NCBI RefSeq assembly: GCF_028867705.1
Contig: NZ_CP066171.1
Location: 496,001 to 560,000, forward strand
Source: Thermoleophilum album
Lineage (GTDB): Bacteria; Actinomycetota; Thermoleophilia; Solirubrobacterales; Thermoleophilaceae
Direction of reading: 5' to 3'
Length of the DNA stretch: 64,000 bases
This document shows positions 1 to 64,000 of this stretch, piece after piece (position 1 is the stretch's first letter; every line of letters begins with the position of its first letter). Position numbers and translations under genes: made by a program. Under the pieces are notes generated by a model. It saw only the letters and a program-made list of their open reading frames with translations, did no database searches and had not been told where the DNA came from.

Positions 1-24
1 GTCGCGCCGCGCCGCGTGGCCGTA

Positions 25-1149
25 CTAACGCCGCGGTAGCTGCACGACCGCGACGTGTCCGCCGTGGTCGGACGGCCACAGGCCGCTGCGCGAACGGTTG
101 CGCGGATCGGTGCCGACCACAACTTGGGCGAGCACGCGCATCCGCGGCTTGACGAGGATGTGGTCGATGTGATGGTCGAAAGCGGCGGGCGTCGGGTCGC
201 TCAAATCCTCGCGCGCCAGGCAGCACGAGTTAGCGGGCTTCGACCGGTGGCGCAACACCCAGGTGTCGCGCAGCCCGAAGCTCTGGAGAACGCGGTACGC
301 GCCCGGATTTTCGCCACGGGGATCGGAGTTGAGGTCGCCGACCACGATCAGCGGCAGCGGTGTTCGCAGCGGCCCGCCCCGGGCAACTAGCTCCTGGGCC
401 TGCGCGACGCGCGTCTGGTCGAGGAAAGCCTCGAGGTGCGTGTTCACGACGCGCACCCGCTGGCGGCCGAGCGCGAGGTCGACGCCGGCGTATCCGCGGA
501 GCGCCGTGAAAGTTCCGACCACGGTCGGCACCACGAGCCGCGCCTTGTAGTTGCGACCGAACTTGCGCACCACGCGCAGCCCGGTGCGGCGGCGCACGAG
601 CACCACGTCGCGCATCGTCAGGCGCACGTCGTAACCGAGCGAGGTGGGAGCTTCGATGTCGGCTTCGCGCTGGACAGCGGCTACCCGGTAGCGCAGCTTG
701 GCACGCGCTAGCTCGCGCAACAACAGCGCCAAATAGTCGTAGACGACGGTTCGCGCCGGTGTCGCCGAGCCGTCCTTGACCCCTGTGGGGCCACGTCGCC
801 AGAGGGCCACCTCTTGGAGCCCGATCACGTCGGGACGGTGGCGGCGCACCTCACGCGCTAACAGCCGTGCCCGCGTCGGGAAATCGGTGCGGCGAACGAC
901 GTTCCAAAGCTCGGTCGCCTTCGCCTCGAACTCCTCGCGTGTGCGCGCTGGGATCGGTTTCGCGATATCGCCGCCGAGGTAGATGTTGCGGGTCATCACC
1001 GAGAGCGTCGCGGCGCGCTGCGAGGTGCGAGCGGCGTCAGCTGCGCCGCTCGCCACTCCGGCAGCGGCAGCGAGCGCCACGGCAATGGCGACGGTCGTCT
1101 TGCGAAGTCCGCCGCCGCGAACGCGACGGCGACCGGTGTGTACCCGCAA
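25..1149 (-). CDS. Secreted endonuclease/exonuclease/phosphatase (EEP) fold hydrolase
   Basis: Predicted exported metal-dependent phosphodiesterase of the EEP superfamily (DNase I, sphingomyelinase and inositol phosphatase relatives). A hydrophobic export segment at about residues 18-40 is followed by the EEP motifs in order: RNIY near 54-57, LQEV near 111-114, NTHLE near 236-240, GDLNSD near 271-276, HHIDHI near 326-331 and the terminal SDH near 360-362. All metal and catalytic positions of the fold are present, so the enzyme should be active; the substrate (nucleic acid, phospholipid or sugar phosphate) cannot be told. I chose TTG at 1149 because AGGGAGGG (1161-1154) sits just upstream of it; an in-frame GTG at 1173 would add eight residues. 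The gene stands alone, 98 bases from the next gene on the same strand. Confidence 0.85.
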   Translation of the reverse strand: MRVHTGRRRVRGGGLRKTTVAIAVALAAAAGVASGAADAARTSQRAATLSVMTRNIYLGGDIAKPIPARTREEFEAKATELWNVVRRTDFPTRARLLAREVRRHRPDVIGLQEVALWRRGPTGVKDGSATPARTVVYDYLALLLRELARAKLRYRVAAVQREADIEAPTSLGYDVRLTMRDVVLVRRRTGLRVVRKFGRNYKARLVVPTVVGTFTALRGYAGVDLALGRQRVRVVNTHLEAFLDQTRVAQAQELVARGGPLRTPLPLIVVGDLNSDPRGENPGAYRVLQSFGLRDTWVLRHRSKPANSCCLAREDLSDPTPAAFDHHIDHILVKPRMRVLAQVVVGTDPRNRSRSGLWPSDHGGHVAVVQLPRR

Positions 1150-1247
1150 CGATCCCTCCCTGGCGATCCGCACGACTCCGTCCCGAAAACGGCGGCTGTC
1201 GTTTCCAGCCTAACCGCTCGCGTCGCGCGCGAGAGAGATTTAGGTGG

Positions 1248-2921
1248 TTAGCTGGCCAGCGCGCGCTCGACGATCGCCGCGCTGTCGATGTTGGCTGGCA
1301 ACGTGCCGAAGACGCGTCCCCGCTCGGTGCCGAGCCGCCCGGCACAGAACGCGTCCGCGACCGGCGCGGGCGCGTGGCGAACGAGCAGCGCGGCTTGGAA
1401 CGCCAAAGCGAGATCCTCGACCGTGCGACGCGCAGCCCACTGCGGGTCGATCTTGCCGGCCGCGAGCTCGGCGAGCTGCGCGCGCACGCGCGTGAGGTGA
1501 TCGTCGAGGTGGCGGTCGGCGCCACGGGCGATCTCGCACTCGGCGAGGAACGCTTCGACACCGTCGGGTTCCTTCGCCATGGCGCGCAGCACGTCGAGGG
1601 CGGCGACGTTGCCCGATCCCTCCCAGATCGAGTTGATCGGCGCGTCGCGGTAGAGGCGCGGCATCGCCGACTCCTCGACGTAGCCGTTGCCGCCCAGGCA
1701 CTCGAGCGCTTCTGCGGCGTGGATCGGCGCGCGCTTGCAGATCCAGTACTTCATCACGGCAGTCGCGAAGCGCCGCAGGGGCGCGTCGTCCTCGTCGTAG
1801 GCGCGGGCGACGCGCAGCGTCGCGACCGTCGCTGCCTCGGACTCGATCGCGAGATCGGCGAGGACGTTCTGCATCGCCGGCCACTCGACCAACCGCCGCC
1901 CGAACGTCGCGCGGTGACGGGCGTGGTGAACCGCTTCGACCAGCCCGAAACGCATCGCACCCGCCGATCCGATCATGCAGTCGAGGCGCGTGTGGTTGAC
2001 CATGCGGATGATCGTTTTCACGCCCTCGCCCTCGGGACCGAGCAGGCGCGCCCGCACGCCCCAGTACTCGACCTCGGCTGACGGCAGCGAGCGGGTGCCG
2101 AGCTTGTCCTTGAGCCGAACGAGGCGGAAGCCCGGGTCGCTCGACTCGAAGACGAAGCACGAAAGCCCGCGATCGGTGTGCGCGAGGGTGAGGAAGATGT
2201 CGCACGGCGGATAGGAGCAAAACCACTTGTGGCCCCACAGCTCCCACCAGCCGTCGCCGATCGGCTCGGCGCGCGTGGTGTTGGCGCGCACGTCGGAGCC
2301 GCCCTGCTTTTCGGTCATAGCCATACCGCAGAGCGCACCGCGTTCGTAGTCGCAGGCGGTGAGGAGCGGTTCCCACTGTGCGGCCAGATCGCGATCGACA
2401 CGCAGTGCCGGCACCGCCGCGTAGGTCATCGACACCGGGCACATCACCCCTGAGCTCACCTGGGTCCAGAGGAAAAACAGGGCCGCTCGCGCCACGTGCG
2501 CGCCCGGGCGCGGCTCGCGCCAGGGCATTCCCGCCATCCCGCGATCGATCGCCTCGCGCAGGAGCCAGTGCCAGGAGGGGTCGCATTCGACGCGGTCGAC
2601 GCGGTGGCCGTAGCGGTCGTGGGTGACGAGCCGCGGCTCGTTGCGCTCGGCGCGTTCGGCGTGCTCCCACGCTTCGCGAGAGCCGGCGAGCGCGCCGCAC
2701 TCGACGAGCGCCGCCTGCGCCCAGCTCGCGCCCTCCCGTTCGACCGCTGCGCGTAGCGCCTCGTCGGCGGTGTAGACGTTGTACGGCCGCAGCGGCGGCG
2801 GTTGGTTGCGAACCTCGTGCGTGTCCCGCTTGGGCGGTTGCATGCGGCCTTTCGATGGTGGTTCGCTAGCGGCTTGCGGCGCGCTAGCGACCGCGGTCGT
2901 CGTGTTGTTGGTCGTGTCCAT
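1248..2921 (-). CDS. Acyl-CoA dehydrogenase, AidB-like subfamily
   Basis: FAD-dependent acyl-CoA dehydrogenase of 557 residues. The length and motifs match the AidB/isovaleryl-CoA dehydrogenase-like branch: MTEKQGGSDVRAN at 202-214 in the flavin-binding middle domain and INSIWEGSGN near 430-440 in the C-terminal helical domain. Classical fatty-acid dehydrogenases are about 380 residues, so the extra N-terminal and C-terminal segments fit AidB. In E. coli AidB belongs to the alkylation response; in actinobacteria many relatives have unknown acyl substrates. The ATG at 2921 lies inside the end of the upstream TetR gene (38-base overlap), so the two are probably co-transcribed and the regulator likely controls this enzyme. 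Family is certain, substrate is not. Confidence 0.9.
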   Translation of the reverse strand: MDTTNNTTTAVASAPQAASEPPSKGRMQPPKRDTHEVRNQPPPLRPYNVYTADEALRAAVEREGASWAQAALVECGALAGSREAWEHAERAERNEPRLVTHDRYGHRVDRVECDPSWHWLLREAIDRGMAGMPWREPRPGAHVARAALFFLWTQVSSGVMCPVSMTYAAVPALRVDRDLAAQWEPLLTACDYERGALCGMAMTEKQGGSDVRANTTRAEPIGDGWWELWGHKWFCSYPPCDIFLTLAHTDRGLSCFVFESSDPGFRLVRLKDKLGTRSLPSAEVEYWGVRARLLGPEGEGVKTIIRMVNHTRLDCMIGSAGAMRFGLVEAVHHARHRATFGRRLVEWPAMQNVLADLAIESEAATVATLRVARAYDEDDAPLRRFATAVMKYWICKRAPIHAAEALECLGGNGYVEESAMPRLYRDAPINSIWEGSGNVAALDVLRAMAKEPDGVEAFLAECEIARGADRHLDDHLTRVRAQLAELAAGKIDPQWAARRTVEDLALAFQAALLVRHAPAPVADAFCAGRLGTERGRVFGTLPANIDSAAIVERALAS

Positions 2922-3651
2922 CCCCTGTGCCCGTCCTGGCTGGTGTCAGTACCCGTCCTCGATGGTCTAAGTCTCTGCTCTTCGCGGCGCTCCGCGGTGG
3001 TCGTCGTCGGTGGCGGTCGCGCAGCGGCAGCGAGCGCACCCAGATCCCGACCAGCGCCGCGACGAGCGCCTCGCGCCCCGAAGCGCGCACCGTCTCGGCG
3101 GCAAGCGGCCCGACGAGCGCCTCGGCGATCGCGCCGACGAGCGCTGCCGCCATCACCTCGCAATCGTGCGGAGCGAGCTCGCCGCGCGCGACCCCTTCGC
3201 GCAGCACGCTGGCGATCACGTCGCGGTAGCCGCGGCGAAGCTCGAGCCGTGCTGCGTCCACCTCTGGCCCGGCAGGCTCGGCGATCAGCGCGTAGGCGAG
3301 ACGCGGTGCCGCAAGCGCGCGCCGGGCGAAGGCCTCGCCGCACGCCGCGAGTCGCTCCGCGACCGGGGAGCTCGCGTGTGCGCGCGCGGTCTCGGCCATC
3401 ACAGCGAGCTCGCGTTCCGAGGCTGTTCGAAAGACCTCTTCGAGCAGGTGCCCCTTGGACTGGAAGTGGCGGTAGACGCAGCCGACCGACACGCCCGCGC
3501 GCAGCGCGACGGCACGCACGCTCGCCGCGGCGAAGCCGCCTTCCCGCACCGCCGCGAGCGCCGCCGCGACGATGCGCGCACGTGTGCGCGCCGAGCGTGC
3601 CACGTCTTCTGCGGTACGCCTGTAGGCCACCGTCAATAAGTAGTGAACCAT
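2884..3651 (-). CDS. TetR-family transcriptional regulator
   Basis: DNA-binding regulator of 255 residues. The N-terminal helix-turn-helix spans about residues 25-70, with the typical TetR pattern ending in VGCVYRHFQSKGHLLEEVF; the rest is the helical ligand-binding and dimerisation domain. Its 3' end overlaps the acyl-CoA dehydrogenase start, forming a two-gene unit. A perfect 16-base palindrome covers the ATG at 3651, which would make the gene autoregulated. An in-frame GTG at 3630 is an equally possible start and would place the palindrome entirely upstream; neither start has a clear Shine-Dalgarno sequence. The ligand is probably an acyl-CoA or fatty acid by analogy with FadR-type TetR proteins, which is inference. 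Confidence 0.9.
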   Translation of the reverse strand: MVHYLLTVAYRRTAEDVARSARTRARIVAAALAAVREGGFAAASVRAVALRAGVSVGCVYRHFQSKGHLLEEVFRTASERELAVMAETARAHASSPVAERLAACGEAFARRALAAPRLAYALIAEPAGPEVDAARLELRRGYRDVIASVLREGVARGELAPHDCEVMAAALVGAIAEALVGPLAAETVRASGREALVAALVGIWVRSLPLRDRHRRRPPRSAAKSRDLDHRGRVLTPARTGTGDGHDQQHDDRGR

Positions 3652-3658
3652 GGTTCAC
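3643..3658. promoter_or_regulatory. Perfect 16-bp palindrome, candidate TetR operator
   Basis: GTGAACCATGGTTCAC is a perfect inverted repeat centred on the ATG of the TetR gene and lies 42 bases upstream of the divergent phoD-like gene. TetR proteins bind palindromes of this size next to their own genes. It could repress both directions. Confidence 0.5.
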
Positions 3659-3699
3659 AGCTTGTTGCAAGGGGCGCGCGGCGGCGGTAGCTTCGGGCC

Positions 3700-5367
3700 G
3701 TGCGCGGCGCTCGCTCTTCGACCGCAGCGTCGGTTGGACCGTTCAGCGTTGCGGCTCTGCTCGTCGTCACCGTTTGCGCGGCACTGGCGCTTGCCGCCGC
3801 GGGGCGCGAGACGTCGCGAGCTACGGCCGCCGCGAGCGTCCGCTTCACCTCGGGTGTTGCGGCTGGCGAGCCACGGAGTGACCAAGTGACGCTCTGGACG
3901 CGCCTCGACCGAGCCGCACGGGTCGAGCTCGTCGTCGCGCGCGACCGCCGCCTGCGGCGTGCCCGGCGCACGCGCGTCGTGCGCACTAGCGCTGCCCACG
4001 ACTTCACGGTCCGCGTGACGGTGCGCGGCCTCGCGCCGGGAACGCGCTACTGGTACCGCTTCCGCAGCGGGCGGGCGCGCAGCCCGCTCGGCACCTTCCG
4101 CACAGCGCCCGCCAGTCGCAAAAGCGTCACCGTGCGTTTCGCCTGGACGGGCGATTTCGACGCCACCCCCGCACCCGGGGCGCAGCGCCCCTACTGGAAC
4201 GACTTCCGCATCTTCGCGGCGATGGCGCGCGAGCGCAACGACTTCAACATCCTGCTCGGCGACACGATCTACTCGGACAGCGAGGTACCCGGCGCCTTAC
4301 GCCCGATCGCCCTTACGGTCGCAGCCAAGTGGGCCAAGTACCGCCGCAACCTCGAGCAGCGGCCGCTGCGCCAACTGCGTGCCAGCGCGGCGCTCTTCTC
4401 GCACTGGGACGACCACGAGTTCGTCAACGACTTCTCGCCGTTCGAGAGGGAGTTTTCGAACGGTGTGCGGATCGACGGCCGCACGCTCTACGAGCGCGGC
4501 GTGCGCGCCTTCCGCGACTACGCGCCGGTCGCGTATTCGCGGCGCCTCGGCATCTACCGGTCGGTGCGCTGGGGACGCAACCTCGAGCTTTTCTTCCTCG
4601 ACGAGCGCTCCTTCCGTTCGTCCAAGGCCTCGGCGGGCTGGGTGTGCGACAACCCCATTACGGGCGAACCGGATCTCGCGCCCACAGCCCCTCCCGACAA
4701 GCGCGCGCTTTTCGCGGCGCTGGTTCCCTCGCTCGCCGCGCCGGTGGCGCAGCGCTGCCTCGAGACGATTCGCTCGCCGGCACGGACGATGCTCGGGCGT
4801 GCCCAGCGCGAGCGCTTCCTCAGCGATCTGCGCCGCTCGCGTGCGCGCTTCAAGGTCGTCGTCAACGAGGTGCCGATGCAGCAGTTCTACGCCCTCCCGT
4901 ACGACCGTTGGGAGGGCTACGAGGCCGAGCGGCGCACGCTGGTGCGAGCGATCGCGCGCGTACCGGGCACGGTGGTCATCACCACCGACGTCCACGCGAC
5001 GCTCGTCAACGATGTTCGCCTGCGAACCCTCGAGGCGGGCGGGTCGCAGCCCAGCGGAGTACTCGAGGTGACGGTCGGGCCGGCGGCAACGGCCAACTTC
5101 GGTCTCGAGATCGACACCGCGGTCGGCCGGTCGGGAGCAGGACGGCTGGTCGACGACGTCTTCTTCGAACCAGCACCGCCGGCTGGGGTGGGGATGCGCT
5201 GCTCGGTGATCGACCGCTTCTCCTACGGGCAGGTCACCGTGACAGGAAGGGAACTGCGGATCGTTCCCAAAGGCGAGGATGGCCGGCCGCTGCGCGAGGA
5301 GAGCGGGCGGCTTGCGGCCCGTTCGTCGTGCGCCGCTAGAAGCTGTTGCCGCTGCCGAGGGCGCTAA
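3700..5367 (+). CDS. phoD: PhoD-like alkaline phosphatase/phosphodiesterase
   Basis: Exported Ca/Fe-type alkaline phosphatase of the PhoD family (555 residues, normal length). It has a hydrophobic export segment at about 15-34, an N-terminal fibronectin-like PhoD_N domain at about 45-140 (TSGVAAGEP, GTRYWYRF), then the metallophosphatase domain: TGDFD at 150-154, LLGDTIYSD at 185-193, HWDDHEFVND at 235-244 and TTDVHA near 428. These are the metal ligands of the family. It releases phosphate from extracellular phosphodiesters or monoesters. The GTG start at 3700 is the first in frame; the Shine-Dalgarno is weak. It leads a run of three exported phosphoesterases on the plus strand, which suggests phosphate scavenging. 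Confidence 0.88.
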   Translation: MRGARSSTAASVGPFSVAALLVVTVCAALALAAAGRETSRATAAASVRFTSGVAAGEPRSDQVTLWTRLDRAARVELVVARDRRLRRARRTRVVRTSAAHDFTVRVTVRGLAPGTRYWYRFRSGRARSPLGTFRTAPASRKSVTVRFAWTGDFDATPAPGAQRPYWNDFRIFAAMARERNDFNILLGDTIYSDSEVPGALRPIALTVAAKWAKYRRNLEQRPLRQLRASAALFSHWDDHEFVNDFSPFEREFSNGVRIDGRTLYERGVRAFRDYAPVAYSRRLGIYRSVRWGRNLELFFLDERSFRSSKASAGWVCDNPITGEPDLAPTAPPDKRALFAALVPSLAAPVAQRCLETIRSPARTMLGRAQRERFLSDLRRSRARFKVVVNEVPMQQFYALPYDRWEGYEAERRTLVRAIARVPGTVVITTDVHATLVNDVRLRTLEAGGSQPSGVLEVTVGPAATANFGLEIDTAVGRSGAGRLVDDVFFEPAPPAGVGMRCSVIDRFSYGQVTVTGRELRIVPKGEDGRPLREESGRLAARSSCAARSCCRCRGR

Positions 5368-5486
5368 CAGCCGCGGAACGAAGCTCCGCGCGCAACGTAA
5401 CTGCCGGTTTACAATCGCTGGCGCCGACCGCCGCAAGATGAGCGCTTGCGCATTCACGGACGGCAGCGAAGGGCAGGGGGTGAAGC

Positions 5487-7052
5487 GTGAACCAGTTCGA
5501 GCGTCCGCGCGACGAGCGTGACGAGCGCTTGCTCTCGGAGCATCCGCAGGAGTACTTGCGCCGGCGCGAGTTTCTCGTTCGCACAGCCTTTGCCGCCGGT
5601 GTCGCCGCTTCGGCGGCGCTAACGCTGACGCCGAACCAGCTCGTCGCTGAGGCGGCCCGTCGCGAGCGGCGCAAAAGCCTGCCGTCGCCGCGCAACATGC
5701 CCGTCGACACGTTCGTCGTGCTGATGATGGAGAACCGCTCGTTCGACCACTATCTTGGCTGGCTTCCCTACGCCGACGGCCGGCAAGCGGGTTTGCGCTA
5801 CCGCGACGACGACGGGCGGCTGGTTGCGACGCGACCGCTCGCGCCCGACTGGCAGGGGTGCGGGCATCCCGATCCCGATCACTCCTGGGAGGGCGGGCGC
5901 GTCCAGGTGAACGGCGGGCGCATGGACGGGTTCTTGCGCTCGGGGGAGAACGATGTCTTCGCGATCTCCTACTACCGCGAAGGCGACCTCGGATTCATCC
6001 ACGACGCAGCCAAGACGTTCACCGTCTGCGATCGCTTCTTCTGCTCGCTGCTTGGGCCGACGTTCCCGAACCGCGAGTACATGCACGCAGCGCAGTCCTA
6101 CGGACTCAAGGACAACAGCCTTCCACCGCAGGCCGGCTACCCGACTGGCTTCCCGTGGGAGACGACGATCTGGCACCAGCTCGCGCGGGCCGGCGTGTCG
6201 CACCGCTACTTCTACTGCGACGTCCCGGTCACGGCTCTGTGGGGAGCGCGCGGACTCGCGATCTCGGCGCCGATCAGCGAGTACTACGCGCGTTGCGCGA
6301 CGGGGACGTTGCCGCACGTGTCGTTCGTCGACCCCAACTTCGGTGGGGCTGGAGCAGGCGCCGGGCTCGGCGTTTCGGGTGACGAGCACCCGCACGGCGA
6401 CGTCCGCACTGGCCAAGCGTTCATGGCGGATGTCGTTCATGCCTTCATGTCTTCGCCCCAGTGGCGCCGCGGGGCGCTGTTCATCGTCTACGACGAGTGG
6501 GGCGGCTTCTTCGACCACGTGCCGCCGCCGCGCGTGCCGGACGCCCGTGCTTCACGCGATCCGATGGCGGATTTCGGACAGATGGGGATCCGCATTCCGG
6601 CGGTGATCGTCTCGCCGTGGGTGCGGCGGCGGCACGTTTCGCACACCGTCTTCGGCTTCGAATCGATCCTGCGGATGATCCGCTACCGCTTCCGGCTGCC
6701 CGCGCTGACGGTGCGCGACGCACGGGCTAACAACATCGCGACGGCGTTCGACTGGCAGCGCAAGCCGCGGGTCGACGTGCCACCGCTTCCCGATCCGCCG
6801 CACGTGGTGTCCCGCCCCTGTGCCATGTCGACGGCGCTCGCCGCGGGTGCCGAGCAGCGGCACCCGGTGATGAAGCTGGTGCGCTCGGGGTGGCTCGAGC
6901 GTGTCGGCTTCGACTACCGACCTGCTGCGTTCGACGAGATGTTCCGCGAGCCCAAGAAGCTTGCCGACCGGTTGCGCACGTCGACCTCGCGACGCTCGCA
7001 GGCGCCGTTACCCGACGCGGTCGGTCCCCTGCTCGCAGGAGGCAAGCGATGA
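5487..7052 (+). CDS. Phospholipase C / acid phosphatase-type phosphoesterase (Tat-exported)
   Basis: Phosphoesterase-family protein (PF04185, bacterial non-haemolytic phospholipase C and AcpA type), 521 residues. A twin-arginine signal (RRREFLVRT, residues 25-33) precedes a hydrophobic stretch, so folded export through Tat is likely. Family signatures are clear: MMENRSFDHYLGW at 80-92, CSLLGPTFPNREYMHAAQ around 190-206, and YDEWGGFFDHVPPP near 334-347. It would cleave phospholipid head groups or other phosphate esters outside the membrane. It shares a 4-base overlap (ATGA) with the HAD phosphatase downstream, so the two are translationally coupled. Whether it is a true phospholipase C or an acid phosphatase cannot be decided from sequence alone. 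Confidence 0.88.
   Translation: MNQFERPRDERDERLLSEHPQEYLRRREFLVRTAFAAGVAASAALTLTPNQLVAEAARRERRKSLPSPRNMPVDTFVVLMMENRSFDHYLGWLPYADGRQAGLRYRDDDGRLVATRPLAPDWQGCGHPDPDHSWEGGRVQVNGGRMDGFLRSGENDVFAISYYREGDLGFIHDAAKTFTVCDRFFCSLLGPTFPNREYMHAAQSYGLKDNSLPPQAGYPTGFPWETTIWHQLARAGVSHRYFYCDVPVTALWGARGLAISAPISEYYARCATGTLPHVSFVDPNFGGAGAGAGLGVSGDEHPHGDVRTGQAFMADVVHAFMSSPQWRRGALFIVYDEWGGFFDHVPPPRVPDARASRDPMADFGQMGIRIPAVIVSPWVRRRHVSHTVFGFESILRMIRYRFRLPALTVRDARANNIATAFDWQRKPRVDVPPLPDPPHVVSRPCAMSTALAAGAEQRHPVMKLVRSGWLERVGFDYRPAAFDEMFREPKKLADRLRTSTSRRSQAPLPDAVGPLLAGGKR
7037..7042 (+). promoter_or_regulatory. Strong ribosome binding site fixing the HAD phosphatase start
   Basis: A consensus AGGAGG lies six bases before ATG 7049 and inside the end of the upstream gene. 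It selects 7049 over a longer open frame that begins at 6890. Confidence 0.8.
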
Positions 7053-8026
7053 GAGCGCGGCGCGTGGTTCAGCGCCGGTCGTCGCCCGGTGTCTCGCTTT
7101 TCGTCGCCGCTGTCGCAGCGGTGCTGTTCGCCGCGGGCCACGCTGCGATTGGCGTCGAGCCGGCACGCGCGAGCGAGCCCGTCGTGCCGTATCAGCTCGG
7201 CGGCGGCACGATCTTCGGCGCCCGCCCGACCGCGCTCGGCCTGCCGGTGGTGCCTGCCAGCGGCACTTTCGGGGCTGCTCCCGCGGAGTTCCTGCCGCGG
7301 CTGCGTGAGTACCACGACTCCGGTCAGTACGAGCGCGACATCGCGGCCGTCGCCCGCGCGGCGCGCGAGTACATCGCGTCACGGATGGCGGAGGCGGCTC
7401 GGCCGGTGCGCGTCGAACGCGTGTGCGCCACGGAGTTCCGACGGGCCACCCGTACCTACTACACGCGCGTGCGCACAGCGACGCGTGGCGGCGCGCGGGG
7501 GCGCACGGTGTACCGGAGGGTGCGCGAGCCGCTGTACCGGCGGGTGCGGACGTGCCGCCAGCGCCGGATCGAGCCGCGGCGCTTCAAAGGCAAGCCGACG
7601 CTGGTTCTCGATATCGACGAGACGAGCCTCTCGAACTACCGCTACCTCGCCGCTACCGGGTTCTCGCAGGTCGGTGTCGCTCAGGGTGCGGTGCTCGGGG
7701 GCGACGCGATCGCGCCTACCCTCGAGCTGTTCAACTTCGCCAAGCGGCTCGGCATGGCCGTGTTCTTCATCACCGGCACACCACCGCAACTGCGTCAGGT
7801 ACGCGAAGACAACCTGCGTCGCGTCGGCTACCGCGATTGGGACGGCGCCTTCTACAAGCCGACCGACGCGCCCACGGCGCGCTTCAAGGCGGAAGCGCGC
7901 GCGACGCTGGAGCAACACGGATACGACGTCATCGCGAACGTCGGCGACCAGGAGTCCGACCTCGCCGGCGGCCACGCCGATCGGGCGTTCAAATACCCGA
8001 ACCCGTTCTACTTCATCCCTAACTAG
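7049..8026 (+). CDS. HAD-superfamily acid phosphatase (class B type), exported
   Basis: Secreted or anchored acid phosphatase of 325 residues. A signal-like hydrophobic segment at about 15-33 ends near an ARA-S site. HAD motifs are complete: DIDET at 188-192 (nucleophile D188), TGTPP near 242-246, a lysine-containing motif III segment around 270-285, and NVGDQESDL near 296-304. This fits the class B acid phosphatase family (PF03767). Residues about 130-165 are an Arg/Tyr-rich insertion carrying three copies of Y-x-R-V-R. The gene starts within the stop of the phospholipase-like gene, so the two exported phosphatases are made together. Confidence 0.87.
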   Translation: MRARRVVQRRSSPGVSLFVAAVAAVLFAAGHAAIGVEPARASEPVVPYQLGGGTIFGARPTALGLPVVPASGTFGAAPAEFLPRLREYHDSGQYERDIAAVARAAREYIASRMAEAARPVRVERVCATEFRRATRTYYTRVRTATRGGARGRTVYRRVREPLYRRVRTCRQRRIEPRRFKGKPTLVLDIDETSLSNYRYLAATGFSQVGVAQGAVLGGDAIAPTLELFNFAKRLGMAVFFITGTPPQLRQVREDNLRRVGYRDWDGAFYKPTDAPTARFKAEARATLEQHGYDVIANVGDQESDLAGGHADRAFKYPNPFYFIPN

Positions 8027-8163
8027 ACACGGCGTGCCATCGGTGGGGTGCGCCGTGGCGCGAGCGGTGCCAGCCTGGTAGAAAGGGACACGCGGTCTCG
8101 TTCGCTCAACAGATAGAGGCATCGGTTGGCGAGCGCCCTCCCCGCAACGATCGCAACCGGCTC

Positions 8164-9363
8164 GTGTTCGCAGCAGGGATGCTTCTTTTCCACCCCCAGC
8201 CCCCGATTGCTTGCCCCCGCGGTCAGCGGCGCTCCCTCCGGGGCCGCGCGCCATGGTTGGTGGCGCTGACCGCGTCCCTCGTCTTGGCATCCGGCGCAGC
8301 GCCCGCGTCCGCCAAGCGCGCCGTTCCTGCCAATTTCATGGGCGTCTACTGGGGTAACCAAGCGGCCGAGGCGCCGCCGCCGATCCAGGACGCCCAGTGG
8401 CAGACGATGGCCGCGAGCGGCGTCGAGAGCGTGCGCACCGTTTTCAACTGGGCCGAGACTCAACCCCAGCGCAGTGAGGCACCGAACTGGAGCACGCTCG
8501 ACGCGCTCGTCTCCCGTGCCGCGCGCACCGGTCTCGATCTGCTGCCGGTGGTTTTCGGCACACCGAGCTGGGCGCGGATCGCCAAGCGGCCGGCAGCACC
8601 TCCCCGCGACCCGGCCGACCTCGCGCGCTTCATGCGCCTCCTCGTCCAGCGCTACGGCCCCGAGGGTCAGTTTTGGCGCGACCACCCCGACCTGCCGCGG
8701 CGCCCGATTCGCGCCTGGCAGATCTGGAACGAGCCGCACGCGTGGTGGGGCTGGGACGTCTCGCGCAGCCGCAAGGAGCGCAAGTACCGCTTCCCCGCGC
8801 ACTACGTGCGCGTGCTCCGCGCCGCCTACAAGGCGGTGAAGCAGGCGGACAAGGGGGCAAAGGTTGTTCTCGCCGGCTTGACCACCGACTCCTGGCGCTA
8901 CCTCGAGCAGATCTACCGCGCCGGCGGACGCGGCAGCTTCGACGTTGTCGCCAGCCAGACCTTCACCGGCAAGACTTCGAACCTGTACAAGACCCTGCGG
9001 TACCTGCGCCGCGTGATGCGCAAGTACCACGACCAGCGCAAGGGGCTTTGGATCACCGAGACCTCGTGGCCTGCGGCCCTCGGGCGTGCGAAGTTCCCGC
9101 GCGGGCAGCGACCTTTTGCCACGACCGATGCGGGGATGGCGCGGAAGGTCAAGGATCTCTTCGCGATGGCGCGCAAAGCTGCGCGCGACAAGAACGTACG
9201 CCTGGGGCGCGTGTACTGGTACGAGTGGGCCAGCCCTTACGCGAGCAAGAACTGGATCTTCGACTACGGCGGCCTGCTCCGCATCGGGCCGGGCTGGAGC
9301 TTCCAACCGATGCCGGCGCTTGCCGCCTACCGCGCAGCTGCACGCTCGCTCACCGGCCGCTAG
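8164..9363 (+). CDS. Exported glycoside-hydrolase-like protein (copy 1)
   Basis: A 399-residue protein with a signal segment at about 35-58 (ending near ASAKR) and a TIM-barrel glycoside hydrolase domain of the clan A type (GH5/GH39-like). The acid/base glutamate is in WQIWNEP, near 190, and the nucleophile is in LWITETSWPAA, near 300, so both catalytic residues are kept. It is the first of four related proteins in the window, sharing the phrase KRAVPxxFxGxYWG after the signal peptide with the next gene. Close to glycan assembly genes it may trim, release or proof-read exported polysaccharide; that role is inferred. Start is GTG 8164; ATG 8179 is an alternative. Confidence 0.75.
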   Translation: MFAAGMLLFHPQPPIACPRGQRRSLRGRAPWLVALTASLVLASGAAPASAKRAVPANFMGVYWGNQAAEAPPPIQDAQWQTMAASGVESVRTVFNWAETQPQRSEAPNWSTLDALVSRAARTGLDLLPVVFGTPSWARIAKRPAAPPRDPADLARFMRLLVQRYGPEGQFWRDHPDLPRRPIRAWQIWNEPHAWWGWDVSRSRKERKYRFPAHYVRVLRAAYKAVKQADKGAKVVLAGLTTDSWRYLEQIYRAGGRGSFDVVASQTFTGKTSNLYKTLRYLRRVMRKYHDQRKGLWITETSWPAALGRAKFPRGQRPFATTDAGMARKVKDLFAMARKAARDKNVRLGRVYWYEWASPYASKNWIFDYGGLLRIGPGWSFQPMPALAAYRAAARSLTGR

Positions 9364-9520
9364 GCGTACACGCGCTCGCCCTCTGCGAGGCGTATGGGGC
9401 GGCTTCGCCCGTTCTTCTCGCAGCGCTCCACTACTTCCCGCGTCCCGACGTGTTAGACGTACGGACGAGCGGGGGCTCAGGGAAATCTTGCGCGTTCGCA
9501 GGACACGGAGGGTGCGCCGC

Positions 9521-10756
9521 GTGAGCGGCGCCTACCGCGCGGCGTCAACCGTGGTGTCTGCGCCATGGGTGGCGGTGTGTGCCTGCGCGGCCACGCTCCT
9601 AGCCCTCGCCATCGCGCTCGCCGTCGCGCCTGGCAGCACCCTCGCCGCGAAGCGGGCGGTGCCGCGCACCTTTTTCGGGATGTACTGGGGCGACGGGATC
9701 GAGCGTGCGACACCTCGCGTCCAAGACGCCGCCTGGAACCTGATGAGCCGCTCGGGGGTCGAGACCGCTCGTGTGCTCTTCAACTGGTCGTTGATGCAGC
9801 CTGAGCGCGCCGGTGCGATCGACTTCACGGCGACCGACGCGGTCATGGCGCGCGCAGCGCGCACCGGCATCGAGATCCTGCCCGTCGTCATGTATGCGCC
9901 TGCGTGGGCGCGCAGCAGCGGCGAGATCGCTGCCCCACCGCGCGACAACGAGGCATACGCAGCGTTCCTGCAGGCGCTGATAGCGCGGTACGGCCGCTTC
10001 GGATCTTTCTGGCGCGACCATCCGCAGCTGCCGCGGCGCCCGATCCGCTACTGGCAGATCTGGAACGAGCCGACGCTCACCTTTCAGTGGGCAGCCCCGC
10101 CCGGCTCCGAGTACGCCTTCCCGGGGGGGTATGTGCGCCTGTTGCGCGTAGCGCACCGAGCGGTGCGCTCCGCCGACTCGTGGGCGCGTGTGGTGCTGGC
10201 CGGTCTCACTTTCAAGGCGTGGGAGGATCTTGCCCGGCTCTACCGCGCAGGGGCGCGCGGGCTTTTCGACGTCGTCGCTGTGCAGACCTACACCGGCCGG
10301 CCCGAGAACCTCGTCCTCGCGTTGCGGAAAGTGCGCACAGTCATGGCGCGCCATGGCGACGGCAATCTCGCGCTGTGGGTGACCGAAACGGGCTGGCCGG
10401 CCGCGCGCGGGCGCGTGCCCGTGCCGAGCTACCAGCGTCCGTTCGTCACCGACGACCGTCGCGCGCCAGCGATCGTCGCTCGCGTTCACACCTTGCTCGC
10501 GCGCGCCGCCCGCGATCGCACGGTGCGCGTAGGGCGCGTCTACTGGTATTCGTGGGTGAGTCGCTTCAGCGATCCCGAGAACGTCTTCGACTACGCAGGC
10601 TTGCTGGCCTGGAACCCTCCAGCATCGTTCGTCCGCAAGCCGGTGTGGCGGGCTTACGTGCGTCTTGTTCGCAAGCTGACGGGCTGCGTACGCAACACCG
10701 ATGGCAGCTGCCGTCGCGCGCGCACCGCTCGTCGCGGTCGCGCACGTAGCCGCTAG
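9521..10756 (+). CDS. Exported glycoside-hydrolase-like protein (copy 2)
   Basis: Tandem paralogue of the preceding gene, 411 residues. A signal-like segment at about 12-38 leads to AKRAVPRTFFGMYWG, then a TIM-barrel glycosidase-like domain with WQIWNEP (acid/base Glu) and LWVTETGWPAA (nucleophile Glu). The start is GTG 9521, set by GGAGGG at 9507-9512; a GTG at 9512 is also in frame. The end is Arg-rich (RRARTARRGRARSR), perhaps for binding an acidic polymer. Its stop overlaps the stop of the convergent flippase gene by four bases. The substrate is unknown. Confidence 0.74.
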   Translation: MSGAYRAASTVVSAPWVAVCACAATLLALAIALAVAPGSTLAAKRAVPRTFFGMYWGDGIERATPRVQDAAWNLMSRSGVETARVLFNWSLMQPERAGAIDFTATDAVMARAARTGIEILPVVMYAPAWARSSGEIAAPPRDNEAYAAFLQALIARYGRFGSFWRDHPQLPRRPIRYWQIWNEPTLTFQWAAPPGSEYAFPGGYVRLLRVAHRAVRSADSWARVVLAGLTFKAWEDLARLYRAGARGLFDVVAVQTYTGRPENLVLALRKVRTVMARHGDGNLALWVTETGWPAARGRVPVPSYQRPFVTDDRRAPAIVARVHTLLARAARDRTVRVGRVYWYSWVSRFSDPENVFDYAGLLAWNPPASFVRKPVWRAYVRLVRKLTGCVRNTDGSCRRARTARRGRARSR

Positions 10757-12129
10757 CGCGGGCGACCGTGCGCGGGTTTACGGGCCCGCGCAGACGGGCT
10801 CTCCGCCCCTGGCTTTGGGGGAGAGACGCCGCCACCGACCGTCGCCGGCGCTACGCGGCGATAGGCGGCCAGCAGAGCGAGGAAAACGACTGCATACGAG
10901 ACGCTCGAAACGATCGCAGCCGCGGTCGTACCGCCTGCTGGCACGAACAGCGCGAGCCCGCCGACCATCACGATCGCCCCGACGCCATAACCGAACGTCG
11001 CGGTGAACGGCCTTCCAGCCCCTGCGAGCCCGGACGCGACCACCGAAGCGGCCGCGAACAGCACGGCGCCGGGAACGAGCAGGCGCAGCGGATCGATCGC
11101 CGCCCGAAACTGCGCGCCGTAGACGAGTCCCAAGAGCGGCTCGCCCGCGATCGCCAGAACCGCACCAAGCGCCCCGCACACCGCGATCGTGCCCAACGTT
11201 CCAATCAGGACCTTGCGTCGTGAACGCTCGGCGGTGTCACTCGCCGCCACGGGCAGGACGATGGCTGCGAACGTGCTCGCAAGCTGGTAGACGATCAGCG
11301 ACACGTTCGTCGCGACCGAGTAGAGACCCACCGCTCCAGCGCTCGCGAAAGCTGGCAGCACCGCGACGTCGAGTCGGGCATTCACGCTCGCAGCGACTGT
11401 CGACCCCTGGGCGCGGACACCGAACCAGAGCGAGCGGCGGACAAGGCCGAGATCGGGACGAGCGATTCCCAACCGCCGCCCGCCGCGCGCGATCCCGAAC
11501 GCAGCGACGATCGCCGTCGCGACGGCTAGCGACGCGAGCGCGCCCGCGACGGTGAAAGCGCCGAGGCTCCAAAGAAGGACATAGCCGAGCGCGGTCAAGG
11601 TCGGTTGGCCGAGTCGCACCAGGTTGAAACCCAAGTAGTCGTTGCGGGCGAGCAGCACGCCGTACGACAGCTCCAGCGCGACGATCAGCACGACCGCGAG
11701 CGCGAACCAGCGGCCGATTGCGACCGCGCTCGGCTCGCCCGCGAAAATCAGCGGCAACAGGAGCTCGGCACAAGCGACGCCGAGGAGGGCGAAAGGCGCG
11801 AGCGCGATCGCCCAACCGCCCAGCAGGCGCGCTGCGAGCGGCGGTTCGCGGACCGCGAAATAGGCGAGGCTTTGCGCCACGCCGGCGGCGAACACGAACC
11901 CGCACAGCTGCACCCCGGACGCGAGGGCCACGACGATGCCGCGACCTTCCGGTCCGAGCAGACGGGCGGTCATGACGCCCGTGACGAGGTTGGCCAGGAG
12001 GCCGCCAGCGGCGAACACGTAGGTGACGAAGCCGGCGCGTGCGAACTCTCCGCTCGTCAAGCGGCGGACTGTCGACCGCAGCGCCGGAGCGCTGCGCGCA
12101 CGCCTGTCGGCACGGTCGTGTAGCTGCAC
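10753..12129 (-). CDS. Wzx-type lipid-linked oligosaccharide flippase (first of three)
   Basis: Polytopic membrane protein of 458 residues with 12 or more hydrophobic helices, typical of the MOP-superfamily oligosaccharide flippases. The helix 1 phrase GGLLANLVTGVMTARLLGPE is the characteristic start of the family. It would move undecaprenyl-diphosphate-linked repeat units across the membrane for Wzy-type polymerisation. The 5' end is back-to-back with the next gene on the plus strand; start is GTG 12129, though a later start is possible because the first 25 residues are basic and not conserved-looking. It converges on a glycosidase-like gene with overlapping stops. Confidence 0.85.
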   Translation of the reverse strand: MQLHDRADRRARSAPALRSTVRRLTSGEFARAGFVTYVFAAGGLLANLVTGVMTARLLGPEGRGIVVALASGVQLCGFVFAAGVAQSLAYFAVREPPLAARLLGGWAIALAPFALLGVACAELLLPLIFAGEPSAVAIGRWFALAVVLIVALELSYGVLLARNDYLGFNLVRLGQPTLTALGYVLLWSLGAFTVAGALASLAVATAIVAAFGIARGGRRLGIARPDLGLVRRSLWFGVRAQGSTVAASVNARLDVAVLPAFASAGAVGLYSVATNVSLIVYQLASTFAAIVLPVAASDTAERSRRKVLIGTLGTIAVCGALGAVLAIAGEPLLGLVYGAQFRAAIDPLRLLVPGAVLFAAASVVASGLAGAGRPFTATFGYGVGAIVMVGGLALFVPAGGTTAAAIVSSVSYAVVFLALLAAYRRVAPATVGGGVSPPKPGAESPSARARKPAHGRPR

Positions 12130-12300
12130 GTGCGGTACGCCGAGGAAGTCGCTCGGGGGCTGGCAGAACCCTACGACCTGCCGCGGCTCCGCGCCCGGGT
12201 CTTGCGCTCTCGGGCCGGTCGACCATCGACGAAACGTCCACCACCGCCGTCGAGCCTGCGGGTGCCGTTCCGGAGCGCCGACTCCGAACGCGTGCAGGGG

Positions 12301-13677
12301 ATGAGGCGTCCAGCGCGAGTCGTCCTTGCGCGCGGTCGCTGGCGATCCTGGCGCCTAGTGGCGGCGGCGACGATCGCCGCCGTTGCGATCGCTGCGGGGA
12401 AGGCGGGGATCGAGTCGACGGCCGGCGCCGCCAGTGCGCGCGCAGGCGATGATCGCCTCGCTGCCAGGGTGCCGGTGCCCGCCGCCGGCGCTGAGCGTTT
12501 TCTCGATTCGGTGGGAGTCGTCACCCACCTCGCCTACTTCGACACGACGTACGCGCGCTGGGCCGAACTCGTCGAGCGCCTACGCGAGCTCGGGGTGCGC
12601 CACCTACGCGACGAGGCGTACGCCAACCCATCCCCCTCTTGGGACGGCTGGAACGCCCGCTACCGTGCGGCCGTCGCCCGGGCACGGCGGGCTGGCATGC
12701 GCTTTCTCTTCATCCTCGGCAAGCCTGGCATGAACCCGGGCGGAGGTGCGCGCCAGCTGATCGCAGCGGTGGCGGGACCGCTGCGGGCTGCGACCGAAGC
12801 CGTCGAGGCGCCGAACGAGCTCGACCATTTCGACGGCACGCGCGGGTGGCAGAACCGCCTGTACCGCTACACGCTCGAACTCGCTCGCCGCAAGCGCGCC
12901 CACAACGTTCTGGCGCGAGTGCCGCTCGTCGGACCCTCCTTCGCTCGCTGGGAGTCGCCGTCGACCGTCGGCGCGCTCTCACGCCACATCGACATCTGCA
13001 ACATCCATCCGTACCCGGGCGGCCGGGTGCCCACGCCGGCGCGGATCGCGCTCGAGATCGCCCGTATGCGGCCCGTGTGCGGTGGCGTGCGGCGGGTCTG
13101 GGCGACCGAGGCCGGATACCACAACGCGCTCGCTGCGCGTGGCGCGAGCCAGCCCGCGGTCAGCGAGGAGCAAGCGGCAGCGTTCCTTCCCGCTCTGCTG
13201 CTCGAGCACTTCCGCTCGGGCATCGAACGCACCTACATCTACGAGCTGGTCGACCAGCTGCCCGAGCCTGGCCGGCGCGACCCCGAGCTCCACTACGGCC
13301 TGTTGCGCTCCGACCTCAGTCGCAAGCCGGCGTTCGTAGCGGTCCGAAACCTGCTCCGCACGGTCGCGCGGGCGGCGAGAGCGCGCTCCCTCCCTGTGCG
13401 GAAGGCTGCGATCCGCGCCGATCCCGGCGTACGTGCTCTATTGATCGTCCCGCGCGGCCGCGGGCGATCGCTGCTGGCGTTGTGGCGCTCTGCGCCCTAC
13501 TACCCACGCGCCGTGAGCACCGTGACCGTCCAGCTGCAAGGAGCGAGCGGGACGGCGAGCGTAGTCGATCCACGCGAGAGCACCACGGGCCGGCCGGTGG
13601 CGACCAGGGACGGTCGACTCGTTGTCGAGGTCGGGGACCACCCGCTGCTGGTGGTTGCCCCGGGTGCGGGCGGTTAA
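12301..13677 (+). CDS. Membrane-anchored or exported glycoside-hydrolase-like protein (copy 3, divergent)
   Basis: A 458-residue protein with an N-terminal signal-anchor at about 17-34 and a TIM-barrel glycosidase-like domain. The likely catalytic glutamates are in AVEAPNELDHF and VWATEAGY, so the usual NEP becomes NEL. A C-terminal beta domain of roughly 100 residues (LLALWRSAPYYPRAVSTVTV) follows. I chose ATG 12301 because the open frame upstream to 12130 looks non-coding and basic. It heads a plus-strand group with a GT4 glycosyltransferase, an O-antigen ligase and a Wzc-like protein, so a role in processing that polymer is plausible. The substrate is unknown. Confidence 0.68.
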   Translation: MRRPARVVLARGRWRSWRLVAAATIAAVAIAAGKAGIESTAGAASARAGDDRLAARVPVPAAGAERFLDSVGVVTHLAYFDTTYARWAELVERLRELGVRHLRDEAYANPSPSWDGWNARYRAAVARARRAGMRFLFILGKPGMNPGGGARQLIAAVAGPLRAATEAVEAPNELDHFDGTRGWQNRLYRYTLELARRKRAHNVLARVPLVGPSFARWESPSTVGALSRHIDICNIHPYPGGRVPTPARIALEIARMRPVCGGVRRVWATEAGYHNALAARGASQPAVSEEQAAAFLPALLLEHFRSGIERTYIYELVDQLPEPGRRDPELHYGLLRSDLSRKPAFVAVRNLLRTVARAARARSLPVRKAAIRADPGVRALLIVPRGRGRSLLALWRSAPYYPRAVSTVTVQLQGASGTASVVDPRESTTGRPVATRDGRLVVEVGDHPLLVVAPGAGG

Positions 13678-13743
13678 GGTGGGGCGTAAGCCCCCTGTCG
13701 CAGGCGTCACGCACCTCCTTGGCGCTGGTCGACCACGGCGTCC

Positions 13744-14925
13744 GTGCGAGTTCTCCTTGTCAACCACACGGCGCGTACGAGCGGTGCAGAGCGCGCTCTC
13801 CTCGACCTCGTCGAATGTCTTGGCGAGCGCTGCGAGCTGTTCGCCGCCGTGCCACCCGGTCGGCTCGCTGGTGCGCTGCGCGAGCGCGGCGTAGAGGTCG
13901 CGCCAATCGTGCCCTTCGAGGCGAGTCTGCGCTTCGACCCGGCGCGCACCCCGCTCGGGCTGCTGTCTCTGGCGCGCGCGCAGCTAGCGATCGCTGGCCA
14001 GGTCGGGCGTGTGCGTCCCGCTGTCGTCTTCGCTAACACACCACGCGCCGGCCTCATGGCGCTACTTGCGCGGCGCTTGCAAGGCGTCCCGCTCGTCGTG
14101 CGGGTGCACGACAACCTTCCCGCACGCGGCGCAGGACGGCTCGTCGCACGGCTGCTAGCCGGTGCGGTCGATGCTGTCAGCTGCGTCTCGCACGACACGC
14201 TCGCCCGCTTTAGGGAGGCTGCGGGCGGCCACGCGCGAGCCCAACTGGGGGCGATCCACAACGGCATCGACCTCGGCCGCTTCCGTCCCGATCCCGATGG
14301 GGCGGCGCGCGTGCGACGCGAACTGGAGCTCACTGCCGACGCCCCGCTGCTGGTCCAGGTCGCGCAGATAACTCCGTGGAAAGGCCAGGACATCGCTGTT
14401 CGCACGCTCGCCGGGCTGCGCGCACGCGGCATGCCAGCGACGCTGGCGCTAGTGGGCGACGTTGCGTTCTCGGGTGCCAGCGTTCGCTACGACAACCGCT
14501 CCTTCGCCCGCGAACTGCGTCGGCTCGCGTGCACGCTCGGTGTCGCCGATCACGTGCGCTTTGTCGGCGAACGCGCCGATGTGCCAGCCTGGCTGACGGC
14601 CGCCGATCTCGTTCTGGTCCCCTCCTGGTGCGAACCGTTCGGTCTGGTTACGGTGGAAAGCATGGCGTGCGCAACCCCGCCCCTCGTGTCGCGAGAAGGC
14701 GCCGGCCCCGAGCTCGTCGCCGACGGCGATAGCGGAGTCCTCCTGCCGCCCCGCGATCCGACCGCGTGGGTGGCTGCGGCCGAAACCCTTCTCCGCGATC
14801 GCGAGCTCCGGTTGCGCATCGGTGAGCGCGCCCGGGTGGCGGCCGAGCGCTTCGACCGGCGGCGCTACGCCGACGCGATCGGTCGCCTGCTTCGGGAGGT
14901 CGCTGCGCGGGAGGTGGGCACGTGA
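13744..14925 (+). CDS. GT4-family glycosyltransferase
   Basis: Cytoplasmic retaining glycosyltransferase (GT-B fold, GT4), 393 residues. The N-terminal acceptor domain begins MRVLLVNHTARTSGAERALL; the C-terminal nucleotide-sugar domain contains the E-x7-E motif in CEPFGLVTVE (Glu at about 297 and 305) and SREGAGPELV. It adds a sugar from a nucleotide donor to a lipid-linked glycan; which sugar is unknown. It overlaps the next gene, an O-antigen ligase, by four bases (GTGA), so the two are translationally coupled. Start is GTG 13744. Confidence 0.9.
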   Translation: MRVLLVNHTARTSGAERALLDLVECLGERCELFAAVPPGRLAGALRERGVEVAPIVPFEASLRFDPARTPLGLLSLARAQLAIAGQVGRVRPAVVFANTPRAGLMALLARRLQGVPLVVRVHDNLPARGAGRLVARLLAGAVDAVSCVSHDTLARFREAAGGHARAQLGAIHNGIDLGRFRPDPDGAARVRRELELTADAPLLVQVAQITPWKGQDIAVRTLAGLRARGMPATLALVGDVAFSGASVRYDNRSFARELRRLACTLGVADHVRFVGERADVPAWLTAADLVLVPSWCEPFGLVTVESMACATPPLVSREGAGPELVADGDSGVLLPPRDPTAWVAAAETLLRDRELRLRIGERARVAAERFDRRRYADAIGRLLREVAAREVGT

Positions 14926-16517
14926 ACTTCAGCGTCGTCGGCGACCAGCTGAGGGCGATGTCGCGACGGATCCACGAGTTCGGTGCAGCTCTTACCGACT
15001 CCTGGTCGGCGCTCGCCGGCAGCGTCTCCGAGCGGCGGTTCGTCGTCTTCGTGGTGCTGCCGCTCGCCGTCGCGCTCGCCGTCAGCGTTCCCCTGCTTCC
15101 CCAGTTGGGGCTGGCGGCGGCGCTGCTGGTCGCCGTGCTCGCGGTGTACATCGGCGACCGGCGCTGGGGGGTGGCGGTTCTGCTCGCGCTGTGGTTTGTC
15201 GTACCGGGTGTGCGTCGCGTGCTCGGCTACGTAACCGAGCAAGTCGCCAACGATCCGCTGTCGCTCCTTCCCTTCGCGGCAACCGCGGGCGCGGCGCTGG
15301 TCGAGCTGGCACGCGCCAGCGTTCCGCGCAGCGCACTTCTGGCGGCCGCCGCCGTCGCGGCCGGTTTCGCCTTCGGGCTGCCGCTCGGTTTCGCCGCGGC
15401 ACCGCTGCCGGCGATGTTCGCTTTCGGCGCTTACGTTGCCGGGCTAGCCGGGGCGATCGTCATCGGCGGGACGCTCGGCCGCGACGGCGCCACACGGGTG
15501 CTCTTCCGCGCGATCGTCGTGCTGGCGCCGCTGCTCGCGCTGTACGCGCTATGGCAGCGCCTGTTTGGTCTTCCCGCATGGGATCAGGAGTGGCTCGACG
15601 TCAGCGATTTCTGGAGCGTCATCGTCGAGGGACAGGGCGCGCTGCGAGTTTTCTCGACAGCGAACAGTCCGGGGACGCTGGCGCCGCTGCTCGCTGCCGG
15701 CCTGCTCGCCGCGCTGGCTTTGCGGCGCCGGCCGGCGGTGGCGATTCCTCTCGCGCTTTTGTGTGGCCTGGCGCTCGGGCTCACCTACGTGCGCTCGGCC
15801 TGGATCGCGCTGGCGGCCGCGGCGCTCGTATACATCGTCGTCTCGCGCGGCCGTGTGCTGCCAGCGGTGGCGGCGTTCCTGGTGATCGCGGTCGCGACGG
15901 TGGCGGTGCTCGCACCGGTAGCGCCGGCGGCGCGCGAAGTTGTGCAGCGCGCACGGACGATCGCGCAAGCCTCGAGCGATCGTTCGGTGAACGAACGTCG
16001 TCAGCTCCTCGCCGAGCAGCTCCCCGCGTCACTCACGAGACCCCTCGGGCACGGCGTCGGTAGCGCTGGCGAACCTTCCCGCCTTCGCGGCGAGACGCCG
16101 CTGAGGGCGCCCGACAACGGCTATCTGTCGCTTCTGTACCAGCTCGGTCCGGCGGGTTTCCTGCTCGTGGCGATGGCTCTGTTCGCCGCAGTCGGCGCGG
16201 CTGTGCGCCTCGCCGTCGAGGCACCGGCGGAAGCGCGCGCCACGCCCATCGTGGCCGGTGCGCGCGCGACGCGAACCGGGCGGGACGCGAGCGCCAGCGA
16301 CGTGCGTGAGCTCCGCACCTGGGCCCTTGCCCTCCTCGCCTTCTACGCCGTCCAGCTGACAGCGCAAGACACCTTCTACGGCGCTCACGGCGTCGTTCTC
16401 GGACTGCTCTGCGGCGCCGCTCTGGTCAGCGTGCCGGCGGGCGTAGACGCGAGCGCACGCCGCCCGGTCTCCTCGCACCGGCGCCTGCCACTGGCCGTGC
16501 GCGCGACGCTGCGGTAG
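14922..16517 (+). CDS. O-antigen ligase / Wzy-type polymerase membrane protein (first of three)
   Basis: Polytopic membrane protein of 531 residues with about 11-12 helices. It carries the large external loop and the phrase NERRQLLAEQLPAS..GHGVGSAGEPSRL, followed by DNGYLSLLYQLG, which is characteristic of the O-antigen ligase/polymerase family (Wzy_C, PF04932). It either polymerises flipped repeat units or transfers glycan to an acceptor. Position between a GT4 enzyme and a Wzc-like co-polymerase favours a polymerase. Ligase and polymerase activity cannot be separated by sequence. Confidence 0.82.
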   Translation: MNFSVVGDQLRAMSRRIHEFGAALTDSWSALAGSVSERRFVVFVVLPLAVALAVSVPLLPQLGLAAALLVAVLAVYIGDRRWGVAVLLALWFVVPGVRRVLGYVTEQVANDPLSLLPFAATAGAALVELARASVPRSALLAAAAVAAGFAFGLPLGFAAAPLPAMFAFGAYVAGLAGAIVIGGTLGRDGATRVLFRAIVVLAPLLALYALWQRLFGLPAWDQEWLDVSDFWSVIVEGQGALRVFSTANSPGTLAPLLAAGLLAALALRRRPAVAIPLALLCGLALGLTYVRSAWIALAAAALVYIVVSRGRVLPAVAAFLVIAVATVAVLAPVAPAAREVVQRARTIAQASSDRSVNERRQLLAEQLPASLTRPLGHGVGSAGEPSRLRGETPLRAPDNGYLSLLYQLGPAGFLLVAMALFAAVGAAVRLAVEAPAEARATPIVAGARATRTGRDASASDVRELRTWALALLAFYAVQLTAQDTFYGAHGVVLGLLCGAALVSVPAGVDASARRPVSSHRRLPLAVRATLR

Positions 16518-16594
16518 CTTGAAGGCGAAGCTGTGAGGAGCTGGTCGGGCATGGTGGCGCCGGCCAGCGCAAGTCGACCTACCCCTAGCCCCCC

Positions 16595-18187
16595 GTGTAC
16601 GCACAGATCGACAGTCCTTCCTGGTTCGAGGTGTTGAGACGGCGCTGGCCGTTGGTATTCGTCGTCGCGCTCGTCGTCGGGATCGCGGCGGCGATCTTCG
16701 CGCTCGCCGCGCGCGACCACTACGAGTCGACGGCGAAGCTGCTCTTCCGTCAGACGATCGGTCCCGAGCAGAACGCGTTCGGCTTGCTGCCGACAGCGCC
16801 GGACGTCAACAAGCTCGCGCGCGACTTCGAGCAGCTTGTGCGCTCGCGGGACGTCGCTGCGGCGGCGGCCGAAGAGCTCGGTCGCCGCGGCGTGACCGCG
16901 ACGCCCGAGAGCGTGGCTCGCGACGTCAGCGTGACCGGCGGTCGCGACAGCGACGTCATCACGATCACCGCGCGGGCGGACACCGCCGAGGGCGCCGCTC
17001 TGCTCGCCAACGCTTACGCGCGCAGCGCACAACGGTTCGCCGGTGCTGCCGAGCGCCGGGCGGCGCGACGGCTGGCGCGGCTCGTGCGGGCCGAGTTGCG
17101 TAACGCGTCACGGCGCCGTTCGGCGGCGACGACGCAGCGGCTAGCTACCTACCTCGAGCGGCTCGAGTTCCTTGCCGCCGGCGACAACGCCACGCCGCGC
17201 TTGATCCAGCGCGGCTTCGTTCCCAGCGGGAAGGCGGGTGACCCGCTGCAAACGGTCGTTCTCGGCCTGATCTTCGGTGCGATCCTCGGCTCGGGTCTCG
17301 CGCTCGTGCGCGAGCAAACCGATAGGCGTTTGCGTCGCAGCGAGGACGTCGTGGCGGTGCTCGGCACGCCGGTGCTGACGACGGTGCCCGCTTCCCGCGA
17401 ACTGCACCGTGGCGGGCCGCTCGGACTGCTCGCCCCCACCGTGGCCGAAGCTTTCCGTGTCCTCGACGCGAACCTGCGCTACGTCGATGGTCGTCCGATC
17501 GCCGCGCTCGCCGTCTGCTCGCAAGCCCGCGGCGAGGGTCGCAGCACCGTAGCCTGGAATCTGGCGCTCGCCGCCGCACGGTCCGGCTTGCGGGTGGCCC
17601 TCGTCGAGGGCGACATGCGACACCCGGTGCTCGCTCGCCGGCACGGTCTTCACGGCGTGCCCGGGCTGATGCAGGTGTTGCGCGGTGAGCGATCGCCGCT
17701 CGAGGTGCTGCAAGCCGTCACCCTGCCGAGCGACGTGGGTTCGGCCGAGCAGGCGGGCTCGCTGCACGTGCTCGTGGCCGGCGGCAACCCACCGGATCCG
17801 TGGAGCTTGCTGCAAGGGTCTGCGGCCGGGCCGATCCTCGACGTCCTGCGCGGCAGCCACGACCTCGTGGTGGTCGACACGCCGCCGCTCGGTCGCTTCC
17901 CCGACGCGCTCGCGCTGCTGCGCGCGCTCGACGGGGTGCTGGTCGTGGCGCGGATCGGCGAGACAAGAGTCGCCGATGCTGCCCGCCTCAAGGGGCAGCT
18001 CGAGGCACACCGGGTGCGAACGATCGGCGCGGTCGCCAACTGCGGCTCGATCGCCTCCGGCTACACGGTCCAGCCGATCGCTATCGCCGAGGCTGCGGAG
18101 CGGGCGGTGCCGTCGGAAGCGGTACGCGCGCCGTTGCGCGAGCACGCTCGCGGCGGCACCTCCGGGGATTGGTCGAATCACGCCTAG
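16595..18187 (+). CDS. Wzc-like polysaccharide co-polymerase with altered kinase P-loop
   Basis: A 530-residue fusion of a Wzz chain-length domain (membrane helices at about 20-40 and 218-237, with a coiled region between) and a CpsD/Wzc-type cytoplasmic ATPase. The proline motif GTPVLTTVPAS lies at 257-267, Walker A at 309-318, Walker A' VALVEGDMRHP at 334-344 and Walker B LVVVDTPP at 424-431. Walker A reads SQARGEGRST: the invariant P-loop lysine is arginine (R316, codon CGC). The C-terminus has a single tyrosine (Y490) in place of the tyrosine cluster that BY-kinases phosphorylate. It probably still sets chain length with the upstream polymerase, but may not be an active kinase. Start is GTG 16595. 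Confidence 0.85.
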   Translation: MYAQIDSPSWFEVLRRRWPLVFVVALVVGIAAAIFALAARDHYESTAKLLFRQTIGPEQNAFGLLPTAPDVNKLARDFEQLVRSRDVAAAAAEELGRRGVTATPESVARDVSVTGGRDSDVITITARADTAEGAALLANAYARSAQRFAGAAERRAARRLARLVRAELRNASRRRSAATTQRLATYLERLEFLAAGDNATPRLIQRGFVPSGKAGDPLQTVVLGLIFGAILGSGLALVREQTDRRLRRSEDVVAVLGTPVLTTVPASRELHRGGPLGLLAPTVAEAFRVLDANLRYVDGRPIAALAVCSQARGEGRSTVAWNLALAAARSGLRVALVEGDMRHPVLARRHGLHGVPGLMQVLRGERSPLEVLQAVTLPSDVGSAEQAGSLHVLVAGGNPPDPWSLLQGSAAGPILDVLRGSHDLVVVDTPPLGRFPDALALLRALDGVLVVARIGETRVADAARLKGQLEAHRVRTIGAVANCGSIASGYTVQPIAIAEAAERAVPSEAVRAPLREHARGGTSGDWSNHA

Positions 18188-18348
18188 GCGATCGGGCACA
18201 GGCAGCGCCGCCCGAGGTCACCACTCCGCGCAAGCGGCCCGGTGTGTTCGCTTAGGCGGCTGAAGCGCGTGCGCGGGGAGCAGCGCGACCGCGATCGACT
18301 GGATCCTGACGCGCTGGGAGTCGAGCGAGCGGGAACGTGATCTAGCCG

Positions 18349-18377
18349 CGCCGCGGTTCCCGGCGTCCGTCTTTTTT
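18349..18377 (+). terminator. Weak candidate terminator after the Wzc-like gene
   Basis: CGCCG (18349-18353) and CGGCG (18361-18365) can form a 5-base stem with a 7-base loop, followed six bases later by six Ts (18372-18377). The stem is short and the spacing loose, so this is tentative. It lies in the 279-base spacer 18188-18466, which holds no gene. Confidence 0.25.
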
Positions 18378-18409
18378 GGTGCGAGTGGCGTCGAACGAGC
18401 GGTTTGCGA

Positions 18410-18470
18410 CTAGCGGTGCTCGACTAGAAGTGCCGGACTAGCGGTGCCGAGCTAGCCAGTGGCGGTCTAG
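18410..18470. repeat. Degenerate 14-bp tandem repeat with phased CTAG cores
   Basis: CTAG occurs at 18410, 18424, 18438, 18452 and 18467, that is at spacings 14, 14, 14 and 15. The units resemble GACTAGCGGTGCTC. The last unit includes the stop codon of the minus-strand glycosylphosphotransferase. A 12-base copy of the end (TCTAGCCGCGCC, 18466-18477) also occurs at 18341-18352. Confidence 0.6.
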
Positions 18471-19927
18471 CCGCGCCTGGGCCTGTGATGCTCGCCGCTT
18501 TGCCGGCTCAGCACGTACGGCAGGGTGCGCGCGAGAATCTTGATGTCTTGCCAGAGCGACCAGCTCGCGCAGTAGCGATAGTCGATCGCCACCATCTCCT
18601 CGAGCGGCACCCTGCTCGAGCCGAGAATTTGCCACGGACCGGTGATCCCTGGCGCCACGACGTGTCGTGCGCGTTGCCACCCCTTGAAAAACCGGTCCTC
18701 TTCGGGGACGAGGGGGCGTGGTCCGACGAGGCTCATTTCGCCTCGCAAGACGTTCAAGAGCTGTGGCAGCTCGTCGAGCGAGTAGCAGCGCAGAAAGCGC
18801 CCAACCTTAGTTGTGCGGGGGTCATTTGCGATCTTGAAGAGTGGCTCGGCAGCCTGGTTGAGGTCCAGAAGGAGCGGCTTGAGACGGTCGGCGCCTTCGA
18901 CCATCGTTCGGAACTTGAGCATTTGAAATGGGCGCCCTTCCCGGCCGATGCGGATCTGACGGAAGAAGACCGGGCCGCGCGATGTGAGTTTGATCGCGAC
19001 GGCAATCACCAGCATCAGAGGAGCCAGCAAGAGCAGCAACAAACCCGCGACGGTAACGTCGAGGGCCCGTTTAGCGAGCAGGCCACCGCGTCCGGGCCCG
19101 AACTCGCGCAGAGCGATGAGTTCGATCCCGTCGAGTTCGTCTGCAACCGCCCCGACGCCGCTTGCAGCGGCCAGAGGCGCGAAAAGCTCCACGCGCACTC
19201 CGAGCGCATGGCAGTTGCGAACCACTTCTTCGGTCCGCGACAGACCGAGCGAGCGCGCGTCGACCAGAACTCGCTCGATATTCCATTCGGCGACGACGTC
19301 CGCAAGCTCGCTCACCTCGCCAAGCCAGCGGTCGTGTAGCACACGCTCATCGGTCGCAGGTCCAAGCCGTCCCAGCAGCACGAGCCGCGCCCGCTTGCTC
19401 GTACCGAGCTTGCGGCGCACAGCCGCAGACAAGGAGTCGGTACCGATCAAGAGCACGCGCTCTGGTGAGAGCGCACGGCCCATCGCCGCACGGGTGACGA
19501 ACCGCGCGACGACGATCGCCAGTGCCAGGTTTGCCCAGAGGATGAAGAGCTCGCTTCCGTGCCAAGCACCGAGCCCTGCCGCGTAAACGACAAGAACGCT
19601 CACGGCCGCAGCAGCCACTACTTGCGGCACTTCGTCGAGCGTTGGATGGGAGACCACGAGCGGCTCGCGCTTATACAGCCCCAGTGCCTTCAGGCATAGG
19701 AGGACGAGCGGAACGATCGCGACCGCGCTGGTCGCACCGTCCCCGAAGAGCAGCGCTGTTATCGAAAGCGCACTGGCCGCCGCCAGGGCGTCGGCAAGGG
19801 AGAGCGACGCGCGCAAAGCGAGAGCCCGCCGCTCGACGGGCGCACGAAGCCGTCCGCTCGGAAGCGCTACATCTTCCGTTCCGGTCGGCGTTGCCGTGGG
19901 GGCACGGGTGCCGATCGCATCGGTCAT
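18467..19927 (-). CDS. Polyprenyl-phosphate sugar-1-phosphate transferase (first of two)
   Basis: Initiating phosphoglycosyl transferase of the WbaP/WcaJ long monotopic type, 486 residues. Membrane helices lie at about 45-62, 68-84, 105-121 and 125-143; a Rossmann-like domain spans about 155-275; the catalytic bac_transf domain spans 284-480. Key motifs are KRALD (286-290), the re-entrant hydrophobic helix at 291-312, KFRTM (338-342), DELPQL (385-390) and VGPRP (401-405). It moves a hexose- or aminosugar-1-phosphate from a nucleotide sugar to undecaprenyl phosphate, starting repeat-unit synthesis. It lies in a minus-strand group with a glycosidase-like gene and a second transferase of the same kind. 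Confidence 0.93.
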   Translation of the reverse strand: MTDAIGTRAPTATPTGTEDVALPSGRLRAPVERRALALRASLSLADALAAASALSITALLFGDGATSAVAIVPLVLLCLKALGLYKREPLVVSHPTLDEVPQVVAAAAVSVLVVYAAGLGAWHGSELFILWANLALAIVVARFVTRAAMGRALSPERVLLIGTDSLSAAVRRKLGTSKRARLVLLGRLGPATDERVLHDRWLGEVSELADVVAEWNIERVLVDARSLGLSRTEEVVRNCHALGVRVELFAPLAAASGVGAVADELDGIELIALREFGPGRGGLLAKRALDVTVAGLLLLLLAPLMLVIAVAIKLTSRGPVFFRQIRIGREGRPFQMLKFRTMVEGADRLKPLLLDLNQAAEPLFKIANDPRTTKVGRFLRCYSLDELPQLLNVLRGEMSLVGPRPLVPEEDRFFKGWQRARHVVAPGITGPWQILGSSRVPLEEMVAIDYRYCASWSLWQDIKILARTLPYVLSRQSGEHHRPRRG

Positions 19928-19952
19928 AGGGGGCTAGCTCATTCGTAACGCA

Positions 19953-19986
19953 CCGGCAGGGGCGATTCCACCCCTGTTGGCCGTTT
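19953..19986 (+). terminator. Intrinsic terminator-like hairpin read on the plus strand
   Basis: CAGGGG (19957-19962) pairs with CCCCTG (19971-19976); flanking CCGG/TTGG extends the stem to about ten pairs with two G-U. Six Ts follow (19983-19988). No plus-strand gene lies immediately upstream, so any transcript it ends would run antisense through the glycosylphosphotransferase gene. Confidence 0.45.
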
Positions 19987-20033
19987 TTTCGAGCGCGTGC
20001 AGCGTCGACGCTCGGCCCAGCGCCATCTGCCCT

Positions 20034-21353
20034 TTAGCGGCAGCGGCGGGCGTCAGAACGCTTCTTACACCCTTGGAAGTGTGCTGCGATCGCCGCGTAG
20101 GTCTTGAGGATCGGCAGCGGCTTGAACGACTCGCCGCGCATCTTCGTCAGACCCGAGTAGCGGAACAGCATCACCGTTGTGGGGCCGACCGAGTCGTAAC
20201 CTGTACCCCACGTGTACCACTGCACGTGAGTTAGGCGCAGGCGCTTGCGCCACGCTGCTAGGCGGTAGAAGGCCGCGCGCATCCTTTGCGCTTGTCCCTT
20301 CGCTGTCACTTCCATGTAGAAGCGAGCTTGGCGCGGCACCTTGCCCTTGCCTGCCGGCCAGGTGATCTCGGTTACGAGCAGCGGTTTCCGCTTGTCGCCA
20401 GCCCCGTTCATGACCGAGCGGACACGACGCAAGATTTCGGTGGTCTGCCAGGCCGTGCGCGACACCGACTTCGGATCGTTGGTAAACGGATGAACGGCGA
20501 TGGCGTCGAAGTATTTGCGGGCGCCTGCCTGGTAAAGGTCGCGCGCCGCTGTCCACGGGTTGTACGACTGGCCGTGGGCTACCAGCGAGCCGGCGACCAC
20601 TTTGGCTCGGCGGTCGGCCCGCTTGATTGCCGGGTAGGCCAGCTTGAGCAGCCGTGTGTAGCCGCTGGCCCAACGCGCTGCCCGCCAGTGCCAAGGAGCT
20701 GTTTGCTCGTTCCACAGCTGCCAGTAGACGATCGGGTTGCGCGGCACCGAGCGGTTTTGGCTCCAGAACGATCCCTTGCTGCCGTAGCGGCGAACGAGCA
20801 GCTCCATCAGGGCCGCGAAGCGCGGCATGTGCGAGTCAGCCGGCGGGAAGCGACGGCACTCGGGATCGAGCGGCGCGCTCGACGCCCAGCAGGGAGTGCC
20901 GGAGATGTTGAGGATGATCTGCACCCGCGCTCGGCTGGCGCTGCGTACGAGTTTGTCGACGTCGTTCAGCACGTACACGCCTGGCTGCGGCTCGAGCGAG
21001 GCCCAGTCGAACGTCAGGCGTACCGACTCGACCCCCGACCAGGCCATAAGTGCGAACTGCTTGTTTAGAGTCGACTCGCGCACGGGGAACATCTCGGGCG
21101 GGACGACGGTGCCGAAAAAGCCGAACGGCACCTTTCGCTTGGCGGCGTGCGCCGGCAGCGCGCTGGCAAACACAGCCAGCACTGTCGCCGCTACGGCGGC
21201 AAGGTGCAGCAGCCACCGATGGCCGCGCTCCGCACGCGCTGTCGTTGACCACCGAACAGTCTGCGGCGAGGAATGCGCGTAGCGAGGAGCGCGGGGATGC
21301 GGTTGGCGTACGAGACTGAGGGGTGCGGTCTGAACTCGCGGGGCTGGGGGCAT
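20034..21353 (-). CDS. Exported glycoside-hydrolase-like protein (copy 4)
   Basis: A 439-residue protein with a long basic N-terminus, signal segment at about 47-70 (ending AHAAKRKVP, as in copies 1 and 2) and a TIM-barrel glycosidase-like domain. The catalytic glutamates are in YWQLWNEQ (the usual NEP is NEQ) and LLVTEITWPAG. It lies between the two polyprenyl glycosylphosphotransferase genes on the same strand, 44 bases after one and 106 before the other, so it is probably transcribed with them. Close linkage to initiation enzymes points to a dedicated role with the exported polymer, but the substrate is unknown. A start downstream of residue 1 is possible. Confidence 0.73.
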   Translation of the reverse strand: MPPAPRVQTAPLSLVRQPHPRAPRYAHSSPQTVRWSTTARAERGHRWLLHLAAVAATVLAVFASALPAHAAKRKVPFGFFGTVVPPEMFPVRESTLNKQFALMAWSGVESVRLTFDWASLEPQPGVYVLNDVDKLVRSASRARVQIILNISGTPCWASSAPLDPECRRFPPADSHMPRFAALMELLVRRYGSKGSFWSQNRSVPRNPIVYWQLWNEQTAPWHWRAARWASGYTRLLKLAYPAIKRADRRAKVVAGSLVAHGQSYNPWTAARDLYQAGARKYFDAIAVHPFTNDPKSVSRTAWQTTEILRRVRSVMNGAGDKRKPLLVTEITWPAGKGKVPRQARFYMEVTAKGQAQRMRAAFYRLAAWRKRLRLTHVQWYTWGTGYDSVGPTTVMLFRYSGLTKMRGESFKPLPILKTYAAIAAHFQGCKKRSDARRCR

Positions 21354-21397
21354 GTACCCGAACCTAACACGGCAACGGGCTCTGGAGAGCGGTGCAA

Positions 21398-22999
21398 CTA
21401 ATAGGCGCCGGCGCCACGGACGATGGCGGAAAACGTCCGTAGCAAGATCTGCAGGTCCTTCCGGAGCGTGTAGTTCTCGACATATTCGCGCTCGACTGCG
21501 AGGCGTTCCGCGAACGTCAGATCGCCACGCCCGTGGACCTGCATGGGCCCTGTCAGTCCCGGACGCATCAGCAGCCGGAAGCGCTCCGACTCCTTGTAGC
21601 GGTCGACGAGCCAGGTTTCCTCCGGGCGAGGACCGACCAGGCTCATGTCGCCACGCACGACGTTGATCAACTGCGGCAGCTCATCGATCGAGAGCCGCCG
21701 CAACCAGCGTCCGACGCGCGTTACGCGCGGGTCGTTGCGGATCTTGAACACCGGTTCGTCTAGTTCGTCGACGTCGATCAGCTCCTGCAGTCGTTCTTCG
21801 GCGTTGACGCACATGGTGCGGAACTTGAGCATCGTGAACGGCCGCCCGTTCTTGCCCGCGCGGCGCTGTCTGAACAGCACCGGCCCCGGCGAGTCGAGTT
21901 TGATGGCTACGGCGACAACCGCCATCAGCGGTGCGACGAGCAACAGCAACGCGCCGCCCACGGTCAAGTCGATGAGTCGCTTGAGCACCAAGGTCGACCG
22001 CGGGATCGGCCATGTCGCGTACTCGATCAGCGGCAGCTCAGCGACATGCGAGAGCTCGACCGCTGTGCCGAGCATTGTCGGCATCGGCGGAACCACGCTG
22101 AGCTTGCATCCCGACTGCCGGCAGGTGGCAACGACACGCGCGAGCGTTCCTTCGTCGATTTCCTGAGCGGCGATCACGATCCGCTCGATCTCGTACTTAT
22201 TCACCAAGTGGGTGAGATCGTCGACGGTCAATCCGCTCGCGACCACGTGCTTGCTGTCGGCGCCATCGCGCTTCTCGCTGCCGGCAACTGCGCGCGCCTC
22301 GGCGATCGCAGGCGCCCCGGTGTCGCTGCGGGCGAACATCTCGGTGGCGGCGACGTGGCTCTCGCTGCCGTTGGTTCCGTTGCGATCCCAGAGCTCTCCG
22401 TCGCCGATCACCGACCGCACCTGGGCTACGACATCCACGTTGTGGTGGGGTTCCAGCGCCAGCTTGCGGCGGACGCTGCTAGCGAGTGGGCCGTCGCCGA
22501 TCACGAGCGTCCGTTCGGCGCGCACTAGATGCCTCCACAGGGCGCGCGCTGCCGTTCGGGCGGGGAAGGCACCGCCCAGCGCCGCGAAGTACAACGCGAG
22601 CGCGCTCTCGACCCGGATCGTCTGCTCGGGAAGGCCACGCAACAGAAAGAGCGTCGCCGCCGCCGAGACCGTTACCCAGTGGAAGATGCGCGCCACTTCG
22701 TCGCTGGTGCGATGCCAGATCCGCGGATGGTCGCCGTCGTAGAGGCCCTCTAGCTTCGCCACGAGCGCCCAGAGCGGTGCAGTGGCGAGCGACCACAGGG
22801 GGTCCGTCGTACCTTCGATCAGCGTCGCTGTCGCAACCGCAACGAGGAAGACGGCCAAGTCGGCAGCAAAGAGCAGGACACGCCGCAGCGTGTCCTTGCG
22901 CGCCGACAGCGATTGGCGCGCATCCAGGCGGGTAGCGACCGGTAACTGTGGGGCACGGCCAGTCGCCCCCGCACGCGGAACTGTGGGGGCAGTTTCCAC
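21398..22999 (-). CDS. Polyprenyl-phosphate sugar-1-phosphate transferase (second of two)
   Basis: Second WbaP/WcaJ-type initiating transferase, 533 residues. It has four N-terminal helices (about 40-150), a nucleotide-binding-like domain and a C-terminal catalytic domain from KRLID (340-344), with KFRTM, DELPQL and VGPRP motifs intact. Compared with the first copy it has an extra polar insert of about 50 residues near 200-255 (GELWDRNGTN onwards), probably a linker. Two such enzymes in one island suggest two different first sugars or two separate glycans. It heads the minus-strand group that runs to 18467. Confidence 0.93.
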   Translation of the reverse strand: METAPTVPRAGATGRAPQLPVATRLDARQSLSARKDTLRRVLLFAADLAVFLVAVATATLIEGTTDPLWSLATAPLWALVAKLEGLYDGDHPRIWHRTSDEVARIFHWVTVSAAATLFLLRGLPEQTIRVESALALYFAALGGAFPARTAARALWRHLVRAERTLVIGDGPLASSVRRKLALEPHHNVDVVAQVRSVIGDGELWDRNGTNGSESHVAATEMFARSDTGAPAIAEARAVAGSEKRDGADSKHVVASGLTVDDLTHLVNKYEIERIVIAAQEIDEGTLARVVATCRQSGCKLSVVPPMPTMLGTAVELSHVAELPLIEYATWPIPRSTLVLKRLIDLTVGGALLLLVAPLMAVVAVAIKLDSPGPVLFRQRRAGKNGRPFTMLKFRTMCVNAEERLQELIDVDELDEPVFKIRNDPRVTRVGRWLRRLSIDELPQLINVVRGDMSLVGPRPEETWLVDRYKESERFRLLMRPGLTGPMQVHGRGDLTFAERLAVEREYVENYTLRKDLQILLRTFSAIVRGAGAY

Positions 23000-23181
23000 C
23001 GCGAGGTGTTTCTGAAACTAACGCACACACGCGGCTCGTGCCAGGCGACACGGACGTTTGTTCAACAGCGCTTGCCTGGCTGCGCGTTCACCCCGAGTGG
23101 TGGCGCTGCTAGGCGGGTAGCGCTAAGTTCGTCGTAGCGCAGTCGCGCTCTCAACCCTGGCCCCGATCCCGAGCGGAGCCC

Positions 23182-24543
23182 TTGTCCGATCATCCGCCAG
23201 TGCGCTCCCGTCTTGCGCTCGTCTTGCACGAGGGCGAGCTAGGAGGAGCGAACGTCGCGCTGGTGCGCTTGCTGCCTTGGTTGGTTCGGCGTTGGGACGT
23301 CGTTGCCTGGGTTCCCGGGGAGGGAGCTACTGCCGACGCCCTCGAGTCCCGAGGCGCGAGAGTGAAGCGGGTGGCGCGACCGTACGCGTTCAGCTTTCGC
23401 GCGCTGCTGTCGGCGCCGGGAGCGCTAGCCCGCATCCGCGGTGTTCCCCGCTACCGGCGATTGTGGCACCGTTGGGTGCAAACGCACGATCCCGACGTCG
23501 TTCTCTTCAACACTTTGCTGGTGACACCGGAGCTTGCCGACCTTCCGCGGGGCACTCGAGCACTGCGCGCGCTCTACGCCCACGAGCTAGTCGGGCGCGG
23601 CGTCAAGGCGCACGTGGCCCTTGCACTGGCGCGCCGCGCCGACCTCCACATCGCCCCCTCGCGCGCCGTCGCTGCGCGGTTGGCGCGTGCGGGCATATCG
23701 GCCCGTGTCGTCTATCCGGGAGTCGCTGCATCCGCTGTAGGAACATCGACATCGCCAGCGGCGAGCCAGCGCGACACTACTGCGAGTGCACTCGACGTCG
23801 ACGCTGTGCGCGCACCGGAGTCACATGCGATCTCGGCTGTGGCGGAGCGACCACCTGTGGTCGGTTGCGTCGGGACCGTGTGCCCCATCAAGGGCACCGA
23901 CCTTTACCTGGCAACGATCGATGAGCTGCGAAACAGGTTGCGGCGCCGGTTCGTGGCCCGTCTCGTGGGACGCCCGCCGCGCGGCCGCTGGCACCGGTGG
24001 GGTCTGCGCGTCCTGGCGCGCGCTGCTGCTGGGGCGGTGGAGTGCCGCGTGCCGCCGCCGGACGCCGACGACTCGTGGTCGCTGCGCGAGCTGGCCGACC
24101 TCGACGTGCTCGTCGTTCCCTCGCGTGTCGACGCCTGCCCGCTGGTTGTGCTCGAGGCGATGGCGTTGGGGGTACCGGTCGTCGCTTTCGACGTTGGCGG
24201 CATTCGCGAGCAGCTCGGCGGCGAGGGCGCTGGCGTGCTCGTTGCGCCCGGCAACGTTCGGGCACTCGCTAAGGCGGTGGCTGAGCTCATCGACTCGCCG
24301 CGGCGGCGCTACGAACTTGCGGCGCGGGCGCGCTCGCGGCAGCGGCGTCTGTTCAGCCTCGAGCGACAAGCGGAGGCGTTGTCCGCCCTCTTGGCGGGTG
24401 CGTGCGAGCGAAGCGCTCGCCCAGCGGCGCAGCGCGATTCGCGGCGGTCGATCGCAGCTGCATCGGATCCGCTCGTGACAGAGCGGACAGGAGTTCTTGA
24501 GCCGGCGGCCGACGAGCCTGTGCTCGGCCTCCCGACCGATTAG
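23182..24543 (+). CDS. GT4-family glycosyltransferase
   Basis: Cytoplasmic GT-B glycosyltransferase, 453 residues. The N-terminus (ALVLHEGELGGANVALVRLL) and the C-terminal donor-binding phrase VPSRVDACPLVVLEAMALG identify the GT4 family; the first Glu of the E-x7-E motif is Asp here (DACPLVVLE). A variable, low-complexity stretch at about 185-225 separates the two domains. The last 50 residues are not part of the fold. It stands alone on the plus strand, divergent from the second glycosylphosphotransferase (182-base gap) and convergent with the Wzy gene (80-base gap). TTG 23182 is the start I can support. Confidence 0.85.
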   Translation: MSDHPPVRSRLALVLHEGELGGANVALVRLLPWLVRRWDVVAWVPGEGATADALESRGARVKRVARPYAFSFRALLSAPGALARIRGVPRYRRLWHRWVQTHDPDVVLFNTLLVTPELADLPRGTRALRALYAHELVGRGVKAHVALALARRADLHIAPSRAVAARLARAGISARVVYPGVAASAVGTSTSPAASQRDTTASALDVDAVRAPESHAISAVAERPPVVGCVGTVCPIKGTDLYLATIDELRNRLRRRFVARLVGRPPRGRWHRWGLRVLARAAAGAVECRVPPPDADDSWSLRELADLDVLVVPSRVDACPLVVLEAMALGVPVVAFDVGGIREQLGGEGAGVLVAPGNVRALAKAVAELIDSPRRRYELAARARSRQRRLFSLERQAEALSALLAGACERSARPAAQRDSRRSIAAASDPLVTERTGVLEPAADEPVLGLPTD

Positions 24544-24623
24544 TGCGCCGCGGTTCGCGTCCCCGCTCAGCGGCGCGACGGATCCGCCGATGTGTCGCGT
24601 CCGCCCTACTTCTCGATCGTCTA

Positions 24624-26192
24624 CTACTGGTCGATCTTCTCGCCGCTCGGAACTGGAAGTCGCTCGGCGAGCAACACGACCACAAGGAGCGCGACGAGTC
24701 CGATCGCTGCTGTCATTGCCATCGCTCCCAGCGGGCGTGTCAAGAGAAGGTACGAGTAACCAAGAACAAGCGTGCCGACGAGCAGCCGCTTGCGTCCGCT
24801 CGAGCGCACGAGCCGCCACCACCCCGCGCCGGCGACGGCCCCAAACGCTGCCAGGGCGACGAGCCCCCCGATCCAGCCGAAGTTCCAGTACATCTCACCA
24901 ACGATCGTGAAAGGTGTGCCCGCCTTGCCGCTGGCACCGAGGAGCGCTGTCGAGAGCTCGAAGTCCAGCGGCAACGGCTTGTCGGGGTACAGGCGGCGAG
25001 GGAGGAACGCGAGCGGTGCCTCGGCGAGCGAGCGGCCGTGAAGGTGCGGGTGCTCCCGCGGCACCACGGCGGTCAGCGCGACCAGGTGGTCGAACTCGAC
25101 GAAGTCGCGAGTGGCCGTCAGCAGCGGGCGGTCGGTTATGGCGAGCCGCGCCGCTTGCGCAAACGGAACTGTATGCGACAGCTCGCGCACGGTGCGCATC
25201 CAGGCGAACGCGGCGAGCAGGATCGTCGCTAGCGCTGCCAACGCCAGCGCTTGGCGGCGCGTCGGGCTACGCAGGGCGAGCAGCAAGGTGAGGCCGGCGG
25301 CGGCGGTCGCGAGCAGCTGCCCGCGCGTTTGCAGGGCGACGCTCGCCGCCAGCGCAACGGCAGCGAGTCCGGTGAGCAGAAGGAGCCGCTGGCGCGACGG
25401 GCGTTCCAAGAACGCCACGAGTGCCACCAGCGCAGCGGCCAGACAGAGCGCGTAGCCGAACACGTAGTGTCCACCCCCGAACTGGTTGAGGTGCAGGCGG
25501 CTGGGATCGTTCAAGAGCGCGTCGATGCCGCCGTTACGGAAGAAAAGGATCAGCCAGAGCACGGTGCCGGCAGCGGCCGCCCGTGTGAGCACGAAGCGCA
25601 ACCGGCGGTCGTCGAACTCTTCGCTCGTTGGTAGCGCCGGTTGCTCAGCGAGGCCCGGGGTTCGCTGAAGACCATGCTTGCGCGCCCGTGTTTCCCACAC
25701 GAGGGCGAATGCAAGGCCCAAGAGCGACATTCCGAGCGCTCCGGCAGCGGCGACACGACCTAAGTCGGCGAAGCGAAAACCGAGCCACACCAGTGGGAAC
25801 GCACCGTCCCCGGGCCAGAGCGCTACCGCGGCTGGACGGATTCCGAAGATGAACAACTGCGCCAGCGCAACGAAGGTGAGCGGCGAGAGCGCGACGACGC
25901 GCAGTCCGAGCCGCAGTGCCCCCAGCGCGAACAGACAAACAGCGAGCAAGGCAGCCATCGCGCCCACGGCAACGACACCCCCAGCCCGACTCGGCGGGCG
26001 CAAGGCCGCGATCGCCAGGTAGCCGGCGGCGAAGGCGCCAACAGCGAGCAGCAGCGACTGGGAGCCACCGAGCGCGTGGCGACTTTCTTGCGTCCCCGCG
26101 GCCTCCGTGCTGGAACTCGCGCGCAAGACGTCTGGCTGGCCACTCGCGGCCGGTTGTGCACCTGGTCCCGCGCTCACCGAATCGCTGCACAT
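24624..26192 (-). CDS. Wzy-type oligosaccharide repeat-unit polymerase
   Basis: Polytopic membrane protein of 522 residues with about 11-13 helices. A large periplasm-side loop near 360-450 contains LPRRLYPDKPLPLDFELS and GTPFTIVGEMYWNFGWIGG, which is typical of Wzy-like polymerases (O-PSP_wzy type). It would join flipped lipid-linked repeat units. It is the last gene of a ten-gene minus-strand operon and overlaps the upstream Wzx gene by 19 bases, so flippase and polymerase are produced together. It is distinct from the two O-antigen-ligase-type proteins at 14922 and 35070. Confidence 0.82.
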   Translation of the reverse strand: MCSDSVSAGPGAQPAASGQPDVLRASSSTEAAGTQESRHALGGSQSLLLAVGAFAAGYLAIAALRPPSRAGGVVAVGAMAALLAVCLFALGALRLGLRVVALSPLTFVALAQLFIFGIRPAAVALWPGDGAFPLVWLGFRFADLGRVAAAGALGMSLLGLAFALVWETRARKHGLQRTPGLAEQPALPTSEEFDDRRLRFVLTRAAAAGTVLWLILFFRNGGIDALLNDPSRLHLNQFGGGHYVFGYALCLAAALVALVAFLERPSRQRLLLLTGLAAVALAASVALQTRGQLLATAAAGLTLLLALRSPTRRQALALAALATILLAAFAWMRTVRELSHTVPFAQAARLAITDRPLLTATRDFVEFDHLVALTAVVPREHPHLHGRSLAEAPLAFLPRRLYPDKPLPLDFELSTALLGASGKAGTPFTIVGEMYWNFGWIGGLVALAAFGAVAGAGWWRLVRSSGRKRLLVGTLVLGYSYLLLTRPLGAMAMTAAIGLVALLVVVLLAERLPVPSGEKIDQ

Positions 26193-27538
26193 CGTGCGTA
26201 TGAAGAGGGCGTGTCGACTGCGACCACAGCGGTCTCGTCAGGCTGTGCGCGCCAGCTCCGTGTCCAACCCCAGACGTACGCCGCCTGGGAGCCGTTGGCG
26301 AGGACGAAGGTGCAGAGTGCTCCCGCGCCGACAGCGTCGCGACCGAAAGCTGGCTCGAGCAGTGCCGCCAGCGCGACGCCAGCGAGACAAGCGCTCCCAA
26401 CACACGTGGCACCTACGCTTGCGCGCCTGCCGACCAGCAGGATCTCGCCTTGCGGCCCGGCCGCCGCATCGAGAAGGCGGGCGGCGATCAGCAGCGCGAG
26501 CGTTGTGCCCCACTCGGTGTAGGCGGCATCGAACAGCGACAGCAAGCGTTCGGCGAAGAGGGCGCCAACGAGACAAGGTGGCAAGGTGATGCCGACGCCG
26601 AAGAGTGACCCCCGAGCGAGGAGCCGGCGCGCCAATGAGCTGTTGCGCTGCGCTACGGAGCGGGCGAGGTCGGCGACCAGGGTCGCCACGACTGCCTGGT
26701 AACCCCAGCTGAAGACTCCCGCGACGCGCGTAGCCGCGAAGAGGCCGGCCATCGCTGCGCTGCTCAACCCGATGACGGCGCCGATCACCACCGGCAGCCA
26801 GACGAAGACCTCGGCGAATGTCGTGAGTACGGCGGCGCCAAGCTCGTCACGGCGCACCCGAGTTCGCGGTGTGCCGCGGGCGACAAGGGCTAGCAGCAGC
26901 TCGCTTCCTAGGGCGCGCCACGCGAGCGAGATTGCAGCGACAAGGGCGGCAAAGGCCGCAGCCGCTGTGGCGACGGCGAGCACCGTCCAAGAGCTGACTG
27001 TGGCGATAGCTATCAGGGCGACGACGGTTGGCGCCGCTGGCCAGAGCACGTTCTGCACCACGCCCGAGAGGTCTGCCCGACCGCGTGCCTTCAACACGCT
27101 CGCGGTGAACCCGGTGGTCGCCCAAAGCGCCGTGAGCGTTGCAGTCGCGGCGACGACCGGGGGCGTTAAAGGCAGTCCGAGCAGCGTGACGGTTGGCAGC
27201 AGCAACACGAGCCCGCAGCTTCCGCCAACCAGCAGGAGGGGCAAAAGCGAAGGTGGACGCTCGCCTGCAACATCAGCTTCGGCGAGCGCTCGCGCAGCGA
27301 CTCCATCCGTACCGAAACGGACGACGACGCTAAGCAGCCACGCTGCCGTCCAAACCATAAAGAAGTGGCCGGCTTCGCTAGCGCCGAGGGCGCGGGTCAC
27401 CGCCCACACGTGCAACAGGGCGAGCGCTCCGTTGGCAGCTCTCGTGCCGAGGTAGACGGTGCCCTGATGCAACAAACGGGGTGCCGCAGTAGCACGCTGA
27501 ACGCCATCGGTGTTTTTCCCGCTGGCGATCAGTTTCAC
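26174..27538 (-). CDS. Wzx-type flippase (second of three)
   Basis: Polytopic membrane protein of 454 residues, 12 or more helices, of the MOP flippase superfamily (early phrase TRAANGALALLHVWAVTRALGASEAG). It would flip the undecaprenyl-linked unit made by the glycosyltransferases of this operon. The start is GTG 27538, which shares GTGA with the stop of the upstream gene; the open frame extends much further upstream but is only the shadow of that gene. It overlaps the Wzy gene by 19 bases. Confidence 0.83.
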   Translation of the reverse strand: MKLIASGKNTDGVQRATAAPRLLHQGTVYLGTRAANGALALLHVWAVTRALGASEAGHFFMVWTAAWLLSVVVRFGTDGVAARALAEADVAGERPPSLLPLLLVGGSCGLVLLLPTVTLLGLPLTPPVVAATATLTALWATTGFTASVLKARGRADLSGVVQNVLWPAAPTVVALIAIATVSSWTVLAVATAAAAFAALVAAISLAWRALGSELLLALVARGTPRTRVRRDELGAAVLTTFAEVFVWLPVVIGAVIGLSSAAMAGLFAATRVAGVFSWGYQAVVATLVADLARSVAQRNSSLARRLLARGSLFGVGITLPPCLVGALFAERLLSLFDAAYTEWGTTLALLIAARLLDAAAGPQGEILLVGRRASVGATCVGSACLAGVALAALLEPAFGRDAVGAGALCTFVLANGSQAAYVWGWTRSWRAQPDETAVVAVDTPSSYARCAAIR

Positions 27539-28131
27539 CGCTGCCCCCCTCGCACTCCGCTGCGGGCGGCGCCTTGCCGCTCGCTTTCGGACGCGCTTGT
27601 CGCGAGCGGGTCGAGCCCCGAGTGTTTGCGCAGCCAGGACGTCGCGTCGACATAGAGACGGTCGCCGCCACGAATTACGCGTAGGCCGATCAGCCCAAGG
27701 CGAAGCTCGGATACGGGCTGTCCGCGCCGTCGCGTCTCGAGTCGCAACACCACCCGGCGCCCGCCGGCGATCGGCTCTGACTCGACGACCGTCGGGCTGG
27801 TCGCGGCGAGCCAGTCGCCGAACTCCCCCTGCATCGCCAGGGCGAGGTTCAAAGCAGGCACCGAGCGTCGCGTCGATGGAACAAGGAGCTTGCGCACGCC
27901 TTCCACATCGCGTCGCCGAAGCGCCTGCCAAAAGACGAGCGCTTGGCGCTCGTAGGCGTTGCTGGCAGTGGACCACGGCTGGGATGCCGGCGGCGCGCCG
28001 CTGATCCACGCGAACAAACCGCCGATAGCTGCTGCCAGGGCCGCCAGCGCGATGCTCTTGCTGCGCAGACCGGGTGCGACTCGCTGCGGCACTTGCGCTG
28101 TAGCGGACGGTCGGGCGTCGACGGTCGTCAT
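27535..28131 (-). CDS. Small anchored protein of unknown function, NTF2-like in appearance (A)
   Basis: A 198-residue protein with a single N-terminal membrane segment (about 25-43) and an outside domain of about 140 residues. I do not recognise a named family. The pattern ERQALVFWQALRRRDVEGVRKLL followed by a strand-rich region ending GGDRLYVDATSWL resembles small NTF2-like or cystatin-like folds. The ATG at 28131 overlaps the stop of the gene before it (ATGA), and its own stop overlaps the flippase start (GTGA). Its neighbour upstream has the same layout, so they may be a diverged pair working as accessory subunits of the polymerase or flippase. Confidence 0.7.
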   Translation of the reverse strand: MTTVDARPSATAQVPQRVAPGLRSKSIALAALAAAIGGLFAWISGAPPASQPWSTASNAYERQALVFWQALRRRDVEGVRKLLVPSTRRSVPALNLALAMQGEFGDWLAATSPTVVESEPIAGGRRVVLRLETRRRGQPVSELRLGLIGLRVIRGGDRLYVDATSWLRKHSGLDPLATSASESERQGAARSGVRGGQR

Positions 28132-28682
28132 GGCAAGACGTTGGCTGGTACTTCGCTCGCTCGTATCGAGCCGCGTGCTCGCGTGATCAGCCACCGCCTC
28201 CGCCGCTTGCGCAGCTCGACGATCAAAGGCACACGCGGCGCCCAGCGGCGAGGCCCGAGGTAGCGCGCCTTACGGATCGGCTGGGCAACAACGATCTCGA
28301 GATCGATCGTGGCGCGGTTACCACGCACTCGTGCGCGCAGATCCCGCGGCAAACCGATCTTCGCGGCGTTACCACCGAGCCCAACGATCGCGTTGCGAGC
28401 GAGCGGGGTTTTGGCTGTTCGACCCAGGCGCCGCCAAGCGCCAGCAGCGTCGCCGAGCTGTAGGTCGCGCCAGAACTCGGCGAACGCCTGCTCGGGGCTG
28501 CCCGCTGGGTAGGAGCGAATCTGCTCACTGGTTACGGGTACGAGCGGCCAACCGCGGATAGCGACGAGCTCGCGAGCAAGCCCACGCTCGTCCTGGCCCG
28601 CGCTTGCCACCAGGCCTAACGAGGCGAGCGCGAGCACAAGACCGACGACTGCTAGCGCGCTTGGGCGAGACGTGGGGGGCAC
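28128..28682 (-). CDS. Small anchored protein of unknown function, NTF2-like in appearance (B)
   Basis: A 184-residue protein with an N-terminal signal or anchor (about 8-28) and a compact domain. The segment AFAEFWRDLQLGDAAGAWRRL parallels FWQALRRRDVEGVRKLL in the next gene, and a basic strand-rich region ending RRRRWLITRARG parallels its C-terminal part. No catalytic motif is visible. It sits between a GT4 gene (29 bases away) and protein A (4-base overlap) in the minus-strand operon. I do not assign a function. Confidence 0.7.
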   Translation of the reverse strand: MPPTSRPSALAVVGLVLALASLGLVASAGQDERGLARELVAIRGWPLVPVTSEQIRSYPAGSPEQAFAEFWRDLQLGDAAGAWRRLGRTAKTPLARNAIVGLGGNAAKIGLPRDLRARVRGNRATIDLEIVVAQPIRKARYLGPRRWAPRVPLIVELRKRRRRWLITRARGSIRASEVPANVLP

Positions 28683-28711
28683 GCGGCGATGCTAACCATT
28701 GCGGGAGGGCG

Positions 28712-29908
28712 CTAGCGAACAGGTCCGCTACTGATCCTCGTGGCGATCAGGGCGGCCATCCGCTCACGGAAACGACCGGCGGAAAACTCCTCCGCCCGTC
28801 GGCGGAGCACGTTGGGGTCCCAGGATGCGCTCGCTGCTTCCCGCACAGCGCGGCGGATCGCCGCGGGCGTCGCCGGCGGGTTGATCAGCACGCCATCGAC
28901 ACCGTCGCGGACGATGTCAAGCGCGCCACCGCGCCGCAGGGCCACCACCGGTGTGCCGCTCGCGAGCGCTTCAACCATCGACATGCCGAAGTCTTCTTCG
29001 CCGACGTGGATGAAACCGCCCGCGGTTGCCAACAGCTCGACGAGTTCCTCGCGCTCGATCCATCCGCGCAGGGTGACGTTCGGGGGGAGCATGCGTCGCA
29101 GCTCCCCAGCCAGCGGCCCAATGCCCACCATCGTCAGGCGCAGGTCGGGTAGCTCGCGGAACGCTTCGGCCACTTCGAGCGGTCGTTTGTAGGGAACCAG
29201 TCGGTGCACCCACACGAAGTGGTCGCGCTCGCGCTCGGCGCGGACATGGAACTCGTCGACAGCTACAGGCGGCGGGATCACTACCGCGTCGCGTCCATAA
29301 AAGCGGCGGATGCGGGCGGCAACAGCTGTCGAGTTGGCCACGTACACATCTGGGCGTCGCGAAGCACGCAGATCCCAGCGGCGCAGCCAGCCCGCGGCAG
29401 CACGCAGCGCCAGTGCGGCCGGTCCGCGAACGCGTTCGCTGTCGGCGTCTGGCATCCAGACATAGCGCATCGGGGTGTGGCAGTAACAGACGTGAAGCGT
29501 TTCCACGGGTGTGCGCACACCGGCCGCACAAGCGTGCGACGAGCTCACGACGACGTCGTAGCTGGCGAGATCGAGCCGCTCGAAATAGATCGGCATGTAA
29601 GGCAACAGCCATCGCCAGCGGCCGGGGTTGTGACCGCGCTGACGCACGCCCGGCAGTCGCGCCAGGCGCGATTCGCGCACGATCGCCCTTGCGAGCGGAG
29701 CGGGAAGGAGCTCGCGCGCTGCGTGGAACGTGAAGACGTCGGGTTGTCGCGCAAACAGCGGGAGCAGCTCCCACACCGTGCGCTCGGCTCCGTGGAAGCC
29801 TTGGAACCAGTCGTGCACGATCGCCGCGCGCACCGGCAAAGGCTGTGGTTCGCCTGCTGCTTGCGGAGCGGAAGCTGCCGCTGCTGGTGCCGCTCTACTC
29901 TCAGCCAC
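28712..29908 (-). CDS. GT4-family glycosyltransferase
   Basis: GT-B glycosyltransferase of 398 residues. The N-terminal domain has AIVHDWFQGFHGAERTVWEL and CYCHTPMRYVW, common in GT4 mannosyl- and rhamnosyltransferases of polysaccharide clusters; the donor domain has GEEDFGMSMVEALASG (E-x7-E) and GTPVVALRRGG. GTG 29908 is chosen because it overlaps the upstream stop by eight bases and the longer frame to 29998 is only the shadow of that gene. Residues 1-25 are Ala/Pro-rich. It is part of the ten-gene minus-strand operon. Confidence 0.9.
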   Translation of the reverse strand: MAESRAAPAAAASAPQAAGEPQPLPVRAAIVHDWFQGFHGAERTVWELLPLFARQPDVFTFHAARELLPAPLARAIVRESRLARLPGVRQRGHNPGRWRWLLPYMPIYFERLDLASYDVVVSSSHACAAGVRTPVETLHVCYCHTPMRYVWMPDADSERVRGPAALALRAAAGWLRRWDLRASRRPDVYVANSTAVAARIRRFYGRDAVVIPPPVAVDEFHVRAERERDHFVWVHRLVPYKRPLEVAEAFRELPDLRLTMVGIGPLAGELRRMLPPNVTLRGWIEREELVELLATAGGFIHVGEEDFGMSMVEALASGTPVVALRRGGALDIVRDGVDGVLINPPATPAAIRRAVREAASASWDPNVLRRRAEEFSAGRFRERMAALIATRISSGPVR

Positions 29909-32072
29909 GGTGCACCACCGGCTGTTCGGCACCGCGCTGCCAGGTGTGGTGACGCTCGAGCGCGCGGCGGACGCCGAGCGGCTCGCGCAACGGCACATGA
30001 CGGCGGTAAGGAGCCCCTGCTCGCCGGTAAGTGCGCCACTCGCGCAAAGCGTCGAAGCGGCCCTTGAGGGGAGCTAGCGTGCGCAGTGCGATCGCTGCGT
30101 AAGTCACATAGGCGCAGTCGTAGATGAGGATGCCGGGAAGGCTACGGAGAAGTTGGGCGCAAGTGGCGTTCTTGGCCAGCGTGCGTACGCGATTGCGGCC
30201 GACCAGGTAGAGCTTGCGCGGCGACCCGTGGCGGGCCGTTGCCGAGTGGTGGTGCAGCACGATTGCGCGGGGCTCGTAGACCGCCCGCCAACCGCCGGCG
30301 CGGGCGCGCCAGGCGAGGTCGGCGTCCTCGAAAAAGGCGAAGTAGGTGGCATCGAAGCCGCCTACCTCTTCGATCATCCTCCGCCGGTAAAGCGCAGCGC
30401 CGCCAGTGGCGCCGAACACCTCCGCGCTTGTGTTGACGAGCGGATCGTCGATCGAGGCGCCGACGAGCCTGTCTTCGGCGATACCGAGACGGTCCATCTC
30501 CATCCCTGCCGAGTTCACAATGCGCGGCCTGTCGGCGAAGCGCATCTGTGGTGCTACCGAACCTATGCGCGGGTCGCGCTCCCCCGCTTCGAGCATCAGC
30601 CGTAGGGCGTTGGAGGCAACGGTGGTGTCGTTGTTAAACACAGCGATCCACTCGCCTCGGGCCGCCTGGACCGCGACCGCCATGCCGCCGGCGAAACCCT
30701 CGTTGCGTTCGAGCCTGATCAGCTGAGCGTGTGGATAGCGCTCGGCCACCGCTTCCGCTGACCCGTCTTCGGAGCCATTGTCGACAACGATGAACTCGAC
30801 CTCTCCGGGCACGTTGCGCGCAGCCAAGGTGAGCGAGTCGAGACACTTCTCGAGTAGGTCGCGGCGGTTGTAGCTGATTACGACTACAGAGATCAGGGGC
30901 TGTCCGGATTTCAAGGCGGCGGCTTTCGTGGTGGCGGTGGGCGCCGGGAACGGCCCCACTGTGACCTGACCAGACAGCGCTCGCGCGTGCTCGCCGAGCA
31001 AGCGATCAAGTACTTCGTCGGTCATCCGAGCGGCACGATCCCAACTGAACTGCCGTGCGCGTTCGAGACCGCGACGAACCAGCCGCGCGCGTAGCTCGTC
31101 ATCGGTGACGACGCGCACGAGCGCTTCAGCTAGCTCGTCGGCACTGGTCGGGTCGACCAGAAGGGCAGCGTCCCCGCAGGTCTCGGGAAGGGCTGCAAGG
31201 TTCGAGCACACTACCGGAACGCCGCTGGCCATCGCTTCGAGAACTGGTATCCCAAAACCCTCGTAGAGCGACGGCAGAACGAAAGCCGTTGCTTCGGCGT
31301 AAAGCGCGGGCAGTTCGCGGTCGTCGATATATCCGAGAGCGCGGATCGGGGGGATCTCTCCCATACGCATGTAGTGGCGTCCGGAGCCAGCCGACACGAG
31401 TTCCACTCCCAACTTGCGCAGCTGCTCGGCCGCGAGGTCGAGGATTCCGAGGTTCTTGCGCGCGATGCGCGTTCCGACAACGAGGACGTAGGGGCGGTCG
31501 AGTCCGAAGCGCTGTCGTATCGCGGGGTTGCGCGCGTGCGGGCCGAAGCGTTCGTCAACACCGTTAGGTACGACGCTGATGCGCTCGGGGGGTACTGACA
31601 GCTCGCTAGCGACTTCGTCTTTCGAGAATTGCGAGGGTGTGATGATCTGCAACGCCCTCCGTGCGAGCAGCGGCAGCATCACGTGCTGGTAGGCGGAGTA
31701 GACAGGCGAATACCACCCTGGGTGGCGGAGCGGGGCGATGTCGTGGATGACCAGAACGTTGCGGCGTGAAGCGAGAGGCGCCAGATTGGCCGGGCAGTAG
31801 ATCAGGTTGCGGCCGGAAACGAGCGGCAGATACGCCTGCTCCCACAAGTGGCCTCGGCGGTGCGCCCACTCCGGCGGAGGCTGCACGACGCGGTAGCGAT
31901 CGGGTCGTAGTGCTGGTAGGCGTTTGGCCATTTCCGAGGCGACCCGCTCGACACCACCGACGTGCAGGCGGGCCGCTGCGCGAGCGTTAATAACCACCTG
32001 GCGGCCCGTTCGCGTGTCGGGGCGGGGGTCGGTCGCTCGTTTCGACTTGTGTTTCTGTGTGGCTGCGAACAC
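29901..32072 (-). CDS. Bifunctional glycosyltransferase, GT4-GT2 fusion
   Basis: A 723-residue cytoplasmic protein with two complete glycosyltransferases in one chain. Residues about 25-385 form a GT-B GT4 domain (GVERVASEMAKRL, VVGTRIARKNLG, SLYEGFGIPVLEAMASG with E-x7-E). A low-complexity linker near 385-402 leads to a GT-A GT2 domain at about 403-660 (SVVVISYNRRDLLEKCL, VVDNGSEDGS, NEGFAGGMA, FNNDTT as the metal motif, AFFEDADLAWRAR). The last 60 residues are helical. GT2 enzymes of this layout are often rhamnosyltransferases. Two successive sugars are probably added by one protein. It lies eleven bases downstream of another GT2 gene. Confidence 0.9.
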   Translation of the reverse strand: MFAATQKHKSKRATDPRPDTRTGRQVVINARAAARLHVGGVERVASEMAKRLPALRPDRYRVVQPPPEWAHRRGHLWEQAYLPLVSGRNLIYCPANLAPLASRRNVLVIHDIAPLRHPGWYSPVYSAYQHVMLPLLARRALQIITPSQFSKDEVASELSVPPERISVVPNGVDERFGPHARNPAIRQRFGLDRPYVLVVGTRIARKNLGILDLAAEQLRKLGVELVSAGSGRHYMRMGEIPPIRALGYIDDRELPALYAEATAFVLPSLYEGFGIPVLEAMASGVPVVCSNLAALPETCGDAALLVDPTSADELAEALVRVVTDDELRARLVRRGLERARQFSWDRAARMTDEVLDRLLGEHARALSGQVTVGPFPAPTATTKAAALKSGQPLISVVVISYNRRDLLEKCLDSLTLAARNVPGEVEFIVVDNGSEDGSAEAVAERYPHAQLIRLERNEGFAGGMAVAVQAARGEWIAVFNNDTTVASNALRLMLEAGERDPRIGSVAPQMRFADRPRIVNSAGMEMDRLGIAEDRLVGASIDDPLVNTSAEVFGATGGAALYRRRMIEEVGGFDATYFAFFEDADLAWRARAGGWRAVYEPRAIVLHHHSATARHGSPRKLYLVGRNRVRTLAKNATCAQLLRSLPGILIYDCAYVTYAAIALRTLAPLKGRFDALREWRTYRRAGAPYRRHVPLREPLGVRRALERHHTWQRGAEQPVVHRG

Positions 32073-32083
32073 CTTGCGCCCGT

Positions 32084-33142
32084 CTACCGGCGGTCTACTC
32101 CTGCCCGCTCGCTGCCGCGGCCGCCGTCTGGTAGCGACTGCGGTGACAGCGCTCTTCGGATCGCCTCGCAGTGTGCCCGCAGGTTCCTGCGATCGCGCTC
32201 GGTCGCTCGGCGTGCCAACGCGCGCGCGCTGAGGCGCAGGGCGTACGTGGCTAGCTCACACAAGTCGTCGAGCAGGAGAGCGGCGAGACCGAGCCGGCGG
32301 CGCACGACCTCGCGGCGGCGCACCGCCTTGAGGGCGGCCGCGTGCCCGCCGAAGGCCCTGTCGACGCTCGTTCCACCGGCGTGTGTGAGTGTCACGCTGG
32401 GCAGATACCAGATGTCGATCCGCCTCTGGCGGGCGCGTAAACAGAGGTCGAGGTCTTCGTAGAAGAGGAAGTCGTCGGCCACGAACGGACCTAGTTCGCG
32501 CAACAAGTCTGTGCTGGCGGCAAGACAGGCGGCGATCGCCCACCCCACGGTGCGAGGCTCGTTGGTGCGATAGGGCTCGATGCGCAAGCGCAAGAGGCGC
32601 GGCAACAGCGGTCGCGGAGCGATCGCCCCCAAAACGGCCGCCAGCGTCGCGGGTCGCGGATGAGCTGAATCTTGCACGCTGCCGTCGCCGTGCACGAGCC
32701 GCGGGACCGCCAAAGAGCGGTGTTCGTGGGCGAAGCGCACGAGCTCGACGAGGCTTGCATCGCGCAGTTCGCAGTCGGGGTTTAGGAGCACGGTGACGGC
32801 GGTGTCGACCTGCGCGATACCGGCATTACAAGCGGCGCCGAAACCGGCGCTAGCCGGCAGCTCGAGCACCGTGCAGCCATGTGCGCGGGCAGTCGCAGCG
32901 CTGCCATCGTGAGAGCCTGTGTCGACGACCACGATCGGCGGCTGGGGATCGAGAAAGCGCGCTACTGACTGCAACAGCCGCTCGAGCTCGCGCACCGAGT
33001 TGTGGGTGACTACGACGAGCGCGAAATCCGGTTCGTTGCCGTGGTGGCGCTGTGCAGAGCCCGCCGCTTGGCGATCGCTATGCACTTGACGGCCTGCGCT
33101 GTCGTCACGGCCGACGCTCTCTGTCGAGCTACGGGTGCCCAT
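32084..33142 (-). CDS. GT2-family glycosyltransferase (rhamnosyltransferase-like)
   Basis: GT-A glycosyltransferase of 352 residues, WbbL-like in arrangement. Motifs are FALVVVTHNSVRELERLL near 39-56, VVDTGSHDGS, the metal-binding LLNPDCEL, and FLFYEDLDLCLRARQR for the acceptor base. Length and order match dTDP-rhamnose-dependent enzymes, although the donor is not proven. About 38 residues precede the domain and are low complexity, so the true start may lie downstream of 33142. It is 22 bases after a GT4 gene in the same operon. Confidence 0.88.
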   Translation of the reverse strand: MGTRSSTESVGRDDSAGRQVHSDRQAAGSAQRHHGNEPDFALVVVTHNSVRELERLLQSVARFLDPQPPIVVVDTGSHDGSAATARAHGCTVLELPASAGFGAACNAGIAQVDTAVTVLLNPDCELRDASLVELVRFAHEHRSLAVPRLVHGDGSVQDSAHPRPATLAAVLGAIAPRPLLPRLLRLRIEPYRTNEPRTVGWAIAACLAASTDLLRELGPFVADDFLFYEDLDLCLRARQRRIDIWYLPSVTLTHAGGTSVDRAFGGHAAALKAVRRREVVRRRLGLAALLLDDLCELATYALRLSARALARRATERDRRNLRAHCEAIRRALSPQSLPDGGRGSERAGVDRR

Positions 33143-33164
33143 TGCCCTCAGTCACAACGCTCGC

Positions 33165-34277
33165 TCACGCTTTGGCCGCAGCCCGAAAGACGGCGGCAAG
33201 TTCGTTGGCCGCCCGCTGCCACGAGAGGCGTCCAGCAGCCTGTTGCGCTTGCTCCGCGAGTCGGTCGCGCAGGTCGCGGTCGCGTTCGAGCGCAAGCAGG
33301 CACTCCGCCAGCGCTTCGACGTCGCCGCTCGGAAAGCGCATCGCGGCGTCGCCGAGCGTTTCCCGGAACACGGAGATGTCGCTCACTACGGAAGGGGTGC
33401 CGCGGGTCGCCGCCTCTAGGGGCGGAAAACCAAATCCCTCCTCGCGCGAGGGGCAAGCGAGGCAGAGCGCGTGCTGGTAGAGCACGTCGAGGAGCGTGTC
33501 GTCGACGCGACCGAGAACCACGACGCCCTCGCCGTGGAGGGCGTCTCGCAAGGGGCCGTCGCCTGCAAACACAAGGTGCGCTGCAAGGCCCCACCGGCGA
33601 GCAAGCAGGTACGCGTCCCGCAACAGTGTGGGGCGCTTGCGCGGCTCGAGCGCGCCGACCGCGAGGACGTAGCCGCGCGATCGCAGGCCGGCGGGCAGGC
33701 TCGGAGCGGTGCCAGACACCGAGGATCGTGACGGCGAGCCAGATGAACGTCCTGGTCCTGGTCGCACGAGGCGCACGCGTTGCGCCGGAACACGCCAGCG
33801 CTCGACCACCATCCGCGCTGTGTGCGCTGAAGGAACGACGACGAAGGCGGCGCGGCGCGCCAGGCGTGCGGGCTGGGCGAGGCGGTGCCAGAAGCGCTCG
33901 TAGCGCGTGAAGTCGCGCGGCTCCGTTTCGAAGGTCAGATCGTGGACAGTGAGAACGAGGCGGGCGTGCGGATCGAGCGCCACGGGCGCGACGGCTGGTA
34001 GCCACACAACATCAGGACGTCCAAGGACGCGGTCAAGACGAGGGCGGCGCAGGACTGTCGCGGCGCCGAACAGCACGCGCGAAGGGATCCGTGTCGCAAC
34101 GACCTCTACGCCCCTAGGAAGCACTCGGTCGGGCTCGCCGAAGGTGAGAAGGCGCAACCGAAGGTCGTCGTAGCACTGATCGCTCGTGAGTGCTGAGAGG
34201 AAGTGCGTGAGGTAGCGCGCCACCCCGCGAGCCGGTGATCCGCGCCGCAGGCTACGCCCGTCGATTCCGACGACCAC
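33165..34277 (-). CDS. GT4-family glycosyltransferase (mannosyltransferase-like)
   Basis: GT-B glycosyltransferase of 370 residues. Its beginning VVGIDGRSLRRGSPARGVARYL and the phrase LVLTVHDLTFE are typical of the MtfB/WbdB mannosyltransferase-like branch. The donor domain carries AVGALEPRKRPTLL and SREEGFGFPPLEAATRGTP, with the E-x7-E pair. A short Ser/Arg-rich loop near 190-205 separates the domains. It is spaced 13 bases from the upstream Ser-rich protein and 22 from the downstream GT2 gene. Donor and acceptor are unknown. Confidence 0.9.
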   Translation of the reverse strand: MVVGIDGRSLRRGSPARGVARYLTHFLSALTSDQCYDDLRLRLLTFGEPDRVLPRGVEVVATRIPSRVLFGAATVLRRPRLDRVLGRPDVVWLPAVAPVALDPHARLVLTVHDLTFETEPRDFTRYERFWHRLAQPARLARRAAFVVVPSAHTARMVVERWRVPAQRVRLVRPGPGRSSGSPSRSSVSGTAPSLPAGLRSRGYVLAVGALEPRKRPTLLRDAYLLARRWGLAAHLVFAGDGPLRDALHGEGVVVLGRVDDTLLDVLYQHALCLACPSREEGFGFPPLEAATRGTPSVVSDISVFRETLGDAAMRFPSGDVEALAECLLALERDRDLRDRLAEQAQQAAGRLSWQRAANELAAVFRAAAKA

Positions 34278-34290
34278 CTACGTGCGGCGC

Positions 34291-35004
34291 TCAGGTGGCG
34301 CGCCGCGCACGTACGGCGCGGAAGATCAGGTAGCCGAGGGCCAGGACAACAACGCCGCCAACGATGAAGGGGAGAGCGGGCGTTTCGGTGTCGGCGAGCT
34401 GTGCGCTACCAGTACTCGCGGTTCGCGTGCGCTGTGGACCACTGCTTGCGCTGGCGTGGGCACGTTGCCGTTGCTTCCGGCTAGCGCGCCTCGTTGTTTT
34501 TTTCGCGCGATCGGACGTCCTCCGTGCGCTGCTCGACGCTCGGTCACCACCGGCGGAGGGAGATGAGGAGCCGCTTGCCCCCGCGCTACCAACCGCCACG
34601 CTCGATCCCGCCGAACCGGACCAACTCGACGACGCCGACCCGCCACTGCCGCTTGCCGGCCGTGAACTCGAGCCGGAACCGGCCGACGTTCGGCGCGAAG
34701 AGGACGAGGACTTGCGGCCCGAGTGCGACTTCTTGGTTGTTGTGCGCGGCCGCCCGCGGGTTGTGGTTGTGGGCTCTTGCTGGAACGGGTCGGCGTACTG
34801 TTCGTCGCCAGCGCTTTGTGCTTCTGCTGGGGCAGCGGGTGTGGCGGCAACGCCCATGCTCCCCACGAGTAGCGCGGTGGCGACCACGGCCAGCCCGCGC
34901 TGTAGCCGGTGCTTGCCGCGCGGGCATGACCGGCTTGGCGCGGGAGTGTGGCCGGTCTGCGACGGCGATTGGCACGGGGGCGGTGTGGCGTCGCACAGGG
35001 GCAC
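34291..35004 (-). CDS. Ser/Thr/Arg-rich membrane-anchored protein of unknown function
   Basis: A protein of about 237 residues with a signal-like helix (LAVVATALLVGSMG, about 38-52), a central low-complexity region of about 120 residues dominated by Ser, Gly, Arg and Lys, and a C-terminal membrane helix (LPFIVGGVVVLALGYLIF) followed by a short basic tail. There is no LPxTG motif. It looks like an outside stalk held at both ends. The start is uncertain: GTG 35004 begins where third-position G+C rises, but GTG 35076, overlapping the previous stop and preceded by GGGAGAAAG, is also in frame. No family recognised. It could tether or space polymer at the surface, but this is speculation. Confidence 0.55.
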   Translation of the reverse strand: MPLCDATPPPCQSPSQTGHTPAPSRSCPRGKHRLQRGLAVVATALLVGSMGVAATPAAPAEAQSAGDEQYADPFQQEPTTTTRGRPRTTTKKSHSGRKSSSSSRRTSAGSGSSSRPASGSGGSASSSWSGSAGSSVAVGSAGASGSSSPSAGGDRASSSARRTSDRAKKTTRRASRKQRQRAHASASSGPQRTRTASTGSAQLADTETPALPFIVGGVVVLALGYLIFRAVRARRAT

Positions 35005-35069
35005 AAAGCTATTCGTAGCACATAGGCGCGCATCACGAGAGAGGCTCGAAAGCGATGGCGCCGTGTTCA

Positions 35070-36647
35070 CTAGCACCTTTCTCCCGTCGAGCTTGCTCCA
35101 CGGACTCGTGCGGTGGTGGCGGTACGGGGCGAGCTGTTGCCTGGCGACAGCGGCACGGTGCGCGACGCCCCGCCGATCGGTGTCCGGTCGTGTCCGGGCC
35201 GGGCTTTCTCGGCCCACGCGAGTACTGCTGCACTGGCGAGCACGGCAGGCATCGTCGCTGCCGGTAGCTCCCAGTCCCAGTCGACACCTGCGTGTACCAG
35301 CCACGCTGAGATGACCGCTGCCGGCCCCACCGCGGCGGCTGGGTAGCAGCGAAGAGCGCCCATTGCACCGGCAACGACAGCGCCGAGAAACGCGACAAGG
35401 GCGGCGAGCCCTACCACGCCGAGCTCGGCGAGCGTTTCGAGGTAGAGCGAGTGGGCATCGGTGGCACGATCGGGGCGGTTGGGGCGCGCCCGCCAGGCAA
35501 CCGCAAAGCTGCCGGCGCCTTCGCCCCGCAGGGGCTCGCGCCGAGCCATCTCAACAGCTATCTCCCAGTACGCGTAGCGGTTCGTGTCGATCGAGCGCAG
35601 GCGCTCGGGAGTTGCGCCGCGCACCGGCGACTCTGCGGCGGGGCGGATGTCCGACGCCGCGACGGCGGCGATCCCGCCGGCGAGGGCGACGACCGCGGCC
35701 GACAGCACAATGGCAGCGCGCCGAACGGGCACGCTTTGGGCGCTTCCCCCAGCGGAGCGGCTCGGCGCAGCTACGAGCAGCGCGCACAGGGCTCCGAGCG
35801 CCAGCAGGACGAAGAGCATTTCGTGGCCCTCGCTCGGATTGCCGGTTACGCCGACGTCGAGCGAGCGCACCGTTGGCAGGCGGTTCGCGACCACTGCAGC
35901 GAGCACACTCGCACCGCCGCCGGCGACGAGCGCGGCAAGCTGCGCGCGAATGTGAGGGGCGAGCGCAGTGAGAACGACGATCCCCGCGGCCGCTGCTACG
36001 AGCCCGGCGCGGGAGAAGGTGAGGTACAGCGTCAGTCCCCATGCTGGCAGCGTTGCTCCTGCTAGTGCGCGCACAAGCCGCGAGCGCGTCACGTCACCGG
36101 CTATGCGTGCCGCAACGAGCCACGCCCACGCGGCGACGAGTCCCATACCGTTCCAGTACGTGAGTGGCTGCTCGAGACGGCCAGCAGCCGTCTGGCTGCG
36201 GTCGAGCTCGACAAGGTCGGGAACGAGCCGTTCGCTCAACCCGACAGCGCAGATCGTGCCGAGGCCAACGAGGAGTATCGGCTCGAACCAGACACGCGCC
36301 GTGCGCGAGCGCAAGCCAACGAGCGCGAGCGCAAGCAACCCGAGGTAGAGCACGGCGCGCTGGGCGTCGTCCTCGACTCTGCCGGCGATCGGGGCCCAAG
36401 CCAGCGACAGGAGCGTCCATCCCGAAAGTGCGGCAAGGCCAGCTACCGCAAGCACTTGCGCGCGTGTGCGCGGCCAGGGGCGCTCGGCGACGGCAAACGC
36501 GAGCGCGAGTGCTGCCCAAACCACAGCGCCCGCCACGAGGCGCGGTCGATCGAAAAAACCACCCGCGTAGAAGGCCGGGACGAACGAGCAGGCGACAGCT
36601 ACGGTCGCGGCAAGTGCAGTCGCAAAAACGCTCGCGATGCGCGGCAC
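35070..36647 (-). CDS. O-antigen ligase / Wzy-type polymerase membrane protein (second of its kind)
   Basis: Polytopic membrane protein of 525 residues with about 12 helices. The outside loop contains RLRSIDTNRYAYWEIAVEMA and GEGAGSFAVAWRARPNRPDRATDAHSLYLETLAELG, which is the diagnostic Wzy_C/O-antigen ligase segment. It is the first gene of the minus-strand operon running to 24624, which also ends in a Wzy-type polymerase. It may therefore be the ligase that moves finished glycan to its acceptor, with the downstream protein acting as polymerase; that split is inference. It is divergent from a small TPR-like membrane protein. Confidence 0.83.
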   Translation of the reverse strand: MPRIASVFATALAATVAVACSFVPAFYAGGFFDRPRLVAGAVVWAALALAFAVAERPWPRTRAQVLAVAGLAALSGWTLLSLAWAPIAGRVEDDAQRAVLYLGLLALALVGLRSRTARVWFEPILLVGLGTICAVGLSERLVPDLVELDRSQTAAGRLEQPLTYWNGMGLVAAWAWLVAARIAGDVTRSRLVRALAGATLPAWGLTLYLTFSRAGLVAAAAGIVVLTALAPHIRAQLAALVAGGGASVLAAVVANRLPTVRSLDVGVTGNPSEGHEMLFVLLALGALCALLVAAPSRSAGGSAQSVPVRRAAIVLSAAVVALAGGIAAVAASDIRPAAESPVRGATPERLRSIDTNRYAYWEIAVEMARREPLRGEGAGSFAVAWRARPNRPDRATDAHSLYLETLAELGVVGLAALVAFLGAVVAGAMGALRCYPAAAVGPAAVISAWLVHAGVDWDWELPAATMPAVLASAAVLAWAEKARPGHDRTPIGGASRTVPLSPGNSSPRTATTARVRGASSTGERC

Positions 36648-36781
36648 GGGAGCAGCCTATTGGCTTGGGCCTGCGCTTTCGAGGAGAACGCGGCTCGCTC
36701 GCCGTGGTGTGGCGCGGACGACGTTACGTGAACCTAGAACGAGCTTTTGTCGATCGCGAGATCGCGCTTAGACTCGCGCGG

Positions 36782-37285
36782 ATGACAGTGCGTACTCGCG
36801 TTGGATCGGCGGCCAAGGGGTTGTCGGTGCGTTCTCGAGCGCGCGTCCTTGGTGCCGCCATCGGGCGCGTAGTAGCCGTGCTTGCAGCGCTCGCTGTGAT
36901 GTCGTTGTTCGTGTTGGGCTCTGTTGCATCCCGTGCGGGCGAGGAGGCCGAGCGAACGGTCGAGAGGATCACGCGCGACGAGGTTGACCCGACTCCGGGC
37001 GTTGTCCGGCCGGCAATCGAAGACGCGCGACAGGCCGCTCGTTTCTCACTCGACCGGCAAGCCGACATGACGCTGGCCTCGCTCCTGCTGTTTAGCGGTG
37101 ACTTGGACGGCTCGTGGCGCCAGCTGCGCGAGGTCGTGCGGGAAGAACCCAGGAATGCCGACGCCGTCTACGCGCTGCTCTTCGTGTCCCGTGCGGTCGA
37201 TCGCGCAAGCGTTCCGAAGCTTCTGCAGAGACTGCGCCAGCTCGACCCCTACGCCTGGCGCATAGCCCGCGCCCAAGCCCCGTGA
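36782..37285 (+). CDS. Small single-helix membrane protein with TPR-like C-terminus
   Basis: A 167-residue protein. A membrane helix at about 28-50 (VVAVLAALAVMSLFVLGSVAS) precedes a helical outside domain with TPR-like repeats: ARQAARFSLDRQADMTLASLLLFSGDLDGSWRQLREVVREEP. Similar helical repeats are often fused to or encoded beside O-antigen ligases; here the ligase gene is divergent, 134 bases away. I chose ATG 36782; the longer open frame upstream is the shadow of the ligase gene. It overlaps the next gene by four bases (GTGA). Function unknown. Confidence 0.65.
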   Translation: MTVRTRVGSAAKGLSVRSRARVLGAAIGRVVAVLAALAVMSLFVLGSVASRAGEEAERTVERITRDEVDPTPGVVRPAIEDARQAARFSLDRQADMTLASLLLFSGDLDGSWRQLREVVREEPRNADAVYALLFVSRAVDRASVPKLLQRLRQLDPYAWRIARAQAP

Positions 37286-40047
37286 CGGCCGTCGATAGGA
37301 AACCCCCTGCCGCGTTCGAGGCCGGCCTCGACTACCCCCTACCGACGACGGTAGCCGTCGGCGGCGGCACGGCTGTTTTCGTCTGTGGCTGGTGCTTTTC
37401 GCGCCACAGTCCGATTCGCTGCGCCTGGCTTGAAGTCGACGGCGAAAGGCAGGAGCTCTTGGCGTTTCGCGCGCCTCGCCGCGACGTCCTCGAGCAGAAC
37501 CCCAGCGAGCCCCACGCCTACCGCAGCGGCTTTTGGGGGATCGCTCGCATCCGTCACCGTTCAGACCTCGACCAAGTCGAGCTCGCAGTGGCGGCAGAGC
37601 TCGTCGACGGCCGAACGGTCCGGCGCGTGCTTGCGACCGTGAGCGTCGACCGGCCCTGTATTGAGCCGGCTGCTTTCCCTTCCCCACACGCGGATGGCCG
37701 GCAACCGTTGGTGGCAATCGCGATGGCCACCTACGAACCTGACCGCGAGCTCTTTCGCGCCCAGATCGAATCGATCAGAGCCCAGACGCATCGGCACTGG
37801 ATCTGCGTGATCAGCGACGACCGCTCGTCCCCGGCGGGTCTGCAGACGATCCGCGAAGTGATTGGTGACGACCCGCGTTTCGTCGTCAGTGTTGCCCCCG
37901 AGCGGTTGCGCTTTTACCGCAACTTCGAACGCGCGCTTCAGCTTGTTCCGTCGCACGCCGATTTCGTCGCTCTCGCCGACCAGGACGATCGCTGGCGCCC
38001 CGACAAACTCGAGCGCCTACTCGGTGCGATCGGGAGTTGCGACCTCGTCTACAGCGATCAACGGATCGTCGACAGGTCGGGCGAGGAGATCGCTCCCACA
38101 TACTGGAACGTGCGCAGTAACGACCATGAAGATGTCGCGTCTCTCCTCTTTGCGAACTGCGTGACCGGTGCCGCTTCGCTGTTGCGCCGCGACCTTCTCG
38201 ACGTGGCCTTGCCGTTCCCGCCCCGCCAATTCGCCAACTTCCACGACCACTGGCTGGCGCTCGTGGCACGCCTGCGGCGCGGTGTGGCCTATGTTCCCGA
38301 CGCGCTCGGCGACTACGTGCAACACCGCTCAGCGGTTCTCGGGCACGGCAACGCCAACCGCATGCCAACCGTCGTCCAGCGTGTGCGCCGACTTCGCGAA
38401 GATCCGCGCCAACGACTGCACCGCTGGCGTCTGACGTACTTCGTCGACTGCTGTCGCCTACTCACGCTGCTCGCGATCCTCGAGCTGCGATTGGGCGATG
38501 CGCTCAGTTGGCGCGATCGCCGCCAGCTCGGCCGGTTCGCGCGTGCCGAACGCTCCCCGCTCGCGCTCGCCTGGCTGGCGCTAAGGGCTGTGCGCGAACT
38601 GCGTGGCCGGCCGCGAACCCTCGCTGCCGAACTCGGACTGTTGCTGGCGTACGTGTGGCGCTGGCTGGTGCGGCTCGTCCCCGGTCGCGCGGAGAAGCCG
38701 GGTCGATGGTTGCGTGTCGACGCGCGGCCGCCAGCGCGCCTCATCCAAGAGCCAGGGCGCCGTGACCTTCGCGACGCGCGTGCTGGAGCCCTGGCGGCGA
38801 AGATCGCGCCGCTCGACTTGGCGGTTTCGCAGCGCGAGCCGGAGCGCGTCAACATGCTGATTCCGCACGTCGATCTCAAGCACCTCTTTGGTGGTTACAT
38901 CACGAAGTTCCAGCTCGCGCTCGCTCTCGCCGAGCGCGGCTGGCGAGTGCGCATCGTCACTGTCGATCCGCAACCACCGCTGCCCGGCGACTGGCCTGCG
39001 CGGCTCGCGCGCTACTCGGGCCTCGAAGGTATCGATCGCGCCGTGGAGTTCTGTTTCGGACGCGAGAGCGAGGCGGTACCGGTCTCGCGCAACGATGCGT
39101 TCGTTGCAACTACTTGGTGGACGGCGCACGTCGCTCACGCGGCGCTGCGCGAGCTCGGGCGAGCAGAGTCCGGGTTTCTCTACTTGATCCAGGAGTACGA
39201 GCCGTTCACCTTCCCTATGGGAAGCTACGCGGCTCTCGCCGAACGGTCGTACACCTTTCCGCACGCGGCGCTCTTTTCCACCGAGCTGCTGTGCGACTTC
39301 TTCAGCGAACGGAAGATCGGAGTATTCGCCGAAGACCGCCCGGGGGGCGCACAGGCGGTGGTTTTCCGCAATGCGATTACTAACGTTGCGTCGCCCGACC
39401 CGGTGGAGTTGCGAGCACGTCGCCGGCGTCGGCTGCTCTTCTACGCGCGTCCAGAACCGCACGCGGCGCGCAACATGTACGAGCTGGGCGTCCTGGGCCT
39501 CGCCGAAGCGGCACGGCGCGGTGTCTTTTCCGGCGGCAAGTGGGAACTGAACGGAATCGGTTCGGTGGAGGGCGAACGCCGCCTGGAGCTTGCACCGGGA
39601 GTCGAACTCCGTGTTGGCTTGCGAACCGACCAGCGCAGTTACGCTGAGCTCCTGCGCTCGCACGACGTCGGCCTCGCCCTGATGCACACTCCTCACCCCA
39701 GCCTCGTGCCGATCGAGATGGCTGCTGCCGGATTGGTGGTCGTAACGAACACCTGGGGTCCGAAGACCGACGTCCGGCTACGCGCCATTTCGCCGAATCT
39801 GGTCGCCGCAGAGGCCGACGTAGGGGAGCTAGCGAGCGCCATCGCCACCGCCGTTGAGCTGTCATCGAACATCGAGGCGCGTGTCCGCGGCGCGCGAGCG
39901 GTCACCTGGCCACGCAGCCGCCAGGAAGCCTTCAACGACGAGGTGATGGAGAGGGTGGAGAGCCTGTTGCATTCCGTACGATCTACTGCTCCGGGTAGCG
40001 CAGATGGTGCGCAGGGGCTAACCGAGTTCACGACCGATCGCCGATGA
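37282..40047 (+). CDS. Large glycosyltransferase fusion: GT2 plus WsaF-like rhamnosyltransferase
   Basis: A 921-residue cytoplasmic protein. Residues 1-130 form a beta-rich domain I cannot name (CGWCFSRHSPIRCAWLEVDG). Residues about 141-400 are a GT2 domain (LVAIAMATYEPDRELFRAQI, DDRSSPAG, metal motif ADQDDRW at 232-238). A helical stretch follows to about 520. Residues about 522-900 match the WsaF-type GT-B rhamnosyltransferase seen in S-layer glycan clusters (VNMLIPHVDLKHLFGGYITK, YLIQEYEPFTFPMGSYAAL, LLFYARPEPHAARNMYELG). It could add two sugars in series, probably including rhamnose. It overlaps both neighbours by four bases, so three genes form one unit. Confidence 0.85.
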   Translation: MTAVDRKPPAAFEAGLDYPLPTTVAVGGGTAVFVCGWCFSRHSPIRCAWLEVDGERQELLAFRAPRRDVLEQNPSEPHAYRSGFWGIARIRHRSDLDQVELAVAAELVDGRTVRRVLATVSVDRPCIEPAAFPSPHADGRQPLVAIAMATYEPDRELFRAQIESIRAQTHRHWICVISDDRSSPAGLQTIREVIGDDPRFVVSVAPERLRFYRNFERALQLVPSHADFVALADQDDRWRPDKLERLLGAIGSCDLVYSDQRIVDRSGEEIAPTYWNVRSNDHEDVASLLFANCVTGAASLLRRDLLDVALPFPPRQFANFHDHWLALVARLRRGVAYVPDALGDYVQHRSAVLGHGNANRMPTVVQRVRRLREDPRQRLHRWRLTYFVDCCRLLTLLAILELRLGDALSWRDRRQLGRFARAERSPLALAWLALRAVRELRGRPRTLAAELGLLLAYVWRWLVRLVPGRAEKPGRWLRVDARPPARLIQEPGRRDLRDARAGALAAKIAPLDLAVSQREPERVNMLIPHVDLKHLFGGYITKFQLALALAERGWRVRIVTVDPQPPLPGDWPARLARYSGLEGIDRAVEFCFGRESEAVPVSRNDAFVATTWWTAHVAHAALRELGRAESGFLYLIQEYEPFTFPMGSYAALAERSYTFPHAALFSTELLCDFFSERKIGVFAEDRPGGAQAVVFRNAITNVASPDPVELRARRRRRLLFYARPEPHAARNMYELGVLGLAEAARRGVFSGGKWELNGIGSVEGERRLELAPGVELRVGLRTDQRSYAELLRSHDVGLALMHTPHPSLVPIEMAAAGLVVVTNTWGPKTDVRLRAISPNLVAAEADVGELASAIATAVELSSNIEARVRGARAVTWPRSRQEAFNDEVMERVESLLHSVRSTAPGSADGAQGLTEFTTDRR

Positions 40048-41384
40048 GCCCAGTGGAAGGTCAAGAAGGAGCCTTCGGGCAAGCTCGGGCAGAGGATGTC
40101 GCGGATGCCCTAGCGCTGGCTAGAGAAAAAGCGCTTGGAACAGCTGTCGGCGCGAGAGCAGACCTTGCCGCGCTGCGTCGAGCATATCTTGACCTTCTAA
40201 AACTAGCGATTTGTGACTTAGTTGGACCTACAACCCTGACGGTTTCCGGCACCGCACAGGGCACCGTTGTCGCGCGCGAATTACGCGGCCCACTACGTTC
40301 CCTAAGGATGATCGGGTTCGATTGGCCATACAATGCCCTTTCGATGGCGGGTTTGTTGCGCCTTGATGATCTCGAACAATGCGTCAAAACTATCGTGTCG
40401 GAAGATGTAGAAGGTGATCTGCTCGAGGCAGGTGTTTGGAGGGGGGGTGCTGCTCTCTTAATGCGAGCTGCGCTCGCTGCATACGGCGGCGATCAGCAGC
40501 GAACAGTCGTCCTCGCTGACTCGTTTCGAGGCTTCACGCGCGACGATCAAACGAATGTGAGAAGCGCAGACACCAATCATCACGGCCTAGAGCAAATATT
40601 GCGTGACTACGAGTTCTTGGCGGTTTCGCGGCCTGAGGTCGAGCAAACGCTTGCTCGTCTCGGATACAAGGAGGGATTCGAATTTATTGAGGGCTTCTTC
40701 GAAGACACGATGCAGTCTCTGAAGGGCGAGCGACGTTGGTCCCTTATCCGCCTTGACGGTGATACGTACTCGGCAACGCGAGCGTGTTTAGATGCCCTTT
40801 ACGACGATCTGGTAGACGGAGGCTTCGTAATAATCGATGATTATCGGTTTGTTGAGGAATGTCGGCGAGCGGTCGACGAGTTTCGCGAAAAGCGCGGGAT
40901 TAAGGATCCACTGGTCAGCGTCGACTGGACGTGCGTGCGTTGGCGGAAAGGCTCGGGCGCCAAACCGGCAGTACCCGACAGCGATTCGGTAACGGAGCAA
41001 AGCGCGCACGAGCGGCGTGCCGGTCGACCTGGTTCAGGAGTAAGTACAGAACACGTCGGTACCAATGACGATCTTGCCGAGATCCTTGACGACGAAGGCC
41101 GGGTCCGGCTCGCTCCGACGCCAGCGATCGCCACTGCCCGCGAGGCGGAGCTCGCAGAGCGTTTGCGTGGGCATGAAGAGTGGATTCGGGAGACTGAGGG
41201 TTGGCTCCGCGCTGCAGGGGATCGCGTGGCGTCCCTCACGGCCGAGGTGAACATGCTGCGCGAGCGTGTGGGAGCGCTTCAGCACGCGTGTGCGAGCTAC
41301 GAGAACTCGCTGAGCTGGCGTCTTACCCGTCCGCTACGTAAAGCAGCCTCCATCGTTCGCGGTCTCACCGGCAAGAAGAGGTAA
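40044..41384 (+). CDS. TylF-family sugar O-methyltransferase with coiled-coil C-terminus
   Basis: A 446-residue protein. Residues about 75-300 are a TylF/macrocin O-methyltransferase domain (PF05711): DLLEAGVWRGGAALLMRAAL for SAM binding, LADSFRGF, LIRLDGDTYSATRACLDALY and FVIIDDYRF for metal and substrate. A disordered linker (about 305-375) leads to a coiled coil at about 385-420 and the tail SLSWRLTRPLRK at 422-433. The protein would methylate a sugar hydroxyl. Coiled coil plus methyltransferase beside a Wzm/Wzt exporter recalls WbdD chain terminators, a proposal not proven here. Base composition is lower than in neighbours (30 of 60 G+C at 40561-40620), suggesting transfer. Confidence 0.85.
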   Translation: MSPVEGQEGAFGQARAEDVADALALAREKALGTAVGARADLAALRRAYLDLLKLAICDLVGPTTLTVSGTAQGTVVARELRGPLRSLRMIGFDWPYNALSMAGLLRLDDLEQCVKTIVSEDVEGDLLEAGVWRGGAALLMRAALAAYGGDQQRTVVLADSFRGFTRDDQTNVRSADTNHHGLEQILRDYEFLAVSRPEVEQTLARLGYKEGFEFIEGFFEDTMQSLKGERRWSLIRLDGDTYSATRACLDALYDDLVDGGFVIIDDYRFVEECRRAVDEFREKRGIKDPLVSVDWTCVRWRKGSGAKPAVPDSDSVTEQSAHERRAGRPGSGVSTEHVGTNDDLAEILDDEGRVRLAPTPAIATAREAELAERLRGHEEWIRETEGWLRAAGDRVASLTAEVNMLRERVGALQHACASYENSLSWRLTRPLRKAASIVRGLTGKKR

Positions 41385-41535
41385 AGGCGCCGATGGCCCG
41401 ACCGTAGACAGCTGCACAAAGTCGGGTAGGTGCGGCGCTGCGATAGCCCGCGTTCCTACAAGTCTCCTTCTGATCTGAAAGAAGCTAATGCTAGCGGATT
41501 GGAGGGTGGGCGGGCACTTGGTCAGCGTTCTTACC

Positions 41536-42474
41536 CTAAAGGCTTTCGGCGATTCGCGGTGCCTCACGGTTAAAAACCCGCACAGCAACGAACCCAAGCA
41601 GGAGCGTGAACCCGATTGAGACCGTAAGCGAAACCGCGCCGCCGGCAAGTTCGACGGGTGTAGGAGCGGTTGGATCGATCATCCAGACGCGAGCCATCTC
41701 AAGCACAGGCGCAAGAGGGTTGGCTTGCATGAAATGAGCGAGTGGTGTTGGAACGATCTCTGCCGGGTACAGAACTGGGCTCCCATAGAACAAGACAGTG
41801 CTGATTACTGACCAGATGATGGCAGTGTCGCGGAAGCGCGGGTAGAGAGATGCAAGAATCAGAGATACGCATGCAGTTATCCAGAACAGTACGATCACAA
41901 TCGGAATTAGACCGAGCCAGGTAAGCCGCGGCTTAAGGCCCCAGGCTAACATGAATGCGAAGACGACGATCATATTGAAAATGAGGGTGAACGTGGTCGT
42001 TAATACAACTGAGACGGGTATGATTGCGCGGGGGAATTCTGTTTTACGCACTATCGATTCTTGACTAACGATTGAGGTAACAGACATGGTTGTGGCTTCG
42101 GTAAAGAAGGTAAACAAAACGATGTTTAGCAAAAGCATTACGGGATAGTGGGGGACACCAGACCCAGCTCGGAAAACTTGGGTAAACACGGTGACGAGAA
42201 CGGAGAACATGAGCAAGGGCCTCATCACTGACCATACGTAGCCAAGGACGGTTCCATGGTAGGCTTTTTTGAAATCGTAAACAGCGAGCATCCAGAGCAA
42301 CTCGGCCGCTCGGGAAAAACCGCCACTGCCGAGTGCAGTCGGCCCACGAACCTCCCGAAGGCTCCGCGGAGTGGCTACCGTCTTATCCTCACTGGCGCTG
42401 TAGGCGTTTGAGGAATCGGCTGGATGTTCAGGGGAACGGATCAGGTTCGGAGAGTCGATTTGGTACCTATTCAT
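41536..42474 (-). CDS. wzm: ABC polysaccharide exporter, membrane subunit (Wzm type)
   Basis: ABC-2 type permease of 312 residues with six membrane helices, the usual size for Wzm/TagG proteins. A conserved stretch LLWMLAVYDFKKAYHGTVLGYVWSVMRPLL marks the start of the permease domain. With Wzt it would export completed polyprenyl-linked glycan to the outer face. It overlaps the Wzt gene by eight bases. G+C is low here (27 of 60 at 42001-42060), unlike the surrounding island, so this gene was probably acquired. It converges on the TylF gene with 151 bases between, which hold no gene. Confidence 0.9.
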   Translation of the reverse strand: MNRYQIDSPNLIRSPEHPADSSNAYSASEDKTVATPRSLREVRGPTALGSGGFSRAAELLWMLAVYDFKKAYHGTVLGYVWSVMRPLLMFSVLVTVFTQVFRAGSGVPHYPVMLLLNIVLFTFFTEATTMSVTSIVSQESIVRKTEFPRAIIPVSVVLTTTFTLIFNMIVVFAFMLAWGLKPRLTWLGLIPIVIVLFWITACVSLILASLYPRFRDTAIIWSVISTVLFYGSPVLYPAEIVPTPLAHFMQANPLAPVLEMARVWMIDPTAPTPVELAGGAVSLTVSIGFTLLLGFVAVRVFNREAPRIAESL

Positions 42475-43828
42475 GTGTGGGCTCGGATATCTGTGCCGAT
42501 CCTTCGGTCAGTTCGATCGATTTACGCGCATCGGCGGTGAGGTGCGTGCTCTGAGGGCTGTGCACTGTAGCTGAGTAAGAGCAATCAAGGTGCAACAGGG
42601 GGCCAGTAGGCGCCATTCCGAAGACGACGAATGAAAGCGCTGGAATGGCTTGAACGGCCAGTTCGTGTCGTCCTAGCTCTTCGGCGATCCATGCGGCAAG
42701 GCGGTAACGGCCCGGAGCTAAGACGTTCGGTGCGCGGAGTTCGAGTGTAACGTGCGTCCCGGGCTTCAAGCTGACGGAATTCGACGCGGGAGTGTTGTTT
42801 TGTGGCAAGCGCCATCGCGGCGTTTGGAGAAGCAAAATACCGTTCTCGGAAAACAGCTGAAAGCCGAACATAGGGTCACGGATGGGTGTCTCGATGCGAA
42901 GGACGACTCGGGCGTGAAGCGGATCGCCGAGCTCGAGGTTTCGCTGTTCTTGGCCCCGGCGTTCAAGCCACGCGCGAACTAGTGAGGCGTGAGACCGGAG
43001 CACAGCGATCTCGCCACCAGCGGTTTCGGTTGTGCCGGCGCCGGCAGGGGCGCCGTCGGTAGCGAGCTCGGGGGCGTCACTGCCCTCTCGTTGGAAGTTG
43101 ATCCTCAGATAGTGACGAGCGGCCTCGTCTGGGTCGCCGATGTAGACGAGCTCACCACGGTCGAGCACTAGTGCGCGGTCGCACATCGATTGCACGGTCA
43201 TCATGTCGTGAGTCACGAGTACGACTGTCTTGCCCGCGCGCTTGCGGGCGCGGAAGACATCCATGCACTTCTGGGCAAAGCCGGCGTCGCCGACTGCCAG
43301 TACCTCGTCGATCAGCATGATGTCGGCGTCCGCCTCGACCATGATCGCGAAGGCGAGACGCACCATCATTCCCGACGAGTAGTTCTTGACCTTCAGGTCG
43401 CGAAACTCGCCCAGCTCGGCGAAGTCGATAATCCGGTCGGCGCGTGCTCGCGCTTCGCGGCGTGTCAGTCCCATCAAGACGCCGTTGATCTCGATGTTCT
43501 CGTTTGCGGTGAACTCGGGGTTGAAGCCGACGCCGAGCTCGATAAAAGGGGCGACGCGGCCGGCTACGCGAACGCTGCCGCGGTCGGCCTTGTAGATGCT
43601 GGCCATGATCTTGAGCAGGGTGCTCTTCCCCGACCCGTTCTGGCCGACGATCCCGAAAAACTCGCCGTCGTAGACGTCGAAGGAGACGCCTTTGAGCGCC
43701 TCGAAAGTCCGGTACGAGACCCTTTGGAAGGGCCGGACTACGCGCTCCTTGAGCGTGTCGACGCGTTGTTCGGGTACACGGAACGTCTTCCAGACGTCCT
43801 CGACTTGGATGGCTATTGGGCGATTCAC
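42467..43828 (-). CDS. wzt: ABC polysaccharide exporter, ATPase with glycan-binding domain (Wzt type)
   Basis: A 453-residue ABC ATPase. Walker A GQNGSGKST lies near 62-70, signature YSSGMMVRLAFAIM near 152-165, Walker B DIMLIDEVLAVGD near 172-184 and the switch His in VLVTHD near 207-212. YSSGM in place of LSGGQ is usual for the Wzt/TagH branch. Residues about 270-430 form a beta-sandwich resembling the carbohydrate-binding domain of E. coli O8/O9a Wzt, which recognises the modified end of a finished chain. This implies export of a capped glycan. The C-terminal half is visibly lower in G+C than the ATPase half. Start is GTG 43828. Confidence 0.92.
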   Translation of the reverse strand: MNRPIAIQVEDVWKTFRVPEQRVDTLKERVVRPFQRVSYRTFEALKGVSFDVYDGEFFGIVGQNGSGKSTLLKIMASIYKADRGSVRVAGRVAPFIELGVGFNPEFTANENIEINGVLMGLTRREARARADRIIDFAELGEFRDLKVKNYSSGMMVRLAFAIMVEADADIMLIDEVLAVGDAGFAQKCMDVFRARKRAGKTVVLVTHDMMTVQSMCDRALVLDRGELVYIGDPDEAARHYLRINFQREGSDAPELATDGAPAGAGTTETAGGEIAVLRSHASLVRAWLERRGQEQRNLELGDPLHARVVLRIETPIRDPMFGFQLFSENGILLLQTPRWRLPQNNTPASNSVSLKPGTHVTLELRAPNVLAPGRYRLAAWIAEELGRHELAVQAIPALSFVVFGMAPTGPLLHLDCSYSATVHSPQSTHLTADARKSIELTEGSAQISEPTHE

Positions 43829-43952
43829 GCGGAATGTGAGTCTTGACGAAGGAGGCCGTTAGCGGATCAGCTCGGGCGCGTCTCGCGGGGACCGCCCACG
43901 TGCGAGGGTAACCGGTTCGTCGCCATCAAGCGAGTCGCAGCCGGACCTAGCC

Positions 43953-43968
43953 TAGCCAGTACCGGCTA
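43953..43968. promoter_or_regulatory. Imperfect 16-bp palindrome in a divergent promoter region
   Basis: TAGCCAGTACCGGCTA has seven of eight pairs matching. It lies 40 bases before ATG 44009, in the 180-base gap shared with the Wzt gene. Four CTAG words crowd 43947-43996. It is a candidate operator only. Confidence 0.3.
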
Positions 43969-44008
43969 TCTAGCGCACCGCTCGCGAGCCGACTAGCATC
44001 GCCGCACT

Positions 44009-45673
44009 ATGCACCGGACCCAGCCTCCTGCTGCCGAGAGTACGCGAAGAGCATCGCATCGGCCGTTGCATGCCAACGGAGGTGGTCCCGAGGCTGGTCA
44101 AGCTGGGGGCCGGCGTGTCGCGCTCCTACACTACGCGCTGTTGCTCGCTGTGTTTGCAGTGGGTCTGTGGTGGCGTTTGCGCTTGCTCGGCGAGGACTTG
44201 TTCGCCGACGAGCTCGCGACGTGGTGGGACGTCACCGCGCCGGAGTCGGTGGCCGACGTCGTCCGGCTTGTTAGCTCCGATGCCGAGATCACGCCGCCGC
44301 TGTACTTCGTTCTTGCGCGGGTAGCGACGTGGTTCGGTCGCACGGAGGAGATGCTCCGGCTTCCGTCGCTGCTTGCTGGCTCGGCACTCATTCCCCTCGT
44401 CTACGCGTGGGGTCGATTTGTAGCTGGCCGCTGGGTTGGGCTGACCGCAGCAGCGATCACGGCCTTCGCTCCTTTCCAGCTCTACTACTCCGCCGAAGCG
44501 CGCGCGTACGCGGTGATGACGCTCCTGGTCGCAGTGTCGACGCTCTCACTTCTTGCGGCGCTCCGCCAGCGCAAGCTGTACTGGTGGGCTCTCTACGTGC
44601 TCGCTAGTGCGGGGGCGATGTACACGCACTACACAGCGGTCTTCGTGCTCGCCGTCCAGCTGATGTGGGCTTTGGTCGTGTTCGCAGCGCTTCGCCGGCC
44701 GCTTGTTGCAGCCAACGTCTGCGCAGCGCTCCTCTTCGCGCCGTGGATTCCGAGCTTTCTCGCAGACCGCGATTCCTGGACTACCCAAGTCCTCTCGGGA
44801 CTCACGCCCTTGGACCTGGAGTCACTCGGCCGCTACTGGATCCACTGGTCGTTCGGCTATCCATACGCCGCGAACGGAGTCGCCGTCATACCCGGATGGC
44901 CTGCCGTAGCGGCTCTGGGTCTGGGCCTAGCAGCGGGTGGTTGGGGGGCGTTCCGCCGCGTCCGTAGGCGCGTCGATCTTCGCTCGCCGGTGGCACTGAC
45001 GGTGATGTTGGCGTTTGCTAATCCCATTCTGGCGCTGGCTGTGTCGCTCGTCAGCTCGAATGTCTACGGGCCTCGGAACCTTGCAGCCTCTTGGCCGGCT
45101 CTCGCCGTCACGTTGGCGCTCGTCGCTTGGTCGGCTCTTCCACGGTGGCGGGTGTTGAGCGTCGGCGGGGTGGTGGGGTGTTTTGCCATCGGGGGTGCCA
45201 TCACCGCCCTGGGCGATCACGGTCGGCCCCAGGTTTCTCCCTTGCTCGCCCTCGTCGACAAAAAGGCGCAGCCTCGTGACGTACTCGTGGATGGAACCGC
45301 ACGCCTTAGTCCGGGGCCGGTAAGCATCGTGGACGCGATCCCCCACGCGTCGCTCTTCACCGTACGCGTCGGTGCACCCGCCGTGCGTGACCGCCCATTC
45401 CGGGTCGGCGATGTGCGTATCACGGCCTCCGAACTCTCGGAACGTTTGGCGCGTGACCTTCCGCGCGGGTCCCGGGTGTTCTGGCTCACCCTGGTTTTCC
45501 AGGTCGATCCGTCGTGGCTTCGTGGGGACGTGTCCACCCCTGAACGGCTAAGTCGCATCTGGCGACGCGCTGGTTTCCGCATCGTCGAGCGCCACGAGTC
45601 CGAGGCGGGGTTTGTGCCGGTGCGCCTGTGGGTGCTTGAGAGGAGTAGCGCCAGCCCTGTAGTGCGCGACTAG
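44009..45673 (+). CDS. GT39/ArnT-like (GT-C) membrane glycosyltransferase
   Basis: Polytopic membrane protein of 554 residues with about 10-12 helices and a C-terminal outside domain of about 150 residues. The first outside loop holds the acidic pair in GEDLFADELATWW near 65-75, as expected for polyprenyl-phosphate-sugar-dependent GT-C enzymes of the PMT/ArnT type. A second loop has ITPPLYFVLARVATWFG. It would use a lipid-linked sugar on the outer face to decorate a glycan or protein. Nearby DPM1-like GT2 genes (45841, 50596) could supply that lipid-linked donor. It stands alone on the plus strand. Confidence 0.82.
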   Translation: MHRTQPPAAESTRRASHRPLHANGGGPEAGQAGGRRVALLHYALLLAVFAVGLWWRLRLLGEDLFADELATWWDVTAPESVADVVRLVSSDAEITPPLYFVLARVATWFGRTEEMLRLPSLLAGSALIPLVYAWGRFVAGRWVGLTAAAITAFAPFQLYYSAEARAYAVMTLLVAVSTLSLLAALRQRKLYWWALYVLASAGAMYTHYTAVFVLAVQLMWALVVFAALRRPLVAANVCAALLFAPWIPSFLADRDSWTTQVLSGLTPLDLESLGRYWIHWSFGYPYAANGVAVIPGWPAVAALGLGLAAGGWGAFRRVRRRVDLRSPVALTVMLAFANPILALAVSLVSSNVYGPRNLAASWPALAVTLALVAWSALPRWRVLSVGGVVGCFAIGGAITALGDHGRPQVSPLLALVDKKAQPRDVLVDGTARLSPGPVSIVDAIPHASLFTVRVGAPAVRDRPFRVGDVRITASELSERLARDLPRGSRVFWLTLVFQVDPSWLRGDVSTPERLSRIWRRAGFRIVERHESEAGFVPVRLWVLERSSASPVVRD

Positions 45674-45840
45674 CAGCAGAACGTCTCACGCTCGCGAGGG
45701 CCCCGATCATCAGCGCCGTTGGGGCTGGGGCTCCCACCCGCCTGCCCGAGCGAAGGCGACGCGAGGGCGTGGAGTGCTCGACCTTGAAGCTTCGACGCAG
45801 AGCCGGTCGACGGGTGACCTGCAGCGTGGCCGCGCGACAC

Positions 45841-46614
45841 CTAGTGCACGCGCGTGGCGCGGCTGGCAACCACGGCTGGTGACACCCGCTCGGGTCGATA
45901 GGCGGGTACGTCGCGACCGAGCCGAAAACGCAGGATCTCCCGCACCATCTGCAATCCCAGTTTGACAGCGACGAGATGGTTTCCTGTGACAGAGGATTGT
46001 CCAACCCGTGGCAGGTAGTTAACCGGCAGCTCGATGAAAGAGGCTCGTGACGCAATTACCAACAACATCACCTCGATGGCGGCATGGTTGCTACCAATCG
46101 TCATATGCGTGCCAACATAACGTGCGAGGTCCTTGTGGAACAACTTATATGTACATCCAACATCGCTTAGATGATTGGTATTAAAGAGGACCTCGACAAG
46201 TTTCGCAACTCCCCAATTGCCCCAGCGGAGAAGCGGTGGCATATTCGCTCCACGCCAAATAAAGTTACGGGTCGTGCGGGTCCCAAAAACCGCATCGCAC
46301 TCATCACTATAGATAAGGAGTTTAGTGATATCCGACGGAAGAAACGTGCCGTCCGGCTCGGCTAGAACTACTAGATCTCCTTCGGCTTCGAGCAGTCCTC
46401 GCCTCACGGCGTAGCCATATCCTTGTTTGGATTCACGAACGATCCTTGCCGGGGTCTCGGCAACCGCTTCCTGGGTCCCCGGCTCAGCGTTGTTGTCAAC
46501 TACAAGGACGTCGTCAACGACCCCGGTCTCTAAGAAGCCGTCGATGACACGGCGTATCGAGAGTTTTTCCGCGTACGTAGGTAGGACTACAGAGACGGTC
46601 TGACCGTTCCACAT
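45841..46614 (-). CDS. GT2 polyprenyl-phosphate sugar synthase-like (DPM1 type)
   Basis: A 257-residue GT2 enzyme resembling dolichol-phosphate mannose synthase: SVVLPTYAEKLSIRRVIDGF, VDDVLVVDNNAEPG, the metal motif AEPDGTF near 91-97, FGTRTTRNFIWRGANMPP and VGCTYKLFHKDLA. There is no C-terminal membrane helix. It would make a polyprenyl-phosphate sugar for the GT39-like enzyme nearby, or act on a lipid-linked intermediate. G+C is strikingly low (23 of 60 at 46141-46200), so it is very likely a recent import. It is convergent with the GT39-like gene; the 167-base gap has no gene. Confidence 0.87.
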   Translation of the reverse strand: MWNGQTVSVVLPTYAEKLSIRRVIDGFLETGVVDDVLVVDNNAEPGTQEAVAETPARIVRESKQGYGYAVRRGLLEAEGDLVVLAEPDGTFLPSDITKLLIYSDECDAVFGTRTTRNFIWRGANMPPLLRWGNWGVAKLVEVLFNTNHLSDVGCTYKLFHKDLARYVGTHMTIGSNHAAIEVMLLVIASRASFIELPVNYLPRVGQSSVTGNHLVAVKLGLQMVREILRFRLGRDVPAYRPERVSPAVVASRATRVH

Positions 46615-46781
46615 GGGGCCTAGGGGTCGTCGTTGTGCGAAGGCAAGAACGAGGCTAGCGCGGGGGCGCTTTACGTCGCAATAACTACTGCGTACCGGGC
46701 GAGATCCTTGCAGACTGCTCGCTCACAAACTATCGTACCGATGGTGGCGTCGACACAAGCCCTAGAAGCGAGCGTGACTGG

Positions 46782-47834
46782 ATGATCGCGTTCGCCGTTT
46801 CGATCACGGACTGGTCTACCTACGAGCGCTGCGCCCGAAGGGGAATAAGGCGTGTCGCCGAGCCCGACTCCGTGATACTGGAGCGTCCGGCGACGGGCTC
46901 GATCTTCGATAGCTACAACGCCATCCTCGACGAAGCTGCCGAGCTCGCGGATCTCGAGGCGCTCGTCCTGCTCCACCAAGACACCGAGATTGTCGACGAG
47001 GACTTTTGCGCTCGTCTGCGCGGCGTACTGTCGTCCGATCCCGAGGTGGGCGTCGTGGGTTGCGTCGGTGCTCTCGACGTCCGCTCGATCGCGTGGTGGG
47101 AGGGGTCAGTGCGCTTGGCAGCCTTCCGGCACCGATATCCGGAGCACGGAGGCGGATTTCTCGACGGCTTTTCCTGGGACCACGCCACCGGTTCCCCGTA
47201 CTCGCGGGAAGGAGACGTGGAAACGGTCGACGGTTTCCTTCTCTGCCTCACCCCGCGGGTTGTGCGCGATATCCGCTTCGATCCCTCGATCGGTCGTTTC
47301 CACGGCTACGACTTCGATTTCTGTCTGCAGGTACGAGAGGCGGGAATGAAAGTGCGCGCGGTCGGATTTCGTGCCATACACCATCACTCGCTCAACCTGG
47401 TCTCGGATTTAGACGGTTGGGTCGAGGCGAACGTGGCAGTTGTCCGGAAGTGGTATGGCCGGATGCCTCGAGTGGGTGTCGGACCAGGGCGATGGCGTCA
47501 GCGCGCTCGGAGGGCAGCTGCCGAGCGGGACCTCGCGGTGGCGATGGGGTACTACTACGAACTCGACGCTATAGCGCGAGGTCAAGACCTTGAGCGAGCG
47601 ATTAAGAGTGCGTTGACAAGCATCGGGTGGCGACTGACGGGACCGCTACGAGCGACCAAGCACCTCGCGAATGTCATACGCGAAGCCTTCTCGCGCGGTG
47701 CGCCGCAGCGTGACCAGATTCCTGATGAGGAGGAGGGGGAGGGCCGTACAGCTGTGTCCCGAAGCTTGATAGGGGCAAGACCTGGGCGTCTCGCCGAAGC
47801 GGTCGGGGAGGGTGAAAAGACCGCGTCATCATGA
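46782..47834 (+). CDS. GT2-like glycosyltransferase with SWRLT-type tail (tandem copy 1)
   Basis: A 350-residue protein of the short GT2-like family (PF13712 type). The N-terminal half holds SIFDSYNAILDEAAELADLEALVLLHQDTEIVDEDF, where HQDT stands at the metal-motif position, then WWEGSV and FHGYDFDFCLQVREAGMKV for acceptor binding. The C-terminal part is helical and contains SIGWRLTGPLR at 280-290, related to tails on two other proteins here. It overlaps the next gene by four bases (ATGA); the two are paralogues. Sugar specificity is unknown. Confidence 0.82.
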   Translation: MIAFAVSITDWSTYERCARRGIRRVAEPDSVILERPATGSIFDSYNAILDEAAELADLEALVLLHQDTEIVDEDFCARLRGVLSSDPEVGVVGCVGALDVRSIAWWEGSVRLAAFRHRYPEHGGGFLDGFSWDHATGSPYSREGDVETVDGFLLCLTPRVVRDIRFDPSIGRFHGYDFDFCLQVREAGMKVRAVGFRAIHHHSLNLVSDLDGWVEANVAVVRKWYGRMPRVGVGPGRWRQRARRAAAERDLAVAMGYYYELDAIARGQDLERAIKSALTSIGWRLTGPLRATKHLANVIREAFSRGAPQRDQIPDEEEGEGRTAVSRSLIGARPGRLAEAVGEGEKTASS

Positions 47835-48775
47835 TCGCGTTTGGTTGCGTCGTCGAGGATCGTGTAGCTGTCGAGTACTACGCCGCTCCGGGCATCGAGC
47901 GCGCCGCGGAAGGGAACTCCGAGGTCCACCTGATCGGCGCGACGCGTAACCGCGCGCGCAACTGGAATCTCCTGCTCGACCTTGCCGCGCGAAACGACGC
48001 GCTGGAGGCGCTCGTGATCGTCCACCCGCACGCGCAAATCACCGACCCGAAACTCTGCCAGCGTATCCGCGCTCTGCTTGCGAGCGAGCCCGACGTAGCC
48101 GTCATGGGCGCCGCCGGGGCGCGCTGTCCGTCTTCGCCCGCTTGGTGGACAGGGACCGTGGTTTCAGCTGACGTACGGCTCCGCTACAAGGAGCACGGCG
48201 GCGGTGAGCTTCCCCGCTGGGTGCCCTTCGACCCCCTTCCCGCCCCTTCCGACGTGGATGTCGTCGAAGGCTCGCTGCTCGTTCTCTCGGCCTGGGCTGT
48301 TCGCACCCTTCGTTTCGACGAGCGACTGCCCGAAGGCCACGGTTGCGACGTCGACCTTTCCTTGCAGGCGCGCGCACACGGTAAGCGGGCGTGGGTGATC
48401 GACACCAGCGTGACGTTCCACGGTGGCCTCGAGCTGGTTGCCGAGGACGATTACGCCTGGCTCCAGGCACACGAGTTGCTCGCTGAGAAGTGGGAAGGTG
48501 CGTTCGGCGCTGACGGTCCGCTCGCGCCGGCGCCGGACACGCCGGAGCCTGGCGAGGCTGAAAACGACGAGGCCTGGCGGGACCGGGCGTGGCGGGCCGA
48601 GGCCGAGCGCGAAGCCGCCCGCTCGGCTGCACACACGCGCCAACTGCACGCCAACGCAGCCCTGCGCCCCCTAGAAGCGCAGCTGCAAGAGATCGAAAGA
48701 TCGCTCTCGTGGCGCTTGACGGAGCCGCTCCGGCGTCTCAACCACTGGCGCCGTCGCCGGCGAGTGCTCGCCTGA
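47831..48775 (+). CDS. GT2-like glycosyltransferase homologue with degenerate metal motif (tandem copy 2)
   Basis: A 314-residue paralogue of the previous protein (both begin MIAF and share LEALVxxHxxxxI, AWWxGxV, YxEHGGG and GxDxDxxLQxR). At the position of the metal motif the first copy has LLHQDTEI and this one has IVHPHAQI, so the key aspartate is missing. A coiled stretch near 245-290 leads to the C-terminal tail SLSWRLTEPLRRL at 291-303 and an Arg-rich end. It may be inactive or act as a partner of copy 1. The gene overlaps the convergent methyltransferase-like gene by 38 bases. Confidence 0.8.
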   Translation: MIAFGCVVEDRVAVEYYAAPGIERAAEGNSEVHLIGATRNRARNWNLLLDLAARNDALEALVIVHPHAQITDPKLCQRIRALLASEPDVAVMGAAGARCPSSPAWWTGTVVSADVRLRYKEHGGGELPRWVPFDPLPAPSDVDVVEGSLLVLSAWAVRTLRFDERLPEGHGCDVDLSLQARAHGKRAWVIDTSVTFHGGLELVAEDDYAWLQAHELLAEKWEGAFGADGPLAPAPDTPEPGEAENDEAWRDRAWRAEAEREAARSAAHTRQLHANAALRPLEAQLQEIERSLSWRLTEPLRRLNHWRRRRRVLA

Positions 48776-49778
48776 CCTCTTCCCGCGAAACGACGGTGGC
48801 GTGGCGCCCGATACCGAGCCGCGCGCGCACCCGCGAGATGCGCTCCGCAAGCGCAAAAGCCCGCGACTCGAGCAGGCGGTTGAGCACCCGCTCGTGTCGC
48901 TGCAAGACGCTGTTGAGCCGCCAAAGCTCGACCTGGTGCGCGTGCTGGCGTGCGAGCTGCAGTACGCGGTTGCCCTCGAGCCGCGCCAGCAGCGGGTTGC
49001 GATCGAACGGGGCCAGCAAACGCTCCAGATCGTCGGCGTAGGGCGCGTTGCGATCCCACATCGCACCAAAACCGAAGAAGACCGGCACGACCGCGAGCCG
49101 CGCCTGCGGGTACTCGCGAGCGAAATCTTCGACGGCCGTCAAGACCCCGTTGCGCTCGCCACCCTCACGGGCTGCTGATTTCGGGTAGGGCAGACCGTCG
49201 GGGCGCGTCCCTGGATCGCCGGGATATATACCCCGTCCCTCGCCGACAAGCGGCTGGCGGTATTCGGCGGGAATCGCTTCTGGATCGAAGTAATCGTCGC
49301 GCCGCCCGTGTGGCCAACAGAGATCGTGGAAAAAGAGCAGCGGTAGCGTGTCACCGGCGCGCTCGGCGATCGTCGTGAGCTCGTGGAACACCGTGTAATA
49401 GTTGTGGTCGCCATCGATGACGATCGCATCGGCGAGCTGGCGTTGGGCGAGAGCCTTCAGGCTCGGCTCGCGGACCAGCGTCAGAGCGGCGGACTCGCGG
49501 GCTAGCGCCTCGAGCGATGGCTGGGGTGCGGGGTCGATCGCTTCGACTTGCGCGCCGCGGCTTTCCGCCCAAGCCAAAAGGAGCCGCGTCAGATCGCCGG
49601 CGAAGGCTCCGACCTCAGCGACGCGTGCTGGGCGGGCTGCGTCGAGACACGGCACCAGCAGCTCGGCATGGTGAGCCATCGAGGTCGCCCACCGTGTTGG
49701 GTCGTGAGCGTAAGGGTCAATGTCGAACAGCGTTCTCTCGTTGCTTGGGCTTTCCGTAGTCGTTGGCGCTTCACTCAT
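48738..49778 (-). CDS. Class I methyltransferase/cephalosporin hydroxylase-like protein with helical tail
   Basis: A 346-residue protein. Residues about 30-240 are a SAM-binding Rossmann fold of the Methyltransf_24/CmcI type: RVAEVGAFAGDLTRLLL, QVEAIDPAP, DAIVIDGDHNYYTVFHEL and LPLLFFHDLCWPHGRRDDY, with Asp and His residues suitable for a metal. A helical C-terminus of about 100 residues ends with ESRAFALAERISRVRARLG (304-322), a distant match to the SWRLT tail. ATG 49778 shares ATGA with the stop of the methyltransferase gene upstream. It probably modifies a glycan or nucleotide sugar; substrate unknown. Confidence 0.75.
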   Translation of the reverse strand: MSEAPTTTESPSNERTLFDIDPYAHDPTRWATSMAHHAELLVPCLDAARPARVAEVGAFAGDLTRLLLAWAESRGAQVEAIDPAPQPSLEALARESAALTLVREPSLKALAQRQLADAIVIDGDHNYYTVFHELTTIAERAGDTLPLLFFHDLCWPHGRRDDYFDPEAIPAEYRQPLVGEGRGIYPGDPGTRPDGLPYPKSAAREGGERNGVLTAVEDFAREYPQARLAVVPVFFGFGAMWDRNAPYADDLERLLAPFDRNPLLARLEGNRVLQLARQHAHQVELWRLNSVLQRHERVLNRLLESRAFALAERISRVRARLGIGRHATVVSREEVRRALAGDGASG

Positions 49779-50581
49779 CGCATGCCTCCGTTGGCCGTCC
49801 GAGCCTCGCCGGCGTGACACACGGCCAGCACGTCGAGGCACTTATCGAGGTTGTCGTCGCGCAGAAAGAAATCGTCGACAGTTATCGCTTCTGCGTTTGG
49901 ATGAGGCACCGCCCGCGACCGGGTCAGCTGGAGGTCGTAGAGGAGCTGTCGCAAACGTCGCGGAATGAGACGTCGCAACCGCAGCGGGTCGCGGGCCAAG
50001 AGTCGATGCAGTTGCTCGCGCTCGCTGTTGTGTATCTCCATATAGCGGTCGGAGGCGAACAGTCCGTAGAGATCGACCCGCTCGAACGCCGCGAGTGCCA
50101 GCGAGCGGAATTCTTCCGGCGAGAACTCGACGTAGTGGTACGGGTCGATAATTTCGTCCGGGACACCGAACGTCAGGCGGTTAGGCGTCCACACGCACGC
50201 CACCCCTCCGGGGCGAAGGACACGGTGAAGCTCGGCGATCGCGCGCTCCGGGTCGGGTACGTGCTCGATTGCGTGGACCGAGATGGCGCCGTCGAACGAC
50301 CCCGCTGGGAAGGGCAGCGCGCGCATGTCGGCGACCACGGTAGGGCGGTGTTGTCCCGCCAAAACTTGCGGGTCGATGTCGACTCCGATGCTCTCGCGGG
50401 GCTCTAGGAAACGCGCGCCGTGCCCCACTCCACAACCGACATCCACGATCCGGCCGTCGGGCAGAAATGGCTCGGCGAGCTTGTACTCGGCGGTGTGGCG
50501 CTGCCACGAGGGATTGAAACCCCCCTCGGCAGTTACTGCCCGCTCGCCGGTGACGATTCGCGCTCTCAGAGTTGCGACCAT
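49775..50581 (-). CDS. SAM-dependent methyltransferase (Methyltransf_11 type)
   Basis: A 268-residue class I methyltransferase. Motif I is IVDVGCGVGHGARFLEP near 46-62, followed by VDIDPQVLAGQ (motif II), MRALPFPAGSFDGAISVHAIEHV (motif III) and LRPGGVACVW. Size and motifs fit ubiE/Methyltransf_11-type enzymes common in polysaccharide clusters. The acceptor is unknown. It is tightly linked to the CmcI-like gene downstream (4-base overlap) and to a GT2 gene 15 bases upstream, forming a three-gene minus-strand unit. Confidence 0.87.
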   Translation of the reverse strand: MVATLRARIVTGERAVTAEGGFNPSWQRHTAEYKLAEPFLPDGRIVDVGCGVGHGARFLEPRESIGVDIDPQVLAGQHRPTVVADMRALPFPAGSFDGAISVHAIEHVPDPERAIAELHRVLRPGGVACVWTPNRLTFGVPDEIIDPYHYVEFSPEEFRSLALAAFERVDLYGLFASDRYMEIHNSEREQLHRLLARDPLRLRRLIPRRLRQLLYDLQLTRSRAVPHPNAEAITVDDFFLRDDNLDKCLDVLAVCHAGEARTANGGMR

Positions 50582-50595
50582 AGCCTCGGAAAGGG

Positions 50596-51468
50596 TCAGG
50601 ACTGGGCTACGGGGTCACGGGTGAACTTACGGCAGGGCAGCACGCCGGTTCTATGCAGAACGAGTCGGATGCCTGCCCACACCGTCTTGATCCCGTAGAC
50701 GCTGCCGGCGCGGAACCCGACCGAAGAAGCATCCGCGAAGTAGCGACCGCGCGCGGGCACTTCGGTTATGCGCATCCCGAAATGGGCAGCCTGGTAGAGC
50801 AGCTCGGCGTCGAAGCTGAAGTCGAGCGCGTTGCGAAGCCACGGCACCGTGAGGAGCAGCCGCTTCGAGTAGGCGCGGTAACCGGTGTGAGCGTCGGTCA
50901 GGTCGGTCCCCATGACCGCGTTCTGGAAAGTCGTCAAGACGCGGTTGGCGACCAGCTTCCAAAGCGGCATCCCATTCGCCCGCGCCATACCTGGGCGCAG
51001 TAGACGCGAGCCGAGCACCAAATCGGCTTCACCCGCCAATATCGGCTGCACCATCGCCCCGATCAGCGACGGCTCGTACTGACCGTCAGGGTGGAGCATG
51101 ACAACGGCGTCGGCCTCGAGCTTCAGTGCCTCGAGGTAGCACGTTTTTTGGTTCGCACCGTAGCCCGCGTTGTGGGGGTGGCGTATCACTCGCACCGGAA
51201 GGCGCTGCGCCAACTCCACCGTGCCGTCGCTCGAGCCATCGTCAACGAGCACGATCTCGTCGACCCATTCGGGCGGGATCGCGTGAACGGTGCGTTCCAG
51301 CGTGCGGGCAGCATTGCGCGCTGGCATCACGCACACCACCTTCCCGGGTAGCGACCGGCGGACCTCGACGCCAGGACGTTGATCGAAGGCTCGCCGCACC
51401 GGCAAGCGCGGCTTGCGCCGGGGACGGAGGGGGAAACGAAGCCTTGTGTGGGTGAGTTGTGGGGGCAT
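50596..51468 (-). CDS. GT2 polyprenyl-phosphate sugar synthase-like (DPM1 type)
   Basis: A 290-residue GT2 protein. KVVCVMPARNAARTLERTVH, EIVLVDDGSSDGTVELAQ, NAGYGANQKTCYLEAL, the metal motif HPDGQYEP, LVLGSRLLRPGMARANGMP and DAHTGYRAYSKRLL match the DPM1/DPMS branch. It lacks terminal membrane helices. It probably builds a lipid-phosphate sugar or acts on a lipid-linked glycan. ATG 51468 is chosen because the region upstream reads as non-coding and holds a 12-base palindrome. It leads a three-gene unit with two methyltransferase-like genes. Confidence 0.88.
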   Translation of the reverse strand: MPPQLTHTRLRFPLRPRRKPRLPVRRAFDQRPGVEVRRSLPGKVVCVMPARNAARTLERTVHAIPPEWVDEIVLVDDGSSDGTVELAQRLPVRVIRHPHNAGYGANQKTCYLEALKLEADAVVMLHPDGQYEPSLIGAMVQPILAGEADLVLGSRLLRPGMARANGMPLWKLVANRVLTTFQNAVMGTDLTDAHTGYRAYSKRLLLTVPWLRNALDFSFDAELLYQAAHFGMRITEVPARGRYFADASSVGFRAGSVYGIKTVWAGIRLVLHRTGVLPCRKFTRDPVAQS

Positions 51469-51505
51469 CGCGATTCTGTTGCGACTCGTCCTCTCGCACG
51501 GGCCA

Positions 51506-51517
51506 CCGTCTAGACGG
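51506..51517. promoter_or_regulatory. Perfect 12-bp palindrome in a divergent promoter region
   Basis: CCGTCTAGACGG is a perfect inverted repeat, 37 bases upstream of the GT2 start at 51468 and 175 before the divergent gene at 51693. It is a candidate binding site; the protein is not known. Confidence 0.3.
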
Positions 51518-51692
51518 CCGCTTCTCTGCCGGGCTCGGTGCAACAGCGCAACGCCTCGGGCGAGTCGGGGTCGAAGTCGCTTGCTCCAAACCATGCCACG
51601 ACCTCGCTTCGCGAGCAAGCGCGCTTTACGATGAGCAGCGCCCGATGCGCAGTGCGGGTGCGCGCGCTCTCTCCGTGCTGCCACCGATCTAG

Positions 51693-54119
51693 ATGCCCGA
51701 AGCCCCCGACACAGTTGCTAGTCCCGCCGCCCCCGAGCACGGCAAGCTCGCCACGGCCGGCGAACGCGGCGCTATCGGCCCGCCGCTGGCGCTCGACTTG
51801 GCGGCGACGCTGGTTTTGTTTGCGGGCTTTGCGGCCTTGCTCGTGCCGCTGGCGATCGCTGTGGTCGAGCCGCGCCCGATCGAAGGGTTACCGGGCTTTT
51901 CGCAGCGCCAGTACGCCGAGACAGCAACCTATGTCCTGCTCGTCGGCTGCGGGCTTCCTCTAGCTGTCGCCTTCGGCCCGCGCTGGGTGCTATTCCTGGC
52001 GCGCAAGAGCCGATCGAGCGCCTGGCTGGAGATCGCTGCCTGGGCCACGCTGCTGGCCGTTCCTGTGGTGGTCTTTCGGGCCTTGGCGACGCGGTCGGCC
52101 GGTGCCGAGCCCGGCTTACTCGCAGCCGGTATCGGAGCTTGGTGGCTGGCGTTTGCGGTGCGCTTGGTGTTGCTTGGGCGTAGGAGCAGCGCTGCGCTTG
52201 CACCCGCGCTCTCGCCGCCAGCGCCCAGTAGGCGCAGGCTCGTAGCGGTTGGTCTGGTGCTGCCGTGCTTTGTTTATCCGCTTCTGTTTGCGCGCAGCGG
52301 CGCTGTGCGCCCGCTGCCGATAGCGCTGGTCGCGTTCACGGCGGCAGCGTGGCTTTTCGCCGGCCGCGTGCGCAGGGCGACACGGCGCATCGCGAAGGAG
52401 CGTTGGCACCTTTTCGGGGAGCGAGCGCTTGCGAGACGAGCACTCGACGTCGCGGTGGTCGCCGTTCTGGCGGCGTTCGCCGTGAACATGGTCGTCTTTG
52501 AACCCGGCGCGCTCGATCGCCCGCTCGATCGGCGCATCTACGACTGGGTGGTTGCTTTCCACGCCAACTTCCTATTGGGACCGGCTAATCAGCTTGCCCA
52601 CGGCGGCACGATGCTGGTCGACACCGTCTCGCAGTACGGGGTCGGGTCGATCGTCGCCCTCTCGCGTGTAGTCGATCTGGTGAGTTCCGGCTACGGCGCT
52701 GTCGGCCTTTTCGACGGTCTGCTTACCTCTCTTGCGGTTGCGGCCGCGTGGCTGATCCTGCGTACGGCTCGGGTGCGCCTGTCGATCTGCATCTTGGCGC
52801 TGGCCTTCGTCGTTGTCGTGCTCCTGTGGGGGCGGACGTTCCCCGTCGGCACCATCGTGCAGGACGGTGCGTTTCGCACCGGCATCACCCCGTGGGTGAT
52901 CGTGGGTTGGCTAGTGAGCCGCCGCGCGCCAGCTGCCGGCAACGCGCTCGTGGCCGTCACCGTCGGCGTATCCGCCATCTGGTCGTTCGAGGTTTTCGCG
53001 CTCACATCGGTCACCTGGCTGGCGCTCGTAGCGGCCGAGACCTGGGCTGCGCCGGCGCGCGCTCGGCGGCGGGTCGTACGGCACGGTGTCCTGCTCTACG
53101 TCGCGCCGGCGCTGGTGGCGCACGCCCTCTTTGCGCTATGGACAGTGGTCAGGTCGGGACAGCTACCGGACTGGCGCCTATACGGCGACTTCCTGCGAGC
53201 GTTCTTCCTCGGGCAGCTTCGCGAGGTCACGTACGACTTCACGCGCTGGTCGCCAGGGATCGGGCTTGGTGGTGCCTATCTCGCGCAGGCCGCCGTGCTC
53301 GGGGTACTAGTCACGCGCCGGCCAACGTTGGCGCGCGACCTCGGTGAGCGCCTGCCGGTGCTGTGTGCGCTCGCGGTGTTCGGTCTCGCTTGCTTCTTTT
53401 ACCTCGTCGATCGCTCTCTTGACCACGTGGTGATCTACGTCGCGCAGCCACTCGTTCTCTCCTCAGCCCTCTGGCTCGACGAGCTTGTGCGCCGCAGCTT
53501 GTTCCAGGCGCGCTCGCTGCTCGCGGTAGCGATCGGTGCGTGGGGAGCGGTGGTAGTCGCGCTCGCTCTGTCGGCCGTGTGGCCGAAGGTGAAGCCCGCG
53601 GCGCGCGACACGCTGGCGTGGCAGGCAGTGCACGGGACGCAGCGCATCGTTGACCGCTGGCGGCGTCTTGGTGACTTTCCGCCCGTCGACCCCCAAGCCG
53701 AGAACGGCGCTGTACTCCTGCGCACCCACGTGCCGGGGTCGTCGGTGCTTGTCCTAATGCCTGCCGATCTTGCCGTCGAGACGCTCGCCCGCGCCGAGAA
53801 GCGCAACCGGTTGCCGCTTTCGTTCAGTCTCAGCGACAGCTTCATCGCGCAAGAGCAGGGAACGCGCATGCAGCGCCTCGTCGAGCGCGAGTTACGGCGC
53901 GTTCGCGATGGCGATGTGGCGTTGGTCGACTATGGGACTCTCGTGTTCATGCGCAGCGTGAGCGAGGGCCGTAAGTTGCAGCTGCCCAGATCGGTTTCCG
54001 TAGACACACTTCGGGTACGAGCGTTCCGCTACGTCGCGCGTAAGTTTCATCTAGAGCCGCTGCGGACCAGGGGTCAGGTGCTCCTCGTGCGCTTGCGTCG
54101 CAGTCGCTCCGTACGCTAG
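51693..54119 (+). CDS. Large polytopic membrane protein, possible GT-C glycosyltransferase
   Basis: An 808-residue protein with about 13-15 membrane helices in the first 630 residues and an outside C-terminal domain of about 170 residues. I do not recognise a named family. The segment AHGGTMLVDTVSQYGVGSIVAL near 305-326 and an acidic first-loop residue pattern (DRPLDRRIYDWVVAFHANFLL) recall GT-C enzymes. Neighbours are glycosyl- and methyltransferases, so a role in transferring a lipid-linked sugar is plausible but unproven. ATG 51693 follows a 224-base divergent gap. It ends at a converging gene with a hairpin terminator between them. Confidence 0.6.
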   Translation: MPEAPDTVASPAAPEHGKLATAGERGAIGPPLALDLAATLVLFAGFAALLVPLAIAVVEPRPIEGLPGFSQRQYAETATYVLLVGCGLPLAVAFGPRWVLFLARKSRSSAWLEIAAWATLLAVPVVVFRALATRSAGAEPGLLAAGIGAWWLAFAVRLVLLGRRSSAALAPALSPPAPSRRRLVAVGLVLPCFVYPLLFARSGAVRPLPIALVAFTAAAWLFAGRVRRATRRIAKERWHLFGERALARRALDVAVVAVLAAFAVNMVVFEPGALDRPLDRRIYDWVVAFHANFLLGPANQLAHGGTMLVDTVSQYGVGSIVALSRVVDLVSSGYGAVGLFDGLLTSLAVAAAWLILRTARVRLSICILALAFVVVVLLWGRTFPVGTIVQDGAFRTGITPWVIVGWLVSRRAPAAGNALVAVTVGVSAIWSFEVFALTSVTWLALVAAETWAAPARARRRVVRHGVLLYVAPALVAHALFALWTVVRSGQLPDWRLYGDFLRAFFLGQLREVTYDFTRWSPGIGLGGAYLAQAAVLGVLVTRRPTLARDLGERLPVLCALAVFGLACFFYLVDRSLDHVVIYVAQPLVLSSALWLDELVRRSLFQARSLLAVAIGAWGAVVVALALSAVWPKVKPAARDTLAWQAVHGTQRIVDRWRRLGDFPPVDPQAENGAVLLRTHVPGSSVLVLMPADLAVETLARAEKRNRLPLSFSLSDSFIAQEQGTRMQRLVERELRRVRDGDVALVDYGTLVFMRSVSEGRKLQLPRSVSVDTLRVRAFRYVARKFHLEPLRTRGQVLLVRLRRSRSVR

Positions 54120-54156
54120 CGCCACGACTGCGATTCTCAAGGCGCGCCAAAACAAG

Positions 54157-54185
54157 GAGGCGGCCCAGCATTGCCAGGCCGCCTC
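54157..54185 (-). terminator. Intrinsic terminator for the PhyH gene
   Basis: GAGGCGGCC (54157-54165) and GGCCGCCTC (54177-54185) form a perfect 9-pair stem with an 11-base loop. Read on the minus strand it is followed by CTTGTTTTGG. It lies 42 bases past the stop of the dioxygenase gene, between two convergent genes. Confidence 0.7.
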
Positions 54186-54226
54186 GCGCAACGACGGTAC
54201 GACTGTCGGACGACCGTTCCCGTGGT

Positions 54227-55306
54227 TCAAACGGCGAGCGGTCCGTACTCCGTCGGGAACTTCGAGCAGCCGAAAAACCAACACTCGACTGCGTACCGTG
54301 GCTTCGGCATCGACGGATCCGAACCCGTCTGGTGGAGCAGCATCTCGTCGAAGAACACTGCGTCTCCAGGCTCGAAGATGGGGCGGATGATGGGCCTATC
54401 GCCCGCCGCTTGTTCTGCGACCCGCTGCGAGACTTGAATCGACAGTACCGCCTCGTCCGTTTGCTGCTCGACGTAATGGTCGAGCCTGCGTGGGACGATG
54501 TCGAGGCCCGGTGACTCATCGCCACACCTCGACAGAGACAGCCACAGGTTGAGGGCCCGAACCTCGCCCATAAAACTACCGTCCTGGTGCCAGGCACCTG
54601 GGACGTGGGGTTCTGCCTTCCGCAGTGTCGTCTTCTGCAGCGAGATCAGCGGCCGTTCTTGCATGTAGCCCTCTACAAGCGAGCGAATCCCATGGCGCGT
54701 GATCAGGCCAATCATCTGCTCGCACAGAATCGGCGCATCTGGCGCGAGCACGCCACCACCCTCGCGAATCCAGGGACGCACGAGCAGAGATTCCCGGTAA
54801 GCCTCGAGGGGCTGGAACTCCTCGTAGTACCCCGGTTCCGGCTCTTCGCCGCGGAGAGCTTTCTCCCGTTCCTCGAACGCCCTGTCAATCCCTTCAGCTA
54901 GTTTGAGCGCTTCATCGCGAGGGACGAGGCCGCGCACGATCAGGAAGCCGTCGCGCAGGATTGCCGCACGGATAATTCCTGGAGTCAGGTCCGCGGCCTT
55001 GACCTCGGGAACCTCGCCCTCCGGAGGCAGACTCTCGTAGTCGGGCTCCACGAAGGCGGGGCTTGGACCGCTGGTGAGCGACCTGGCCCCCAGAATGTGG
55101 CGCAGAGCGAGCAGCTGACGTTCGATCTCGCGCGTCGGCTGGCGGCGGTATCTCTCTACGAGCTCCTCGACCTGCCGATCAAGCTCGTCGACCGAGTCCG
55201 GCAATTGCTCGGCGAGCTGATCGATGGACGAGGCTTCGAGCACCGCAGCGGCACTTGCGCTGTCCGCATGTTGTGGGGTTTTGGAGGTGCGCTTGAATCT
55301 CCACAT
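54227..55306 (-). CDS. Phytanoyl-CoA dioxygenase (PhyH) family protein with N-terminal coiled coil
   Basis: A 359-residue protein. Residues about 20-85 are helical and charged (DELDRQVEELVERYRRQ), probably a coiled coil. Residues about 95-350 are a PhyH-type Fe(II)/2-oxoglutarate oxygenase: RDGFLIVRGLVPRDEAL, AWHQDGSF with the HxD iron ligands, and DAVFFDEMLLHQTGSD with the distal His. It would hydroxylate a small molecule or sugar; relatives in glycan clusters have unknown substrates. ATG 55306 is chosen because the upstream frame to 55507 looks non-coding. The 291-base gap to the next gene upstream holds no gene I can support. Confidence 0.8.
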   Translation of the reverse strand: MWRFKRTSKTPQHADSASAAAVLEASSIDQLAEQLPDSVDELDRQVEELVERYRRQPTREIERQLLALRHILGARSLTSGPSPAFVEPDYESLPPEGEVPEVKAADLTPGIIRAAILRDGFLIVRGLVPRDEALKLAEGIDRAFEEREKALRGEEPEPGYYEEFQPLEAYRESLLVRPWIREGGGVLAPDAPILCEQMIGLITRHGIRSLVEGYMQERPLISLQKTTLRKAEPHVPGAWHQDGSFMGEVRALNLWLSLSRCGDESPGLDIVPRRLDHYVEQQTDEAVLSIQVSQRVAEQAAGDRPIIRPIFEPGDAVFFDEMLLHQTGSDPSMPKPRYAVECWFFGCSKFPTEYGPLAV

Positions 55307-55597
55307 GCGCTCGATAGTAGACGGATTCGTAGTTCTTGCAAGGGGGCGACGGGCTGTTTCGAGCGCCGATGACTCTAAGTGACCGAGCCGCCCGCCGTCC
55401 GCGGCCAGGTCGACGCGAAGGCCCGGCGGGTAGCGGAGAGCAGCAATGTCCACTAGCGACGTGAGACCACCGGCTCTCGCTGCTCGAGCCGCATGCCACA
55501 CCGCCACGCTGAGGTGGCGCTAAGTCTGCCTCGTCGCAGCGTGTCGGAGCACTAGCGGGGTACTTGGTTTGGTCCGTTCCGAGCGCGGTTAAGCCAC

Positions 55598-56539
55598 CTA
55601 CGACGTACTGGTGTCTTGTTGCGTCTCCTTCGCGCGTTGCTCCTCGGCGTAGTAGTTCCAGTAGCCAGAGAAATCCTTGCGCGTGTAGGCGACGCTTGTC
55701 GGATCGTGGGACCAATTCCACTCGTCGAACGGGCCCAGGTAGTAACCGCCTAGTCCGACACCGCTGCCGGAACCGATAAGCCCAGGCGGTGTTCTCCCAA
55801 AGCGCCGTCGCCAATATTCCTCAGACCAGAAAAGAGCGCAGTAATCAGTTAAGACGAACTCATCAATGAACACATAGCCCTTATCGACTAGGTGCGGCCA
55901 TAGATTTGTGATGCAGTCGTCAAGACTGGCCTGCCAGTCGACATCAAGAAACATGAGGACGATTGGCTCTTTGTGGTGTGGAAGAGTGTCCTTGAACCAG
56001 CCCTTGCGGAACTCGCAACACTCAATCGCACCGTACCTCTCTACGTTTCGCTTCACGCGCTCAAGATCGACAGCGAGCATCCCTGTGGCTTCAGGTTTCG
56101 CATACAAATCTTCACCTTCAGGTGCGGGCAAGCCTTCGAATGAGTCGTAGACTATGAGGCGACGCCCCGTGGCTTGACAGGCCAGTGAGAGATTTGCCGT
56201 CGACCCGCCGTACCAGCATCCGCACTCCACGACGACCCCCTCAACCTCGGGCGGTATCTCAAACAGTTTGCTAGCCATGGCAAGGTGCGCCTTGTACGAT
56301 GTGCCGGTCATAATTTTGCGTGTGTTTCGCCACATCTTGTACGCGAGGATGATTCGCCGCCGCCAAGTAAGATTGTAAGCAGGATGAATTTTTGGGTTGA
56401 AGAGGAGCAAAAAGACGACAGTTGCCGGCCACGTAACGGTCGCCCATGATCGCGCAAGGAGAGTCCCGAGCTTGTCGCCAGTAGGTAGGCGGAGCACTCG
56501 CCAAGTCTTTCGTATGAGGGTTTTTAGTAGGCGAACCAT
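55598..56539 (-). CDS. TylF-family sugar O-methyltransferase (second copy)
   Basis: A 313-residue protein. A hydrophobic segment at about 33-48 may touch the membrane. The methyltransferase domain has VVVECGCWYGGSTANLSLA for SAM binding, IVYDSFEGLPAPEGED, VLMFLDVDWQASLDDCITNLW and VFIDEFVLTDY, which match TylF/macrocin O-methyltransferases and their metal ligands. It lacks the coiled-coil tail of the copy at 40044. ATG 56539 is preceded by AGGAAAGAG. G+C is about half (30 of 60 at 56281-56340), lower than the typical genes here, suggesting import. Confidence 0.85.
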   Translation of the reverse strand: MVRLLKTLIRKTWRVLRLPTGDKLGTLLARSWATVTWPATVVFLLLFNPKIHPAYNLTWRRRIILAYKMWRNTRKIMTGTSYKAHLAMASKLFEIPPEVEGVVVECGCWYGGSTANLSLACQATGRRLIVYDSFEGLPAPEGEDLYAKPEATGMLAVDLERVKRNVERYGAIECCEFRKGWFKDTLPHHKEPIVLMFLDVDWQASLDDCITNLWPHLVDKGYVFIDEFVLTDYCALFWSEEYWRRRFGRTPPGLIGSGSGVGLGGYYLGPFDEWNWSHDPTSVAYTRKDFSGYWNYYAEEQRAKETQQDTSTS

Positions 56540-57352
56540 AGTGCTTACTTCTCTTTCCTGGTTTCAGTAGTGGGGGTGGGCGAAATGTATACGTGCGTCG
56601 TCTACCACGCGCTCGCTGGAATCCAGCTTACAGGCTGCAGTTGAGGGTTCGGACCACACTCTACGGCGCGCTAATTGCTCGTGCGTTCCCAAGGTAGAGA
56701 ACGAGACCTTCGGGGTGCGCTTGCCGAGCGGCGGTGTTGCTGTTTACGGGGGCTGGGCTTTTGACGGGCGCAAGGTTAGCTGTCCTCGTGGAATTGCGCT
56801 AGCACTGTAACGCCAGCCCGGAGCCTATCGGCTCCGCTGGAAAATGCAACCGTGTCAGGCCGGCACGACGATGTGGGGCTACTGCGGCTCTGGTTCTTCT
56901 CCGGGCGGCGCGCCTCACGGCTCGTAGGTTGAGCTCACCGCGCCGGCACTGCGCGGCGGTGCGGAGTGCAGCACGGTTGGTGCGCGACAGTGCGGCATAC
57001 GTTGGGTTGCGGCACGACGCGCGGTGCGGCTCGGCCAGACACGACCTGGGCCTGCGGATAGGTCGACCTGATCTTGTTGAGTGTCCCGAGGCTTTCGAGG
57101 ATGCGAGACAAGCGGGAGGCGCTGCGCAGGGCCCCCTCTGACTTGAGCGATCCGCCGTGGTCCCCGTGGTTGTGGGAGCATGCCCTTTCGCCGCAGGGAG
57201 TCATCCACTCGAAGGCTGTCGCGACGCTGACTTTGTGCTTGTGCACAACCGCCTACATAGTCGAGTGCGCAGCAGCGTCTGAACACAAGGCACATGGCCG
57301 GCCGTATCGTCTCGGTGGTCACAGCGCGCCGTCTGGGCTCCGGTAGGGCGCT
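56540..57352. other. 813-base spacer without a recognisable gene
   Basis: The stretch holds only short open frames, none matching a family I know; a minus-strand frame at 56935-57246 reads open but has no motif. A stable hairpin lies at 56813-56840: CGGAGCC, loop TATC, GGCTCCG, with outer CCAG/CTGG pairs. Nothing resembles an RNA gene or a complete mobile element. It may be a decayed region beside imported genes. Confidence 0.4.
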
Positions 57353-59626
57353 GTGATGGGCTCACCGCTGTCGTCGGGGCTTGGCGGGGCGCGTGCGCTG
57401 CTCCTCGCTAACGTTCAGTCAGTGACGCATCGCGTAGCCCCGATCGTAGCGCTGTGGTCACTGGGTGTCGCGTGGCCAACGCTGCGAGTCCTTGCTGGCG
57501 AGCCCGCCTACTTCAGCGCCCACGGCTTAGAAGGGTGGGAGTTAGCCGTCTTCGCCGCTGCCGTGATTTTCATACCACCCGCCGCGCTACTGTCACTAGG
57601 GCGGATCGTCGGCTTCTGGCTACCCGTCGTCTCCTCGGCACGCGTCGACCTTGTTCTCATCGGCGTGCTAGGGGCCGTCGTGACCTTGGCTTCCAGTCGG
57701 GACATCTTCGCCAACAGCGCCCTTGCGGCTTTCGTCGCGGCAAGCTCGATCGGCATGCTCGTAGCCATCGGTTACAGCCGTGTGCGAGCGGTACGCGCCA
57801 CGATCGGCTTGCTCGCCTTGAGTGCGCCCCTCACGTTCGCGTGGTTCCTATTCTTCTCTGCGTCTGCTCCTGTACGTGTTACCAACTACGTGTCCGGCGA
57901 CGGCAACGCAACGGCGTCGGAGCGTTCGATCGCGTCGCGTGGGGCCCGTCTCGCTCAGCGTCCGCGCACGGTTGTACTGGCTGTATTTGACGAACTGCCG
58001 GCTCACATGTTGACGAATCCGCAACTAAGGGTCGACGCTACGCGGTTTCCCGGATTCGCCGATTTTGCGGAACACTCGACGTGGTATCGATATGCGTCAA
58101 CTGTCGCCGACGAAACCATCTACGCGGTTCCCGCCATCATTAGCGGCCGCATGCCAAAACAACAGACAGTGGCCCCGATTGCTGCTGCCTACCCCGACAA
58201 CCTCTTCGACCGTCTGGAAAAAGCGAGATATCGCCTTCTCGTTCAGGAACCGGTCACTCTGCTGTGTAGAAATCGTGCTTGCGAGAGCGAGGCTGTGCCC
58301 GGGATCGGAACGCTCGCGCTAGATACGGCGATTGTGGCGGGACATGTCGTTCTGCCAAACAGCATTGTAAGGCGATACTTGCCGTCCATCGATCAGAGCT
58401 ACGCGCGATTTGCCGAGGTACCTAAATCTAGTGCTCGCCAGCAGTTCGCAGCGTGGCGCAGCCTTGCGGACCCAGACGTGGCCTATAAGGGGAGGTTTTT
58501 GCGGGCACTACAGTTTCTTGAAAGGGCTCGTGCCACCCTGCGTGCGTATCGAGGTGACGCGTTCATCTTCGTGCACATTCCTCTTCCACATGCGCCGTGG
58601 GAGTATTTGCCAGATGGATCGCAATACCGTTTGGATCCTATTGATGTTCCGGGACTAATAGGTGACACATGGATATCAAACGCATCTTATCCACGCGCAG
58701 GGCGTTTGCGCGCACTGTACCAGCTCGCGGCTGCTGACCTTATCCTGACACGCCTGTTGGGCGTGCTTCGCGAGACTGGGCGCTTTGATGGTGCTCTAAT
58801 GGCTGTGACTGCCGACCACGGCGCAGCTTATCTACCGGGTGCAAACAGAAGAAGTATAACACTTACAAACTTCACCGACATAGCGAGTGTGCCGCTGCTC
58901 ATAAAGTATCCTCGGCAGCGTAGGTCGCGTGTATCAAGAGCACCAGCTCGCACTATCGATGTGGCGCCGACGCTCTTAGCAGCCACTGGTGCTCCCCACG
59001 ACGATCTTGATGGAACGCCGCTGCAGAAGGTGCCACAACGGTTGCAGGTGAGGGTTCTCGCGAGCAGAGCACGGCGTTTCGTGGTGAAGGCGTTCAACGC
59101 GTTCCGTCGTGAGGAAGACCGCCGTCTGAGGTCATGGGGCAGGATATTGGGCGGCGGAGGTTGGCAAAGAGCAGTGCTCGCCACAGCTCCTGCGGCGCTG
59201 TCGACTGTTGTGCGCTCCAAGACGAGGATTAGGAGGTTGACGTCGTGCAACGTTGCGGTTCTTGACGCCTTATGGCGGAGGACTTCTGGGCGGGCAAATA
59301 GGAGCACGAGAACTGGAACGCCGCCGACGCGCCCTAGCTCCGGCCGGCGGCGGCGCGCGGAAACGGTTGGGATCGTCAATCTTCGCTTCAGCGGGCGGTG
59401 TGGCGGTCTGCAATGGATCGCGTTGGCGGCGGGCCGGAGGGTGCTCGGCGCTTATCCGACCTACCGGTTCTTGGAGAGTACCCACGCGTCACTAGTCGTG
59501 TACGGGGTGTCCGGCCCACAGGCGAGTGACGGGATGCGATTGATGGCGCTGCTGGCCGACGGCAGCGTGGTCGAGCTTCCCGCTCCCGACGCGCTAGTAC
59601 GCGGCTTTCGCAACGAGGGCCGGTGA
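57353..59626 (+). CDS. Membrane-bound sulfatase/alkaline-phosphatase-fold enzyme
   Basis: A 757-residue protein. Four to five helices lie in residues 25-170 and a large outside domain follows. The domain has AVFDELPAHML for metal binding near 206-216, STVADETIYAVPAIISGRMP near 242-261 in which a Thr fits the nucleophile position of LtaS-like enzymes, PLPHAPWEYLPDGSQY, and the metal motif AVTADHGAAYLPG. This layout suggests a phosphoglycerol/phosphoethanolamine-type transferase or a phosphatase acting on surface glycans. The C-terminal 100 residues (LQWIALAAGRRVLGAYPTY) recur as a fragment at 61440-61670. G+C falls to 25 of 60 at 58621-58680. Start is GTG 57353 or the adjacent ATG 57356. Confidence 0.78.
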   Translation: MMGSPLSSGLGGARALLLANVQSVTHRVAPIVALWSLGVAWPTLRVLAGEPAYFSAHGLEGWELAVFAAAVIFIPPAALLSLGRIVGFWLPVVSSARVDLVLIGVLGAVVTLASSRDIFANSALAAFVAASSIGMLVAIGYSRVRAVRATIGLLALSAPLTFAWFLFFSASAPVRVTNYVSGDGNATASERSIASRGARLAQRPRTVVLAVFDELPAHMLTNPQLRVDATRFPGFADFAEHSTWYRYASTVADETIYAVPAIISGRMPKQQTVAPIAAAYPDNLFDRLEKARYRLLVQEPVTLLCRNRACESEAVPGIGTLALDTAIVAGHVVLPNSIVRRYLPSIDQSYARFAEVPKSSARQQFAAWRSLADPDVAYKGRFLRALQFLERARATLRAYRGDAFIFVHIPLPHAPWEYLPDGSQYRLDPIDVPGLIGDTWISNASYPRAGRLRALYQLAAADLILTRLLGVLRETGRFDGALMAVTADHGAAYLPGANRRSITLTNFTDIASVPLLIKYPRQRRSRVSRAPARTIDVAPTLLAATGAPHDDLDGTPLQKVPQRLQVRVLASRARRFVVKAFNAFRREEDRRLRSWGRILGGGGWQRAVLATAPAALSTVVRSKTRIRRLTSCNVAVLDALWRRTSGRANRSTRTGTPPTRPSSGRRRRAETVGIVNLRFSGRCGGLQWIALAAGRRVLGAYPTYRFLESTHASLVVYGVSGPQASDGMRLMALLADGSVVELPAPDALVRGFRNEGR

Positions 59627-59897
59627 AGAGCGTGTATGTGCAGTTAGAGGTTGGGTGACGTGCGGGTAACGTAATATGTGGAAGGGCACGTTCACCAGTC
59701 GTCGTGCGCGTGGCGCCGATGTCAACGCGTGACTGTTCTCGTTCCTGGCGATTCGTGGAGCACGCGCTAGCGGAGGGCGGGGACGCGTCGAACTGGAATT
59801 CCGTGTCTTGCTGTCGCTACCTCGCTGGGGTTGCGCCCAAAGGCGGACTGGAAGCTCCGGTGGTTAGACGCAGTGCGCGCCACGACGAGTCTTGAAA

Positions 59898-61361
59898 TTA
59901 GCGATCGGCAGGGTCGTGGGTCGCGGAGTCGGTGGTCCGCTCGTACGTCGAACCGGTCAGGCGGCGTGTGCGTGGACATGCTTCACCTTCCGGATCGCTA
60001 ACGACCGAGGGGCAGGCCAGCCCGCTTGCCGTAAACATCACGGTTGTGGCAAAGAAAACGGCTACGAGTGACCATGCCAACAGGTTCGGATCGTGTCCGA
60101 ACCGTAGCGCCGCTGCGATCTCGATCACAAGGGCAGCACAGAGAACGGGAATAGGTAGGCACCGGCCAAGAGCCACGTGATATTGGGCGAGCACGTAAGT
60201 GGCTGCCAGCAGCGCCATCGCCACGCCGAGCGGGAAGAGCGCGGACACCGCACCGGTGAGCTCGGGACCGAACGCTGCTCGGACCAGCTCATTTCCGGCC
60301 AGGATGAACAGCGCGACCACAGCGACAGCGCATGCTGTTAGCAGCACCCCAGCGTGAAATGCTGGTGTGCGGGGATCGCGCGCTTGGCCTATCCGTCGAA
60401 CGGACTCGGGAACGACGTACATCGAGAGTCCGACCGCCACCCACATGAGGGCCTTCGCGGCAACAGCAACGGCCGCGTACCCGCCGGCGACGCGCTCCGA
60501 GTTGAGGTGTTTGGCAAATATCACGTGGAGCTCTTGCAGCGCCAGGAGGAGTGCGAGCACAGCTGTCGGAACGGCTGATTCGCGCACGAGACGTGACAAG
60601 GGCGGATGCCCCGCCAGCACCGCGCGGGGCGGTGCGCTTCTGTAGAGGAGCGCCAAGAGGACCAGGGCAACAAGAACGAAGCTAACCCCGCTGCCAGCGA
60701 ATGCGCCGGCAACGTCCAGGCCGCAAGCCACGAGTGCCGCCGCAGCGACGATCCGTAGGGATGCATCGCCGACGATGCTCGCTGCGACGAGTCGGTAATG
60801 GCCTAGTGCCTGCCACGCCCCGCGGGCTACACCGAGAAGCGCCCAAGACGCTGCAGTTGCGGGCAACAATCCAGCGCCCCAGGCGGTGTCGACAGCGAGC
60901 AGGCGCGCCAACGGTTCACGCGCGGCAAGGCCCAGAACGAGAGACACAGCAGTGATCAGGGCGAGCGCTCGCAGCCAGGGCCAAGCGCCGGCGGCGGCGT
61001 GGGCCGGGGTGCTCGCTCGCTGGTTGTCGCTGTCGCGGCGAGAAGCGAGCGACGCCGCTTGCCCGAGGCGGCGGGCGGTTGCGACCTGGAGTGCCGTTCC
61101 CGGCACCGAGAGGACTAGGAATGCTGAGACCAGAACTGCTAGCGAGGCGTATCCGCCGGCGCCCAGCCAGCGTGCAAACACGAGTGTGAAGAGGAGACCG
61201 AGCACGTTCTGCGCTGCCGTTGCGAGCGCCAGCGGAAGCGCCCCCGTGGCGGCACGTTTGACGGTAAATCCGAGGGTTCGAACGGCGCTCTTGCCGTGAC
61301 GCGCGGGGCGATCCACGGACGGCTCGGGTACCCAGGGGACCTCAGCTTTCGCGTGGGGCAC
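59898..61361 (-). CDS. Wzx-type flippase (third of three)
   Basis: Polytopic membrane protein of 487 residues with about 12-14 helices, MOP flippase superfamily (GALPLALATAAQNVLGLLFT followed by VFARWLGAGGYASLAVL). It would translocate a lipid-linked oligosaccharide. No polymerase is linked to it directly; the closest partner is the sulfatase-like enzyme on the other strand. The first 30 residues and the last 40 are polar and variable. The spacer 59627-59897 before its end holds no gene I can support. Confidence 0.83.
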   Translation of the reverse strand: MPHAKAEVPWVPEPSVDRPARHGKSAVRTLGFTVKRAATGALPLALATAAQNVLGLLFTLVFARWLGAGGYASLAVLVSAFLVLSVPGTALQVATARRLGQAASLASRRDSDNQRASTPAHAAAGAWPWLRALALITAVSLVLGLAAREPLARLLAVDTAWGAGLLPATAASWALLGVARGAWQALGHYRLVAASIVGDASLRIVAAAALVACGLDVAGAFAGSGVSFVLVALVLLALLYRSAPPRAVLAGHPPLSRLVRESAVPTAVLALLLALQELHVIFAKHLNSERVAGGYAAVAVAAKALMWVAVGLSMYVVPESVRRIGQARDPRTPAFHAGVLLTACAVAVVALFILAGNELVRAAFGPELTGAVSALFPLGVAMALLAATYVLAQYHVALGRCLPIPVLCAALVIEIAAALRFGHDPNLLAWSLVAVFFATTVMFTASGLACPSVVSDPEGEACPRTRRLTGSTYERTTDSATHDPADR

Positions 61362-61439
61362 TCGGCGAGCCTACGCGCGACGCGCTGGAGCAGCAAGATC
61401 GGCATCTCGGGGCTCGTTGCTCGGTGGGAATGGTTGTCG

Positions 61440-61670
61440 ATGACCGCGCTCTGCTCGGTCGCTCGCTCTGCAGGGCTGTTCCGGCTAGCGCTAACGGACA
61501 GCTCCTCGGACAATACCGGGGCGAAGTGGGTTGGCTTGCGTGCCGGTAGGCGTGTGATCGCCGCGACGCCCGTCTACGAGTGGCTCGGCAGCAACTTTGC
61601 CGCTCTGACGGCTATCGGTGTGCGGCCACCGGCGTCTGCCCTGCGCGACCCGCGGTTCGTGGTGCGTTGA
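61440..61670 (+). pseudogene. Fragment related to the C-terminus of the sulfatase-like protein
   Basis: The open frame encodes KWVGLRAGRRVIAATPVYEW and then LGSNFAALTAIGV, which aligns with QWIALAAGRRVLGAYPTYRF and LESTHASLVVYGV near the end of the protein at 57353-59626. No catalytic part is present. It lies in the 466-base gap 61362-61827 that otherwise has no gene. It is most likely a remnant of a second copy, or a free-standing C-terminal domain; the start at ATG 61440 is arbitrary. Confidence 0.5.
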
Positions 61671-61827
61671 CTCTCGGCAGCCTACGGTCGTTAGCGGCGT
61701 CCCTCCGGCCTTCGCGGCACCTAGCATTCACTGGCACCTGCGTCGTCTGCGCGCCGCGTCTCGACCGGATCCGTGCGGCCGTGGGGTGGTCGCCGAGCGG
61801 AGCGGCGAGCGGCCGTGGCGACGTCGA

Positions 61828-63288
61828 GTGGAGAGCATCGCAACCGAAACGCGCTTGTTGATCACGACACCTCCAACAAGACCCCGCCTCTGGCCCCGCC
61901 TCTTGGCCGGCGCGGCGGCGATCGTCTTCGCGTCGGGGTCGGCTACAGCGGTAGTCGCTTTTCGCGAGGTCGATCGTGTGGTCGGTGCGCTCCAGGAGCA
62001 TCCGCGTTTGCGACTCGGCGCGCAGCTTGCCCGTACCGACCCGGGGCAGCCCCAGACGATCATGATCCTCGGCTCCGACCGGCGGCCGGCGAACTCCGGC
62101 GAGGGCGGGGGCGGGGCGCGCTCGGACACGATCATGCTCGTTCGCCTCGACCCGTCGAAGAAGGCGATCGCGCTGATGTCGCTGCCGCGCGACCTCAAGG
62201 TCCGCATTCCCGGGCACGGCATCGCCAAGATCAACGCCGCCTACGAGTACGGCGGGCCGAAGCTGACGCTCGAGACCGTCAAGCAGCTCACCGGACTACC
62301 CATCAACCACGTCATCAACATCGACTTCCGTGGTTTCTGGGCGGCGGTCAATGCCGTTGGCTGCGTCTACGCGGAGGTCGACCGTCGCTACTACAACGCC
62401 TCCGCCGCCTACTCGTACATCAACCTCCAGCCCGGCTACCAGCGCATGTGCGGGCGCGAGGCGCTCCAGTTCGTGCGCTTCCGCCACGAGGACAACGACC
62501 TCGTCCGTTCCGCGCGCCAGCAGGAGTTCCTCCGTCAGGCCAAACAACAGATCGCGGTCTCAAAGCTGATCGAGGACCGCGACCGGCTGGTACGCATCTT
62601 CGCCCGCTACACCACCTCGGACATTGACTCTCGGGCCGAGGTTTTGCGACTGCTCAAGCTCGCGCTGTTCAGCGTCGGTCAGCCGATCCGCGAGGTGCAC
62701 TTCGAAGGCAAGATCGGCCCGAGCTTCGTTGAGGCCACGGACGCCCAGGTGCAAAAGCTCGTGCAGGAGTTTTTGGGCGTGGAAGAGACCCCCGGCCCGC
62801 GCGGCACGCTGCGCCCGCGCGGTGCGCGGCGCGCGCCGAACGATCTCGGCCTCGAGCGCGCCGACGTTCCCGGCAAAGAGCAGGCGATCATGGCGGTGCG
62901 GACGGGCGCCGGCGGCAAGCGGCTCCCCGTTTTCTTCCCGACGGTGCGCACACGCGGAGCGATGTACGCCGGGCCGCCGCGCGTCTACCGCCTGCGCGAC
63001 CCGGACGGACGGTTGCACCTCGCTTACAGGATGGTGATCAAGCGCGGCCTCGTCGGCGAGTACTACGGCCTCCAGGGTCTCACCTGGAAGAACCCGCCGA
63101 TCCTCGCCGGTCCCCACAAAGTCAAGCGCTACCGCGGCCGGGAGTTTCGCGTCTACTACGACGGCGACCGTGTCCGGCTAGTCGCTTGGCGCACCCGCAG
63201 CGCCGTCTACTGGATCTCCAACACCCTCCTGCTCACGTTGAGCGAGCGGCAGATGATGGCCATCGCCCGCTCGACACGGCTGCTCTGA
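61828..63288 (+). CDS. LytR-CpsA-Psr (LCP) family glycan ligase
   Basis: A 486-residue membrane-anchored protein. One N-terminal helix at about 22-42 precedes the LCP domain at about 60-270: TIMILGSDRRP, an Arg/Asp-rich loop GGGARSDTIMLVRLDP, LMSLPRDLKVRIPGHGIAKINAAYEYGG and FRHEDNDLVRSARQQEFLR, all the polyprenyl-pyrophosphate and metal-binding positions. A C-terminal domain of about 180 residues follows (VPGKEQAIMAVRTGAGG). LCP enzymes move glycan from the lipid carrier to peptidoglycan or another wall polymer, so this is a likely end point for the island. GTG 61828 is the preferred start; TTG 61855 or 61858 is possible. Confidence 0.9.
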   Translation: MESIATETRLLITTPPTRPRLWPRLLAGAAAIVFASGSATAVVAFREVDRVVGALQEHPRLRLGAQLARTDPGQPQTIMILGSDRRPANSGEGGGGARSDTIMLVRLDPSKKAIALMSLPRDLKVRIPGHGIAKINAAYEYGGPKLTLETVKQLTGLPINHVINIDFRGFWAAVNAVGCVYAEVDRRYYNASAAYSYINLQPGYQRMCGREALQFVRFRHEDNDLVRSARQQEFLRQAKQQIAVSKLIEDRDRLVRIFARYTTSDIDSRAEVLRLLKLALFSVGQPIREVHFEGKIGPSFVEATDAQVQKLVQEFLGVEETPGPRGTLRPRGARRAPNDLGLERADVPGKEQAIMAVRTGAGGKRLPVFFPTVRTRGAMYAGPPRVYRLRDPDGRLHLAYRMVIKRGLVGEYYGLQGLTWKNPPILAGPHKVKRYRGREFRVYYDGDRVRLVAWRTRSAVYWISNTLLLTLSERQMMAIARSTRLL

Positions 63289-63355
63289 ATGGAGTGCCGC
63301 CGCTCGCGAACGGCGCTTTTCCGGCTGCGAGCTCGGTTAGGCTCTTGCGCTCCCC

Positions 63356-64000
63356 ATGCCCGAAGCGAAGGAACCGATAGGCGTAGTCGGCGTCGGCTGG
63401 GTCGGGCTCGTCACGGCGGCCTGCTTCGCCGAGCTCGGTCACGACGTGTGGGCGCGCGACATCGATCACGAGAAGGTCGCGCGCCTGACGCGCGGCGAAG
63501 TTCCGATCCACGAGCCGGGCTTGCCCGAGCTCGTCGCCCGCAACCGCGAGCGCCTGCACTTCACTACCGAGATGGCGCCGGTGCTCGAGCACGCTCGGCT
63601 GCTCTTCTGCTGCGTCGACACCCCGCCCACCTACTCCGGCGACGCCGACCTGTCGCGTGTCGAGGCGGTGGTGAGCGAGCTCGCCGACCCCGACGACCAC
63701 GCCCTTGTAATGAAAAGCACCGTTCCGGTCGGCACCGGCGCCTCGATCAAGCGTCGCCTGCCCGGCCTGCACTATGTCTCGAACCCCGAGTTCCTGAAAG
63801 AGGGCTCGGCGATCGAGGATTTCCTCCATCCCGATCGCGTCGTGATCGGCGCCGACAGCGACTCCGAGGCGTTCGCCGACCGCGTCGAAGCCCTATACGC
63901 GCCGCTCGGAGCGCCGGTCGTGCGTACCGACGTCGCCAGCGCCGAGATGATCAAGCTCGCCTCGAACGCCTTCCTCGCCACCAAGATCTCGTTCATCAAC
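63356..64000 (+). CDS. ugd: UDP-glucose 6-dehydrogenase family protein, cut by the window end
   Basis: The first 215 residues are inside the window and run open to the last base. The N-terminal NAD-binding domain reads IGVVGVGWVGLVTAACFAEL (8-27), then EPGLPEL, CCVDTPPTYSGDADL, MKSTVPVGTG and SNPEFLKEGSAIEDFLHPDR, and the segment ASAEMIKLASNAFLATKISF begins the central dimer helix. This is the UDP-glucose/GDP-mannose dehydrogenase family; the SNPEFLKEGSAIEDF pattern favours UDP-glucose to UDP-glucuronate. It would supply an acidic sugar for the glycans encoded here. The catalytic Cys lies beyond the window. It follows the LCP gene by 67 bases. Confidence 0.85.
   Translation, partial: MPEAKEPIGVVGVGWVGLVTAACFAELGHDVWARDIDHEKVARLTRGEVPIHEPGLPELVARNRERLHFTTEMAPVLEHARLLFCCVDTPPTYSGDADLSRVEAVVSELADPDDHALVMKSTVPVGTGASIKRRLPGLHYVSNPEFLKEGSAIEDFLHPDRVVIGADSDSEAFADRVEALYAPLGAPVVRTDVASAEMIKLASNAFLATKISFIN

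Follow-up and report, generated by a model that had tools for sequence, protein, structure and literature searches.

In this study, we analysed a 64,000-nucleotide stretch of the Thermoleophilum album genome (the window), in which a TylF-family methyltransferase with a C-terminal coiled coil is encoded beside a Wzm/Wzt exporter whose ATPase subunit carries a carbohydrate-binding domain (CBD). WbdD is the chain-capping ruler of E. coli, and the best reading of the methyltransferase (the TylF-coil protein) is that it works like WbdD without being WbdD by family. We judge it somewhat likely that the locus encodes an ABC-transporter-dependent polymerase-terminator glycan pathway with the TylF-coil protein as its terminator. 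An earlier sequence-only reading had proposed a WbdD-like capping logic and is, overall, partly supported: the TylF open reading frame (ORF), Wzm and Wzt are present as it described, as judged from ORFs and Pfam matches, and the CBD fold, the coil, a motif shared with O8 WbdD and the occurrence of such tails near CBD-type Wzt proteins agree with that logic, whereas the residues that bind 3-O-methyl-mannose in Aquifex Wzt are absent.

A methyltransferase head on a coiled coil

The TylF-coil protein is composed of the following parts:

40044..41384, + strand: TylF-coil protein, 446 aa, candidate chain-terminating O-methyltransferase (PF05711)
40296..40949, + strand: TylF methyltransferase domain, residues 85-302 (Pfam PF05711; nearest folds NovP, MycF, SpnH)
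41133..41306, + strand: heptad coiled coil, about residues 364-421, within predicted helix 360-443 (heptad test, AlphaFold)
41307..41339, + strand: WbdD-type post-coil motif SLSWRLTRPLR, residues 422-432, then a short basic end (sequence comparison)

The ORF belongs to PF05711 (E 9.6e-66; 222.1 bits against a curated cut-off of 23), its head is similar to the sugar O-methyltransferases MycF, NovP and SpnH, and residues D238, D240, D265 and D266 of the head are invariant in an alignment of 32 sequences. The WbdD heads of O8 and O9 had no phmmer match to TylF-coil proteins at E 1e-4, in keeping with the earlier view that the methyltransferase family is unrelated to that of WbdD. Following the head, AlphaFold predicted a linker disordered at residues 313-346 and then one long C-terminal helix (360-443, block pLDDT mostly 72-86). 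The heptad pattern exceeded that of shuffled sequences (p about 0.004), and likewise in the orthologue of a congener (p about 0.002), which is 54% identical over 431 aa. By heptads and predicted model, a real coiled coil follows the catalytic domain; its existence had been proposed from the letters, but the extent given then, residues 385-420, was too narrow. The coil is short, a feature we count against the capping reading.

The earlier reading overlooked the terminal motif SLSWRLTRPLR, which is common to two neighbouring glycosyltransferases. It lies in the C-terminal sequence NSLSWRLTRPLR and is degenerate in the congener (GALGRRITRRLR). In the form S-x-S-W-R-x-T-x-P-L-R, the motif that ends the TylF-coil protein also closes the coiled coil of E. 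coli O8 WbdD (NSRSWRITQPLR) and, more weakly, that of O9 WbdD (RSRSWRMTKGYR), and it occurs in no other ORF of the three E. coli stretches examined.

The exporter and its gene neighbourhood

The TylF-coil gene (+) converges on the exporter genes (-), as had been noted:

41536..42474, - strand: Wzm, ABC exporter permease (PF01061, 3e-18)
42467..43828, - strand: Wzt, ATPase subunit with C-terminal carbohydrate-binding domain (ABC_tran 1.1e-20, Wzt_C 3.3e-9)
42599..43000, - strand: Wzt carbohydrate-binding domain, about residues 277-410 (predicted model, Foldseek)

The Wzt_C match (PF14524) scored 37.3 bits and exceeded the cut-off of 30.4. A direct phmmer search of the Wzt C-terminal domain against PDB sequences found no match, but profile and fold searches did: profile comparison identified the Aquifex aeolicus CBD (E 9.6e-18), the first 16 Foldseek matches of the model were all Wzt proteins, and comparison with the A. 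aeolicus Wzt CBD gave a VIA Z of 11.5. The model is all beta, with a core pLDDT of about 85-90. Profile and predicted structure thus identify the region as a true Wzt CBD fold following the ABC ATPase, as the sequence-only reading had supposed for its C-terminal beta domain. In a low-identity alignment, the 3-O-methyl-mannose-binding residues N313, H350, H355 and W362 of A. aeolicus are absent here, their positions being P, A, R and a gap, whereas O8 Wzt has N, H, H and W. By this alignment the present protein has not kept the methyl-mannose pocket seen in known Wzt domains, and this counts against the capping reading.

Three further genes of the window bear on the interpretation:

37114..40047, + strand: GT2 glycosyltransferase of 977 aa with fused N- and C-terminal domains of WsaF (Pfam)
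46782..47834, + strand: Glyco_tranf_2_5 (GT2_5) glycosyltransferase ending SIGWRLTGPLR, without a heptad coil (Pfam, motif, heptad test)
47831..48775, + strand: paralogous Glyco_tranf_2_5-type protein ending SLSWRLTEPLR, without a heptad coil (motif, heptad test)

The GT2-WsaF protein (WsaF_C 4e-38, WsaF_N 2.7e-20, Glycos_transf_2 8.2e-12; 66% identical in the congener) is, from its domains, a candidate rhamnosyltransferase or polymerase component, and the end of its gene overlaps the start of the TylF gene by four bases. The TylF gene shares its strand with this gene and lies opposite to wzm/wzt, an arrangement counted against the capping reading. So are three further methyltransferases near the TylF-coil gene (at 48738, 49775 and 55598). 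The sequence separating the converging genes folds barely better than shuffles (z -2.1).

Also in the window are genes for Wzy_C (35070-36647) and Wzz-type (16595-18187) proteins and for candidate flippases, and the congener keeps the Wzy_C gene beside GT2-WsaF. These genes would suit a TylF-coil protein that serves a Wzx/Wzy-type pathway encoded alongside, with wzm/wzt adjacent by chance. We regard this as very improbable, as the order Wzt, Wzm, TylF-coil is kept in the congener (64%, 72% and 54% identity, respectively), tails of this kind favour Wzt_C neighbourhoods in the order, and the Wzy_C family includes ligases as well.

Distribution of the tail

A search for related loci with the single protein as query returned none, and an alignment then served as query. 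Apart from this locus, TylF joined to a coil was detected in a single congener, with identical gene order, and 100 related TylF ORFs from elsewhere all lacked the tail. Two genomes of one genus are too few to show that TylF-coil proteins consistently accompany CBD-type Wzt, a pattern that would have strengthened the earlier reading. TylF-coil proteins were not found mostly at Wzx/Wzy loci, nor was the Wzt C-terminus predicted to adopt another fold. TylF in general proved a poor locus marker (9 of 52 matches in the order lay within 20 kb of Wzt_C), and in several genomes of the phylum TylF and Wzt_C are far apart or on separate contigs. A search for Wzy_C in the order did not discriminate, since it is present in 150 of 151 genomes.

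The tail itself is more widespread, being carried also by sulfotransferases, other methyltransferases, a PIG-L protein, GT4-like proteins (with heptads in all three) and headless short proteins, so neither motif nor coil is methyltransferase-specific. A count over ten well-assembled genomes from the order placed 17 of 21 tails no more than 20 kb from a CBD-type Wzt (Wzt_C), compared with 30 of 150 GT2 genes (odds ratio 17, p 6e-8). Among 77 separately sampled TylF loci, Wzt was present in four of the six with a tail and in five of the other 71. Forty of 76 tail loci had Wzt or Wzm, 19 had none visible within at least 17 kb of sequence each, and 17 were on shorter stretches. Across the phylum, co-occurrence of tails and Wzt_C at the level of genomes, from counts compiled by hand, was weak (p 0.01 with tails at E 1e-5; p 0.05 at E 1e-3).

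Heptad coils were detected in 20 of 32 methyltransferase-headed tails and in none of 27 GT2_5-headed ones, as expected if methyltransferases terminate chains and glycosyltransferases only dock. This contrast bears on a rival view, in which the TylF-coil protein acts on internal or side-chain residues as an ordinary sugar O-methyltransferase, and its coil and motif serve only as a general anchor that tethers glycan enzymes to the membrane or to one another. The variety of tailed proteins, including the two neighbours here, the tail loci with no visible Wzt, and the tail-less TylF proteins that adjoin tail-bearing genes in other genera would all fit such a decorating enzyme. A mere anchor would not predict the heptad distribution, however, and the association with CBD-type Wzt is far stronger for tails than for GT2 genes generally; we consider this explanation rather unlikely. 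Less likely by far is that coil and motif form an exporter-polymerase scaffold with no ruler role and an incidental head. Headless short coil-motif proteins directly after wzm in several genomes are what such a scaffold would lead one to expect, but heptads are often kept on methyltransferase heads and not on GT2_5 heads, and both TylF orthologues keep the coil.

A broader proposal, which we put forward tentatively and hold to be more doubtful than probable, is that the coil plus S-x-S-W-R-x-T-x-P-L-R constitutes an exchangeable terminator chassis for ABC-exported glycans, from E. coli WbdD to Actinomycetota, on which unrelated heads are mounted: TylF and other methyltransferases, and possibly sulfotransferases and GT4-like enzymes. 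GT2_5 proteins would have the docking motif only, and headless forms would sit beside wzm. These headless forms might also represent a distinct docking component.

Proposed pathway and comparison with known systems

In architecture, and in architecture only, the locus is that of a polymerase-terminator system, with a candidate terminator on a coiled coil beside wzm and a CBD-type wzt. The domains, the coil, the motif, the CBD fold, the gene order and the statistical link between such tails and CBD-type Wzt are shown here; for the favoured pathway we infer that the chain end is methylated, that length is measured, that the protein docks and that the cap is recognised. Assembly of the glycan chain would take place on a lipid carrier in the cytoplasm, with the WsaF-type and GT2_5 glycosyltransferases as the probable enzymes, while the TylF-coil protein may oligomerise via its coil and dock at the membrane or polymerase through its terminal motif and basic end. 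Once a chain reached the active site, the head would methylate one hydroxyl on the sugar at the non-reducing end and growth would stop, after which the Wzt CBD could recognise the finished chain for export through Wzm. In published precedents, a coiled coil marks the terminators of ABC systems (PMC11231755), a Wzt CBD binds a methyl cap (PMC9445017), and a Gram-positive Wzm/Wzt system combines WsaF with methyl capping (PMC2943079). If this pathway is correct, the ruler-and-cap logic of WbdD reaches an actinobacterium with an unrelated methyltransferase, a short sequence signature becomes available for spotting terminators in genomes, and length control of ABC-exported glycans in Gram-positive lineages can be tested by swapping the coil or changing its size.

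MycF, NovP and SpnH share the catalytic domain family and fold of the TylF-coil protein, but act on small natural product sugars, and their solved chains (250-283 aa) have no coil. The S-layer glycan system of Geobacillus stearothermophilus is likewise Gram-positive, with Wzm/Wzt export, a WsaF-type glycosyltransferase and O-methylation, a 2-O-methyl cap being stated in a review; its WsaE is a methyltransferase fused to two glycosyltransferases, and no TylF-coil protein is described (PMC2943079). Klebsiella pneumoniae O4 ORF7 and O7 ORF6 also place a terminator head on a coiled coil in ABC-dependent systems with varying head families, there a Kdo transferase or methyltransferase-kinase and here TylF (PMC11231755). 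E. coli O9/O9a WbdD has a coil ending in S-x-S-W-R-x-T and a CBD-type Wzt in its locus, but it is a kinase-methyltransferase (PMC3482155) whereas the TylF-coil protein has no kinase, the C-terminal coil region of O9 WbdD is much longer, and O9 WbdD lacks the P-L-R part of the motif kept here. Only 18 residues follow SLSWRLT in the TylF-coil protein, compared with 110 (O9) and 111 (O8) in WbdD, so a WbdD-like long C-terminal region that recruits to membrane and polymerase is missing. O8 WbdD differs further in that its gene is collinear with the exporter genes rather than convergent, and its head, of another methyltransferase family, matches MT11-type tail proteins of the order (about 1e-8) and not TylF. 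Nonetheless, O8 WbdD resembles the TylF-coil protein in having a methyltransferase head, a heptad coil and an adjacent wzt with a CBD, in size (425 versus 446 aa), and in a motif, SRSWRITQPLR, that is near-identical to SLSWRLTRPLR.

Gene layout of the locus

The TylF, Wzm and Wzt ORFs, on which the sequence-only reading had built its proposal of a WbdD-like capping module, were confirmed at their positions:

37114-40047, + strand: GT2-WsaF gene, its 3' end overlapped over four bases by the TylF gene
40044-41384, + strand: TylF O-methyltransferase (PF05711, E 9.6e-66)
41536-42474, - strand: Wzm
42467-43828, - strand: Wzt, combining an ABC ATPase domain with a C-terminal carbohydrate-binding domain (Wzt_C), the latter above the curated cut-off

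The four-base overlap indicates that the GT2-WsaF and TylF genes are probably co-transcribed; wzt-wzm lies on the opposite strand, directed towards this pair. The window also encodes another TylF lacking coil or tail (55598-56539, -), two Bac_transf initiating transferases (18467-19927 and 21398-22999, -), a Wzz-type protein at 16595, a Wzy_C protein at 35070, an 808-aa protein (51693-54119, +) with no Pfam match and 42% identity to its counterpart in the congener, and, close to the cluster, a LytR-CpsA-Psr protein (61618-63288, +) that is a candidate for glycan attachment to the wall. A second wzt/wzm pair in the source genome (L093, G000:C1:1899164-1901273) has 54% and 44% identity to the window pair, and its Wzt gave no match to the Wzt_C profile.

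Predicted structures of the TylF and Wzt proteins

In an AlphaFold model based on an alignment of 32 sequences, the TylF protein has a confidently predicted methyltransferase, joined by a disordered linker to a single continuous helix (360-443) ending in SLSWRLTRPLR and a basic stretch. Its heptad pattern beats shuffled sequence (p about 0.004), as do those of the congener orthologue (p 0.002) and of WbdD from E. coli O8 and O9 (p 0.002-0.010), bearing out the coiled coil initially proposed to follow the TylF domain. The folds closest to the TylF head are NovP, MycF and SpnH, which function in sugar methylation.

The carbohydrate-binding domain claimed for the Wzt C-terminus was likewise upheld, by the Wzt_C match and by structure. 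Modelled alone, the domain had a mean pLDDT of 68.7 (core strands about 85-90), and the first 16 Foldseek matches were all Wzt structures. The top VIA match, where rows differing by ≤1 count as ties, was the Aquifex Wzt domain with 3-O-methyl-mannose (Z 11.5, rmsd 5.1, 121 residues), which was also recovered by profile at E 9.6e-18. As modelled, the window domain has the fold of a cap reader. The residues that are reported to bind the methyl sugar in Aquifex (PMC9445017) are mostly kept in O8 Wzt, not in the window Wzt, and on residue comparison 3-O-methyl-mannose is not supported as its ligand.

Tail proteins and the case for a terminator

A profile (alignment A2) of the tail, a C-terminal stretch ending in S-x-S-W-R-x-T-x-P-L-R with or without a heptad coil, matched in 68 of the 151 genomes of the order searched; Wzt_C was above cut-off in 101. 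Wzt_C lay ≤20 kb from 54 of the 103 tail matches compared. Among ten well-assembled genomes this held for 17/21 tails versus 30/150 GT2 matches listed, counts that are not independent as tails cluster within genomes and the genomes were picked for having tails. In a separate set of 77 TylF loci drawn from many organisms, Wzt was present in 4/6 tail loci versus 5/71 others; phylum-wide, the per-genome association was weak. The tail-Wzt_C link is therefore strong near the source genome and suggestive further out. The co-occurrence originally anticipated was that of TylF-coil proteins with such a Wzt; TylF with a tail was found in only two genomes, too few to show a consistent pattern: the source and its congener G396, which keeps the entire run from PhyH to Wzy in the same order.

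None of 100 related TylF ORFs carries a tail. In three genomes (G441, G461, G450) a coil-less TylF lies 1.4-2.4 kb from a tail match, assigned by phmmer to a GT2_5 glycosyltransferase, with Wzt_C within about 11 kb; TylF thus turns up again in loci of this kind, with a different protein bearing the tail. This arrangement fits a capping or a decorating TylF alike. The main doubt on the terminator reading is that tails may serve for docking in general and that the enzyme may methylate residues within the chain. The distribution of heptads, however, fits a division between stalk and dock. Tail heads were assigned (phmmer or Pfam) chiefly to GT2_5 glycosyltransferases and to methyltransferases of groups MT11 and MT24, besides two TylF, two sulfotransferases and a small number of further glycosyltransferases. 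When all distinct head-assigned proteins were counted, and those lacking a proline-free window were scored as failures, heptads were significant on 20/32 methyltransferase-headed versus 0/27 GT2_5-headed tails (p 1e-7, overstated since the GT2_5 proteins are kin), and also occurred on three GT4-like tail proteins. This sequence pattern is consistent with terminators bearing a stalk and glycosyltransferases bearing a dock only. On balance we lean, by a little, towards a polymerase-terminator pathway in which the TylF-coil protein would terminate the chain. A coiled coil has been described as a marker characteristic of this mode of assembly (PMC11231755), and a Gram-positive precedent that combines WsaF and Wzm/Wzt with a methyl cap has been reviewed (PMC2943079).

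Several other tail architectures were observed. Within the order, several genomes have short headless candidates with coil and motif (roughly 75-115 aa by eye) directly behind wzm (L250, L274, L243, L251, L214, L256, L259); these are C-terminal parts of longer ORFs from which out-of-frame sequence was removed by eye. In two proteins a sulfotransferase domain precedes the motif (L253:8381-9670, -; L276:5675-6592, +), with no significant heptads on either tail. Elsewhere in the phylum, a distant genome (L084, G382:C17:95500-115000) has a tail-less TylF that converges on a Wzt_C gene, as in the window.

Comparison with known terminators

A single 1373-aa protein (L152:4135-8253, -) resembles the fused terminators of the literature: it joins a Methyltransf_24 domain to a coil bearing SWRLTEPLR, to two GT2 domains and to one GT4 domain. 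In the E. coli comparison loci (O9 of strain HS, O8 of IAI1), the coil ends in NSRSWRITQPLR in O8 WbdD and in RSRSWRMTKGYR in O9 WbdD, and the motif was limited to these two proteins among all ORFs of the three E. coli stretches examined. No earlier description of it was found in the literature searched, outside which most subscription papers lie. MT11-type tail heads weakly match the O8 WbdD head (about 1e-8, phmmer). The TylF-coil protein belongs to a different methyltransferase family from WbdD and lacks the long C-terminal region that follows the WbdD coil. It differs from WbdD in these two defining features, and we regard it as a new variant of coiled-coil terminators, one that would work like WbdD but is not a WbdD.
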